From Vigna angularis (taxonomy: Eukaryota; Streptophyta; Magnoliopsida; Fabales; Fabaceae): a stretch of 64,000 nucleotides of DNA. Position numbers and translations under genes: made by a program. Positions 1-64,000 of the stretch are shown piece after piece. The stretch lies in NCBI RefSeq assembly GCF_016808095.1, contig NC_068974.1:2976001-3040000 (forward strand), written 5' to 3'. The notes beneath the pieces were generated by a model, which had not been told where the DNA came from, did no database searches, and saw only the letters and a list, made by a program, of their open reading frames with translations. Each line of letters opens with the position of its first letter. Position 1 is the first letter of the stretch.

Positions 1-1047
1 AAAGCCGTGAGGTGCCCCTTCTCCAGCTTTTCGGTTTTCAATTCATAAGGCAAAAGAAAGATTTTCCAATGCTAAATGGTGGATCCCACTTTGATTCCAA
101 TTGCCTTGTTTTGTCATTTGCAAAATTCTTCAATTGAAACCAAGGAGAAATACATTGCCGTGCCCTTTCATTGGTGGTGGATCCCACTTTCTTCAATTAA
201 AATGATGATGCTTGATTTCCTTATGCTTCTACGTGAATGTGCTAGCAAGTGGCCATGACCTTCTTTTCGATGTGGCCACTTCCCTTTATAGATACATGTG
301 GACGTGAGAATGTGGTAAAGGTGGTCCCTCCTTGCAAAACATGTTCTTTTAATGTATTCTTCATTTGAAAGAAATGAGTTGCAGTATAATGCAATTGCCG
401 TGAGCTTAATTTCAAAGTGGTAGCTCCATTCTCCTTTCATTTCACAAGTCCATTATACCCTTTGATGTTTGCCACGTGAATTGCTATTGTCTTCCAAAAT
501 TACTTGAGAAAACCGTGGACACTTGCACATGTGATCCGTGTGTTATTCCAACTATGACAAGCATTACAAACAATGCAAACAAATTAGAAGTCACTCAAAC
601 AGTAAGCACTAGACTGACATATGGGAGTAAACAAAATACTGGGAACAACACGTAATGAATTTGAACAAAATAAAAACTATACGTGAAAATACACATCTAG
701 ACGAAACTATGAAAAAAAATTGCATGGAAAACGGATAAGAATTGAACTCAAACGAAAACACACAAGTTGACACAACATTCACGCAGCACTGTGCGAAAAT
801 TGAAGTGGCTGAAATGCATTGGGCTCAATTGTCATTTCTCATTTATCCTTCAAATGTCCCAAATTTTATTTCCAAATTTTCCTTGTAAAATAATTAACTC
901 AGATAATTCAAATTAATTAAAATAAGAATTTCTAATCGAATTAAGCACAATTAGGAAAACCGGGAAAATACTCGACATTTAAGCACAATTCCTTAATTAA
1001 TTCTAGCACAATAAACTAAGTGAAGTGAATAAAATATTGACTCATCA
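1..1047 (-). repeat. 3' LTR of W1, truncated by window edge
   Basis: This is about the last 1.05 kb (in plus coordinates) of an LTR that is complete at 4957-7249, where it is 2293 bp. It ends ACTCATCA at 1047, next to internal sequence AAATAGACCACAC that also borders the left LTR of W2. No gene lies here: the two antisense reading frames of 60 and 90 residues recur in the other LTR and match no family I recognise. Confidence 0.85.
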
Positions 1048-2516
1048 AAATAGACCACACTTAGTCTTTTGCACTCCTGGGCAAAATCAAGACACAAATC
1101 AGGGAATGGTTCAAAGGACTTTTAGGGAGGCGACACAAAACTCAGCAAACAGAAAAAATAAAAACTCACAAGAAAACACACAGAATTTACACAATTCTCA
1201 AAAAGTCTAGACAGAGAAAAGGTGTAGACAATCTCCAACACAGAATAACAGAAAGCAGATACTTATAGAAATCTTCCAAGCAATTCACAGTATGGCAAAA
1301 TAATTAATCAGCTCAAGAGGTGATTTAAAAATAACATAACCTCACAGATGCACTAATAGTGTTTCTCTCAAGTGTTTAAGGTAAATAATTTCAACTCAAT
1401 GTACTCAAGAAAACAAACACAAGTAGACTTGGCAAGCTTCTAATATCAACACTTAAAACATATGCATGTTTAGATCTAAAGGTCTTTTATGGGTTGTAAT
1501 GGGGCCAAGGACAGGGGAGGATAAATTTGGATAAGTAGCTATAGCTCAGAGGAAATAGAGGTGCACTAGGGAAAAAATGAAAATACATTGAAATTACGCC
1601 CAAACCTCTAATTCAATCCTCTTCTTGACTCCATTCTCCACAAAATTTATTTATTTTTATTATTTCTTTTTTTCTTTTTCTCATCACTTTTTTTTCATCC
1701 TGTTTCTTCTTTTTTTTTTCTTTATCACACAACAGGATATAATTCATATTTTCAAAACATGATGAGGAACCAACTAGCCAATTTATCAGAATTCCCAAGG
1801 AGACCACACTTATTCACAAAATACTTCTATAGCTCCAGACTTTCTTAAGGTTAAGGTAATCATGGTTTTTCACTTAGGGTCAGTTTATGAGCTTCAAAAC
1901 AAAGAAATGGATACAGTATAGGCTCAAAGGGGTTATCAAAGGATAATAACAAGGTAGGCTTACTTGGCTAAAGAGGCTCAAGAATAAAATTGCCTTTATC
2001 ACTTCTAAACATGCATATCCATCAAGAATTATCAAAAAGAATCAAGCCAAGGCATATGTGCAAGCAATCAAGATACATATCACACACAAGAAAGAAAAAC
2101 AAAGTGGCTCAAATCTCACACAGGGTGTTCGTCACAATCAAATCAACCTCTTAAACGTTATAATTATCTTCCAAGCAGAGAAAAGCAAGAATTACAAACT
2201 ATAAGTATTAAGTAAGTGAAGGAAAAATCTACAACTTATACGTCATCCAGAAATCAAGAGAAAAATGTAAAATTTATTGCACACAAAACTCGATAAAAAT
2301 AACTTAAAACACAAAAAATTTAACACTAAAAAACAAAAAATTTAACACACAAAATACATACTAACAGAAACTAACAGAAAATTCAAAATTTCTCCCCAGT
2401 AGATCACACTTAAATCACACAATGTCCTCAGTGGGTAACAATCATCAGATTATCAATTTCAAAGCAGTCAAATAATATATACAAGTGCAATAAAAAGTAG
2501 GAAGAAATTTTCAGAA

Positions 2517-2591
2517 ACATCCATCAGTAGATGTTATTAATGACATCCATCAGCAGATGTCTAAATCACCTAGCACCCATCAGTAGATGCT
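2517..2591. other. Three iterated stem-loops with constant loop (W1)
   Basis: Three short inverted repeats follow one another: ACATC/GATGT at 2517-2534, GACATC/GATGTC at 2542-2561, and AGCACC/GATGCT (one mismatch) at 2572-2591. The 8-base loops are CATCAGTA, CATCAGCA and CATCAGTA. The same block occurs in W2 at 33054-33128 and, with different arms, in element B at 50199-50339. It lies about 60 bp upstream of the captured gene's promoter. Its function is unknown. Confidence 0.6.
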
Positions 2592-2652
2592 AATTTTTTT
2601 TATTTTTTTTTATTTTTTTTTTTTATTTTTTTTTTGAAATAGGATGACCGGT

Positions 2653-2722
2653 ACTGTGACAACAGTTTCGGTGACAACGACCGGAACTGTTGCTACAGTG
2701 GCAGAAGTTTTGGCTATAAAAG
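2653..2722 (+). promoter_or_regulatory. Promoter of the W1 WOX-like gene: twin ACTGT-N4-ACAGT palindromes and TATA box
   Basis: Two copies of ACTGT-N4-ACAGT lie at 2653-2666 and 2686-2699, 33 bp apart centre to centre. The first is extended by outer arms ACCG and CGGT. TATAAAAG follows at 2715-2722, then a CT-rich leader with no ATG and a splice donor GGGTAAGT (GT at 2904-2905). The arrangement is conserved in W2. It looks like a plant core promoter with a paired, operator-like dimer site; the binding protein is unknown. Confidence 0.6.
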
Positions 2723-3525
2723 GGTATCTCCTCAGCGTCGAGCAACATTTCTGACTTCTCACTCTCTCTGCTCCTGTCTTCTCTCTCTTCTCTCTCCTCC
2801 TCTCTCCTCTGAGCGTCTGGAGTCTACGCGGAGCCTCTGCCACCGTGCCTGCTGAAGAGTTTGAGATCCGCGAGGAGCTTCTCTGCCAGCTCTACTTCTC
2901 CGGGTAAGTCCTCTGCACTAAGGATCACCCTTTCTTTCTGCTTTCATTATTCTTCTTCTCTGCCCTTCTTTATTATTTTTTCCTTTTTCTTTTCTGCAAT
3001 ACTTGTCCTCTCCCGCTGCCCGATCTATCTTCTTTCTTCTCTTTTTTTTCCTGCTTTATTTTTTAAAGAAAAACACATAAAACACATCTGTCAAAAAAAA
3101 CTTAAGGGGTATATAGGCTGGAAACCAGACGTTAATCTCCCTTCGATTGAAGGTATTGCAGAGACAATCGGGTAGAACAACGCCACGTACCCCACTTAAA
3201 AATAAAACACAGAAACTGAATATACATGAACGACATGGACAAGGACAACTGGACGTAGATCCGTTTAGGACCCTTTTGCAAGGAACGTGAAACAGATCTG
3301 AGACCAGACACTGAAACATCAAAGACTGACAGGACAAAAAATAAATCTAAAAGGAAACAAGAACAAATAAAGAAAACACAGAACTAAGAATCTAATTTTT
3401 TTATGCTTTTTATTTTTATTTATTTTTTTTAATTTTATTTTATTTTTATGTTTTGTTTTTTTTTCTTTTTTATGTTTTTGTTCTTTTTATTTTTATATTT
3501 TTTTATTTGGAATTTATCGAGAGGA

Positions 3526-4086
3526 ATGATGAGTGAGATAGAATCAGAGAGATACACCAGTCAGCGGTGGCGTCCTACCGAAGATCAGACCCAGATGATG
3601 ACCAGAATCTACAACTTTGGGGTCACACACCCAAGCAGAGCGCAAGTTGTCGAGATCACGTCTCGACTAAGGATCTTCGGAGATGCCAGCGAATACAACG
3701 TGCACTGCTGGTTCAACAACCACGGCAATCGGGTCAGGCGCTGGCAAGCAGAGATAGACCCCACTAGCACTCAGTTTTCACAACTGCCGCTATATATGTA
3801 CGGTAAGACTCTGATCAAATCTCCATTTTTATTGAAATATTCCCTTTCCTCTTCTTTTATTAACACACAATTTTTTTTTATTTTTTTTTTGTTGAAAGAA
3901 TACGACTGGGTGATTATGAGAGCACCGAGGCTGCTGGATCTGTTTCCCATTCCGATCATCATCGACGACGATAGGGACGAACGACAAATCCCTCCACCCA
4001 TGCTTCTCACATTCCGAACCAGAGCTCCCTCAACGGAGCTCTCCCTTAGACCACCACAACCAGCTCGAGAATTCTTCCAGTTTTAA
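3526..4086 (+). CDS. WOX-family homeodomain protein captured in W1 (two coding exons)
   Basis: Coding exons 3526-3802 and 3899-4086 are separated by a 96-bp GT-AG intron, giving about 154 residues. Residues 11-75 form a WUSCHEL-type homeodomain: RW-x-PT near the start, the expanded loops of the WOX class, and recognition helix NVHCWFNNHGNR, which keeps W48, F49, N51 and R55. Q50 is replaced by N and K/R53 by G, which could alter DNA binding. Exon 3 encodes LLDLFPIP, resembling the WUS-box core, and TELSLRPP, resembling an EAR motif. Both are hallmarks of the WUS clade of repressor-type transcription factors. An in-frame ATG upstream at 3448 lies in the T-rich intron; 3526 matches W2. The gene runs antisense to its retrotransposon, which is why introns could be kept. 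Expression is unproven. Homeodomain identification is strong; WUS-box and EAR assignments are inferences from short motifs. Confidence 0.82.
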   Translation: MMSEIESERYTSQRWRPTEDQTQMMTRIYNFGVTHPSRAQVVEITSRLRIFGDASEYNVHCWFNNHGNRVRRWQAEIDPTSTQFSQLPLYMYGKTLIKSPFLLKYSLSSSFINTQFFFIFFLLKEYDWVIMRAPRLLDLFPIPIIIDDDRDERQIPPPMLLTFRTRAPSTELSLRPPQPAREFFQF

Positions 4087-4929
4087 TGTTTTATGTTTTT
4101 TTTTTATGTTTTTGTTGGCCGAGTGTGGCCAGAATATTAATGAGGACTGTAATATGGACAATTAATTTTTATGTTTTTTTTATTAAGGTCTGTAATATTA
4201 ACGATCAATAATGATCGAACCCCGAATGTCTTTATTATGTTTTTATGTATTTTTGTTATATTTTTTTTATTATAAATAAATGCACTCAAATTAGTATTTG
4301 TTCAAACTATATTCCTCTGACCATTACATGTTAATTATGCACTTATGTTGATTTTTTTTTTAAACAAAAACTAAATAAATAAATAAAACAGAAGACAAGT
4401 TAACAAAACAAAAGACCTAATACCAAACACAAAAAATCAAAGCACACAAAACACAAATGTTAAAAACAGCAGACAAAAAAAAAACACATATTTACAATAC
4501 ATACATTAAGAAAATAAAACACGTGAAAGAGAAGACACATTTTTTATATAATTTTTTTTTTAATTAACAAATAAAATACATATGACATGCATACAGAAAA
4601 TAGAACATCACATCTCAACACAAAATAAAACACAACACAATTAAACATGCTTTAAACAAAACAGAACAATTTTATTTTTTTAATTTTTTTTTAATTAATT
4701 AATAATTTTTTTTAATTAACAGATATAGTACAAAACACAACACAATAAATATAAAAGACTAAATATATATTAACACAGTAAAAATCTAAAACAAAAAACC
4801 TGAACTGAAGTGACAACGCCGCCAAAATTTGCTGAAGGTGTCGTTGTCGCCTACAAAAATACAAAAGACAAAACACACATATTAACAGAACAAAAATTTA
4901 CACAACAAGAATCTAAAATCAAACCGTCA

Positions 4930-4953
4930 TTGGTCCCCGGCAGCGGCGCCAAA
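4930..4953 (-). other. Primer binding site of W1
   Basis: On the minus strand, directly after the LTR end, the sequence reads TTTTGGCGCCGCTGCCGGGG. This is the primer site type found in Tat/Athila-like Ty3 elements. It fixes the element's orientation. Confidence 0.75.
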
Positions 4954-4956
4954 ATT

Positions 4957-7249
4957 TGATACGACTGTCGCGGCCGATCAAATTTGATGTGCATGAATAA
5001 ATACAGTATAACTAGGAAGTGACTCCTAGGTCGTCTCACAAGGACCAATATTTGTGGTTCGGTCTCAGATTTAACACATAATGAGGGTTTGTTTGTGATT
5101 TTTTTTTGTTTTGCGGAAAATAAAATTAAAACTGGAATTTAAACGAGACAGAATTTAAAACACTGAAATAAACTTTAAAGACAATAAAGACTGAACAGTA
5201 AAAGACGGTAAAAACGGAACAATAAATATGTAGAAACGGTAAAATTTAACGATGCAGAAAACAATAGACGGTAAAAATAAAACACTTAAATGAAAATGAA
5301 ATTTAACTTTTTCTAAAAACTTAATTTAACTAGTGCAGTGAAAATAAAATTGAGAAACACATGAATGAAGTTTTGAAACCGTAAATAGAAAATTGACATA
5401 ATGGAATTTGCAATTAACATCAATTAAAACCAAATACATGAAATTGTAAAATTAAACAAATCCCAAACCTCCCTAACGGGGAGGAGGAAAAAATGAGCTG
5501 CAGAAAATAAAACACCCGTGGTTGTCTTCCTAAAATTCTCACTGAAATCTAATCTGCTGCTTCTTGCATTTTATAGCTACTTCTGACATACTCCCGTGAG
5601 CCCTCCTTGTTTTTAGCAAGGTTTTTTTTCTTTTGTCCAGTTGCCAGCCTGAATTCCTTCCACTCCTAAATGTACCAAAGAATTAGGATAGGGGCCCTCC
5701 ATTTCTTGTCTTCACGCAGCACACCCTTCCACCCGTGGACTTCCTTCTTCATTCCTTTCCATTCCATGTTTCTCCTCTTTCACACGTGAACACCTTCTGG
5801 AAGTGACAGCAACAGCTCCCTCTTGGTGGCTTCTTCTTTGCTTGCTTCTTCCAATTTGCGTGTGCTAGCAACAAGAAGGTGAAGAAGTCTTCTTCTTCAA
5901 CTAGACTAAGACCTTGGAGCATCTCTTCTACTGGACCAGCTACTGGATGTGCTTCCATTCTAAGATTATTGTTTCCTCTTCAAACTCAGCTGCTGGACTT
6001 TGACGTAAAACATCTCCTTTGCCTTGCTTGTATGCTCCAAGTAGGAAAGCACTACTTCATTCTTCCTTCTTTACGTGAACTGCCCTTTCATTCCAGCAAG
6101 CTTCACTTGTTAATTGTTGGATGGAAGCTTGTGCAAGCCGTGAGTTGGATGTGCAGATTTTCCAATTTAATGTTTGCTAAATCATGTTGCAAGCAAAGAA
6201 AGCCGTGAGGTGCCCCTTCTCCATCCAGCTTTTCGGTTTTCAATTCATAAGGCAAAAGAAAGATTTTCCAATGCTAAATGGTGGATCCCACTTTGATTCC
6301 AATTGCCTTGTTTTGTCATTTGCAAAATTCTTCAATTGAAACCAAGGAGAAATACATTGCCGTGCCCTTTCATTGGTGGTGGATCCCACTTTCTTCAATT
6401 AAAATGATGATGCTTGATTTCCTTATGCTTCTACGTGAATATGCTAGCAAGTGGCCATGACCTTCTTTTCCATGTGGCCACTTCCCTTTATAGATACATG
6501 TGGACGTGAGAATGTGGTAAAGGTGGTCCCTCCTTGCAAAACATGTTCTTTTAATGTATTCTTCATTTGAAAGAAATGAGTTGCAGTATAATGCAATTGC
6601 CGTGAGCTTAATTTCAAAGTGGTAGCTCCATTCTCCTTTCATTTCACAAGTCCATTATACCCTTTGATGTTTGCCACGGGAATTGCTATTGTCTTCCAAA
6701 ATTACTTGAGAAAACCGTGGACACTTGCACATGTGATCCGTGTGCTATTCCAACTATGACAAGCATTACAAACAATGCAAACAAATTAGAAGTCACTCAA
6801 ATAGTAAGCACTAGACTGACATATGGGAGTAAACAAAATACTGGGAACAACACGTAATGAATTTGAACAAAATAAAAACTATACGTGAAAATACACATCT
6901 AGACGAAACTATGAAAAAAAATTGCATGGAAAACGGATAAGAATTGAACTCAAACGAAAACACACAAGTTGACACAACATTCACGCAGCACTGTGCGAAA
7001 ATTGAAGTGGCTGAAATGCATTGGGCTCAATTGTCATTTCTCATTTATCCTTCAAATGTCCCAAATTTTATTTCCAAATTTTCCTTGTAAAATAATTAAC
7101 TCAGATAATTCAAATTAATTAAAATAAGAATTTCTAATCGAATTAAGCACAATTAGGAAAACCGGGAAAATACTCGACATTTAAGCACAATTCCCTAATT
7201 AATTCTAGCACAATAAACTAAGTGAAGTGAATAAAATATTGACTCATCA
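4957..7249 (-). repeat. 5' LTR of W1 (2293 bp)
   Basis: It is bounded by TG at 4957 and CA at 7249. Near the left boundary it contains CTAGGAAGTGACTCCTAG (arms CTAGGA/TCCTAG), which is shared by all W-family LTRs here. It is rich in the CCGTG phrase. Small frames at 5749-5958, 5879-6208 and 6278-6460 have no recognisable domain and are not called as genes. Confidence 0.85.
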
Positions 7250-7759
7250 GTGAGATGCTGTCTAATATTGGTGTTTTCTGCTATATGGCATTTCAGGAGT
7301 AGAAGACCTTAGCCTCAGATGGATTATAGTAAGGTACAATGATATAAATATAGTATAGAAGTTGCCTTTTTTGCCTTGCTTTTGTATATATCTTTGATTC
7401 TAAGGATATTGTTCCACCATTAGTGAGCTATGCAGAATAAAGTGCCATCAGAAATAAATTGCATGTTGACATTTTGTATTACATAAAAAAATAAATTCTT
7501 TTGCCTATATTGAAGTTTTGCCGATTATTAGGCTTTGACTGTTGGAATTTCAACTCAAAAAGCCCTGCATGAGAGTTGAGGGATCTTATTTAACATAATC
7601 CATGATGGGAAAAGAATTATATAAATTATTGTTCTTGTTGGTATCCAATTTTTGAGGAATGATACACAGGCCATCTTTATTTGTGTTAACTGGGACAAAT
7701 TCCCCTGTGATATTAAAACACAGTAATTATCTTCTGCATCATTTGATTTTCACTTTGCT
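7250..7759. other. Unassigned AT-rich DNA between W1 and copia element 1
   Basis: About 500 bp with no domain, RNA gene or repeat that I can recognise. It may be intron of the host gene whose exons lie at 12144 and 16478. A splice-bounded segment at 7297-7333 does not keep the frame of the 12144 exon and was not called. Confidence 0.4.
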
Positions 7760-7764
7760 TTTTA

Positions 7765-7913
7765 TGAGAAATAAAGAAGATTGGGAGAAAATATCCCTTG
7801 TGTGTTTAGACTACACATAGGGTAGTTTATTTATATTGTAAGATATGGGCCAATGCCTTAATACAAAATAGACTAAGCCCAAATAACAAAAACACACATC
7901 TTAACATCTAACA
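7765..7913 (-). repeat. 3' LTR of copia element 1
   Basis: 149 bp, starting TGAGAAATAAAG and ending AACATCTAACA on the plus strand; near identical to 11866-12015. Confidence 0.88.
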
Positions 7914-7920
7914 CTCCCCC

Positions 7921-9261
7921 TCAAGCTGGAGCATATAAATCATATGTTCCAAGCTTGTTACAAAGATAATCAATTCTAGGTCCTCGTAAGGACTTAGTGA
8001 ATATGTCTGCCAACTGGTTGCTTGAGTTAACAAACTCAGTCTTGATATCTCCAGATATGATTTTTTCTCGAATGAAATGACAATCAACTTCAATGTGTTT
8101 GGTTCTCTTATGGAAGACAAGGTTAGAGCTAATATGGAGAGCAGCTTGATTATCGCATATAAGTATCATGTGAGTGACATCTCCAAATTTCAATTCACTA
8201 AGCAATTGTTTAAGCCACACAAGCTCGCAAGTAGCTGATGCCATAGCTCTATATTCTGCTTCTGCACTCGACCTTGCCACAACACTTTGCTTCTTACTTT
8301 TCCAAGATATCAAGTTGCTACCAATAGAGACACAATATCCAGAAGTAGACCTCCTATCAAAAGGGAAACCAGCCCAATCAGCATCTGAATAGCAAACGAT
8401 CTTTGTATCGTTGTTAGGGCCATATAGCAAACCTTTTCCAGGTGATCTTTTAGTATACTTCAGTATACGAACAACTGCATCCCAATGGTCTTCACATGGG
8501 GAGTTTAGAAATTTACTCACCACACTAACTGTGAAGGAAATGTCAGGACGCGTAACAGTAAGATAGTTTAATTTACCAACTAGTCTTCTGTACCGTTCAG
8601 GATCTGAGAAAGGCTCCCCCTGATTTGGTAGGAGTTTGATGTTAGGGTCCATAAGTGTCTCAACAGATTTACAATTCAGTAACCCTGTTTCCTCCAAGAT
8701 GTCTAACGCATACTTCCTCTGAGATATGACAATACCATCATTGGATTGTGCTACTTCAATACCCAAAAAGTACCGGAGTTTGCCAAGATCTTTGGTTTGA
8801 AAATGATGACAAAGGTGTTGTTTCATCTGAGAGATGCCAAGATAGTCGCTTCCTGTGAGAACAATATCATCGACATACACTATTAAATAGATACATCCAG
8901 CACTCGAGTGGCGATAGAACACTGAATGATCCGCTTCACTGCGAGACATACCAAATTGTTGAACAACACAACTGAATTTACCAAACCAGGCCCGAGGAGA
9001 CTGTTTTAGGCCATATAAGGATTTGCGAAGACGACATACCAATCCAGATGACTCCCCCTGAGCAACAAAGCCAGGCGGTTGCTCCATATAAATTTCTTCC
9101 TGCAAATCACCATTGAGAAAAGCATTTTTGACATCAAGTTGGTAAAGAGGCCATTGTCGAAGAGCTGCCATGGCAATGAAAAGGCGAACAGAGGTCATTT
9201 TTGCCACTGGAGAAAAAGTATCACCATAATCCAAACCAAAAATCTGTGTAGCCTTTGGCAA
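7921..9261 (-). pseudogene. Copia element 1 reverse transcriptase and RNase H
   Basis: About 446 codons. The N-terminal part is the copia RT (PF07727 type): TFSPVAKMTSVR, QLDVKNAFLNGDL, SLYGLKQSPRAWF and the catalytic YVDD in LIVYVDDIVLTGSD. The C-terminal RNase H contains SADWAGFPFDRRSTSGY-like and SSAEAEYRAM motifs and ends with the tail LADIFTKSL. The first codons lie in a frame different from the upstream piece: ACACAG stands where ACACACAG is expected near 9243, so loss of two bases probably broke the polyprotein. The frame itself is otherwise open. Confidence 0.9.
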
Positions 9262-11047
9262 CCAGTCGAGCTTTCAGACGATCAATGGTGCCATCAGGAC
9301 CAACCTTGATAGCATACACCCACCTGTAACCAACAACAGACTTTCCAGATGGTAATTGGACAAGCTCCCAAGTTCCACTTTCCAATAAAGCACTTAATTC
9401 ATCCATCATAGCTTGACGCCAACCAGGATGAGTTAAGGCATCACCCACAGATTTGGGAATTGACACAGAAAAAATGGATGAGAGACAAGTATAAAAAGAT
9501 GGAGATAATCTGTGGTAATTAAGAACAGTATAATGGGGGGAAGGGTTACGGGTAGAGCGTATACCTTTACGGAGGGCAATAGGCAAGTCAGACTCAGTTG
9601 CTGGAGCCGAAGGAGACACATGAGGCGGCACCGGAAGTGAGTCATGAGGGAGACAATTACGGCGACTATAAACCTGAAGGGGTGGAGGTGAAGGATGATC
9701 CTGTGGTGAATGAGAGTCTAAAGAAGGAGAAGACAAAATGGGTGGTGCATCACCAGGAGGATCACAGATAAGAGGAATATCAACAGTAACAGGGAGAGGT
9801 ACAGAACTAGAAGATAGATGTGAAAAGTAAAAAGAAGACGCATCAAAAGTGACATCAGCAGAGATAAAATGACGATTGAGGGAAGGGGAAAAACACTTAT
9901 AGCCCTTTTGTGACCGTGGAAATCCTAAGAAGACACATTTGTGAGACCTAGGAAAGGAACTACGAGTATGCTTCCCTAACTGACAAGACTCACACGACAA
10001 ACTTGATAATGTGGACAACCTCGGGACAAGTTGTTGTAGTTTGGCAAGACTAGGATGACCGAACTGAGCATGAAGAAGGGATGGTGACTCCATGACTACG
10101 CCAACATGTGGAGAAGGGCGGAGATGATAAAGGCCATGAGACTCACATCCTGTGTCAATCATGTGTTTCAAACTCCGGTCCTGCAACCAAACAGAATCTT
10201 TAGTAAAGGAAATAACACAATTAAGAGTACGAGTTAAACGACTAATGCACAATAAGTTGAAGGGAGACCCAAGGACATAGAGTACATGATCAATGGATAT
10301 GGATGGAAAAATATTAACAGTACCAATACCATGAGATGAGACTCTAGACCCATCAGCCATTGTTACCGAGGGTAAATTAGCCGGACATGACAAGGAAGAA
10401 AACAAGGACTTGTTACCAGTGATATGATCGGTGGCGCCTGAGTCAAGGACCCAAGGTCCAAGGAAGTGAGTTAGACCAACAAAAGGTGTACCTGTACGTG
10501 CAACAGATGCAGATGTAGTGGAACCAGAGTGCTGATGATCCTCATACCATCTAAGAAATTCGTTAAAGATTGCAGGTTTGTCTACGATATTAGATGAAGT
10601 AGGATGGTCTACAAACGGTGATTGGGGAGGTGGATCAGAATTTGCTATTGCTACAGGTCGAGGAGGACATCCATGGAGAGCATAACATCTATCAATCTTG
10701 TGGCCTAACTTGCCACAATGGTCACATTTTGGACGTCCTTTACTTGGCTTGCGAGACCGACTTCGATCATCACGTTGAACAGCCATAACAGAGGAATCAT
10801 CAGTACGAGGGGATGTCTCAGTGATGGGTTTGCTCGGTATACGCAAAAGAGCAGAACAAGTAGAAGTAAAGTTGGGTATGACAGGAGAACCCAAAATCTG
10901 ATCACGGACATGAGAAACATCATCAGAGAGTCCGTATAATGCCAACAACATGAAGAACTTTGATCGTTGTTCCAATTCTTCAGCAGGAGTGGAAGCAGGA
11001 GGTAATATATCATTAAAGTCATGAAGAAGGGCATGAATTTTACCCAA
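9221..11047 (-). pseudogene. Copia element 1 gag C-terminus, protease, integrase remnant, start of RT
   Basis: About 608 codons, entered after a stop at about 11050. In order: the end of the gag capsid region; a CX2CX4HX4C knuckle (CDHCGKLGHKIDRC); aspartic protease WVLDSGATDHITG; and the integrase zinc region ending CESCQLGKHTRSSFPRS. That last segment joins directly to KCVFLGFPRSQKGYKC, which normally follows the integrase core. The D,D,E catalytic core is absent. The junction is near 9945, between two FPRS phrases. The piece ends in the N-terminal RT region (KARLVAKGYT) at the frameshift. Confidence 0.88.
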
Positions 11048-11050
11048 ATA

Positions 11051-11476
11051 CTATGCCATGGGACCAGGATTGCGTGGACCAATAACAGTTAATAGGTCCT
11101 GACAAACACCATAAAGACGCTGAGTGTCATTTGTGTATAACAACTTCGCTTGTGCCCTTACTTCTGAACATGTCTCATAGGATCGAAACATTTGTTTCAG
11201 TGAGGAGTGAATGATGGACTTTATAACAATGCATAACTGAGCATCAATTTTCATCCAGCGGGAAGTGTCATCTATGAGAGCAGTAGTCACATTTTGAGTA
11301 AGATGATCTAAGTACCCCTGACTCTTCAACCAAAGTTTGATGTCGGACGCCCAGGTTGCATAATTTGTGCCATCTAACTTGTCAATGGACAAGTGTACAT
11401 TCAAATAATTAGTATATATTGAGGGATCAGAAGATGAGCCACCAATAGAGGTGTTTGTAGACGAGGAAGACGCCAT
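11051..11476 (-). pseudogene. Copia element 1 gag N-terminus
   Basis: Begins at an ATG (11474-11476) with a Ser-rich leader, then LDGTNYATWASDIKLWLKSQ, the usual start of a copia gag (UBN2/DUF4219 type). It ends at an in-frame TAG that interrupts the continuous reading PGPMA-stop-YLGKIH. The downstream frame is the same, so one nonsense mutation separates this piece from 9221-11047. Confidence 0.85.
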
Positions 11477-11514
11477 GGAGAGGGAGAAACCCTAAAAATT
11501 CAAAGTACTCCGAT

Positions 11515-11830
11515 TGACGCAACGACTACAGATCCAGAAAGAGTGCAAGGAGGCGATCACGGCGGTGCTGATCGGCAGTGGAAAGCTCCGGCGACGCCGG
11601 CACGCGCGGCGGCAGCGGCGACTCTTGCAGCGGCGACTCTTGCGGCGGCGCGTGAGAGCTCTGATCGAGGCGATCTTCGTACGACGGTGGTCGCCCGGAC
11701 GAGACGCTTCCGATGGTGTGGTCGCCGGTCGATTCTGGAACTCCGGCGACGGCAGCGGTGGCGGCGGTGGCGACGGTAGCGGCGGCGACTGCGACAATAG
11801 CAGCAGTGATGGGTGCGGGAGACCGTGGAG
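11515..11830. other. GC-rich leader segment in copia element 1
   Basis: The untranslated leader between primer site and gag is strongly GC-rich, with GGCGGC/GGCGAC runs, unlike anything else in the window. It is open in several frames because of composition alone. It may be a captured host fragment or a structured leader; no domain is recognisable. Confidence 0.5.
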
Positions 11831-11865
11831 TTGACTAGAACTATTCCTATGCTCTAGATACCATA

Positions 11866-12015
11866 TGAGAAATAAAGAAGATTGGGAGAAAATATCCCTT
11901 GTGTGTTTAGACTACACATAGGGTAGTTTATTTATATTGTAAGATATGGGCCAATGCCCTTAATACAGAATAGACTAAGCCCAAATAACAGAAACACACA
12001 TCTTAACATCTAACA
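11866..12015 (-). repeat. 5' LTR of copia element 1
   Basis: 150 bp, near identical to 7765-7913. It starts TGAGAAATAAAG and ends AACATCTAACA on the plus strand. Confidence 0.88.
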
Positions 12016-12143
12016 CTTTTAGTTGACTCTAACTCAATCTCCCATTTTAGATATATTTGTTTGAGATAGCTGTAATCATTAAGATTGAAATGTTTAGTAT
12101 ACGTTTATGCTACTGTCTCTCTGATTATTGGATTCTCATTCAG

Positions 12144-12246
12144 GACCAGACTTTTGGAAGAAACAGACAACCTGATAACTTGGAGAAAGTTAGCGTTCTT
12201 CGAGATAAATTTGAGTACGACCGAGAGAGAAGAATGAGAGAAAAAG
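12144..12246 (+). CDS. Penultimate exon of a host nuclear gene, product not recognised
   Basis: An acceptor TTCAG precedes 12144 and a donor GTTAGT follows 12246. The exon reads without a stop from phase 0 (DQTFGRNRQPDNLEKVS..., then EYDRERRMREK) and ends with one base of a codon. Joined to 16478 it completes Ala (K-A-FAP). The peptide is charged, Arg/Glu-rich and coiled-coil-like. I do not recognise the family. The flanking intron holds a solo LTR and a foldback element. No upstream exon could be supported in this window. Confidence 0.6.
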
Positions 12247-12297
12247 GTTAGTTTCTAGACACACCATTCTGAAGTCTAGTAATCCTCAATGAAATAT

Positions 12298-14872
12298 TGG
12301 TAAGCGGGTCGCACCGCTCACAAAAGTTGATTGCACGAAAATATGCAGTATAATTACTAGGAAGTGACTCCTAGGTCGTCTCTCAAGGACCAATATTGTG
12401 GTGGTTCAAGTCTTAGATTTTAACATGAAGTGGGGGGTGTGAATGTTTTGATGGAGAAAATTAAATAAATGCAGTGAAAATAAAGTTGATGAAAATGTAA
12501 ATCAAGCAGTGCAGTAAAAGTAAAACTAAAAGACGTAAATCGTAGAAATAGTAAATGTGCAGAAAACGGTAAATTGCAGAACAAATAAACTTTTAACAGA
12601 ATTTAAAATGCGCAATTTGAAATAAGCCATGAATTTAGATGAAATTGATTTGAGCATAAACGATTCTTGCAGTGAATTGAAAAGTGACAGTGATTTGATC
12701 AAAGATTTAAATGCAAAACGGTAATGCGAAGATGAAAATAACGTTCAAGAACATCAACTGAAAAACACACAGACTGTAAATTAAGATTCAACCAAACTGG
12801 AAAATTAAACAACCCAAAACCTCCCCAAAGGGGGAGGGGGAAAAATGAAAGCTCAAACGTAAATTGCTCTCTATACTACACTACTCCTACTCCTAAATTC
12901 TACTGAGTTTCTCCTTTGCTGCTGCTGCCAATTTATAGTCTCATCACTCTTGGTCATCCTCCTTCAAATTGCATTTTGGGTTTTGTGTCACTTGGCACCC
13001 GTGACCTTCCAACTTTCACGTTTATTGTCTTAATCTGCAGTTGTTTATTGTCTTAATCTGCAGCTGTCAAATGTTCACGAGCTCCTTAGATGTGCCATGA
13101 GCAAATAGGTGGGGCCCTCACTTGTCTTCTTCTTCAATTTGTTTCTGCATTGCATCCTTCTCCATTCCAAAACAATGGATCAATTTTTTTTTCTCCTCCA
13201 GGGCTGCTTCAACACGTCCTCATTCCAGCCCTTTGCTCACGGCTGCTGGATGGATGCTTTCCCCTTCTTCCTTCCAGCATATGGGCTTCTTCTTCCATTC
13301 CAACGTTTCTAAGCTGCAGCCATGCCTTCTCCTCTAGTCCAGCTTGTGTGCTTTTTCTCTTTGGACAGTGCTTCTTCAAGGTGCTGCACCGTGAGCACCA
13401 TTCCAGCTTCTTTGCTCACGGTTGTTCCTCTTTTGCTCCATTAATCATCATGCTGCCTCTTCATTCCATCTCAGCTGGATCAAGGACGTGTTGCTGCTAT
13501 ATCTACTCACCATGCTCTTCATTCCAGCCAAAGTGATTCTTCATCTTTGCCTTGCTGGACCGTGGAAATGCAGCCCCTTCACGTGTGCTGGACGAAGCTG
13601 CTCCAAGGTCGTGTGAGCTGGATCTTTTGCTGGACTTCCGTGTGATTTGCTTGGACCGTGAAGCATCTCCTCTTCTTGATCAGCTGCTGTACCGTGAACA
13701 CCTCTGGGACGTGAGAGCTTCCAGGCATTAACACCATCCAGACCGTGAGGTGCTGCAATTTCCAGAGTGATCTTTCTCAACGCTGTTCCAGCCGTAGCAC
13801 TTCCTTGCTTATCCTCTCAAAGAAAGAAGGCGTGAAGGTGCAGCTCCCCTCTTCTTGCAGCAGCCACCGTGTGTCAGTCGTGAATGCAGCCTTCCATGGA
13901 CGTGTGGGTCTCTTTTGCAAGAAAGAAAACTAATTCCCAGAGGAGAGAACCCGTGAGCTGTTAGACGAAACATCAGTAAAAACGGTGGCTCTCATTCTCG
14001 TGAATCTTCAACATGTGGCGCTTTTCATGTGTGTACCACTTCAAACTAGAATAAAATATTCTTTTTGTGGCTAACATATTTTCTCTAGACTTAGTATCTC
14101 AAAATACGTGAACTTCCTTCTTTCAACATGGTCCCTCATGTGTCATCCTTTATGCTTTTAGAATAATATTTCCTCGGCAGCCCCCACTTTTGTCCATATG
14201 CATGCTACATTTTGAATTTGGACCGCATGAGTTTTGCCAAGCCATGAACTAAATGCATTTCAATAAAACCGTGAGTGGTGGCCCCATGATTTCCCTTTCT
14301 CTTTTAGCAATCTTGAATAATTTTCTTCAATCAATTGGACGTGCAAAACTGAGCAAGAGATCCCATGTGTCCATGTGCTATTCCATGATAATTGCAAGTG
14401 TGAATTAAAATAAAACTTATGCCATCTTGCACCGTAACGTAATTGTTTTTTTTTTCCAAAATAAAACTTCTTAAAATTCAAGATTTTAGATGACATGGTT
14501 TGCCAATTAATTTCGTGGACCACTTTGCATCCAGCAAAGAAGCAACAAGACCGAAACCTCCTCAAGCTTCATGAGCCAAACATCTTTTCCATTTTTTTGT
14601 TTTCACTTCAACACACAAAATAAATCAGTGCAACTTCTTCCAAACTGTGAATAAATATTCTTCCAAATGTCCAAAAATATTTACAGAATTTTTCCTGCAC
14701 TCAATAATGTAAATAATTATTCTCAGATAATTCAAATTAAGTAAAAAAAGGAATTTCTGATCAAATTAAGCATAATCAGTAAAAACGGGAAAATACTGGA
14801 CAATTAAGCACAATTCCCTGATTAAATCTAGCACAATAAACTAAGTGCAATGAAGAAAATAATGATTCATTA
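12298..14872 (-). repeat. Solo LTR of the W family with target duplication AATAT
   Basis: It starts TGGTAAGCGGGTCG and contains CTAGGAAGTGACTCCTAGG. It ends GATTCATTA, the usual CA having become TA. AATAT occurs at 12293-12297 and 14873-14877. It has the same orientation as the W1 and W2 LTRs and no internal sequence, so it is the product of LTR-LTR recombination. It lies in the intron of the host gene. Frames at 13090-13536 and nearby are low-support and have no domain. Confidence 0.88.
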
Positions 14873-14877
14873 AATAT

Positions 14878-15238
14878 TCTTGTGAAATTTTTGAAAATGG
14901 CAAACGTATTATACAGTAGCACTGGTATCTTTTACCTCATCATGGTGCAGAACCATTCTATTTCCTGATTTTTTAATGTTGAACATGCTGAGAGACTAAC
15001 TAGCCAGTGTGCCTGAGTATACTCTATATGTGAGTTACTCAGCTAGTTCAGTCAGTGGGTTGAGTTTAATGGGGATGTTTTGCTAAATGAGCCATAAATC
15101 AAGTTAGTGCCAATCCTTAACGGAATCTAGTAGAAGACAGAAGTATCTCATAAACAACTCGACTCCTGTTTACCAGCCTGTAAATTGAGCTTTAGGCTTT
15201 TTGTCTGATAGTTGTTTTATGTTTTGTTCTCCTTCTGA
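14878..15238 (+). other. Host intron sequence
   Basis: AT-rich non-coding sequence between the solo LTR and the foldback element. No gene or repeat recognised. Confidence 0.4.
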
Positions 15239-15945
15239 TGAGGATCAACCAAGGAACACGGACTTTGATGCACAACAAGGATTTGGTGGACCAATAACAA
15301 AGGCAAGTGCTAAGAAAAGCCAATGAAGCCCGAATTGGTTCAAATTCACATATGGAAGACTTGAAGCCCAAACTACTTAATTCAATTTGAGGAATAAAGA
15401 TGATGGATGGACTGATTTACAGGACAAGACCCGTTTTCTATTTTTGCTTTGCATTTTTATTTATTCCAATGTAATAGTTTCATATGGATTTTGATGTGTT
15501 TTGGGTCAGTTTTATTTGTTTATTCCATTGTAATAGTGTTCAGTGGGGCTTTTATTCTGGTGGATAGTGGGAATTAGTTCCTATTGGATATTTAATTTAG
15601 TGGGAATTAATTATTCACTAGAATAAAATCCCACTAACTATTATAATGGTTCATGAAGCATGTGGGAAAAAAAAAAGAACTGACCCAAAACATACCAAAA
15701 GCCATGAAATAATTACATACAAAATTTCAAAGGAAAATAGAAAATGGACTGTCTTGCAAATCAGTCCATCCATCATCTTTATTCCTCAAGTTTGATTAAG
15801 TAGTTGACCAATTTAGTCTTCAATTCTTCTATATGTGAATTTGAACCAATGTGGATTTATTTGCTTTCTTAGTACTTTTTCCCTCGTCATTGGTCTACCA
15901 AGTCCTAGTAGCGCTTTAAGGTCCCAGTTCCTTGGTTGGTGCTCA
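15239..15945. mobile_element. Foldback (long inverted repeat) element in host intron
   Basis: The left arm runs from TGAGGATCAACCAAGGAAC to about 15430, and its reverse complement occupies about 15750-15945, ending GTTCCTTGGTTGGTGCTCA. Matches run through ACCAATAAC/CATTGGT, CATATGGAAGACTTGAAG and GATGATGGATGGACTGAT. The centre holds a second inverted pair built on AGTGGGAATTA and TAATTATTCACTAGAATAAAATCCCAC. There is no coding capacity. No clear target duplication was found, so the class is uncertain. A transcript through this intron would form a long hairpin. Confidence 0.75.
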
Positions 15946-16477
15946 CCACTTTAGCCTTTATTTTTAATTTAAAAGAAGCTGGTCAATATGAGAAAAATCA
16001 TCTATATGAACATGCTTAAATCTCTTTCTTGATATTCTATTTTTCAATAGCATTTTTGAGGCCAAAAATAGTTTGCTATATAATTCTTTTTCTGAAACAA
16101 TCATATCATTTGTGCTTCAAATTTTGTACTGGAGGAGCAATTTAAGTGAATACCATTATCTAATAGATTCTTATGTTTGTACATAGCAGTGATGTCAGTG
16201 TGTTTTACAAACCTATTTCACCCTTTTATATATGCTGTAAATCCTCAGTCATCAAAGTTTAAATCTAGCAATTGGTAACGAAGAAATTATTCTTTCAATC
16301 ACGTATTTTAACTATCGCTAGAAATGACCATGTGATGTGTGAAAAATCTAAAGCAAACTATTTTCTGCTTAAGTTGCAAATTTTGTTCTGTTGGTTGTTA
16401 GATTCAATTTTATCAGTATTTTTCTCTTTATACATGAATACTTCACTTATCATTTATCACTATCTACTTCATGGCAG

Positions 16478-16584
16478 CATTTGCACCCATGCATAGAGGA
16501 TATGTTCCTGACTCTCGTGATTCTAACCGTTGGAACCAACCGCTAGATACTGATCGATATTTTAGCCAAATAGAAAGGCGTTGA
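16478..16584 (+). CDS. Last coding exon of the host gene, product not recognised
   Basis: Acceptor ATGGCAG precedes 16478. The exon continues the frame of 12144-12246 and reads AFAPMHRGYVPDSRDSNRW..., ending DRYFSQIERR at a TGA (16582-16584). A continuous, compositionally protein-like frame across a 4.2-kb intron supports a real gene over a chance match. Downstream AT-rich sequence with several AATAAA-like runs is a plausible 3' UTR. Confidence 0.6.
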
Positions 16585-17061
16585 AAGAACAATATTGTAA
16601 GGGATAGTGTAGTTTTTCTCCCACTAACTCAATGCTATATATGATGCTGCCAATATAACTAGTTCCAGGAAGTGTTTACAGTCAGGAAAACGTTTTTTTT
16701 TGTATAAAGCTCATGTAGGAGTTATGCTCTGAACAAATGTAATGTATTAATGCACTGATATTTACCCTGCACTTCTGTGTCTCTCAAAGTTTTGACTCTA
16801 AGAAGGTTATAGAAAATTGGAAGTAGCATGAAATGAACCTGGTGAAATTTTTTATCTGATAAACTAATTTAATCTGTATATATTTTCTTTTTGCACACCT
16901 CTCTGTTGGCTTAATTGATAGAACGTGCATACTGCACAATCCTCTTCCTGGTGATGTTGGTGATTATTTACTTTTTATGGTTTAGTATGCACCTTAAATT
17001 TTATAATTTAGTTAATGCGTCTTTTTTTTTCTAATAATTATGTTCGTTCAGTCTATAAGTG
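16585..17061 (+). other. Probable 3' UTR and downstream flank of the host gene
   Basis: No reading frame of note. It contains poly-T and TGTAATGTATTAATGC-type sequences consistent with a plant 3' end. It is interrupted at 17067 by copia element 2, so the annotated end of the gene may depend on that insertion. Confidence 0.4.
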
Positions 17062-17066
17062 ATAAT

Positions 17067-17325
17067 TGTCAGTTATTTATGCATTTTAATATTTGTTTTA
17101 ATGCAATTATGCAGATTAAATAAAAGGATCAGTTTTTGACCGGGTCTTTAGGAAGAGATAGCTAAAATTTAGCTTTTGTAACCTCCCACATTTAGTGGGC
17201 AGTTCAGTTGTTTTCTTTTGTGTGTCACGGTGATAATTTCACCTATAAAGATGTATTTTTTTTTTCAGTTTTTAATAACAGAGAAAGCATCACATTCAGA
17301 AAACAATTTGTTACTTGTGTTCACA
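17067..17325 (+). repeat. 5' LTR of copia element 2
   Basis: Starts TGTCAGTTATTTATGC and ends TGTGTTCACA; the internal primer site begins a few bases later. Confidence 0.9.
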
Positions 17326-17444
17326 ATTTGGTATCAGAGCTCCTTCATAGGGGCTGAACCAGAAAGTTACGTGTGAGAGAAACTGAAACACCTAGAAAGA
17401 GAGAGAACACTGAGTTGTGAGTGTTGAAAGAAATCAACTTAGAG

Positions 17445-19163
17445 ATGGTTGAAACAGTGAAGTACGTTCAACCAGCTATTCCAAAATTTGATGGTCATTA
17501 TGAACATTGGGCCAAGTGGATGGAAAATTTCTTACGTTCCAATGAATATTGTGACTTAGTGGAAAAAGGTATTGATGTGATACCAGACACAGAAGAAGCC
17601 TCAGAATATGATCTCAAAAGAATGGAAGTACAGCAACTCAAGGACTTAAAGATCAAAAATTATCTCTATCAAGCAATTGATAGGGAAATTTTGGACACCA
17701 TCTTAAATGACGAAACATCCAAGGATATATGGGATTCCATGAAGCAAAAATTTCAGGGGTCAACAAGGGTGAAAAGAGCTCAACTACAAGCTCTACGCAA
17801 GGATTTTGAGACTTTGCAGATGAAGGAAGGAGAATCAGTAAACTCCTATTTTGCACGCACCTTGAAAATAGCCAAAAGCATGAAGGCAGTTGGAGAAACC
17901 ATGAAAGAAAATGTGATAACTGCAAAAATCTTGCGATCCATGACAGTCAAATTCAACTACGTGGTATGTTCCATTGAAGAATCCAATAATATGGATATGA
18001 TGACTATAGATGAATTGCAAAGTAGCTTATTAGTACATGAGCATAGAATGATGCTGTCAGTTGAAGAGGAACAAGTTATGCAGACTGTGGTTGAAGATAG
18101 AAACAACGGAAGAGGAAGAGGAAGAGGAAGAGGATCCTTTCAAGGTAGAGGAAGGGGCAGGAAAATGTTTAATAAAGCTGATGTAGAATGCTTCAAATGT
18201 CACAGATTTGGACACTTCCAGTATGAATGTCCTATGTGGGAAAGGAAAGCTAATTATGCAGAAATGGAAGATAAAGAAAAACAAGAGGATGAGCTCTTAT
18301 TAATGGCTATTGTTGAGAGCAAAGAAGGAGGGGATGAGTGGTTTCTTGACTCAGGTTGCAGCAATCACATGAGTGGTAATAAGGAGTGGTTCTCAGAATT
18401 GGATGAGAGTTTCCGACACAAGGTAAAATTGGGAAATAACACTCGTATAGTAGTAATGGGGAAAGGAAGTGTGCGGTTGATGGTGAAAGGTGTTGTTCAT
18501 GTTGTTTCTTATGTATACTATGTTCCTGAACTCAAAAATAATTTATTGAGTCTCGGACAGCTGCAAGAAAAGGGTTTGAGCATAAATATTCAAAATAACA
18601 AGTGCAGTGTCCTTCATCCAGAGAAGGGGCAAATTATGGAGATTCAAATGAGTGCAAATAGAATGTTTGTTTTGACAGCAAAGGTAGCAGCAACATGCTT
18701 CCAGGCAAATGTGGAGGATAAGTCTCAACTATGGCATAATAGACTTGGACATTTAAGCTATGATGGCTTAAAATTGCTTTACTCTAAGAAAATGGTGACA
18801 GGGCTATCTTCAATTACCACTCCTCAGAGTCTCTGTACACACTGTCTAGCAAGAAAGCAGCACCGAAAAGCTATGTCTAAGAAAAGTCAATGGAGAGCTT
18901 CTAAGAGACTGCAGCTAATTCATGCAGATTTATGTGGGCCCATTCAACCAACATCAAAGAGTAATAAAAAATATTTTCTAAGTTTTATTGATGACTTATC
19001 ACGTAAAACTTGGGTATATTTTTTGGGTGAGAAATCTGAAGCTTTTTCTTTCTTTAAAAGCTTTAAGGCAATGGTTGAAAAAGAAACTGGAGAAAATATT
19101 ATATGTTTGAGGACAGATAGGGGAGGTGAATTTTCTTCAAAAGTTTTTGATGATTTTTGTTGA
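17445..19163 (+). pseudogene. Copia element 2 gag, protease and integrase N-terminal part
   Basis: The likely start is the ATG at 17445 (MVETVKYVQPAIPKFDG), inside a frame open from 17421. In order: UBN2-type gag; an RGRGRGRG basic stretch; a CX2CX4HX4C knuckle (CFKCHRFGHFQYEC); protease WFLDSGCSNHMSGN; the HHCC integrase zinc region (WHNRLGHLS ... CTHCLARKQHR); and the integrase core with the first two catalytic aspartates (HADLCGP and RTDRGGEF). A TGA at 19161-19163 stops the frame just before NHGIRRQ; the same frame continues, so this is one nonsense mutation. Confidence 0.9.
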
Positions 19164-19772
19164 AATCATGGAATAAGGAGGCAATTAATTGCTGCATATA
19201 CTCCCCAGCAGAATGGAGTTGCTGAAAGGAAGAATAGAACCATTATGAATATGGTTCGTGCAACCTTGAATGGAAGGCATGTACCTAAAGTTTTCTGGCC
19301 AGAAGTAACAAAATGGTGTGTTTATATTCTGAATAGGAGCCCAACAGCAGCAGTAAAAGATAAAACTCCTGAAGAAGTTTGGAGTGGAGTGAAGCCTTCT
19401 GTAGATTACTTTCGAGTCTTTGGTTGTCTGGCCCATGTTCACACACCTGATCAACAACGAATTAAGCTTGATGACAAGAGTAAACAATGTGTTTTATTTG
19501 GGGTCAACGATGAATCAAAAGCATACAGGCTGTATGATCCAGTCAACAAAAAAATTGTAATTAGCAAGGATGTAATATTTGAAGAGCATAAGGGCTGGAA
19601 TTGGGAGTATAACAAAGCAGAGAATCAACAAAATATTGTTGAATGGGAGAAACATGATGAAAATAGCTCTGGTATACAACTTGACACACCAAACAGTGAG
19701 GAGCTGCAACAAACAGAGTCACAAAACACTGCTGAAACAGATTCCAGAGTTGACACATCAGACAGTGAATAA
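19164..19772 (+). pseudogene. Copia element 2 integrase C-terminal part and linker
   Basis: Same frame as the preceding piece. It contains the third integrase catalytic residue, Glu in NGVAERKNR, then the GKSPEE-like and FGCLAHVH region and KCVLFG-type sequence, before a Gln/Thr-rich linker. A TAA ends it at 19770-19772. The first ATG is at 19245, but the segment is the continuation of a polyprotein. Confidence 0.88.
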
Positions 19773-20642
19773 ATGCAACAAGCAGCAGAGCGACAAAATA
19801 CTGCTGAAACAGATTATAGGATTGAGTCTTATAATCCAGTACTTGAGACTCCATTTGAAGGGAGGGCTAGAAGGCAATGCAAAAAACCTGTTTGGATGGC
19901 AGATTATGAAGAAGGAGAATTGTCTGATGATGATACAAGGGCAATGCTTACAACAGTAATTGATCCAGAAAGTTTTGAAGAAGCTGTCAAGAGTAAGAAA
20001 TGGCGTGATGCAATGGAAAAGGAGATGGAAGCCATAGAAAAAAATGAAACGTGAGAATTAATTGAGATGCCAAAAGAAGTGAAGCCAATTGGAGTCAAAT
20101 GGGTATACAAGACCAAGCTCAAGGAGAATGGAGATATTGACAAATACAAAGCAAGGCTAGTAGCAAAAGGATATGCACAACATTATGGAGTGGATTATAC
20201 AGAGGTATTTGCACCTGTTGCCAAACTAGACACTATTCGTATAATTCTTTCATTGACTACACAAAATGGATGGATCATATTTCAATTGGATGTGAAAAGT
20301 GCATTCCTTCACGGAGAGCTTAAGGAAGAGATTTATGTACAACAACCGATTGGGTTTATAAAGAAGGGAGAAGAAGATACAGTATACAAGCTAAGAAAGG
20401 CACTATATGGACTCAAACAGGCACCAAGAGCATGGTACAACAGAATAGAAGGATATTTTCTACAAAATGGCTTTGAAAGATGTTTTTGTGAATATACATT
20501 GTTTACAAAGTCAGCCGAAGGAGGTAAAATTTTAATTGTGAGTCTAGATGTGGATGATCTAATTTATACTGGAAATGATATAAAGATGTGTGATGATGTT
20601 AGACCTCTACTTATGTATAGTAGGAGAAAGACAGTTACATAA
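19773..20642 (+). pseudogene. Copia element 2 reverse transcriptase, N-terminal two thirds
   Basis: It continues in the same frame, with a further stop at 20052-20054 (TGA where Trp is expected in NET-W-ELIEM). RT motifs are WVYKTKLKENGDIDKYKARLVAKGY, QLDVKSAFLHGELKEE and ALYGLKQAPRAW. The catalytic box reads DVDDLIYTGND rather than YVDD, so Tyr is replaced by Asp. After KMCDD the frame runs into the solo LTR at 20597. Confidence 0.88.
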
Positions 20643-20915
20643 CTTAACTGTCTAGGCAGTTAAGGGGTTAGGGGGTTGGTTGAGGATACCTTGTATATAA
20701 GGGAGATTAGTTGTAAGTAGAGGGGAGTTTTTTGGAGTATTATTGTTTTGCGGGAACTCTTGTAGTTCTTTGGAGAGAGGTTAAGCTCTCGGGTTACGTT
20801 GTAACACCATTCTTGTTGATTCTTTTCAATAAAAGAAGGCTGTATAATTCAGAGTACCTGTTCGGTGTTGTGTTTCTAGTGCTATTCATAGGTTCTTGAT
20901 TAAAAGAACCTATCA
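20597..20915 (+). repeat. Solo LTR inserted in the RT gene, target duplication GATGA
   Basis: A 319-bp unit starts TGTTAGACCTC and ends AACCTATCA. GATGA lies at 20592-20596 and 20916-20920. It carries TATATAAG near 20692 and AATAAAAG near 20829. Removing it and one duplication restores the RT order from MCDD to FKNSMMLEFDM, which proves the insertion. The parental element is not in this window; orientation is inferred from the TATA and poly(A) signals. Confidence 0.9.
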
Positions 20916-20920
20916 GATGA

Positions 20921-21827
20921 CTTTAAAAATTCCATGATGTTGGAATTTGACATGACTAACTTAGGGAAGATGAGATATTTTCTTGGAGTTGAAATTCTAC
21001 AGAATACACATGGAATTTTCATGTGTCAAAGAAAGTATGCTCAGGAGGTTTTATCTCGATTTGGTATGCTAAACTGCAATGCCGTCAAAAATCCAATTGT
21101 ACCGGGAACAAAACTGTCTAGGAATGATGCAGGGGCCAAGGTGGATGCTACTTTGTTCAAGCAAGTAGTTGGAAGTCTCATGTATTTGACTGCTACTAGA
21201 CCAGATTTAATGTTTGTTGTCAGTTTAATCAGTAGATTCATGGCTAACCCCACAGAAACCCACTGGTCTGCAGCCAAACGAATTCTAAGATACTTGAAGG
21301 GGACTACTGAATTTGGAATTCTCTACAAAAAGGGAGAAAAATTGACACTGGTTGCCTATACTAACAGTGACTTTGTTGGAGATATAAATGACAGAAAAAG
21401 CACATCTGGATCTGTTTTCATGTTAGGAATTGGAGCTATTTCATGGTCCTCCAAGAAGCAGCCAATTGTAACTCTTTCTACAACAGAGTCAGAGTATGTA
21501 GCTGTTGCAACAAGTGCATGCCAATGTATTTGGATTAAGAGAATATTGGAGGCTGTTGGTTTCAAAGATCATAAACAAGTTATGGTTCTATGTGATAGCA
21601 GTTCAGCTATTAAATTATCTGAAAACCTAGTGTTTCATGGTAGGAGTAAACATATTGATGTTAGATTTCATTTCTTAAGAGATCTTGTCAAAGAAGGGAA
21701 AATCAAGCTACACTATTGCAGTACTCAGAATCAAGTAGCTGATATAATGACAAAGCCACACAAACTAGAGCAGTTCGTGAAATTCAGAAGCATGCTAGGA
21801 CTAATTGAAGCATCAGAAATAAACTAA
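20921..21827 (+). pseudogene. Copia element 2 RT C-terminus and RNase H
   Basis: The frame resumes after the solo LTR with MMLEFDMTNLGKMRYFLGVEI. It continues through KYAQEVLSRFGM, VGSLMYLTATRPD, RKSTSGSVFMLG and STTESEYVAVATSAC to the RNase H tail KHIDVRFHFLRDLV and VADIMTKPH. It ends in a normal TAA. This part is open and well preserved. Confidence 0.9.
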
Positions 21828-21862
21828 ATGACTTATTTGAGTATTTAGCTTAAGGGAGGGAT

Positions 21863-22121
21863 TGTCAGTTATTTATGCATTTTAATATTTGTTTTAATGT
21901 AATTATGCAGATTAAATAAAAGGGTCAGTTTTTGACCGGGTCTTTAGGAAGAGATAGCTAAAATTTAGCTTTTGTAACCTCCCATATTTAGTGGGCAGTT
22001 CAGTTGTTTTCTTGTTTGTCACGGTGATAATTTCACCTATAAAGATGTATTCTTTTTCAGTTTTTAATAACAGAGAAAGTATCACATTCAGAAAACAATT
22101 TGATACTTACTTGTGTTCACA
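21863..22121 (+). repeat. 3' LTR of copia element 2
   Basis: Starts TGTCAGTTATTTATGC after a purine tract and ends TGTGTTCACA; followed by ATAAT. Confidence 0.9.
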
Positions 22122-22126
22122 ATAAT

Positions 22127-22690
22127 AAGAGTTGTATCATTCATACAACTGATAACAATTTATACAATACTTTTTCTCTGATTTTCGTTTTTCTCTCTTG
22201 CTGTTGTACAGAGTACCCACTCTATTGACAATAGTGATCTTGGTTTGGATCACATGGATTGAAAACTAAACAAACACATAAATGGCTACTGCTTCTTGCA
22301 CCCTCACATTAGTAGAAAAAGACTAAATTACCCTTTATCATTTCACCACACTATCACTTCCACATTTTCACCGTTGTCCCTTTCATCATCCTCACTATTG
22401 CAAAGGAAGAAGAAAAAAGGAGAACGTTTTAGAGGAAGAAAAAAGTCTGAAAAAAAGAAGAAAAAAAAGCTTATTTCGAAAAACTTTCTAAAATGTATTT
22501 CATATTCCGAAAACTTGTTTAGTAGTATTATATGTATTTTGGAAAATTTATTCTAGCATTCTTATTTTTGAATGCAAATCATTCATTTAGAAAATTTTAT
22601 TCTAATTCTTTTCAAAGAAATTTTAGAAAACTTATTTTGAAAATTTTCGGAATATTTTGAAAATGTTTGGAACATATAATCTAGAAAACA
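22127..22690 (+). other. AT-rich flank with one possible exon
   Basis: A segment at 22211-22261 follows a good acceptor (TTGCTGTTGTACAG) and reads STHSIDNSDLGLDHMD to a TGA. It could be an alternative last exon of the upstream host gene, but no matching donor can be tied to it. The rest is A-rich sequence with repeated GAAAACTT/GAAAATTT phrases and no recognised feature. Confidence 0.25.
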
Positions 22691-24748
22691 TGTGAGGCCT
22701 CGAAAAATTAAAACCGTAAGCCATCTGTCTAATCAAATTAATGCATTGCTGAGTCACCTGTCAGCTCTCACTAATGCACCGCGACACACATTCAGTCTCA
22801 TTAAAAACGCACTCACACACTCTGACGCACGCTTGCCAAGTGTTAGTTTAGAATCTTCTGAATTTGTAGTGGAAGACAGGTGTCCGTGTGTGAGAGAACG
22901 TCCGTTTGACTTGGGAAGAAAACCTATTTTCTGAAAAACCTTCTTTCCACTCTCTGCATGCAGTCGTCTTCTTCCTCTGAACTCAACTTTTCATCTTCTC
23001 CAACTTCTCTCTGGAAATCCTTCAACTTCTCTCCACGGTTACTCACCCATCTCTTCTCCGTTCAACATTCAGAACCGTAGGAACGATCCCTGCACCGTGA
23101 GCTTCAATCTAAACCGAACCGATCCAAGTTCTGTAACCGGTAAGTTGCTCGACTCTGGACGCTTGTTTCTTTGTTACCTGCAAACTAAGATTCAGTTGCA
23201 TGCAAAGGCATAAATTGAGTTCTCTGAGTTTTCTTTGGTTAGACTTAGTTGAAGAGCGTAAGAAAGATCGTGGAGGGTAAAAAGCCATAGTTGGGCAAGA
23301 CCAAGTTATACTATTAGACGTACACTACTATCCAGGTAAGGGAAGCTTAGTAATTTAATTAATACTTGTATGTTGTATGCAAGCATGATATGAATTGAAT
23401 GTATGAGATGTATGTTGATTGTGTATGCATGAACGAACGTCATTGTACTGGATGAATAGAGTATATGTTGGTTGAAATGTATGTTTATGGTTGATACGTA
23501 TGAATATGAGATGAGTTATAAATTTGAGGTATGAATGATAAATGTGAATCATATAAAGTCTGGAAATTGATATTGATATGAAGTATAAAGTATGAACTGA
23601 TATGTTGAAAATTGATAACTGAACTAGATGAAAATCTGAAATATGAAGTCCTTGCTATGATAAAATATGTTCGTCATCGTACGGTCTTATACCGTTCGGT
23701 TTCTAATCAATTGCTTAGAAAAGGAATTCTTTCATTTGGAAAGAATTTTGATCGAGAACGAACGTCCTGTGAAATGCTATGTTGAGCGTTCGGCTAAACT
23801 TAGTCTTACCGTATTCCTCAAATTAAATAATACACTTTTTCACTCGTCTATTTTAAAATTAGTAACGCTCGGTCTTATACCCAGCGTTCGTCGTGAGAAG
23901 CACTCGGTCTGATACTGAGCGTTCTAATTAATTATCGGCATTATATCTAGCGTTCGTCCTAGTAGTGTTTGGTCTTATACCGAACGCTCGTCCTTACTTT
24001 GATTTCTAAACGAGCGTAAATAGCATTCGTCCAAATTATTAGTAAATGTATATTATCGCGTTCGGTCATTGACTGGCAGTCGATCCCTTTAAACAAGTCG
24101 TTCTCAGTATAATTAATTATTTCTCCTGTTGTGTCTTTATCCATTTGGATTCGGCCTAGAGTTTTGTACCTAAATTAATTCTGAACATTTATTTTATATC
24201 TCTAAGAGTCGGTTCATTCAACTGATTCGAGTATCATTGACGTTCGTCATATAAGTATGTGTTGACCTATTCTGATTGCCAACGAATCTTCTAAATATAG
24301 TCTTTAGCGTTCGTCTTCGTCCTTCAGAAGTATGAACGTTCGTTATTTTATACTTTTGAAACTAAAGATGAAAATGATGATAAATTATAATATTTTGAAG
24401 TGTGAACACTATATTGAGTGATTATAAGATTATGGAATTTGAACGAGCGTTCCAGGGAGGAACGACTCTTATATATGTTGAATATTAAATTTGGTAAAGT
24501 ATGACTATGGATAAGTTAAGACTTGTTGTCCATCCTGATGTTCCGTGAGTACTCATCCTCACGTAAATGGGGTATGTCATGTGTGGGAACGGCAGGAGGT
24601 CCTTAGTCCATAAGTTAACATGGGCGACGTAAGAACGGACTAACCTCGAGTGGCAGCTGTGGAGTGTATTTCAGTTACTACATCACTCGGGTGCAAGGAC
24701 GCTTGTAACTACACAGATTCATATAGTCCGGACGGTCGGTCTAGAATG

Positions 24749-24841
<93 letters not shown>

Positions 24842-25260
24842 CAGATGATGTTTATTTGTTGAGTTATGTGCTTGTGTGGATTGAAATGTTATTGTATATG
24901 TTGATGTATAAATTAAATTACCTAAGCTTACCCTTTCGTTTTCCTTGTGTTGTCTGATGTCTCTGTACGTTCGTCCTGTCATTGCAATGATCATCCGTGT
25001 GGATGTGAGCAGATGGAGGTGCGTCACTTGAGGAAATGCTGGAAGAAGAAAATTTGGACGACGCGAATCTCGTGGAAGTGGAAGTTAAAGCCGAGCCTTA
25101 GAGCGCTAGTTAAGTTTTAGATTATTATGCATTCGTTCGTTTTGTTATTTTAACGTTCGGTTAAGTTTTGTAAAACCGTTCGTCTTTGAACTCTTCGTTT
25201 TCTGCTGTAATTGTAATTAATCCCGTACTTAAGTCGTTCGACTTTTTGAACCTCGTTGAT
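22691..25260 (+). repeat. Family C LTR, plus orientation, right end truncated
   Basis: Starts TGTGAGGCCTCG. Its middle and right part match the reverse complement of 42629-44946, including the TGAGTACTCATCCTCACG segment at 24545 and the GATCATCCGTGTGGATGTGAGCAG segment at 24990. It has no coding region. 23650-24360 is rich in CGTTCGGTCTTATACCGAACG-like inverted phrases. A long AT microsatellite interrupts it. The LTR class resembles Tekay/Del chromoviruses by its TGT start; that is inference. The right end is placed only approximately, where similarity fades into element E. Confidence 0.6.
24753..24839. repeat. (TA)n microsatellite
   Basis: About 43 TA units, uninterrupted. The matching position in the minus-strand family C copy (about 43083) has only a few units, so this tract expanded after the copies separated. 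Confidence 0.95.
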
Positions 25261-25299
25261 TTGGTTGGAGTTACTAGGGTGTGACCAGTTATATTGTTG

Positions 25300-27356
25300 T
25301 AGTTGTTGAGTTTTGTTGTGAATTGGTGTGTGTTGGAGGGCTTTATCTTGTTTTGATGTATTATGGTGTGGTTGAGTATGCTTTGGTATGTTATGATATG
25401 TTTAGGTGTGTCTTGTTGCAAAAATTTGGTCTTGCCATTTAGAGTTAAGTGCATTGCTTATTGCATTCATGTTTTCAATTCATGAATTTGATTTGTTCCA
25501 TGGTGGATTATTGGTGTTTTTAATCATGGGAAACATGAATACTTAATTTCAAATGTGTTTGAATGTTTAAATTGTCAAAAATCCAAGACTAAAAGCCTAA
25601 ATTATTGCAAAAATAAACTGTCAGACTACCGCTCAGCGGTACCTGCACGGCACCTGCGCGCAATACCAGCAGAGGCCACTTTTCTGCATTTTACTGATAT
25701 GGCGCTCAGCTGCACGAAACTGTGCAGCTCAGCGACGGCGCACCATAACACCACTTTGCGCTTAGCTGCACAAAACCTGTGTAGCTCAGCTATGGCGCAC
25801 CAGGACAACACTCCTACTTTCTATGCAATTTGGTTTTGTTATAAGTGGGGCTTGCTGCTAGCCTTTTTGTTTTACATGATTTGTCAAGCTACATGATTCT
25901 ATACCACTGGTTAAGTGCTAATTTTTGGTTCCAAACTTGTTTTCAAACACTAACCATGATGTTGCTTGATGAGTTTTTCACTTGGTCTGGAGACCAGCCC
26001 AATTTTGAAGGGGGAGGTGGAGCAGCAGCTAGTGAAGATAATGCAGATGAGGAGGAGGATTCTGATATGAGCGATGATAGCGTTTCATGAGTAGAGTTGG
26101 AGACTCCTCTGTGCACTCACACGCCCATTTATTTTGCTTTTATGTTTTGTTTGCTTGTCTTTAAATTTGAGTGTGACTTTTACTTTTTAGTTTGTTTGAA
26201 GATGTTTAAGTTATCTGGCTTGGTAGACTGTGCTGAACCATGATGCTTATGCTTGAATATGAAATGACTCTTGAGATGGTTCAAGTTAGTTCAAATTGTG
26301 GTTGCTTTCTTCATGAAAATTATGAGAATGCTCTATGTTGAATTGCGATCAATATTTATGGCAGTTGCTTCATGATGTTGTGGAACCTTGAGTTAACCGT
26401 TGTAAGATGTTGTGCCTTATATTTTTCTTGTAAATGCTATCATGTTAGATCACAATTGACTTTGCCTGAGTTTCTCTGAATTGAATCATTTGCTTGCTTG
26501 TTAGACATGATCAAGGCCATCTTACTCTTCTACCTCTTTTACATGTTCTGAGCCAAATAAGCCAATACTAACCCCTTCAACCTTAATGAAAGATGTCTTC
26601 CCTCTTTGAACCTCAAGTCTATTGAAATTTCCTTGATTTCCCTACCTTGAGCGTAATAGAGCAATCATTTGTACTACAGGAGAATGGTTTAAGTTTGGGG
26701 GAGTTTGTTCAGTATGGGTGTATTGAGAAAAATAGAAAGATAGAAAAGTAAGGAAAAATAAGAAAGAAGAAGAAAAGGAACAAAAATGAATTCATTGAAA
26801 AAGAATTGGGAAATAACTTGAGAAGTGGTTTATCCAATTGTGAAGCAAAGAGAGAGACTAATGCTATATCATGAAGTAAATTGTTTTATCTCTTAAGCTC
26901 AAGGTGCTTTGTTATCCAGAAAAACCAAGTTTCTTTCTTAGCCCAACCACAATACAAGTCAATCAAAGTCCTTGTGATGCTAACTTGCTTGTGAATGTGT
27001 TTAATTTGGTTGAAACGAAAGGCAAAGTTGATGTGTGTGACATTGTGATAGTGGAGTGATAGATACACATCCTTATACACCAGAGCATTAGAGTGAAACA
27101 CTATCTTTGGTGAGGATTGGTTCTATATAATTCAGTAAAGCATTCTGCCATGATTATTGATCTCTTATAAACTGTGACATTTGATTGATTCAATGTACTA
27201 TGAGCACCACAGTGGAAAACTAATCTTTTACACATCTCTAGTTGTTTCAAGTTAAGCAAGTATTGTGAATGCATTTGTGCTTTTGAAAATTGTGTTTTGT
27301 GTTAAAGACAGATACCTTTTGCTTGAGGACAAGCAAGGTTCTAAGTTTGGGGGAGT
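25300..27356 (+). mobile_element. 3' internal region of Ty3 element E
   Basis: Non-coding 3' part of a Ty3 retrotransposon ending in the purine tract TAAGTTTGGGGGAGT beside the LTR at 27357. A second tract, AGTTTGGGGGAGT, lies at about 26692. No RT, integrase or gag remains. A short acidic frame near 25952-26090 (EDNADEEEDSDMSDDS) may be the end of an old polyprotein. 25629-25800 carries GCTCAGCGG and CTCAGCTGCAC phrases. The 5' boundary is unclear and the 5' LTR is not in the window. Confidence 0.6.
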
Positions 27357-28811
27357 TGATAATAGCATATTTTACCATGATTTTAGTGTCGAATTGAGAG
27401 AGAATATCAACTCTTTCTTACCTTTTTGCCTTGTAAATCCTAGTTTTCATTTAGTTTCTTAAGTGGTTGCATCTTAAACTTTAATGATTCAATTTCATCA
27501 TTAAGCCCCATTTTTTAGTATGTTTTGGTCATTTACATCCAAGCTTGTATGCCAAACTGAAGAACTGAAGAACCATATAAGCAAGAATGAAGGTAAAAGA
27601 GGAAGTTTTGAGAAAAAAGATAAATGTTGAAGCTGGGGTGCGGCTGGCGTGCAGCTGAGCGCCAAGCTGAGCGCCACCTGACCAGACTTGCTGTAGCTGA
27701 GCGGAACAGCTCTGTGTAGCTGAGCGCCACCCGATCCGACTTGCTGTCGCTGAGCGGCACAGATTTTGTGCAGCTGAGCGCCAACTCTCTGGAATGTTGT
27801 CGTTGGGGTGCAGCTGGCGTGCAGCTGAGCGCCAGCTCTCTGGAATGCTGTCGCTCGGTGATAACAGTTGAAAAACTGTTATTTTCATGCTTAAAACTGA
27901 CAGAAAAAGCAACCTTTACACTTAGAAACTAGCTTGAAATCATGCTTTTATCCATATTTTCATAAATAAGAGAGTTGGACAGGTTTATGCTTGATTTCAG
28001 TGTTTTTGTGCAGGTTTTAAGGTGAATTTAGTGAAAGAAGTGAAGAAGGAGAGAGATGGAATCATAAAAGTCAACCAAAAACCAGAAAAGTCAACCATTC
28101 AACAAGAAAAGTCAACCAGTCAACCAGAAAAGTCAACCAGTCATCCAGAAAAGTCAACCAGTCAACCAAAAAGTCAACAGTCAACCAGAATACGAAAAAA
28201 GTCAACCAGACGAGTTTTGGGCCAGTTTTATGCGATTTTATGATCTGTTTGGGCCTGGACCCGTTTTCTATTATTTTTATGTCCTATTTAAAGACCTAGA
28301 TGTCTTTGGTAAATGTTGGGTAAATCTGGACTTGGATTAAACACCTAAAGGAAATAGTATCTAGGGATAGAACTAGGATCTTTGGTTGTCTTAGATCTCA
28401 ATTCTTAATGCGGAACTAATTGTTAGGTCTTCCAAGGGATTGGAGCCTAATAAGGAAGTCTAGGCTCTCTCTACCAAGGGATTGAGTTTGAGTAATTTAG
28501 TAGATTGACATTGGCATATTAATGAAGAGGAAGTGATTTTCTATACATAAGAGTGAAGTAGGTGAAATCATAACCCCAATAATACCATTCCATATCATTT
28601 CTAATCTTTCCATTTCCAAGTGTTTGAGTATCTGAGATCACTTTTATCATTTATGTTTCATATTTACTTTAATTACACTAAAACCCAAATTATGAAGCAT
28701 TCTTTAGTCTAAGTTAGTTGGAAATTATACGATTGTTTGGTGACACGAGTCTCTTGGGAAACGATATCCGATCTTACCCGTTTTATTACTTGAAACGATT
28801 TGGTACACTTG
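27357..28811 (+). repeat. 3' LTR of element E, main part, split by W2
   Basis: Starts TGATAATAGCATATTTTACC after a purine tract. It is a mosaic: 27357-27858 is E-specific with an array of GCAGCTGAGCGCC; 27859-28316 is homologous to the beginning of the element B LTR starting exactly at its terminal TGATAACAG; 28317-28811 resembles the end of the D LTR (compare 47000-47540). The remainder is at 39975-39988, ending TCTCAACA. Confidence 0.7.
27640..27855 (+). repeat. Short tandem array of GCAGCTGAGCGCC in the E LTR
   Basis: About eight degenerate copies of GCTGAGCG in roughly 215 bp. Three copies of the 15-mer GTGCAGCTGAGCGCC lie at 27649, 27768 and 27819. Open frames on the minus strand here are a by-product of the repeat. 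Confidence 0.8.
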
Positions 28812-31579
28812 TGATACGGGTGTCGCGACCCGTCAAATTTGATTTACAAAAATTTATGCAGTATAGTTACTAGGAAGTGACTCCTAGGTCGTCTCTCAAG
28901 GACCAATTTTGGTGGTTCAGTCTCAGATTTTTTACACGAAGGGGGGGGGGGGGGGTTGGTTGTGATTTTTGTTTTGCGGAAAATAAATTAAAGTTGACTG
29001 GAAATTAAATAAAATAGAATTAAAAACACTGAAATAAATTTTAACGGTGGTAAAAACTGAACGGTAAAAAAAAGAAAACGTAAATGGAAAGTTCAACAGT
29101 AATTGAAATTAAAATACTGTAACAATAAACATGCAGAAAACATAACAGCAGTGTAAATAAAATTTACCCAAAAGTGTTTAAATTTAAAATGCGTGAACAG
29201 TACCATGCAGAAAAACATAAAAACATTGTAATTAAAATTTACCAAAATCATCAGTAAAAATAAGCGGTAAAAACAACGTTTGAAAATAAGATAAAGAGTA
29301 AAACACATTGACAAAATTTACGATGTAGAAAACAATAAACGATAAAATAAAAGAAATGGTAAAATTAAAAGCACTGAAAATGAAATTCATCAAGGATTAA
29401 ACAATTGAAAATAATATTCCAAAATCAAACTAACGATACATTACACGTTTGGAAAATGGAAACTGAGAGCTTGCTACTGAAAAATGGAAAGAGCTGGAAA
29501 ATGGAAAGAGGCCAGAGCCTCCTCTGGCCGTGAGTGGTTCCTAAACTACTCCTAAAATCTAATACTTTCTCCTCTGCTGCCCATTCCATTTTATAGAGAA
29601 AACTCATCCTCCCGTGACTTCTCCTTCATTTCAACAATTGCAAAAGAATTAGGATGGGTCCCTTCATTCTTGTATCTGTTTGCTTCCTTGCTTCGCAGCT
29701 AAAATTCTCGTGAGTTTCCTTCCAACCATGGCTCTTTTCACTATTCTATTCTCTTCCCGTGAACACCTCCTGGCCGTGACTGCATTTGCAATATGGTGGC
29801 CCCTTCAATTGATTCCAACTTAGTGATGTTTGGTAAATGTTTTTCTAAATTTTCCAATGGGGCCGTGAGCTTACACATCCGGCTCTAAACCGACAATCCT
29901 TCATTTTGAACGGCCCCTCTTCTGTGCTAATTCTCCAAACCACTGAACGCAACTACTCAAGGGAACCATGAGCTTCCAATCTTCTTCCAAGGCCGTGTGT
30001 TGTTTGTCTTTGCTGCACCGTGGGCTGCTTGCTGGATGGTACCGAGAGCTCCATTAATCATCATGCTGCATCTCCATTCTCCCTGCCAATGAGTGCAGCC
30101 TATGCTGCTTTTCTTTGCTGCCATTACCATGCACGTCTTCTGTACTGGAACGTAGCTCTCTTCTTCCTTCCAGCCAGCGTCCAAAGCTACTGGACCGTGA
30201 TGGAGCTGGACTGGTGGAGATGGCTGGATGCATGGACGGAGCTGCACCGCTTGCTGGCTTCTCTTCTCCAATCAACAAGTGGCTGGTTCCATCTTCCTTT
30301 CCGTGTACACATGGTGCCTCTCTTCTTCCTTCCAAATTAAATCAACACAGCCGTGACCTCCTCTTCTTTGGTGGACCAGCTGATGCACTCCTTCTTACTT
30401 CCAGCAGGTTGTGATCTCCACATCTTCTTCCAGCTGGACGTTCAACCCTTCTTCACGCTGCTGCATTCTTCTCAACCGTGCATCATTCTCTAAAACAAAT
30501 GGCAAGTGAGTGCTGCTGCTCAAGACCGAGACACCTCCTCCTTCAGCTCTTCATGCACACCAAACTATTCCAGAATTATTTCTCCATGGGCCGTGTCATT
30601 TCTCCTCTCTATTTCCACATTCCAGCTCACCCTTCTCCATCAAATTGAATCAAGACTAACGTGTATTCTCTTTTCTAAAATAAAGATCACCGTGAACACC
30701 TCCTGGAAGTGGCAGCAACAACTCCCTCTTTTATGGATCGTGAAGGTGCTGGATTAGCTGGACTCTCACGGCCTCCCCCTCAAACTCGCGGCCTCTCCCT
30801 CTTTGAAACCGCATTCTCATATCTCCAAAACAATGAAAAACAAAAGTGACAAAGGTGGCCACTCTCTTCTGACAATTCAGCGCCCCTTTCTTTCCAATTG
30901 TTGAGTTTTGCGTTTCCATAAATTCATTCTTTAATCTTCACCCATGCCAAGTCAAAAACGCATATGCTTTACTTTAAAAGAGATTCTCTCTTTTTTTTCC
31001 TCCAAGAATCGTAAACTTCTTTCCTTGTGGTCCCCTCCATCTTTCTTTATTTGTTAAATAGAATGTGAATTCTCTTTCACGTGATCATTGTCTCCCAAGG
31101 TTATGAATTTTGGCACATTATCAAGTGAAAACCGTGAATGAGTGGTGGCCCTTTTCCAAACATATATGCCAAATTAAATTGTTGATATGGGGCCGTGCAA
31201 CCTGCATGAAATTGTTAAAAGAGAAAGAAGATTTTCCTGCTGGCTGCTAGGCCGTGTGGTGTGTAATGCTTCTCAGCCAATTTTGTTCAATCTTCCATTG
31301 CTCAACACACAAATTAAATTAATACAGTACAACTTTTTCTAAATAAATAATATTGTGTGAATGTTTTTCCAATTGTCCCAATTTTTATTTCCAAAATTTT
31401 CCCTACACTCAATAATGTAAGTAATTAGTCTCAGACAATTCAAATTAATTAAAATAAGAATTTCTGATCGAATTAAGCTCAATTCAGTAAAATAGGAAAA
31501 TACTGGATAATTATGCACAATTCCCTGATTAAATCTAGTACAATAAGCTAAGTGAAGTGAAGAAAATAATGATTCATCA
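28812..31579 (-). repeat. 3' LTR of W2 (2768 bp)
   Basis: Bounded by TGATACGGGTG and GATTCATCA. It contains the CTAGGAAGTGACTCCTAG inverted repeat, a poly-G run near 28940 and many CCGTG phrases. Small frames inside (for example 29957-30271 and 30020-30340) recur in the other LTR and lack domains. Confidence 0.93.
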
Positions 31580-33053
31580 AAATAGACCACACTTAGTCTT
31601 TTGCACTCCTGGGCAAAATTAAGACACAAATCAGGGAATAGTTCAAAGGACTTTCAGAGGACGTGACACAAATGCAGCATACAGAAAATAAAACTCACAA
31701 GAAAAATAAAAAGAATTTACATAGTTCTCAAGAATTATGAACAGATGAAAAGAAGTAGAAAATATCCAACACAAAATCAAATAAAGCAGATACTTACAGA
31801 AATCATCCAAGCAATTCAATACACGGAAAAATAATCAATCAGCTCAAGAGGTGATTTAAAAATAACAAAACCTCACAGATGCACTAACAGTGTTTCTCTC
31901 AAGTGTTTAAGGTAAATCAATGTCACTCAATGCACTCAAGAAAACAAACACAAGTAGACTTGGCAAGCTTCTAATATCAACACTTAAAACATATGCGCAT
32001 GTTCAGATCAAAAGGTCTTTATTGGGTTGTAATGGGGCCAAGGACAGGGGAGGATAAATTTGGATAAGTAGCTATAGCTCAGAAGAAATAGAGGTGCACT
32101 AGGGAACAAAAATGTAAACACAGTGAAATCTCACCCAAACCTCTAATTCAATCCTCTTCTCGACTCCATTATTCACAAAATTATTTTTCAATTTCTCTTT
32201 TTCTCATCAAAAATTTTTTTTTCTTTCATCCTGTCTTCTTTCTTTTTTTTTATCACACAACAGGATATAAATTATCATTTCAAAACATGATGAAGAATCA
32301 ACTAGCCAATTCATCAGAATTCCCTAGGAGACCACACTTTTTCACAAAACACTTCTATAGCTCCAGACTTTCCTAAGGTTCAGGTAATCATTTGTTTTTC
32401 ACTTAGGATCAGTGTATGAGCTTTAAAAACAAACAAATGGGGAAAGTATAGGCTCAAAGGGGTTATCAAAGGATAATAACAAGGTAAGCTTATTTGGCTA
32501 AAGAGGCTCAAGAATAAAATTGCCTTTATCACTTCTAAACATGCATATAAATCAAGTATATCAAAAAGAATCAAGCCAAGGCATATGTGCAAGAAATCAA
32601 GAGTCATATCACACAAGAAAGAACATTAAGTGGCTCAAATCTCACATAGGGTATCCGTGTTATAATCAATTCAACCTCTTGAACACATAATCATCTTTCC
32701 AAGAAGAGAAAAACAAGGATTGCAATCTATAAGTATTAAGTAAGTGAAGGAAAAATCTACAACTTAGACATCATCCAGAAATCAAGAGAAAAATGTAAAA
32801 TTTATTGCACACAAAACTCGATAAAAATAACTTAAAACAGAAAAAATTTAACACTAAAAAACAAAAAATTTAACACACAAAATACATACTAATAGAAACT
32901 AACAGAAAATTCAAAATTTCTCCCCAGTAGACCACACTTAAATCACACAATGTCCTCAGTGTGTAACAATCATCAGATTATCAATTTCAAAGCAGTCGAA
33001 TAATATAGACAAGTGCAATAAAAAGTTAGGAAATGGGAAGAAATTTTTCAATA

Positions 33054-33128
33054 ACATCCATCAGTAGATGTTATCATTGACATCCATCAGCAGATGTCTA
33101 AATCACCTAGCACCCTTCAGAAGATGCT
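33054..33128. other. Three iterated stem-loops with constant loop (W2)
   Basis: ACATC/GATGT at 33054-33071, GACATC/GATGTC at 33079-33098, and a weaker AGCACC/GATGCT at 33109-33128. The loops are CATCAGTA, CATCAGCA and CTTCAGAA. Position and order match W1. Confidence 0.6.
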
Positions 33129-33173
33129 AATAATTTTTAATTAATTTTTTTTTTTTTTGAAAAGGAGACCGGT

Positions 33174-33243
33174 ACTGTGACAACAGTCTCGGTGGCAAAG
33201 ACCGGAACTGTTGCTACAGTGGAAAGAAATCTGGCTATAAAAG
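33174..33243 (+). promoter_or_regulatory. Promoter of the W2 WOX-like gene: twin palindromes and TATA box
   Basis: ACTGT-N4-ACAGT occurs at 33174-33187 and 33207-33220, again 33 bp centre to centre, followed by TATAAAAG at 33236-33243. The first palindrome keeps the outer ACCG/CGGT arms. The leader has no ATG up to the donor CAG-GTAAGT (GT at 33415-33416). The acceptor TTTTAG at 34055-34060 places a 646-bp intron in the 5' UTR. Confidence 0.62.
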
Positions 33244-34063
33244 GGTACCTCCTCAGCGTCAGAGCGCCATTTCCTGACCTAGCCTCTCTCTCTGCTCTCC
33301 TCTCTTCTCTCTTCTCTCTTCTCGAGCGTCTGGATCTGCGAGGAAGCTCTGTCACCGTGCCATCTGAAGAGTCCGAGATCAGCGAGGAGCTCCTCTGCCA
33401 GCCTACTACTCCAGGTAAGTTCTCTGCACCTTGGATCTCTATTTCTTCCTTTTCTGCTTCTCTGTTGTTATTACCATCCTGCTTTCCTGCTTTCCATTTT
33501 TTCTTCTCTGACCTCTTGCCTGCTCTCCCTCTTTTCCATTTTCCTGCTTTCCTTTATTTTTCTTCTTCTGCCGATCTATCTTCTTTCCTTTCTTTCCTCC
33601 CTTTACCGCTTTTTCTGCTATTATTACCTTCTTGCTTTCCTACTTTCCTGCTTTATTTTTTTTTTAAAGAAAAACACATAAAACACAACTGTCAAAAAAA
33701 CTTAAGGGGTATATCGGCTGGAAACCAGACGTTAATCTCCCTTCGATTGAAGGTATTACAGAGACAATCGGGTAGAACAACGCCACGTACCCCACTAAAA
33801 AAAAATAAAACACAGAAACTTAATATACAAGAACAATATGGACAAGGACAACTGGACAACTGGACGTAGATCCGTTTAGGACCCTTTTGCAAGGACCGTG
33901 AAACAGATCTGAGACCAAATACAGAAACAATCAAAGACAGACTGGACAAAATAAATCTAAAAGGAAACAACAACAAATAAAGAAAACACAGACTAATCTA
34001 ATTTTTTTTTTTATGCTTCTTATTTTTCTGTTTTTTATTTTTTTATTTTTTATGTTTTAGAAT

Positions 34064-34597
34064 ATGATGAGCGAGATGGAAATCGAGAGATACACAAGTC
34101 AGCGGTGGCGTCCAACAGATGATCAGGTCAAGATGATGACCAACATCTTCAATTATGGGGTCACTCATCCAAGCCGAGCGCAAATCGTCGAGATCACGTC
34201 TCGACTAAGGACCTTCGGAGATGCCAGCGAATACAACGTGCACTGCTGGTTCAACAACCACGGCAATCGGGTCAGGCGCTGGCAAGCGGAGATAGACCCC
34301 ACTGGCACTCAGTTTTCACAACTGCCGCTGTACATGTATGGTAAGAACTCTCATCAGATCTCAATTTTATTGAATTTTTTTTTTCTATTAAAATTAACAC
34401 AATTTTTTTTTTGGTTGAAAGAATACGACTGGGTAATAATGAGGGCACCGAGGCTGCTGGACCTCTTCCCCATTCCCATCATACTCGATCCAGAAACAGA
34501 GATTCCTCCGCCTCCGCTCGTGACTTTTCGTACCAGAGCTCCCTCAACGGAGCTCTCCCTTAGACCACCACAACCAGCTCGACAATTCTTTCGTTGA
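34064..34597 (+). CDS. WOX-family homeodomain protein captured in W2 (two coding exons)
   Basis: Coding exons 34064-34340 and 34422-34597 flank an 81-bp GT-AG intron, giving about 150 residues. The intron is a multiple of three and open, so an unspliced 177-residue form is also possible. The homeodomain (residues 11-75) has RWRPT, the long WOX loops and the helix NVHCWFNNHGNR with W48, F49, N51 and R55 kept and N50/G53 substituted. Exon 3 gives LLDLFPIP (WUS-box-like) and TELSLRPP (EAR-like). The start is the first ATG after the UTR intron. Helix 3 and the following residues are identical to W1, while the N-terminal half differs. Orientation is opposite to the retroelement. A role as a transcription regulator competing with host WOX proteins is inference; no expression evidence is available. 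Confidence 0.85.
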   Translation: MMSEMEIERYTSQRWRPTDDQVKMMTNIFNYGVTHPSRAQIVEITSRLRTFGDASEYNVHCWFNNHGNRVRRWQAEIDPTGTQFSQLPLYMYGKNSHQISILLNFFFLLKLTQFFFWLKEYDWVIMRAPRLLDLFPIPIILDPETEIPPPPLVTFRTRAPSTELSLRPPQPARQFFR

Positions 34598-35376
34598 ATT
34601 TGTTTTTATTTTCTTATTATTTTTTTTTTATGTTTTTGATGGCCGAGTGTGGCCAGAATATTAATGAGGACTGTAATATGGACAATTATTTTTTCTTTAT
34701 GTTTTTATGTTTTTTTTTTATGTTTTTATTATTTTTATGTTTTTTTATTTTTATTAAGGTGTGTAATATTAACGATCAGAAATGATCGAACCCAGAACAC
34801 TTTTATTTTATGTTTTATGTATTTTTGTTTTTTTTTATGTTTGCTTCTTTTTTTTTATATTATAAATAAATGCACTCAAATTAGTATAAGCTCAAACTAC
34901 ACTCTCAGCCTTATACTTGTTAATTATGCTCATGTGAAGATTTTTTTTTTTTTTTTTTTTTAACAAAAACTAAATAAATAAATAAAAACAGAACACATAA
35001 TAACGAAACAAAAGACCTAATACAGAATTAAAATATAAAAGCGGATAAAACACATATGTCAAAAACAGCAAACAAAGAATATATTTACAAAACATACATT
35101 AACAAAATAACAAACTTGAAACAAAACACAAAAACTCTTCTTTTTTTTTTTTTTTTAAAAGATAATAATTCGTAAACTAAGAAATAAATACACATATCAG
35201 AATAAAGATTTGATACGCTTAAAACAAAATATTTTATCACAAAGCTTTTTTTTTTTTTAAATTTAATTCATGCGCACAATTTTAAAAAAAATATAAAATG
35301 AAATAAATGCAACCATGAAAACACACTAGAAAAGCTAAATAATATGTACATAATGAGGAGAAAGAGTGCTCCCTGG

Positions 35377-36753
35377 TCATGGTGGCAGTTGCCAATTCTG
35401 GGCCATCACTGATATATCTTCCACCTCAGGATTCGGCGAAGATGTCTTCAGGAGCAGCTCGCCCAGTACTGCCCTCTTACTCAAATCAAGAGTTTTCTTG
35501 CTTCTTCTCCGAGCAAGTTGTTGTATCAATAAAATGAGGAGCCTTCTGTCCACCAGCAGTTGTTGAGTCTGAGACACCGGAGTAATACCTGTATTCTCAT
35601 TTACTTTTGTAACCTGGTCATCAAACTCATAATCAATAACATCTGTTATGAATTCAGAATCTGTTTGTAACACATAATCAATTTCAATACAAATCGGGCA
35701 AGAACCAGATTCACAATCACATTCACAATTCTCAGAAAACTGAGTCAGATCGAAATTTTGTTCTAACTCTATCATGTTATGCGATTGCAAAATTCCTGTC
35801 TCAAAATCAATATTGACATATGCATTATCAACAAAATCCACATTCAGTTCAAAGCTATTATCAATGGAAATTTCATCACTGTAATCATGTTCATTCAACA
35901 CAACATTTATATCAATGGTTTCAGAAACTAATACTGAATCAAAAACTTCAGAATTGTCAATCAAATCTATATCAGTTTCAGAATAAACATGTTTTTGCTC
36001 AGTAGAAATTTTCTCATGAATTTCCAATTCATCAACTGCACATTCAAGTTGAGGTACATTTACCTCCACGGTGGAAGATAAAAATGGTCTACCTGGCTCC
36101 ATAGTACTGCTTATTCTTGCCTGGTCCTCAAAAACTTCAGCATTCTCCTCAGGTGCAAGAGTGACCATCTGCCTGATCTGATTACTCAGATTCTGCATGG
36201 CAGCTTGAGTTTCCTGCTGGATCTTCATGCTCTCTTGCTTGAACTTGAGATTCTGCATGGTCATCTGCTCTAATAACTCCTTCAATGTAGGTTCAGAAGT
36301 TGAAGGTTGAGGAGTTATTTGAAAGGGAGCATCATAAAATTGCATCTGCTGTTGTTGCTGTTTTTGTAGCCTGTTGTAGATGTTCGTAGAATAAGCTTGA
36401 GGCGCATCAGAGGCAACAGGGTGCTGCAAAGAAGGACATGCATCTGTATAGTGGTTATTGGAAAGACAAATAGCACATAGTCGTGCAACAGACGCAGATG
36501 GAGATGTAGATCTCCTGTTGGTAGTCAATTGTGTCACCAACTTCTCAAGAGAGTCAATCTTATCGTCCAACTTGCTTTCAAAATCTGATATAGACTGGGC
36601 AACATCATCATGTACGCCCCTCACCAGAGGATGCGCAATATTGTTCTCATTACAAAAATCAGCAGAATAATTAAAGTACCATGCAGAAGGAGATTCATAA
36701 TTAGAGGTATCGGCAGAATAAACATTGTTCACAAAATTAAAATAGGTAGACAT
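35377..36753 (-). CDS. Partial gag-like protein of W2
   Basis: 458 codons from an ATG at 36753. An N-terminal segment of about 70 residues precedes a CX2CX4HX4C knuckle (CAICLSNNHYTDAC). A Gln-rich stretch and a coiled-coil-like segment (LKELLEQMTMQNLKFKQES...) follow, as in the region after the knuckle in Tat/Athila-like gag proteins. The large C-terminal part is acidic and ends with a short Arg/Leu-rich segment. The capsid-type Retrotrans_gag domain expected upstream of the knuckle is missing, and no protease follows. The frame is intact, so the protein may be made and could bind element RNA. It is absent from W1. Confidence 0.75.
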   Translation of the reverse strand: MSTYFNFVNNVYSADTSNYESPSAWYFNYSADFCNENNIAHPLVRGVHDDVAQSISDFESKLDDKIDSLEKLVTQLTTNRRSTSPSASVARLCAICLSNNHYTDACPSLQHPVASDAPQAYSTNIYNRLQKQQQQQMQFYDAPFQITPQPSTSEPTLKELLEQMTMQNLKFKQESMKIQQETQAAMQNLSNQIRQMVTLAPEENAEVFEDQARISSTMEPGRPFLSSTVEVNVPQLECAVDELEIHEKISTEQKHVYSETDIDLIDNSEVFDSVLVSETIDINVVLNEHDYSDEISIDNSFELNVDFVDNAYVNIDFETGILQSHNMIELEQNFDLTQFSENCECDCESGSCPICIEIDYVLQTDSEFITDVIDYEFDDQVTKVNENTGITPVSQTQQLLVDRRLLILLIQQLARRRSKKTLDLSKRAVLGELLLKTSSPNPEVEDISVMAQNWQLPP

Positions 36754-37174
36754 CTAAAAAGAAAAATTCGAAATAAAACACAGGAAAGAAAAAAAAATTT
36801 TAATTAACAGATAAAATACATGACATGCATACAGAAAATAGAACATCACATCACAACACAAAATAAAACACAACACAATTAAACATGCTTCAGACACAAA
36901 CAAGACATAACAATTATTATTATTATTTTTTATCTAACAACTAAATACACAACATAGCACAATAAAAATATAAAAGACAAAACATAGATTACAACAACGT
37001 AATAAAACAAAAACAATAAAAATCTAAAACAAGAACCTGAACTGAAGTGACAACGCCGCCAAAATTTGCTGAAGGTGTCGTTGTCGCCTACAAAAATATA
37101 CAAGACAAAACACACAAAACAAACATATTAACAAAACAAAAATTTACACAACAAAAATCTAAAACCAAACCTCC

Positions 37175-37200
37175 ATTGGTCCCCGGCAACGGCGCCAAAA
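37175..37200 (-). other. Primer binding site of W2
   Basis: The minus strand reads TTTTGGCGCCGTTGCCGGGG directly after the 5' LTR end, the tat-type site also seen in B and D. Confidence 0.78.
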
Positions 37201-37202
37201 TT

Positions 37203-39969
37203 TGATACGGGTGTCGCGACCCGTCAAATTTGATTTACAAAAATTTATGCAGTATAGTTACTAGGAAGTGACTCCTAGGTCGTCTCTCAAGGACCAATTT
37301 TGGTGGTTCAATCTCAGATTTTTTACACGAAGGGGGGGGGGGGGGTTGGTTGTGATTTTTGTTTTGCGGAAAATAAATTAAAGTTGACTGGAAATTAAAT
37401 AAAATAGAATTAAAAACACTGAAATAAATTTTAACGGTGGTAAAAACTGAACGGTAAAAAAAAGAAAACGTAAATGGAAAGTTCAACAGTAATTGAAATT
37501 AAAATACTGTAACAATAAACATGCAGAAAACATAACAGCAGTGTAAATAAAATTTACCCAAAAGTGTTTAAATTTAAAATGCGTGAACAGTACCATGCAG
37601 AAAAACATAAAAACATTGTAATTAAAATTTACCAAAATCATCAGTAAAAATAAGCGGTAAAAACAACGTTTGAAAATAAGATAAAGAGTAAAACACATTG
37701 ACAAAATTTACGATGTAGAAAACAATAAACGATAAAATAAAAGAAATGGTAAAATTAAAAGCACTGAAAATGAAATTCATCAAGGATTAAACAATTGAAA
37801 ATAATATTCCAAAATCAAACTAACGATACATTACACGTTTGGAAAATGGAAACTGAGAGCTTGCTACTGAAAAATGGAAAGAGCTGGAAAATGGAAAGAG
37901 GCCAGAGCCTCCTCTGGCCGTGAGTGGTTCCTAAACTACTCCTAAAATCTAATACTTTCTCCTCTGCTGCCCATTCCATTTTATAGAGAAAACTCATCCT
38001 CCCGTGACTTCTCCTTCATTTCAACAATTGCAAAAGAATTAGGATGGGTCCCTTCATTCTTGTATCTGTTTGCTTCCTTGCTTCGCAGCTAAAATTCTCG
38101 TGAGTTTCCTTCCAACCATGGCTCTTTTCACTATTCTATTCTCTTCCCGTGAACACCTCCTGGCCGTGACTGCATTTGCAATATGGTGGCCCCTTCAATT
38201 GATTCCAACTTAGTGATGTTTGGTAAATGTTTTTCTAAATTTTCCAATGGGGCCGTGAGCTTACACATCCGGCTCTAAACCGACAATCCTTCATTTTGAA
38301 CGGCCCCTCTTCTGTGCTAATTCTCCAAACCACTGAACGCAACTACTCAAGGGAACCATGAGCTTCCAATCTTCTTCCAAGGCCGTGTGTTGTTTGTCTT
38401 TGCTGCACCGTGGGCTGCTTGCTGGATGGTACCGAGAGCTCCATTAATCATCATGCTGCATCTCCATTCTCCCTGCCAATGAGTGCAGCCTATGCTGCTT
38501 TTCTTTGCTGCCATTACCATGCACGTCTTCTGTACTGGAACGTAGCTCTCTTCTTCCTTCCAGCCAGCGTCCAAAGCTACTGGACCGTGATGGAGCTGGA
38601 CTGGTGGAGATGGCTGGATGCATGGACGGAGCTGCACCGCTTGCTGGCTTCTCTTCTCCAATCAACAAGTGGCTGGTTCCATCTTCCTTTCCGTGTACAC
38701 ATGGTGCCTCTCTTCTTCCTTCCAAATTAAATCAACACAGCCGTGACCTCCTCTTCTTTGGTGGACCAGCTGATGCACTCCTTCTTACTTCCAGCAGGTT
38801 GTGATCTCCACATCTTCTTCCAGCTGGACGTTCAACCCTTCTTCACGCTGCTGCATTCTTCTCAACCGTGCATCATTCTCTAAAACAAATGGCAAGTGAG
38901 TGCTGCTGCTCAAGACCGAGACACCTCCTCCTTCAGCTCTTCATGCACACCAAACTATTCCAGAATTATTTCTCCATGGGCCGTGTCATTTCTCCTCTCT
39001 ATTTCCACATTCCAGCTCACCCTTCTCCATCAAATTGAATCAAGACTAACGTGTATTCTCTTTTCTAAAATAAAGATCACCGTGAACACCTCCTGGAAGT
39101 GGCAGCAACAACTCCCTCTTTTATGGATCGTGAAGGTGCTGGATTAGCTGGACTCTCACGGCCTCCCCCTCAAACTCGCGGCCTCTCCCTCTTTGAAACC
39201 GCATTCTCATATCTCCAAAACAATGAAAAACAAAAGTGACAAAGGTGGCCACTCTCTTCTGACAATTCAGCGCCCCTTTCTTTCCAATTGTTGAGTTTTG
39301 CGTTTCCATAAATTCATTCTTTAATCTTCACCCATGCCAAGTCAAAAACGCATATGCTTTACTTTAAAAGAGATTCTCTCTTTTTTTTCCTCCAAGAATC
39401 GTAAACTTCTTTCCTTGTGGTCCCCTCCATCTTTCTTTATTTGTTAAATAGAATGTGAATTCTCTTTCACGTGATCATTGTCTCCCAAGGTTATGAATTT
39501 TGGCACATTATCAAGTGAAAACCGTGAATGAGTGGTGGCCCTTTTCCAAACATATATGCCAAATTAAATTGTTGATATGGGGCCGTGCAACCTGCATGAA
39601 ATTGTTAAAAGAGAAAGAAGATTTTCCTGCTGGCTGCTAGGCCGTGTGGTGTGTAATGCTTCTCAGCCAATTTTGTTCAATTTTCCATTGCTCAACACAC
39701 AAATTAAATTAATACAGTACAACTTTTTCTAAATAAATAATATTGTGTGAATGTTTTTCCAATTGTCCCAATTTTTATTTCCAAAATTTTCCCTACACTC
39801 AATAATGTAAGTAATTAGTCTCAGACAATTCAAATTAATTAAAATAAGAATTTCTGATCGAATTAAGCTCAATTCAGTAAAATAGGAAAATACTGGATAA
39901 TTATGCACAATTCCCTGATTAAATCTAGTACAATAAGCTAAGTGAAGTGAAGAAAATAATGATTCATCA
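37203..39969 (-). repeat. 5' LTR of W2 (2767 bp)
   Basis: Nearly identical copy of 28812-31579. Differences noticed: one G in the poly-G run, G/A near 28918/37308, and C/T near 31292/39682. Confidence 0.93.
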
Positions 39970-39974
39970 ACTTG

Positions 39975-39988
39975 CCAAAGTCTCAACA
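39975..39988 (+). repeat. Terminal fragment of the E LTR, displaced by W2
   Basis: Fourteen bases after the W2 target duplication, CCAAAGTCTCAACA, correspond to the CCGAAATCGAGCCCAACA end of the D LTR. They complete the E LTR. Confidence 0.55.
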
Positions 39989-40383
39989 TGGTTCTCTCAC
40001 GGTTTCATGTCTGGATTGCATCATTGCCAAGCCCAATCAATTCGAGTACTTGTCAACAACAAAACCATGTGCAACTCCATTGTGTAATTGTCATAGTTAT
40101 CTCAACCTTCCTTCTTCTCTATCGTTGATAACGACATCAGACACCATGGTAATCAACAAAGGCTTTCGCCAAATAAGGACACATGATGGTTGACTCTAGT
40201 GCTGGCTAAGGTTTCTATGTGGAGTTATTGGAGAAGAAACCCTTGATGGTTTCTAAATTGGAAAAGATGAAGATGGGATTCTTATGGATTTTACTTCGTG
40301 CACCTCTCTGAAATTAATCTTTGCACCTCCATATGTGATATCTTGAAGAAAAATGGTGAACATTTTGGGTTCAGCATTTCATA
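39989..40383. other. Unassigned DNA after element E
   Basis: About 400 bp with no recognisable gene or repeat. The 73-residue frame at 39972-40193 starts in the LTR and has no domain. Confidence 0.4.
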
Positions 40384-42628
40384 TGTAAGACCCTAGAACC
40401 TCAAGAATTTACCAAGTTGTAAAAAGTTCAAGTTATAATGTAAAATAGAACGCTGTCAAAGTTTGACATGGTTTACTATTTTAATTATAACTTTTTGTAG
40501 AAAATATCAATTGAGTTGATATTTTCTTTATTGGATAGTAGACTCAAAGAGCTTCGATTTGAGTACTCATACGCATATTGTCGACTTCGGGAAGGGGGTC
40601 AACCGGACGATCAAAGTTGCGACAATCGTGTTGTTGGGGGACTTGCGCCCAGCGCCCTTTCCTATGGGGCGCCCGGGCGCGAGCGTATCAGTTTTCAGAT
40701 CTCAAATAAGTGGGAATTGCGTGGAAAGTTGGGGAATATGCTCCATAATCATAATGTTCGTCCCTTGGGTCAGAGAGGAGCGTGGGCAAACCTCCTTTCC
40801 AATTATTAAGTGTTGCTTAGTGGATTAAGGGACCATGGTGTCTCTTGGGCACATCTACAAGTGTGGGAAAAAGGAGGAAATGGGTTCTGCACTCGTGGGA
40901 GTGAAGTTGTTGCTGCAAAATCCGTGAGAGATGTGAAGTTGAGAGCTTCTAGAGTTGCAAGGAGGCCAAGGTGTTGCAAGTCTTGTGCAGATGGATTCAA
41001 GGTTTTGCAAAGGAAGTCTTCAAGAGGTAAGGGGTTTAACTTGGGATATAACAGAGTGTATGATGGGTAGAAGGTAAGGGGAGTTAGATTTATTTCTTTG
41101 ATTGTTGAAATAATCTGTGTTTGATTCAAATCTGGGAAAAAAGGGATGAAAATGGGGTTTCTGGAAATCTGATGCGATTCTGCAGAATTCTACAGAACGC
41201 GCGTTCGGTCCTATGTTGTACGAGAGCTAGTGTTCGTCCTTGGGTAACAGTTAGTAATATATTAGACGTTCGTCCAAACAGTATTCAACCTCATAGTGAA
41301 TTAGTGATTTTTGGCGTTCGTCCTTAATTAAGTATTCTCCTGAAGCAATCTCGAGCGTTCGGTCTTGGTAGATTAATGATTGTGAGCGTTCGTTTTCAAT
41401 TTGGTATTTTAGGTTTCAATCTTGAGTGTTCGGTCTTAAATTGGTATTCTGAGGTTTCAATCCTGAGCGTTCAGTCTTCATGTGCTATTCTTAGGTTTCA
41501 ATCATGAGCGTTCGTCATTAATCTGATATTCTTAGGTTTCGATCTTAAACGGTCGGTTTTGATGTATTAGTGATTATAGCCTTCGGTTTTAATTTGGTAG
41601 TCTCAGCTGGTGATCCTGAGCGTTCGGTCTTAAATTGATAGGTTTCAATCTTGAGCTTTCGGTCTTCGTGAAATAGTGATTGCAGGCGTTCGTCTTTAAA
41701 TTGGTATTCTCACAGAGTGATCTTTAGCGTTCGGTCTTGGTTCTATATTAGTAATTGTAAGCGTTCGGTTTTGATGAGGCATTCTCAGGTTTAACTTGTA
41801 GCGTACCGTCTTAATTTGGCATTCTTAGGTTTAAATCTTAATCGTTCAGTCTTGGGTATTAGTGATTGTAAGTGTTCGGTCTTAATTTGGATTCTTAGGT
41901 TTGAATCTTAATCGTTCGGTCTTCAGTAGTTTGATCGTTGGGACGCATGTCTAGCTCGACCAATCAGTAGTTTCCATGAACAGTGCACTCAACTTGGTGA
42001 GGGCAGCTTGGGAGTCAAATTGAGTTACAATCACCCATTAGGATATTCACACAATGTCAGGACCTTTGTGTATCGACCCACCAGTGTTCCAACTTACTGC
42101 ATATGATATACATGGTCTTGCTCCGAATTTGTGAGTACTTATGCTTTGGTTGAACTAGTTCAAAACTAATGAGCATATGAACATATTCTCTTTATACTAT
42201 ACGTGTAGGTGAAGTGGTGTTCCAGGTATGTGTTTCTTTAGAAACTAGACATAGTAAGCTTGAGACGTTTGAGTAATTGTAAATGATAATATTATAGAGA
42301 GCAAAGCAAAATCATAGTAAATGGCACTGTCATTGAACAGTGTAATGAATCTCATGGCTTAAATGCATGTTTATTCTTATAATTATACTTTAACTACCAA
42401 AGTTTCACAAAGTTGATATAACTGGTTTGTGTAAACATGATGAAAAGACAAGGGTTTGGATCCCTTCACTTTACGTATGAAGAAGATTTTGTTGAATGTG
42501 GTAAAATTCCTCTATTTGATATGAGAATTACTTTCATTACTTACATCTTGATAAAGAATGTTAAACTTCTAATATTTCACATAATTCAAAACCAATTAAT
42601 GTTACGACATCCAAGTTATGTTAATTAT
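40384..42628 (+). repeat. LTR-like unit F with CGTTCGGTC array
   Basis: Starts TGTAAGACCCTAG, the style of Tekay-type LTRs, and has no coding region. 40660-40690 carries the palindromic GCGCCCGGGCGC-type phrase also seen at 46545-46650. 41197-41925 is a degenerate tandem array. Segments near 42060-42200 resemble the LTR-end context of family C. Boundaries and class are uncertain. Confidence 0.4.
41197..41925 (+). repeat. Degenerate minisatellite of GAGCGTTCGGTCTT units
   Basis: About 20 copies of a (G/A)GCGTTCG(G)TCTT core spaced 30-45 bp, interleaved with TATTCTTAGGTTTCAATCTT. Unit length varies, so this is an old array. Confidence 0.8.
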
Positions 42629-44951
42629 TGTAACATTCCAAAAATACAGTAATCACCATATAATAGAATTAATTACATTTCATAATCAAACAGTGCAGTC
42701 TTACACTAATATCAACGCTCAAAAGTCGAACGGCGTTGAGTACAGAGTTAATTTACAATATTACTGAAATAAGAAAGAGTCAGGATTGAATGGTTTTACA
42801 AAACAATTTACCGAACGATCGCTTACAAAACAACCAACAACTAATACTACCGAAGACCTAAGGTTCGACCTTAACTTCAACGTCCACCAGATTCTCCTCT
42901 TCAATCACGTCTTCCAACAATGCTTCTCCTTCTGCTCACATCCACACGGATGATCATTGCAATGACAAGACGGACGTACAAGTACGAGACAACACAAGAA
43001 AACACAGGGTAAGCTTATGTAATTTAATTCACACATCAACATATAATATTAAACATTCCAATACCACAAGAACAGTTCAACATATATATAACGATACTAA
43101 AACTAACACTAGACTGACCGTCCGGACTATATGAATCTGTGTAGCTACAGGCGTTCGTGCACCCGGGTGATGTAGTAACTGGGATACACTCAACAGCTGC
43201 CACCCGAGGTTAGCCCTATCCAAAGTACCCCTAAGGATTAGGACCTCCTGCCGTTCCCACACATGACCTACCCTCCTCTACGTGAGGACGAGTACTCACG
43301 AAACATCAGGTTGAACTGCTAGCATTAGCATGCCCATAGTCATACTTTACAAAAATCCAATATTTAATACATGAGTCGTTCCTCCCTGGAACGCTCGTTC
43401 AAAACCACAACCATTTATTCATCTCATATACTGTTCTTCCTTTATAATCTTCCACTTCATTATCAATTTCATCATCAGTTACAAGGATACAAAATAACGA
43501 ATGTTCAGTCCTCTTCAAAACGAGGACGAACGATAAGAAAGAGATCAATGATTCTCTTGTTCAGAACAGAATAAGGCGAAGAGAGTTACTTTTGGATTTA
43601 CGAAATGAACCGAGTAAAATGGAGCAATATATATGACGAACGGTATTTACCACGTGAGTCAGTTGAATGAACTAACTCTCTTGAGTTCAAACCAATATTT
43701 AAGGAATAAGTCAAATATGGAGGCCTTAGGCCGGACCAAATAAAGGAGACTAATCAAGAAGTTAAGAAATTATATTTAGAGTAGTTCACATACGGAAATC
43801 CAATGTCAGTAAATGACCGAACATGGTAAAGGGAAATATTACTGAAGTTGGACGAACGTTATTTCAACAAACTTGATAATTAAAGACAAGTATGAGCGTC
43901 CGGTATAAGATCGAGCACTACTCATTACGAGTGCTAGGTATAAGACTGAACACTAATTAGTACGGACGCTAGGTGTAAGACCGAGCGCCACTTATTACGA
44001 GCGCTAGGTATAAGACCGAGCACTACTAGTCTTAAAGTATGAGGGTGTATTTATGTATTACTTTATTTCGGATATCCGGGTACAACTATGTTTGAACGAA
44101 CGCTCAAACATAGTGTTCCACATGAGGACGCTCGTCCTCGATTAGAATTCTCTCCAAATGAAAGAATTCCAATTTTAAACAGTTTACTAGAACAAACCGA
44201 ACGGTAGAGGACCGTTCGATAACGAACGTACTTTATCATAATGAGAATTTCATAATCAGAATTTCATCTAATTTCAACTCAAGTTTTCAACATATCAGTT
44301 CATACTTCATAAATTCATATCAAGTATCAATTTACATACTTTATAGAGTTTCACATTAATAATTCATACTCCAAAATGATTAATCATATTCACATTCATA
44401 CATATTAACCATCATCATATATATCAGGCAGCATGCATCATACTCATTCCTTCAAACAACGGACGTTCATACAGTAAGACAACATACAAATGTCAATTAA
44501 ATTAAATAAGCTTCCCTTACCTGGATCAGTGAGTGAAACGTCCTAAACGTAACATTTTGGGTTCGCCCGTCTACAGCTTTATACCCTCAAAGGTCACTTA
44601 ACTCTTGTAACTAAATCTATCCACATAAAAATATCAAGAATAACTTAGACTATATCCCTTCATGCAACCAGAACTTGGTTGTGCATGTAACCCAAGAACG
44701 AACGGTTAAGGTCGAGAAACTTACAGGTTTCATAATCTGGAACTGTTCGGTCCAGATTGAAGCTTACGACGCCGGGAATAAGTCTACGGTCTCTGAATGA
44801 TGAACGGAGAAGAGAATAGTGAGTTACAGTAGAAAGAAGGGGAATTTCTAGAGAGAAGGAGGAGGAAATGGAAGGTCAGAGTTTGGAAGGAAGAAGGTGC
44901 ATGCAGAAGAGAGTGGGCAGGTTTTTCAGAAATCATTTTCATTCGCCCCAC
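42629..44951 (-). repeat. Family C LTR, minus orientation, left segment
   Basis: Reverse-complement counterpart of 22691-25260. It begins (plus strand) TGTAACATTCC and continues to CGCCCCAC, where element B interrupts it. The remainder is at 58967-59170. No target duplication was found around the whole LTR (ATTAT left, TCTGA right). No coding region. Confidence 0.65.
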
Positions 44952-45994
44952 TGATGGACAAATTTATGATCACCAAAATATGATGTCACAAACTTGTTGA
45001 ACAATTGGCAAGTATGACCGAATCGTTTCAAGTAATAAACTCGGTAAGACCAAGTATCGTTCTCCCAAAGGACTCACGGCCTAGTTTAGTTATGTGATTT
45101 GTTGATTAGCTAAGACTTAAGAACGAAATAATTGGATTTTGATATGCAAAAGACGAAAATAAACATGTATGCATGAGGTTGATCAATGGCAAAAGCAAAA
45201 GACAAGCACTTTCAATGAAATATATATATGAATATGTTGTTGGGGTTCAATTTCATCTTATCCACTCTCATATATTTTAGGAATTCAACATTCAAATCAT
45301 CATTGTTAATGTCACTCTCTAAAGTACCTTTCAAGAAGGCTTCTCCCTAATTACGAGTTCATACAATTCCTAGCATTCCTAATAATTAGTTCATCAAGTG
45401 TAGGAGCTTAACGACAACTAATATAATATTGGAAGAAATTCCCTGGATCTAGACTTCCCCGTACGTTCCCGTATCGACAAAATCAATAATCATGCATTGA
45501 ATGAGTTAAACAAAGCAAGCATTAAGCAAAGAGGAAAAACCCTAACTAATGATGAAAGAAAGCATAAATCTTAGATTAAGATGTAAGCACAAATTACATA
45601 TATGAGAGCTTCAAAAGATTACATTGATTCCCAACAAACATACAAGGTATAGTTCACCATATTCATGGTGAACCTAGATGAACAATAATGAAAGAATGAA
45701 AGAGATAGAAAAACCCGAAAAAGAGAATAGGAGAGTGATAATGCTAAATTTTACCATATTTTAAGCATCATTTTAGTAGCAAAATCAACTCCTTTCTAAC
45801 TTATAACTTGCTTAATCCTCTTGTTTTGTCTTGTTTTCTATATATTTGTGTTTTTGGCTACTTTGATGTACTTTCATCAATAATCCCTTATTTTGTAGCT
45901 AAAAATGAGCTTGGAAGACTCTCCAACCATGTATAGAACTGGACCAAGAAGTTAGCACGGAGAAACGCTTGCCACACATGCAGGACACTCGCAC

Positions 45995-46520
45995 AATCAG
46001 GACGTTCGTCCAAGATTCAGAACGTTCGTCCAAAAGAGAAGAGAGAACGCTCGCCAGAGAAGTGGACGTTCGTCCAGAAACAAGCGGACGCTCGTCCTCC
46101 ATGCAGAGCGGACGCTCGTCCAAATGCGAGAGAGAGAGGACGCTCGTCCTAGGCAGAGGACGCTCGTCCAGCCAGGCGGGCGCTCGGCCAAGAGAGCGGA
46201 CGTTCGTCCAGGAGGACGCTCGTCCGAGGACGCTCGTCCCAGAAGCGGGCGCTCGTCCAAGAGAGGGGGACGCTCGTCCAGAGGCAGCAGGCGCTCGTCC
46301 AAGAAGCAGACGCTCGTCCAGCCTGGCAGAAGTGGACGCTCGTCCAGCCAGGCAGAGGACGTTCGTCCAGAACGCTCGTCCAGAGGATAGGACGCTCGTC
46401 CAGCCAGACACGAGGGACACTCGTCCATGCAGAAGAAACGAGAGGACGCTCGTCCATGCAAGAGGACGCTCGTCCATGCAGGAGGACGTTCGTCCAGCAG
46501 AAGTGGACGTTCGTCCACTT
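45995..46520 (+). repeat. Tandem array of GGACGCTCGTCCA in the D LTR
   Basis: About 24 copies of GGACG(C/T)TCGTCC, each a mini-palindrome with arms GGACG/CGTCC around CT or TT, separated by 5-15 bp. All frames are open over 500 bp on both strands because of the repeat, so the 190-200-residue frames here are not called as genes. Confidence 0.9.
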
Positions 46521-46539
46521 TCAGCGTCCAGAGAGTTTC

Positions 46540-46652
46540 ACGCCCGGGCGTGAGAAATGGGGCGCCCGGGCGCGACTTTTCGCCAGCTTTCAATATTTCC
46601 AGAGAGTCTCGCGCCCGGGCGTGAGAAAATGGGGCGCCCGGGCGCGACTTTT
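46540..46652 (+). repeat. Paired GCGCCCGGGCG palindromes in the D LTR
   Basis: CGCCCGGGCGTGAGAAATGG with GGGCGCCCGGGCGCGACTTT (46545-46580) is repeated 73 bp later. The same GGGCGCCCGGGCGCGA phrase occurs at 40667 in unit F. Confidence 0.8.
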
Positions 46653-48293
46653 ACTGATGTGGCAGACAGCTTATTTAACCCTAAAACGCGAAGGGGAAAC
46701 GGTCTTTGGTCATTTGGAGGTGCGATTTCACTCAGAGGAGAGCTTGGAGGACTGCTAGGGTTCGTGGGAACACTCCCTTCTTCCTCTTGGGTTCTTCATC
46801 TTCTTCCATGGTCATCTTGTAAGCTTTAGGGTTCTCCATGGAAATGGAGAACCAAACCCATCTTTGTTGGGATTAGTTGTAGCCTTTGAATTCTTGTGTA
46901 ATTGTTGAATGATTTGAATTTATATATGCCTTTTCTATCAATTGCTAGTATTCTTGTTTCCAATCTTAAAGCTTGCATGTAATGGGAACGTTCATGGCTT
47001 GATTTTGGGGTTTTATGGATTATGGGAACGTAAGATGAAATCTTGAACTGAAATAAGAGTCCTTGTGGGTCATTGATTCTAGGAATGGAAGATGATTCAC
47101 ATGTTGTCTTAGATCCCAGCTCTTTAATGCGGGTTTTGCTTGTTAGATTGCCAAGGAATTGGGGTTTGATAAGGAAAACCTAGGCTCTTTCACCTAAGGA
47201 ATTAGGGCTAGAGTGTTTTAGTGGATTGACTTTAGTAAATTGATAGAGAGGAGATAAAATTGGTTATACACAAGAGTGCATTGGTGAAAACTAACCTTAG
47301 CAATGTCACTTCATTCCATTTCTAGTCTTTTCCATTTCCAAGTGTCTTCAATACCAAAGTCCAACTTTGTAATTATGTATGAATTTATATTCCTGCACTT
47401 GTTCTGTATATTGATGTTATGTTATTGAGTCTATATGAGTTGTTAATCGCACAATTCTCTAGTATTACGAGTCTATTGGGAAAACGATACCCGGTCTTAC
47501 CGGTTTATTACTTGAACGATTCGGTGCACTTGCCGAAATCGAGCCCAACAAGTATTTTTTGAGCAATCAAGTTTTTTGGCGCCGTTGCCGGGGATTTGGG
47601 GATTGAACCTGAGTCCTAGCAACGGCTAACAAATTAAGTTGGGCCTCATCAAGTTTTTGGCGCCGCTGCCGGGGAACCTAGATGAACATTGATTACATTG
47701 ATTCCCAACAAACATACAAGGTATAGTTCACCATATTCATGGTGAACCTAGATGAACAATAATGAAAGAATGAAAGAGATAGAAAAACCCGAAAAAGAGA
47801 ATAGGAGAGCTGTCACCATCTCCCAATCTACCCCCAAGGGTTGAAGAGAGAGTGTTTGCTTCGTTTATGCCAAAGATACCAACCCTAAGACATCTAGGTC
47901 TTTAAATAGGACATAAAAATAATAGAAAACGGGTCCAGGCCCAAACAGATCATAAAATCGCATAAAACTGGCCCAAAACTCGTCTGGTTGACTTTTTTCG
48001 TATTCTAGTTGACTGGTTGACTTTTTGGTTGACTGGTTGACTTTTCTGGTTGACTGATTGACTTTTCTGGTTTCTGGTTGACTTTTCTCATTCCATCTCT
48101 CTCCTTCTTCACTTCTTTCACTAAATTCACCTTAAAACCTGCACAAAAACACTGAAATCAAGCATAAACCTGTCCAGCTCTCTTATTTATGAAAATATGG
48201 ATAAAAGCATGATTTCAAGCTAGTTTCTAAGTGTAAAGGTTGCTTTTTGTGTCAGTTTTAAGCATGAAAATAACGGTTTTTCAACTGTTATCA

Positions 48294-50460
48294 CAACCCC
48301 AAACTTAGAAATTTGCTTGTCCTCAAGCAAACAAGATGTAACTCAATCTTCAACCAATTCATATGATAGTTCACTCATTCAAAAATCCTCTTTTTCAAGA
48401 TAAGTAACAACTTCACTCAAACTTATGACCAAGAGTTCAATCAAGATGTGCACATGCTTTAGTGTTCACAAAGTCATTTAAATTCCAACAAATGCTATAT
48501 TTCATGAATGATCAATCAATTAAGCATGGATGTTCATGTGCTCATGGAATATTTCCTCACTAGGTAAAGTGTTTCACTCACACACAAGTGTATAAGAGGT
48601 AATCACTCATTCACTCTACTATCACAATGTCACATGAATCAACTTTGCCTTTCATTTTACCACAATCAAAAACATTCACAAGCATGCATCATCACAAGGA
48701 CTTTTAAATGGCTTATAATGTGGTTGGGCTAACAAGAAAATTGGTTTTTCTGGATCACAAAATCCTTGAGTTAAGAGAATCATAACAACACAATTATTCT
48801 TATTCTTCCCAACTTGCCTTTGCATTTGCATTGAGCTTTGCTTCTTTTTCTTTTCTTTTCTTTTTCTTTTTTTTCTTTGCATATTCTTACTTTTTAGCTC
48901 TTAGCTCAATGCTTTTCCTTTTTCATGTTTTCCCAACAACCCCAAACTTGAACATTTAACAATACCACACAAGATCTTCTACTTAACTCAAGGTAAAGAT
49001 TTTCAATCAAGGGTTTTGAGTGTATGTTCAAGGCTAAGGGTTCAAAGGATAGAACACAAAGTGTTCTCTTTTAGTGGGCTAAATTTATGAATTTGGCCAA
49101 TAAAAAGGGTTCCAACAAACGGCCTTGATCACATGATGCAAAACAAGCAATTGATTCAATCATAGAAAACCTGGGCAAAGTCATTCAGGCTTTCAAAGTA
49201 ATAGCATTCAATCATACCAAAAACTCTGGAGCTCAAAACCTCACATATAATCTCATTCATATTTGACATACACATCCTGCTTAATTTCACAATCACAATC
49301 ATGATATCCTGCATTTGTTCACAAAGCTTGTGAATCACCTGTATAAGTATTTTATGTGCACATTTATCTCAACATCAATCAATCACTAATCATCATCAAG
49401 CATTACTTATCACACAATCACAATTAATAGCAAACCATCATAACAAACCATGTTTCCAATAGAGTACATCAAACCCTAATCTAAAACAAAAAATAAATAA
49501 GTTTAGAAAACTTAAACCCCAAAAGCATAAGCATATGATAGCATTCATCCGTAAATGCTATCTCAGCTCCTCATCAATCTGAGCTGTCCTCTGTATCTTC
49601 CTCTTCTTGGATCTTCTAGTCTTGATTCTTTTTGCCCGATGAGGAGGCCATCCCTGCATCAAACATAATTCACAAAACCAAAAGATACATTGTTAAGCAT
49701 TAGTAAACCACAATGAAGAAATCAGCCCCTTCAATGATGCTCTCTCCCAACCCCAAACTTAGATGGAAAACTAGTGAGCAAGTGAGTGGAAGGGAGATTT
49801 TCTAAAGAGGGATGAGGGAAAAGTTGTAGAGAACCTTTGAAAAGGTATGTAGGAGTGTGTGTGCAGAGAAGAGCCTGAAAATAAAAGCATTTGCGCAGTT
49901 TAGGGTATAAAAATACCCTAATGGGCTCGGGTTCCGCTAAAGGGTAACCAAAGCCCATCTGTGAGAGTACCGCTCAACGGTAAGTTGCCGCTCAGCGGCA
50001 CTTTCGTGATGTGCTCTTCTCCTTCTTTTATTATCCTACGTGCCTCCTAGACATGCCCCTCACTGGTTCCCTGTAATTCAATGCTTAAAATACTTATGCA
50101 AACCCTAACTAAAATAAAATAAACAAAAACAATCAATCAACTGGGTTGCCTCCCAAGTAGCGCTTGTTTAACGTCACAAGCCTGACCCAAAATCCACCAA
50201 CACCCATCAGTAGGTGTTTAAAATCTCACCAACACGCATCAGTAGGTGTTAAAAACTTACCAACACCCATCAGTAGGTGTTACACACTTAGCATCCTTCA
50301 GTAGATGCTATATCCAACTAGCATCCTTCAGTAGATGCTATGTTCAGCAATATAATGTTCAACAGATTTAAAGATTACAAACGAAAGTAAAATTTAAAAG
50401 TTCTAAAATCACTGGGTTGCCTCCCAGCAAGCGCTCTTTTAACGTCATTAGCTTGACCCA
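48294..50460 (-). other. Non-coding 3' region of element B with repeated PPT-like motifs
   Basis: No long frame. The motif AACCCCAAACTT (minus strand AAGTTTGGGGTT) occurs at 48295, 48942 and 49750; only the first borders the LTR. CCGCTCAGCGG, a palindrome also present in element E at 25629, is at 49989. Confidence 0.6.
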
Positions 50461-50463
50461 GTA
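50139..50463 (-). repeat. Cassette of five stem-loops between two CTGGGTTGCCTCCCA repeats (B)
   Basis: Direct repeats start at 50139 (CTGGGTTGCCTCCCAAGTAG) and 50410 (CTGGGTTGCCTCCCAGCAAG). Between them are stem-loops at 50199-50218 and 50262-50281 (AACACC/GGTGTT), 50231-50250 (one mismatch) and 50290-50309 and 50320-50339 (AGCATC/GATGCT). Loops are CATCAGTA or CTTCAGTA. The pattern matches W1 and W2 with different arms. Confidence 0.65.
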
Positions 50464-50467
50464 AAGC

Positions 50468-50857
50468 TCAAGTTCCTTCTTTATAGTTGATGTTGTCATT
50501 CCACCAACTCCTCAGCTGTTTCCTGTGAACTGTTTTGGTCCTTCTAGAATGTGGAGACTCTATCTCTATCATCTCCTTCTCTTTAAAGCCCTTCACAACC
50601 CACAACTTGTTCTTGATTCTTACAGGTGTGCCAAGTTGGAGTCTTCTTTTCTCCCAGTCACCAGGAATTTCTCCTCCTCTTCCAATCTTTTCTTCCTTGT
50701 GTACCTGAAACAACAAACAATGGTTACCTACAACCTTGAGATTTTCATCTTTACGGCTAGTCATGGGTACATCTTGAAATGCAGCTTTATAACTAGCTTC
50801 TTCCTCCTGTGTTTGCGTCTCATCTTTAAAGACGTCTATAACCAATCTCTCCTCCAT
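50468..50857 (-). pseudogene. C-terminal continuation of the B gag-pro frame
   Basis: 129 codons (MEERLVIDVFKDE...). They are in the same frame as the protease piece and separated from it by one TAG (50858-50860) where Gln is likely. The C-terminus, basic and Trp-containing (HRKQLRSWWND), is not a recognisable RT. It may be the fused tail of an internally deleted polyprotein. Confidence 0.55.
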
Positions 50858-50860
50858 GTC

Positions 50861-51756
50861 CTAGAGCACCACTATACCTTCATTTACATCAATGATAGCT
50901 CTGGCCGTTTTCATAAACGGTCTTCCAAGTATGATAGGTATCTTCTCTGTCTCCATCTTCATCACCACAAAGTCTGCCAAGAACTGAAGTTTGCCAACAC
51001 AAACTATAATGTCCTCTGCAATCCCACATGGCTCCTTTGAAGATCCATCGGCCATTACTAGATTAACCTTTACAGGTTTCACATTAACATTGCCGATTTG
51101 CTCCAGTAAAGAGTAAGGTATCAAGTTAACACTTGAACCTAGATCAAGAAGAGCTTTCTTCACCCTTTTCTTCCCTATGGTACAAGGGATAGAAAAACTG
51201 CCTGAATATGTTGCTTTATGAGGGAATGACTCTTTTTTAACAGTTATACACTCCTTTGCCTCATCATCTCTACGTCTTTTCTTTGTAGAGATTTCTTCAT
51301 TAGATTTAGTGTAAACCGTAATCTGTTGTAGAATCTGTTGCCAAGGTGCATCATTATCCACCATTTTGAATAATTCTGTGAAGTCCAGTTGTTTCCCTTG
51401 ATGGATTGGAAAAGGAAAAGTGCTTTTGCTCTCTATTTCTCTTCTCTCTTCTGTATCTAACTCAACTTTCTCATCATCAACACTATCTACCACCTTGCAC
51501 TCTTCTCTGGGGTTAACCTCAGTATTAGCCCCAAAATTTCTATTTGGCCTTTCTTCCACCTGTTTGGTGATCTGCCCCATCTGAATCTCCAAATATTTGA
51601 TAGCAGCTTCAGTGCTCTTTTGGGTAGACTCAGTTTTCTGTATGAAATTGCTGAGAGTTTCCTCCATCCTCATGGACCTTTCATTAAGCATAGATAATTG
51701 TTGCCATAAGGTGGGTTGTTGCTGCTGCTTATTATATTGACCAGCTTGCCCAGTTT
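50861..51756 (-). pseudogene. B protease region (interrupted upstream by a Sirevirus)
   Basis: The frame enters from the insertion site at 51756 with QAGQYNKQQQQ and a coiled-coil-like stretch (SMRMEETLSNFIQ...). It then has an aspartic protease with the active-site motif LLDLGSSVNLIP (the D-L-G-S/A variant typical of Athila/Tat Ty3 elements) and ends IILGRPFMKTARAIIDV. The upstream codons to 51817 belong to the inserted LTR. Normal pol would follow but is absent. Confidence 0.8.
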
Positions 51757-52780
51757 TGTTAGCAAAATGATGAAGATGAAGTTTTGATGATGTCCAAATC
51801 AAGTCAAGACTAATCAAGAATCAAAATGAATTGAAGACTTGTAGTGTGATGGAAAGCTTTTGTAATACTCTTAGAAATATGTATAGGACTTAGATCAGAA
51901 AAAGAAAAGTGTTTTGTAAAATTACTATAGTAAATCATTGCAACAAAACACTATAGTACTATTCACATGAATAGTAACACTATTCACGTGAATAGTGACG
52001 GTTAACGGTAAGAGTATCGCACTTAACACGGACGTTGGAGAAACTAGTCGTTGAAGAAACTAGTCGTTTATGACCATTGAAGAAACTAGTCGTTTATGAC
52101 CGTTGGACAAACTAGCCGTTTATGGTCGTTGGAGAAACTAGCCGTTAAGTTTGTCTTTTAGTAAATGGAAGAGCCTTTGGATGATTTTATAAATAGACTC
52201 TCATTTCCTCTCAAGAAGAGAACCAGAGACACAGAAACTCTTCCCTTGTGCTCAAAATACTCAGAAATTCTTGAGACTTGTGTGTTCTTGTTCGGCTTGT
52301 GAAACTCTTGTCTGTGGAGCTGGTGAAGTGCTGCTACGGTGACAGAGGAAATAGCCGGTTCATCCTTGGTGTGTCTAAGGAGGTGTTCGGAAGAGAATCA
52401 TCCTTCGTGAAGTATTCGGAGGAGGTGTTCATCCTTTGTGAAGACTCAAAGGAGGTGTAGTTTCATCTCTTGTGGTATCAAGAGAGGTGTTTTCTAAACT
52501 CTTACAAATTGTATCTTTGTGATTGTAGTTTGTAATTGTTTTGTGATTAGTGAATTGTTTATCTTGTTTTGAGATAAGCGACTGGACGTAGGATTGGTAA
52601 GATCCGAACCAGGATAAAATCATCTGTGCAATTTTCTCTCAACCTTACTCTTGCTTTATTTGTCTTTATTAATTGCTAAGTAAGTTTATTTGAGTAGAAA
52701 TTAAAAGGCACACGTTTGTATTAAAAACCCTCTTGGTTTGTTATTCCACGCTAACCATTCCGCTGCAGCCGCTCCTGACA
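51757..52780 (+). repeat. 5' LTR of the Sirevirus derivative
   Basis: Starts TGTTAGCAAAATG and ends CGCTCCTGACA. It contains repeated GAAACTAGTCGTT/GAAACTAGCCGTT units at 52030-52150 and a TATA-like TATAAATAG near 52190. Confidence 0.9.
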
Positions 52781-52814
52781 ATTGGTATCAGAGCTTGCTT
52801 TGATAGTCATTCAA

Positions 52815-54470
52815 ATGCCAGGATCACATCAAACCTTTGCAGAGGGTACTTCTATCAATAGACCACCACTATTCACAGGTGAAAATTACGCATTCTGGAA
52901 GGTAAGAATGCAAATTTTTATGGAATCTATTGATATAGATATTTGGGATGCTGTTGCATTTGGTCCTTTTGTTCCAACTAACAATATGCAGGAACCAAAG
53001 CCCTGTGACCAATGGACTGCTCAAGATAAGAAAAAATTTGGTAATGATGTAAAAGCTCGTAATATTATTTCATCTGCTTTAACTGTTGATGAGTTTTACA
53101 GGATTTCTGTTTGTAAAACTGCTCAAGAAATGTGGGAAGTACTAAGAGTAACCCATGAAGGTACAGATGATGTTAAGAGAGCTAGAAAGAATACCTTAAT
53201 CCAGGAATACGAGATGTTGAGGATGAAGCAAGGGGAAACAATAGTAGATGTTCAAAAACGCTTCACCAACATTGTCAATCATCTCATTGGACTAGGTAAA
53301 TCTTTCGATACTGATGAGCTTAATATAAAAATTCTGAAATCTTTAGACAGGTCTTGGCAACCAAAAGTGACTGCAATTTCTGAGTCACAAAATCTCAACA
53401 CAATGACTATGGCGGCATTATTTGGAAAGTTGAGAGAGCATGAACTTGATCTCGGAAGACTTGATGAAGAAGAAGCAAAAGCCAAAAACAACAAGAAGAG
53501 TTTGGCGCTAAAGTCGGAGGTTGAAAGAAGTAAAGGTAAATCGGAAGATGAAGACTCAGACGAAGAAGAAGAATTGAGACTCATGATAAAAAGGCTCAAC
53601 AGGTTCATGAAGTCTAAAGGTAAAGGAAAATTTAGATACGATAAGAAAGATAATCCAGTATCTTCCTCATATTACCGATGCTACGGTTGCGGAGAAAATG
53701 GACATTTAAAAGCAGACTGCCTAAATCAAAAGAAGGGTGAAGAAAAGAAATTCTTCAAGAAAAAGAAGGCATACATTGCATGGGAAGACGACAATGAGAC
53801 CATTTCAGATTCAAGCTACTCAGATGAAGAAGCAAACATCTGTTTAGTGGTGAACGACGACGCTGGAAGCCAAGTAAGTACATCTAGCGATTCTGATAAT
53901 TCTAGTCAAATTAGTGAAAATGAATTGCATGAAATTTATGCTGCTTTAATAGTAGAATCTGAAAAATTAGATAAAGCCCATCAGAAATTGAAAAAGGATT
54001 TCAAAAATTTAAAGTTAAATTTTGAAAATATTTCTGAAGAAAATAAAAATTTGAAATCAGACTTTGAAAATATTCTTGAAGAAAATAAGAATTTAAAAAT
54101 AAATTTTGAAAATATTTTTGAAGAAAATAAAGATTTGAAAAATAAAGTTTTATTTTTTGAAAAGGGTAAATTTACAAGTAGTGATGAATGTGCTTCTTGT
54201 GAAAATTTTAAGAAACTACTAGAACAAACAACCTCAGGAGAATGTAGTAAAACTAATGAAAATAAGGTTGTTAAAAATAAGTATGTTCCTAGAATTAAAA
54301 ATAAACATAATCATAGAACCCGTAGAACTTGGGTAGAAAAAGGAACAACTTATAGGAACACAAATGTTGTATCATGCTTTTATTGTATGAAAAAGGGTCA
54401 TACATCAAACAAATGTAAAATTAAGCATTATGGTGTTCCAAGTGGTAGATATATTTGGGTTGTAAAATGA
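52815..54470 (+). CDS. Sirevirus-like gag polyprotein
   Basis: The first ATG after the primer site is 52815 (MPGSHQTFAEGTSINRPPLF); the frame is open through the primer site itself. It encodes 551 residues. The N-terminal DUF4219/UBN2-type region runs from FTGENYAFWKVRMQIFM to AALFGKLREHEL, followed by an acidic Lys/Glu linker. Then come a CX2CX4HX4C knuckle (CYGCGENGHLKADC), a coiled coil made of three repeats of the type FENI-x-EENK-LK, and a second knuckle near the C-terminus (CFYCMKKGHTSNKC). It ends in a TAA-free intact frame at TGA. With no pol attached, it could supply RNA packaging only. Confidence 0.88.
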   Translation: MPGSHQTFAEGTSINRPPLFTGENYAFWKVRMQIFMESIDIDIWDAVAFGPFVPTNNMQEPKPCDQWTAQDKKKFGNDVKARNIISSALTVDEFYRISVCKTAQEMWEVLRVTHEGTDDVKRARKNTLIQEYEMLRMKQGETIVDVQKRFTNIVNHLIGLGKSFDTDELNIKILKSLDRSWQPKVTAISESQNLNTMTMAALFGKLREHELDLGRLDEEEAKAKNNKKSLALKSEVERSKGKSEDEDSDEEEELRLMIKRLNRFMKSKGKGKFRYDKKDNPVSSSYYRCYGCGENGHLKADCLNQKKGEEKKFFKKKKAYIAWEDDNETISDSSYSDEEANICLVVNDDAGSQVSTSSDSDNSSQISENELHEIYAALIVESEKLDKAHQKLKKDFKNLKLNFENISEENKNLKSDFENILEENKNLKINFENIFEENKDLKNKVLFFEKGKFTSSDECASCENFKKLLEQTTSGECSKTNENKVVKNKYVPRIKNKHNHRTRRTWVEKGTTYRNTNVVSCFYCMKKGHTSNKCKIKHYGVPSGRYIWVVK

Positions 54471-54649
54471 TTTCAAATTTTCAAACTAACCCAAAGGACC
54501 CATACAAAATAGTTGGGTACTTATTGTTTAAAATTTAGAATTTCTTTAAAAACAATATTTAAGAAAACTTTTTAAAAAAAATTGTTTTGTTCTAAATATT
54601 TAAAAAGAAGAATTAAGAAATTTTTATTCCAAGGTAGATGGAACTATTT

Positions 54650-54772
54650 TTCAAACGGAAAACATTTGAAATAGAAGAATGTGTGCATGTTGTCTTTGAT
54701 GAAATTGTAGACCTTGAGGCAAAACCTCTTGAGTCATTTGAATTACATGCAGGCAATGATGAAGAATTGTAG
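54650..54772 (+). pseudogene. Remnant of copia pol linker (between integrase and RT)
   Basis: One frame reads KRKTFEIEECVHVVFDE and continues to HAGNDEEL before TAG at 54770-54772. The EECVHVVFDE phrase is typical of the segment after integrase in Sirevirus polyproteins. Everything from protease to integrase upstream, and RT-RNase H downstream, has been deleted. Confidence 0.65.
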
Positions 54773-54929
54773 AAGACAACAAATGAAGCGAAGAATGATG
54801 ACAATATGAAGATCTAAACAATGGTTTATAAGTTCTTTCTCCTAAAAATATTTGCTTTAAATATCCTATTGTGCATGTTTGAATGAATCTTTAAAATTGA
54901 AATATTTTTAGCTTATATGCATACATGCT

Positions 54930-55150
54930 TTTATTAAGGGGGAGTATTATCTTAGGGGGAGAACATCAAACACAACTTTTTAATTATGATCAAAAAGGGG
55001 GAGAAAATGTTTAAAGCTTATTTGCCTATTTGTACTATTTGTGCTTATTCACTAATGCACCTTTTCTTCCTTAAGTTGTGTTTTAAATACAGATTATTAC
55101 CAAAAGCTTTAAATCAAGAAGTTTTTTATCATCATCAAAAAGGGGGATAT
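54930..55150 (+). other. Multiple polypurine tracts before the Sirevirus 3' LTR
   Basis: AAGGGGGAG-type tracts occur at about 54938, 54953 (TAGGGGGAGA), 54996 (AAAGGGGGAG) and 55140 (AAAGGGGGATA), the last beside the LTR. Only one is needed to prime plus-strand synthesis. Confidence 0.75.
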
Positions 55151-56205
55151 TGTTAGCAAAATGATGAAGATGAAGTTTTGATGATGTCCAAATCAAGTCA
55201 AGACCAATCAAGAATCAAAATGAATTGAAGACTTGTAGTGTGATGGAAAGCTTTTGTAATACTCTTACAAATATGTATAGGACTTAGATCAGAAAAAGAA
55301 AAGTGTTTTGTAAAATTACTATAGTAAATCATTGCAACAAAACACTATAGTACTATTCACATGAATAGTAACACTATTCACGTGAATAGTGACGGTTAAC
55401 GGTAAGAGTATCGCACTTAACACGGACGTTGGAGAAACTAGTCGTTGAAGAAACTAGCCGTTTATGACCATTGAAGAAACTAGCCGTTTATGACCGTTGG
55501 ACAAACTAGTCGTTTATGGTCGTTGGAGAAACTAGCCGTTAAGTTTGTCTTTTAGTAAATGGAAGAGCCTTTGGATGATTCTATAAATAGACTCTCATTT
55601 CCTCTCAAGAAGAGAACTAGAGACACAGAAACTCTTCCCTTGTGCTCAAAATACTCAGAAATTCTTGAGACTTGTGTGTTCTTGTTCGGCTTGTGAAACT
55701 CTTGTCTGTGGAGCTGGTGAAGTGCTGCTACGGTGACAGAGGAAATAGCCGGTTCATCCTTGGTGTGTCTAAGGAGGTGTTCGGAAGAGAATCATCCTTC
55801 GTGAAGTATTCGGAGGAGGTGTTCATCCTTCGTGAAGTATTCGGAGGAGGTGTTCATCCTTTGTGAAGACTCAAAGGAGGTGTAGTTTCATCTCTTGTGG
55901 TATCAAGAGAGGTGTTTTCTAAACTCTTACAAATTGTATCTTTGTGATTGTAGTTTGTAATTGTTTTGTGATTAGTGAATTGTTTATCTTGTTTTGAGAT
56001 AAGCGACTGGACGTAGGATTGGTAAGATCCGAACCAGGATAAAATCATCTGTGCAATTTTCTCTCAACCTTACTCTTGCTTTATTTGTCTTTATTAATTG
56101 CTAAGTAAGTTTATTTGAGTAGAAATTAAAAGGCACACGTTTGTATTAAAAACCCTCTTGGTTTGTTATTCCACGCTAACCATTCCGCTGCAGCCGCTCC
56201 TGACA
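55151..56205 (+). repeat. 3' LTR of the Sirevirus derivative
   Basis: Matches 51757-52780 apart from scattered substitutions and a 31-bp tandem duplication (unit CGTGAAGTATTCGGAGGAGG..., at about 55798-55859). Confidence 0.9.
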
Positions 56206-56210
56206 AGTTT

Positions 56211-57335
56211 GCCCTTGACCAATACTTGGGTGTGGTTTCCACCCCTGATTGTAGCTTCCTTGACGGTACCGATTGGTCATGTAGTTTACATCCTCCACGG
56301 CTTCAACTGGAAAGCCACATTGACCATTGATATGTCGCCTCCACACAATTCGCACAACTGGGTTTGTACCTGTGCAGCAGTTTTCAACTCTTTGGGTAAT
56401 TGTGCAAGAGTTTTAGTCAGAGTCTCCAGCTGTTGAGTTAGAATTTTGTTTTGAGCTAGCAGGGCATCATGTGTCTGTAATTGGAGGACTCCTTTTTGCA
56501 TAGGAGCTCCTCTCTCATTGTGTAGCTCATTATCACTAGTGGCCATGTTTTCTATAATCTCTGTTGCTTCCTCTGGAGTTTTCCATTTAATATTGCCTCC
56601 TGCTGAGGCGTCCAGCATCATCTTGGTTTGTGAACCAAGCCCTCCAAGGAAAGTTAAGACTATTTCCTGATCTTCAAAGCCATGCGTGGGTGTTTTTCTT
56701 AGCAAGCTTTTGTATCTGTCCCATGCATGCCCCAGTGATTCTTCTATACCCTGCTTAAATGAAGAAATCTCTTGCTTGCCTTTTGTCACCTTAGATTGTG
56801 GGAAGTACTTGTTTAAAAATTTTGTGACCACTACTTCCCACTCTGTGAAACTTTCTTCTGGGAAAGAATTCAACCAAAGCTTAGCATTGTCTCCCAATGA
56901 GAAAGGAAACAAGCTAAGTTTGATAGCTTCGTCTGGAACCCCATTAATTTTGACTGTGTTGCAAATCTCATTGAAGGTAGTGAAGTGCTCATATGGGCTT
57001 TCATGAGATAACCCATTAAATTGGTTGCTTTTCACCAGTTGAATCAGTGCTGGTTTGACCTCCATATTAGCTGCATTGACTCTAGGTCTAGCTATACTGT
57101 TAAAGTGCTGAGGTCCAGCTATGTTGGTGTAGTCAGCAAGAGTTCTTCTAACATTGTTGTTCTCCATATTTTCTGTGCTATGAACAGAACCTTGTGGTGA
57201 TGATTGTAAGAGAGTTTCTGGAGAAGGAAAAAGTTCTCTAGATGTTCGGATTCTTCTCCTCCGTCTACTCTCGTCTATACCTTCAAGCAGAGGTTCTGTT
57301 GTTTTCTTGCTCCTTGTTCTAATTGCTTCCTGCAT
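56211..57335 (-). pseudogene. B gag, capsid and knuckle part
   Basis: The start is taken as ATG at 57335 (MQEAIRTRSKK); the frame continues to 56286. The Retrotrans_gag domain (PF03732 type) spans about residues 95-220: KLSLFPFSLGDNAKLWLNSF, FLNKYFP, SSFKQG and ESLGHAWDRYKSLLRKTPTHG. A CX2CX3HX4C-like knuckle (CELCGGD...) is broken by loss of one base near 56322. The other frame continues HINGQCGFPVEAV down to the Sirevirus insertion at 56210 and then resumes at 51756. The protein is therefore doubly disrupted. Confidence 0.85.
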
Positions 57336-57424
57336 ACACAAGAAAACAAAACCCTAGAAAAGATTTGTTAGCACAAAAAGATATAGGAGAAGATATAGAT
57401 TCAGAAGATAAAAGATTCAAAGGA

Positions 57425-57620
57425 TAAGATAAAATAATATAAAATAAAATAAAATAAAATCTAATCAAATCAAATCAAATCAAATCAAATCTAATCTAAT
57501 CAAATCAAATCAAATCTAATATAATCAAATAAAATAAAATAAAATCAAATCAAATAAGATAAAATAAAATCAAATCAAATCAAATCAAATAAAATAAAAC
57601 CAAATCAAATAAAAACCGAA
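57425..57620. repeat. AAATC/AAATA pentanucleotide tract in the B leader
   Basis: About 190 bp of mixed AAATC, AAATA and AATCT pentamers between the primer site and gag. It is low-complexity leader expansion. Confidence 0.85.
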
Positions 57621-57718
57621 AAAATAAAAACAGAAATTCAAAATTAAAGTCAAAGATAATCAATAATCAAACAAATTAACCAGTTAAACCAGAGTCCCCG
57701 GCAACGGCGCTAAAAACT

Positions 57719-58966
57719 TGATGGACAAATTTATGATCACCAAAATATGATGTCACAAACTTGTTGAACAATCGGCAAGTATGACCGAATCGTTTCAAGT
57801 AATAAACTCGGTAAGACAAAGTATCGTTCTCCCAAAGGACTCACGACCTAGTTTAGTTATGTGATTTGTTGATTAGCTAAGACTTAAGAACGAAATAATT
57901 GGATTTTGATATGCAAAAGACGAAAATAAACATGTATGCATGAGGTTGATCAATGGCAAAAGCAAAAGACAAGCACTTTCAATGAAATATATATATGAAT
58001 ATGTTGTTGGGGTTCAATTTCATCTTATCCACTCTCATATATTTTAGGAATTCAACATTCAAATCATCATTGTTAATGCCACTCTCTAAAGTACCTTTCA
58101 AGAAGGCTTCTCCCTAATTACGAGTTCATACAATTCCTAGCATTCCTAATAATTAGTTCATCAAGTGCAGGAGCTTAACGACAACCAATATAATATTGGG
58201 AGAAATTACCCAGATCTAGACTTCCCCGTACGTTCCCGTATCGACAAAATCAATAATCATGCATTGAATGAGTTAAACAAAGCAAGCATTAAGCAAAGAG
58301 GAAAAACCCTAACTAATGATGAAAGAAAGTATAAATCTTAGATTAAGATGTAAGCACAAATTTCATATATGAGAGCTTCAAAAGATTACATTGACTCCCC
58401 AACAAACATACAAGGTTTAGTTCACCATATTCATGGTGAACGTAGATGAACGATAATGAAAGAATGAAAGAGATAGAAAAACCCGAGAAAGAGAATAGGA
58501 GAGCTGTCACCATCTCCCAATCTACCCCCAAGGGGTGAAGAGAGAGTGTTTGCTTCGTTTATGCCAAAGATACAAACCCTAAGACATCTAGGTCTTTAAA
58601 TAGGACATAAAAATAATAGAAAACGGGTCCAGGCCCAAACAGATCATAAAATCGCATAAAACTGGCCCAAAACTCGTCTGGTTGACTTTTTTCGTATTCT
58701 GGTTGACTGGTTGACTTTTTGGTTGACTGGTTGACTTTTCTGGTTTCTGGTTGACTTGTCTCATTCCATCTCTCTCCTTCTTCACTTCTTTCACTAAATT
58801 CACCTTAAAACCTGCACAAAAACACTGAAATCAAGCATAAACCTGTCCAGCTCTCTTATTTATGAAAATGTGGATAAAAACATGATTTCAAGCTAGTTTC
58901 TAAGTGTAAAGTTTGCTTTTTGTGTCAGTTTTAAGCATGAAAATAATAGTTTTTCAACTGTTATCA
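57719..58966 (-). repeat. 5' LTR of B (1248 bp)
   Basis: Starts (plus strand) TGATGGACAAATTTATG and ends AACTGTTATCA; the primer site is immediately left on the minus strand (GCGCCGTTGCCGGGGACT). Confidence 0.9.
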
Positions 58967-58971
58967 CCCAC

Positions 58972-59170
58972 TACCAAACGGTCGTGCGCTCTTCTGTTGA
59001 CACCTGCACTCCACTTACTGACTTCCGAATCTTCCATTTTGACACTTGGCGTTAGCGTAGAGAGTTTGTGAGTGCGTTTTTAATGGTTATGAGCAGGGTT
59101 TTGGGTGTAATTAAATGAGATTAGACAGGTGGGGTTTAGGTGCATTTAATGAGGCCTGAAAATTATTACA
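58972..59170 (-). repeat. Family C LTR, minus orientation, right segment
   Basis: Continues the LTR interrupted at 44951. It carries the reverse complement of the TTAAAAACGCACTCAC segment of 22691-25260 and ends (plus strand) AATTATTACA. Confidence 0.65.
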
Positions 59171-59591
59171 TCTGAGCTTCTTTATAACCATTTTAGAGGA
59201 GAAAAGTAAGAAATAATTTTTTTTTAAAATTAAAATATAAGTGAAAAGTAAAAATATTAAGAAATAATAGGATAGTTTATGAAAAACAATATATACTCGT
59301 CTCTTGTATGGGTGTTTAGGAATAAATATTTCCAATTGAAATTTAAAATATAAATAAATAATTTCGGATGGATTACATATAACAAAATAGATGAAATGAT
59401 TATATTAGTGAATTTAATAACAAAAAGTATATTCAATTTTTTTATATTAGTGAATTTAATTGTAAAATTATACTTCTCACATTTATATATAAAATAGAGA
59501 TGGTAAGACTAGACTGATCTATTCCAACAAGCCAAATTGAAAATTCTGTCAGTCCCAACTTGATCTATTTTTTATATAAACTAAAAAAAAA
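59171..59591. other. AT-rich spacer
   Basis: Very AT-rich sequence with short A-runs. No gene, repeat family or regulatory element recognised. Confidence 0.4.
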
Positions 59592-60248
59592 TGACAACGC
59601 CAACTTTTTGACAACTATATTTTGCCAACTTTTTGACAACGCCACGTGGCCTTGTTTCATTGGTTGGTTTTAAAAGGTTTTTTTAAAAAGGTGGAATTTG
59701 TTCAGAAGGGTAATTTTGGAATGAATTTGGATAGAAACTCCTTTTTGTAGTTTATTTTTTCAGATTCACTCTTTTTGCAGTTTGGTTTTCTCAACTCTCT
59801 CTCCACCATTGAAGCTTCCATCTCTCTCCACCATTGAAGCATCCATCTCTCTCCACCGTTTCAGTTCTCTTTGTTCCTCGCTTTTCTTCACTCTCTGTCC
59901 ACCATTGAAATGTTGTTTCTCTCTCCCCTTTGAGTTTGAGTTCGACTTTTCTTACTTTGTGTCTTGGGTCATTTGGTCACTGTCGAGGATTTTGTCTCTC
60001 TCTTTATCCATTTCCCCATTTTTTGATGGTGTGACTGTGGGCTCGTTGGCGGTATATATCCCTCGTTTTGGAATTTTGTTGATTTTGGCGTGCATTGTCG
60101 TTGGCGACATTTTCGTGGTTGTGTAAGTATTTGGCTTTTGTCTCCCATTGTGGTTGGCGGTATTTCTCCCAAGGTTTGGGTTTTTTCGCACACACCATTG
60201 AGGTTGGTATCACTAAGGTTTGGGCTTTTTCGCACACACCATTGATTC

Positions 60249-60783
60249 ATTACCAAACTTCACATTAGAAGTTGTAGAAACCATCAACCATGACCAACAA
60301 GGGTCCTTCATTCATAAAATCTTAAAAACACTCATAACAAACAAAAAAACAATCATGGGGAGCGCGGTTGTCACACTTGGGTAGCACATATCAACTTTCA
60401 GTACAAAACTGCAAATTTAACCTGGTAATCGATTACAACTTTCTGTAAGCGATTACAAGTGCATGTCTCCAGTGTGTATGGTGCAGGACCTAACCTGCGT
60501 TGCTAAGACCACCCAGGATGGGTCTTCCCTACACAAAAGACTTACCAAACTTCACACTACAAGTTGTGAAAACCATCAACCATGACCAACAAGGGTCCTC
60601 CATTGACAATATCTTAAAAAGACACTCACAACAAACAAAAAACAATCATGGGGAGCGCAATTGTCACATTTGGGTAGAGCAGATCAACTTTCAGTACAAA
60701 ATTGCAATTTTAACCTGGTAATCGATTACAGCTTCTCTGTAAGCGATTACAGGTGCATGTGTCTAGTGTGTATGGTGTAGGAA
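60249..60783. repeat. Tandem duplication of a 292-bp unit
   Basis: TTACCAAACTTCACA...CATGACCAACAAGGGTCC is found at 60249 and 60541. Both units end with GGTAATCGATTACA followed by TGTAAGCGATTACA. Similarity is roughly 85-90% by eye. Confidence 0.8.
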
Positions 60784-60839
60784 CATGTTAAGTCATTGAA
60801 TTGTTGAGAAAAAATGTCATTTAGGTGCTTTCATGTAAG

Positions 60840-62420
60840 TTAGATGAGCTCAATAAGCATTTTTGGCCAATTTCTGCCCTGGTAATCGATTACAAGGGCA
60901 TTGTAATCGATTACCCGAGGAAAAAGCATAATTTATACAGAAACTTATACTGTACTCCCCAAGTAGATGAATACTGCTCTCCAACTCTATTTTTCTGACC
61001 TTTGCTACTTGTTTTGTTCTTAACTTTCTCCACCAAACTCCAAATGACTTGATGCTTGTTTTGTTGGAATCTAGACTCAAAGAGCTTTCCAACAAAACAA
61101 GAATCAACTCATTTGGAGTTCGGTGGAGAAAGTTATGAGCAAAACAACCAGAATAGGTCAGAGGTGGTAGAAATATATAAAAAGTTAACTTTAAGGAATT
61201 AACTGCACCTACTCAGGTGTCCAAAAATTATAAATTAGTAATCATTGGAAAGATATTTGACTCTACTTTCTAATAAAAAAAGAATCACATCATTTGGAGG
61301 TCTGTGGAAAAAGTTATGCTTAAAATAGTAAACAAAGGTCAAAGTTGACAGCATGGGTTATGCACCTCACCTCAATTGGAGAAAACCACCTAAATGGACA
61401 TTTTTATTTTGAAGAAATCAATGACCTAACCTCATTATTGGTGCAGAGAGCTCACCGAATAACATTGAACTCATTCACCCATCTCAAAAAAGGAAAAATT
61501 CAACAAAAATAGAGAATGGGGAGTAGTGTTCATCTAGTTGGGGAGTACAGTTGAAGTTTCTGTACAAATTACCCTTTTTCCTCTGGGAATCGATTACAGG
61601 GGTCTTGTAATCGATTGCCAGAGGAAAAAGGGTAATTTGTACATAAACTTCAACTGTACTCCCCAGCTAGATGAATACTAATCCCCAAAGTCGTTTTTTT
61701 TACCTTTGCTACTTGTTTTGTTCATAACTTTCTCCACAGAACTCCAAATGACTTGATGATTGTTTTGTTGGAATCTAGACTCAAATAGTTTTCCAACAAA
61801 ATAAGAATCAACTCATTTGAAGTTTGGTGGAGAAAGTTATGAGCAAAACAACTAGAAAAGATGAGAGGTGGTAGAAATATATAAAACGTTAACTTTAAGG
61901 AATTAACTGCACCTACTTAGATGTCCAAAAATTATAAATTAGTTGTCATTGGAAAGAGTTTTTAGTCTACTTTCTAATAAAAAAAGAATCACATCATTTG
62001 GAGGTCTGTGGAAAAAGTTATGATTAAAATAGTCAGCAAAGGTCAAAGTTGACAACATGGGTTATGCACCTCACCTCAATTGGAGAAAACCACCTAAATG
62101 AACATTTTTATTTTGAAGAAATCAATGACCTAACCTCATTATTGCTGCAAGGAGCACACCCAATAACATTTAACTCACTCACCCATCTCAAAAAATGAAA
62201 AATTTAACAAAAATAGAGCATGGGGAGTACTGTTCATCCAGGTGGGGAGTACAGTTGAAGTTTCTATACAAAAGACAATTTTTTCTTTGGTAATCGATTA
62301 CAAGACCCCTGTAATCGATTACTAGAGAAAAAATTGTTATTTGTACAGAAACTTCAACTGTACTCCCCAGCTGGATGAACAGCACTCCCCAAGGTCATTT
62401 TTCTATCCCTATGGGTGATT
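60840..62420. repeat. Three tandem 704-bp units made of hairpins
   Basis: The (G)GTAATCGATTAC-type core recurs at 60881, 61585 (variant GGGAATCGATTAC) and 62289, exactly 704 bp apart each time. Each core is the centre of an inverted repeat; the best examples are 61518-61690 and 62222-62395, with arms of about 80 bp. A second inverted repeat (arms AACTTTCTCCACCAAACTCC and its complement) lies between the cores. No coding frame. Confidence 0.82.
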
Positions 62421-62923
62421 TTTTTTCTATTTTTTTATTTCTGTCTCTGTAATTGATTGCCAGGGGCTTTTATAGGTGTTTAAACCAAGGTAGTTCAACT
62501 GGACTCCCCATGATGGTTTTGTCTGTGTTTTTGGTGACTTTTTCCAATTTTTGAGATGGTTGAGTGAGTTTAATGGTCATGTGTACCAAATCCATTAACA
62601 TTCCATGATGAGAACATATTTTGGTTCAATCCATGAATATTAACATTGAAAAAACATGTTGTGAATTGGAAATGTTCAATACAATTCATTACAATAATTT
62701 TTTAAAATATTAACGTCAGCATGATTGGAAAGTGGACATTCCATAATTTTATCAAGTAGACATTCCTCTCCTCATGAGTCAATCTTCCATTCAAAACATC
62801 AACAAACTTGGTTTTGAAAGAATGTTGCACACACAACTGCATAAAAAAAATCCATGTTAGAACAATCCAAAAAATAATTAACTAAACAAGAAACACAAAT
62901 TGGCAAAGAGGAAATGGGAAAGG

Positions 62924-63466
62924 CTAAATGAAAAATGGGAAAGAGGAAGTGGAAAATGGGAAAGGGAAAATGCGAAAGGGAAAAAGGAATAGTGGAGATA
63001 TCTTGCTCTCATCACCGAAGTCACCGGAGTTTTCCATTTCCCACAACAAAATCAATATAAAGGAGAACATGTTTCTCACTGGGTTGCTTCGCCGAAGAAG
63101 ATGAGCTAAAATAAAGAGAAACGAGAGAGAAAAAAGAAAGCTTGAAGGGAGAAAGGAGAGAGCTTGAAGAGAGAAAGGAGTGAGCTTTAAGAGAGAAAGG
63201 AGAGAGCTTGAAGAGAGAAAGGAGAGGGAACGATGAAAGAGGTTAGAGAGAGGATGAAAATGGAGTAAGGGAAAAGGAAAAAAGGGGAAAGGGAAAATGA
63301 GAAATGAAAAATAGGAAATGGAAAATGGAAAGGGAAAAGAAAACACCTTGTTACCGGAGCATTCCATTGCTTCACCGGAGTCTCGCCGGAGAAGATGAAG
63401 CTTGCTTCGTGAGAGAGAAAGAGAGAAAGGAGAGAAAACACACACAAAATGAAAACCAAAATGCAA
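62924..63466 (-). other. GA/CT-rich low-complexity segment
   Basis: The plus strand is GA-rich (GGGAAATGG and GAGAGAAAGG runs), giving a long Ser/Phe/Leu-rich frame on the minus strand with no domain. Not called as a gene. Confidence 0.5.
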
Positions 63467-63612
63467 CAGTGGAGGAGAATGAAAACAAAACTGAGAGGAA
63501 CATTTTCGGAAGCCAAATTCATTGTCAACTTTAACGAAAGAAAATATTTTAAATGATCCAATAGCCTTTTGACACGTAACGTTGTCAATTTTTTGTCAAA
63601 ATTGCGTTGTTA

Positions 63613-64000
63613 GAATATCGCGATCCCTTTTAATTTTACCTAGATTTTAAAATTGTCTACTTGTCACTATTATATTCAATATAAAAGAATAATGACACTT
63701 TAATACTATATTATTTTTCTTACATTTAAATTACAGTAAAATAGATCTAAGAGATTGTGTTTTATTAACATTTACGTTCACACAATTTAAATATTAGAAT
63801 ACATTATAAGCATTTATAAACTTTGATTAATTATATTATTAATACTTCGTTAATATACTTGTATATTATAATAAAATAATATTAATAAATAATAAATGAA
63901 ACAAATAAATTAATTTTAATATTTTTGAGTATACGTTTTTGTACTATAGAAATAAATAATAAAAATAAAATAACAAAATAACAAAAAAAATAAAATAATT
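63613..64000. other. AT-rich spacer to the window end
   Basis: Extremely AT-rich sequence. No feature recognised. Confidence 0.4.

Follow-up and report, generated by a model that had tools for sequence, protein, structure and literature searches.

Does the WOX homeobox gene found inside a young LTR retrotransposon of Vigna angularis belong to the element, and what could a retrotransposon gain from a plant regulator of the stem-cell type? The question arises from a window of 64,000 nucleotides, which is the whole stretch of DNA analysed here. An initial annotation had proposed that a complete WOX-type gene is carried at 34064-34597 by an element with 5-bp target duplications and near-identical LTRs. 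The carrier, W2, occupies 28812-39969 and is read on the minus strand; it is a young, non-autonomous, Tat-like element. Its LTRs of 2.77 kb each, delimited by pairwise comparison, lie at 37203-39969 (5' in element orientation) and 28812-31579 (3'), both on the minus strand. They are 99.89% identical over 2769 columns, about three columns being different, and the target duplication is ACTTG, at 28807-28811 and 39970-39974, so both structural claims hold. A PBS-like stretch, with reverse complement TTGGCGCCGTTGCCGGGG, adjoins the 5' LTR at 37178-37202 on the minus strand and completes, with the paired LTRs, the TG...CA termini and the 5-bp duplication, the set of features of an LTR retrotransposon. 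An ORF of 458 aa with a CCHC-like motif follows at 35377-36753 on the same strand, which we take to be gag by its position and motif. It gave zero Pfam matches above the cut-off and is called gag-like because its counterpart in another copy (L050), an ORF of 479 aa at a like place, matches Retrotrans_gag with an E of 1.5e-13; comparison with another gag-like ORF in the window gave only an E of 0.079. No match to the pol of the relative L046, discussed below, was found anywhere within the 64-kb window, and W2 has this gag-like ORF only, not the gag and pol of its own that make an element autonomous.

The gene encodes a WOX-type protein of 150 aa in two coding exons on the plus strand (34064-34340 and 34422-34597) with no internal stop, separated by a phase 1 intron, GTAAGA...AAAG, at 34341-34421. 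It is antisense to the carrier, since the PBS-like stretch and the gag-like ORF sit on the minus strand. The translation of exon 1 holds the homeodomain (Pfam match at 34100-34276), and exon 2 holds LLDLFP (34454-34471), ELSLR (34550-34564) and the stop codon TGA, in agreement with the order of homeodomain, LFP and ELSL motifs described initially for one spliced frame. The HMMER-type check that had been suggested for the homeodomain gave PF00046 with an E of 3.3e-7 at 30.4 bits, above the cut-off of 22.9. The best matches of the protein in the PDB are WUSCHEL (7e-12) and STENOFOLIA (9.3e-12), and a profile of the family found STENOFOLIA (1.4e-17) and WUSCHEL (3.7e-17) as the sole two chains at E 0.01. 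A structure match of a predicted model is also consistent with a WOX-type homeodomain; the model was built for P0009, a protein 94% like that of W2, and has a mean pLDDT of 61.4, with 84-92 in the homeodomain blocks. The residues R38, W39, N90 and R94 of WOX homeodomains, as named in the accessible part of PMC7203112, are kept in W2 as R14, W15, N65 and R69. The recognition helix differs from that of WUS at three positions (Q89 to N, which is N64; K92 to G; A93 to N), and given these changes the DNA specificity of the protein may differ from that of WUS or be lost. The EAR motif has the form LxLxL, and that of W2, ELSLRP, falls short of it. The WUS-box-like motif is LLDLFP in W2 and in the sister element W1, without the first T of the consensus TLxLFP given for the modern (WUS) clade in an excerpt of PMC4901127. 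The two repression motifs noticed initially are, in consequence, present in forms slightly off the canonical ones, which are exact in more distant relatives of W2.

Upstream of the coding region, a TATA box, CTATAAAAGG, lies at about 33235-33244 on the plus strand. A putative 5' leader exon with approximate start would span 33265-33414, ending at AG|GTAAG (33414/33415), and a predicted leader intron would run from 33415 to 34060, with an acceptor-like AG at 34059-34060 just 5' of the ATG. These signals were also looked for in 50 related loci, namely the 30 best ones, W2 included, plus 20 chosen as divergent. A fuzzy upstream match contains CTATAAA in 38 of the 50, a count that leans upward since the best match was picked within about 240 bases; stricter scans found a TATA box in 16 of 50 with a first regular expression and in 21 of 48 with a looser one. 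A leader donor-like GGTAAG followed by T, C or A stands upstream in 48 of the 50 loci. We infer from these sequence signals that the gene may have its own TATA promoter driving Pol II transcription.

A sister element, W1, lies at 1-7249 on the minus strand, with its left LTR (1-1047) cut by the window edge and its right LTR at 4957-7249, the two being 99.05% identical over 1051 columns. Its gene copy, on the plus strand at 3526-4086 (exons 3526-3802 and 3899-4086), was recognised by sequence and by a Pfam homeodomain match (PF00046, E 5.2e-7). Over the stretches compared, W1 and W2 are 70-94% alike in non-coding sequence, and in the two coding exons 89.9% and 81.2%. The non-coding segment that precedes the antisense promoter (32697-33130 in W2, 2169-2590 in W1) reaches 94.3%, above both exons, and might serve the retrotransposon as a cis element. 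At 12323-14874, four matches to the W2 LTR (81-94% alike) mark pieces of another LTR of the W type, perhaps a solo LTR.

The copy count that had been asked for is large, and the gene is a trait of the family. At least 357 related loci were found on contigs C1-C11 as the merged union of three six-frame searches, a lower bound in which 150 of 621-622 and 150 of 931 gene candidates were scored. The union takes 150 of 150 rows from the first W-type search, 113 of 150 from the second, minus the rows already present, and 104 from the group C search, where rows for the second exon and those duplicating group A were left out. Among the best 150 of 622 scored in the W-type search, all with E ≤1.3e-50, just three have a stop in the queried stretch. 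The spliced frame is intact through both motifs in 47 of the 50 loci read, with conserved splice sites; two of the broken loci are frameshifted at the WUS box (L025, L026) and one has a stop in exon 2 (L038). For the 20 divergent copies, an LTR pair of 99.05-100% identity surrounds the gene inside 10 kb in 11, one pair being just 262 bp, and the PBS-like stretch is present in the same 11 with at most three mismatches; in the other nine neither LTR pair nor PBS was found within 10 kb. Target duplications were seen in L032 (GAGAC) and L036 (CATTG). These copies demonstrate that the WOX gene is a regular, selected component of the family and not a one-off capture by W2. Some copies are arrayed at spacings of 8.1-8.8 kb or 15-23 kb. 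Two four-locus runs on C6, at 890951-917662 (8.82-kb spacing) and 1947083-1972090 (8.25-kb spacing), look as if tandem elements shared LTRs. One copy, L048, is flanked by an inverted repeat of about 0.9 kb (996-1893 and 8737-9617 of that locus, 93% identical). A TIR-flanked DNA transposon was considered as the carrier and discarded, an inverted repeat across the gene being found in that one locus among 12 and taken as local.

Profile searches of proteins added group B, marked by YCWFQNHGNR, and group C, marked by YCWFQNYGYR. Their identity to W2 is 33-55%, and the members that retain an intron (P0063, P0064 and P0080) have it at a like position. The searches also gave one V. radiata protein, one V. 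umbellata protein and P0082. The motifs of group C are canonical (TLDLFP and mostly ELSLRL), and the EAR motif of group B is also mostly ELSLRL. P0082, of 146 aa on a 1512-bp ENA contig, is only distantly related; it has TLDLFP and STELSLRI in exact form and is possibly an element-type WOX from outside the Vigna groups. The best 42 group C matches (E ≤6.1e-35) are spread over 11 contigs, with stops in 14. The placement of group C in elements is based on three integrase neighbours and on the flank of one locus (L051), where the backbone is 83.8-92.0% identical to the group A copies L040, L041, L045, L048 and L049. Protein searches returning 53, 75 and 81 hits gave only Vigna where the organism was shown; recognisable host WOX genes were likewise not returned. 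No relative was found among the viral contigs searched.

The link to complete elements comes from L046, in which an uninterrupted ORF of 1213 aa on the strand opposite to the WOX gene carries RVT_1, RT_RNaseH, RVT_3, zinc-binding and integrase core domains. It has two RNase H domains (RT_RNaseH 3.2e-24, RVT_3 3.2e-19), and an additional RNase H in pol is described as a hallmark of the Tat lineage in the available portion of PMC10508981. The assignment to Tat is made because of this second RNase H, by domain content and in the relative L046, W2 being without pol. An assignment to Athila, suggested by the look of the PBS and gag, was dropped on account of the same two domains. A close pol was found in L046 alone among the 20 fetched copies, the match in L032 being only 23%. 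In L046 the shared backbone and the pol ORF are 290 bases apart, which seems too little for an LTR. With the L046 integrase as query, the best 110 of 5868 candidates were scored; 20 of them are followed within 3 kb by a WOX gene, which is always on the other strand. The distance is 1.10-1.20 kb in 17 cases and 0.78-0.94 kb in the three that came from the group C query. Of the 20 best rows (≥96% identity, L046 among them) 16 have such a neighbour, and of the 90 below at least four do; random placement gave a mean of 0.25 co-locations and a maximum of 3 in 500 draws. On the upstream side of the integrase, zero WOX genes were found among the 110 rows. The WOX factor is therefore encoded by an accessory gene that lies antisense in Tat Ty3/gypsy elements.

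It could be argued that this is a host WOX family repeatedly caught between LTRs, as public annotation calls some of these proteins WOX genes. In our opinion this idea deserves practically no credence, given the at least 357 dispersed loci, the constant antisense place 1.1 kb past the Tat integrase, the LTR pairs around 11 of 20 copies and the tandem arrays of elements. Three figures (loci, LTR pairs and 47 of 50 intact frames) exclude the counter-case named in the initial annotation, a host locus lying by coincidence between unrelated LTRs. What has to be added to it is that the gene is antisense and is an old, selected module of a Tat-type family that includes pol-bearing copies.

The young age of the elements could by itself account for an intact gene, and 14 of the 42 group C-like matches (E ≤6.1e-35) hold stops. 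Both facts would suit a captured passenger that is copied along without function. The coding sequence argues against it. Between the W1 and W2 genes dN is 0.077 and dS 0.46, with 18 amino-acid differences against a neutral expectation of 39.6 ± 3.1 (5000 draws, minimum 28). For 48 intact coding sequences (47 loci plus W1, the three broken loci excluded), the median dN/dS is 0.129 and the maximum 0.284 over 885 pairs with dS of 0.15-1.2, none reaching 1; these are pairwise estimates from pairs that are not independent. Constraint also goes motif by motif, with dN/dS of 0.09 in the homeodomain, 0.055 in the WUS box stretch, 0.073 in the EAR stretch and 0.24 in the spacer, and the splice sites are conserved. 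We find a passive passenger scarcely credible. The same values bear on a decoy or dominant-negative protein, without sequence specificity, that would titrate TOPLESS or host WOX partners and in this way weaken, for example, silencing or differentiation. The tightest constraint on the WUS-box and EAR stretches and the changed residues of the recognition helix favour such a role, whereas the homeodomain is itself constrained and keeps the equivalents of R38, N90 and R94, which makes the decoy unlikely to our mind. A product of another kind would be the antisense transcript, controlling the element through double-stranded RNA with the protein secondary, a role proposed for antisense ORFs of plant elements in the accessible sections of PMC7264820. 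Constraint at the amino-acid level and in-frame indels need translation, and we hold this explanation to be very unlikely.

These data suggest that a jumping gene uses a plant regulator of the stem-cell type for its own purposes. We think it probable that the selected antisense WOX gene carried by elements of the W2 type acts in trans as a repressor to the benefit of the element. Pol-bearing relatives have (gag-)pol first and, about 1.1 kb beyond the integrase, the WOX gene in antisense; W2, W1 and other short relatives have lost pol and kept the gene, being presumably mobilised by the pol of the relatives. The introns survive retrotransposition because the gene is antisense and so not spliced from the genomic RNA. 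Pol II would transcribe the gene from a TATA promoter of its own. The protein would enter the nucleus, bind DNA via its WUS-like recognition helix, with the R38, N90 and R94 equivalents kept, and use its WUS-box and EAR-like motifs to draw in a co-repressor of the TOPLESS type. Its most likely role would be that of an in-trans repressor tuning the transcription of meristem or germ-line host genes or of the elements themselves. The idea that the protein binds the LTRs of its element at TGAA was considered and set aside, as it lacks firm support from site counts: single sites are not enriched (46 against 46.2 and 47 against 42.7 expected), and spaced pairs number 4 against 0.68 in W1 (p 0.007) and 2 against 0.65 in W2 (p 0.14), in a set of 16 tests. 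It is possible, if doubtful, that a retrotransposon lineage has made a transcription factor of the stem-cell niche its accessory gene. The WOX protein would hold meristem and germ-line cells in a permissive state, or bring them into it (undifferentiated or poor in silencing), so that insertions reach the next generation, and its copies would have split into a number of divergent groups in Vigna; the element copies would then resemble captured host regulators radiated by viruses.

As to its origin, the gene resembles WUS/WOX5-type factors in its plant WOX homeodomain and in its C-terminal WUS-box-like and EAR-like motifs; the combination of WUS box and EAR is limited to the WUS/WOX5 subgroups according to PMC5977200. 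The same paper implies that WOX5 likewise has the homeodomain and the WUS box on separate exons. We infer a WUS/WOX5-like origin from this motif combination and exon arrangement. The element protein differs from host WUS/WOX5 in having 150 aa only, a changed helix and hundreds of retrotransposon-borne copies. Its homeodomain is about 33-47% identical to host WOX homeodomains (best match per W-family row 0.32 to 0.47). A 66-column tree, unrooted and with a bootstrap that has not settled, puts 13 host WOX rows, WUS among them, on one branch side with support 97/97.

Host-type genes inside LTR elements are found in captures such as Bs1 and those of sorghum and rice; LOGL4-bearing Athila elements are reportedly a further case, and Steinbauerova et al. 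are said to have described extra ORFs. According to PMC7264820, captures are usually sense, occur in single or few copies and are often fragments; the WOX gene stands antisense, is intact and under selection, and occurs throughout its family. A closer likeness is with the aORF-3R antisense ORFs of Tat/Retand (gene23 of Grande, RIRE2, ORF4 of Retand and ORF2 of PvRetro13), which, according to PMC7264820, PMC11963269 and PMC4093653, are likewise found in most copies, placed after pol and before the 3' LTR, and in Grande have their own promoter. The products described there are TRP28 or SMC-like, none of them with a homeodomain, whereas the product of the V. angularis gene combines a WOX homeodomain with motifs like the WUS box and EAR, and an intron interrupts the coding region of the gene. 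An antisense ORF with a TRP28 domain occurs in 97% of clusters of the Retand sub-lineage (PMC11963269, in part); among 29 WOX family proteins scanned, TRP28 gave no match at E 0.01, and they are not assigned to that sub-lineage. A search of the open literature, with subscription papers mostly outside its scope, found no WOX- or homeodomain-bearing LTR element, which agrees with the initial annotation in knowing of none. The terms 'homeo' and 'WUS' are absent from the accessible text of PMC11963269 and PMC11728184, and 'homeo' from that of PMC13317346 and PMC4093653. Antisense accessory ORFs are already known in Tat; one encoding a homeodomain was not found in the literature searched.

What antisense accessory genes do in Tat elements is an open question in PMC7264820 and PMC11963269. 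Here one of them encodes a protein type whose biochemistry is known; its DNA-contact residues and repression motifs lend themselves to direct assays in Nicotiana or Arabidopsis, and the host is a diploid legume with hundreds of WOX-element copies. It would be a plant parallel to the regulatory genes of retroviruses. There is also a practical side, as Vigna WOX gene lists include element-borne copies under host names. P0035, P0055, P0058, P0060, P0062, P0066, P0069, P0070, P0077 and P0078 have public names like 'WUSCHEL-related homeobox 2', '4', '5-like' or '8-like', and such names may inflate Vigna WOX gene counts.

Other repeats were observed in the window. Plus-strand copia-like ORFs lie at 17065-22123 between direct repeats 94.8% identical. 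At 45899-46758 both strands have long open frames of repeated peptides (DERPL, GRTS), probably a tandem-repeat artefact, and a tandem array with spacings of 10 and 15 bases is present at 57394-57683.
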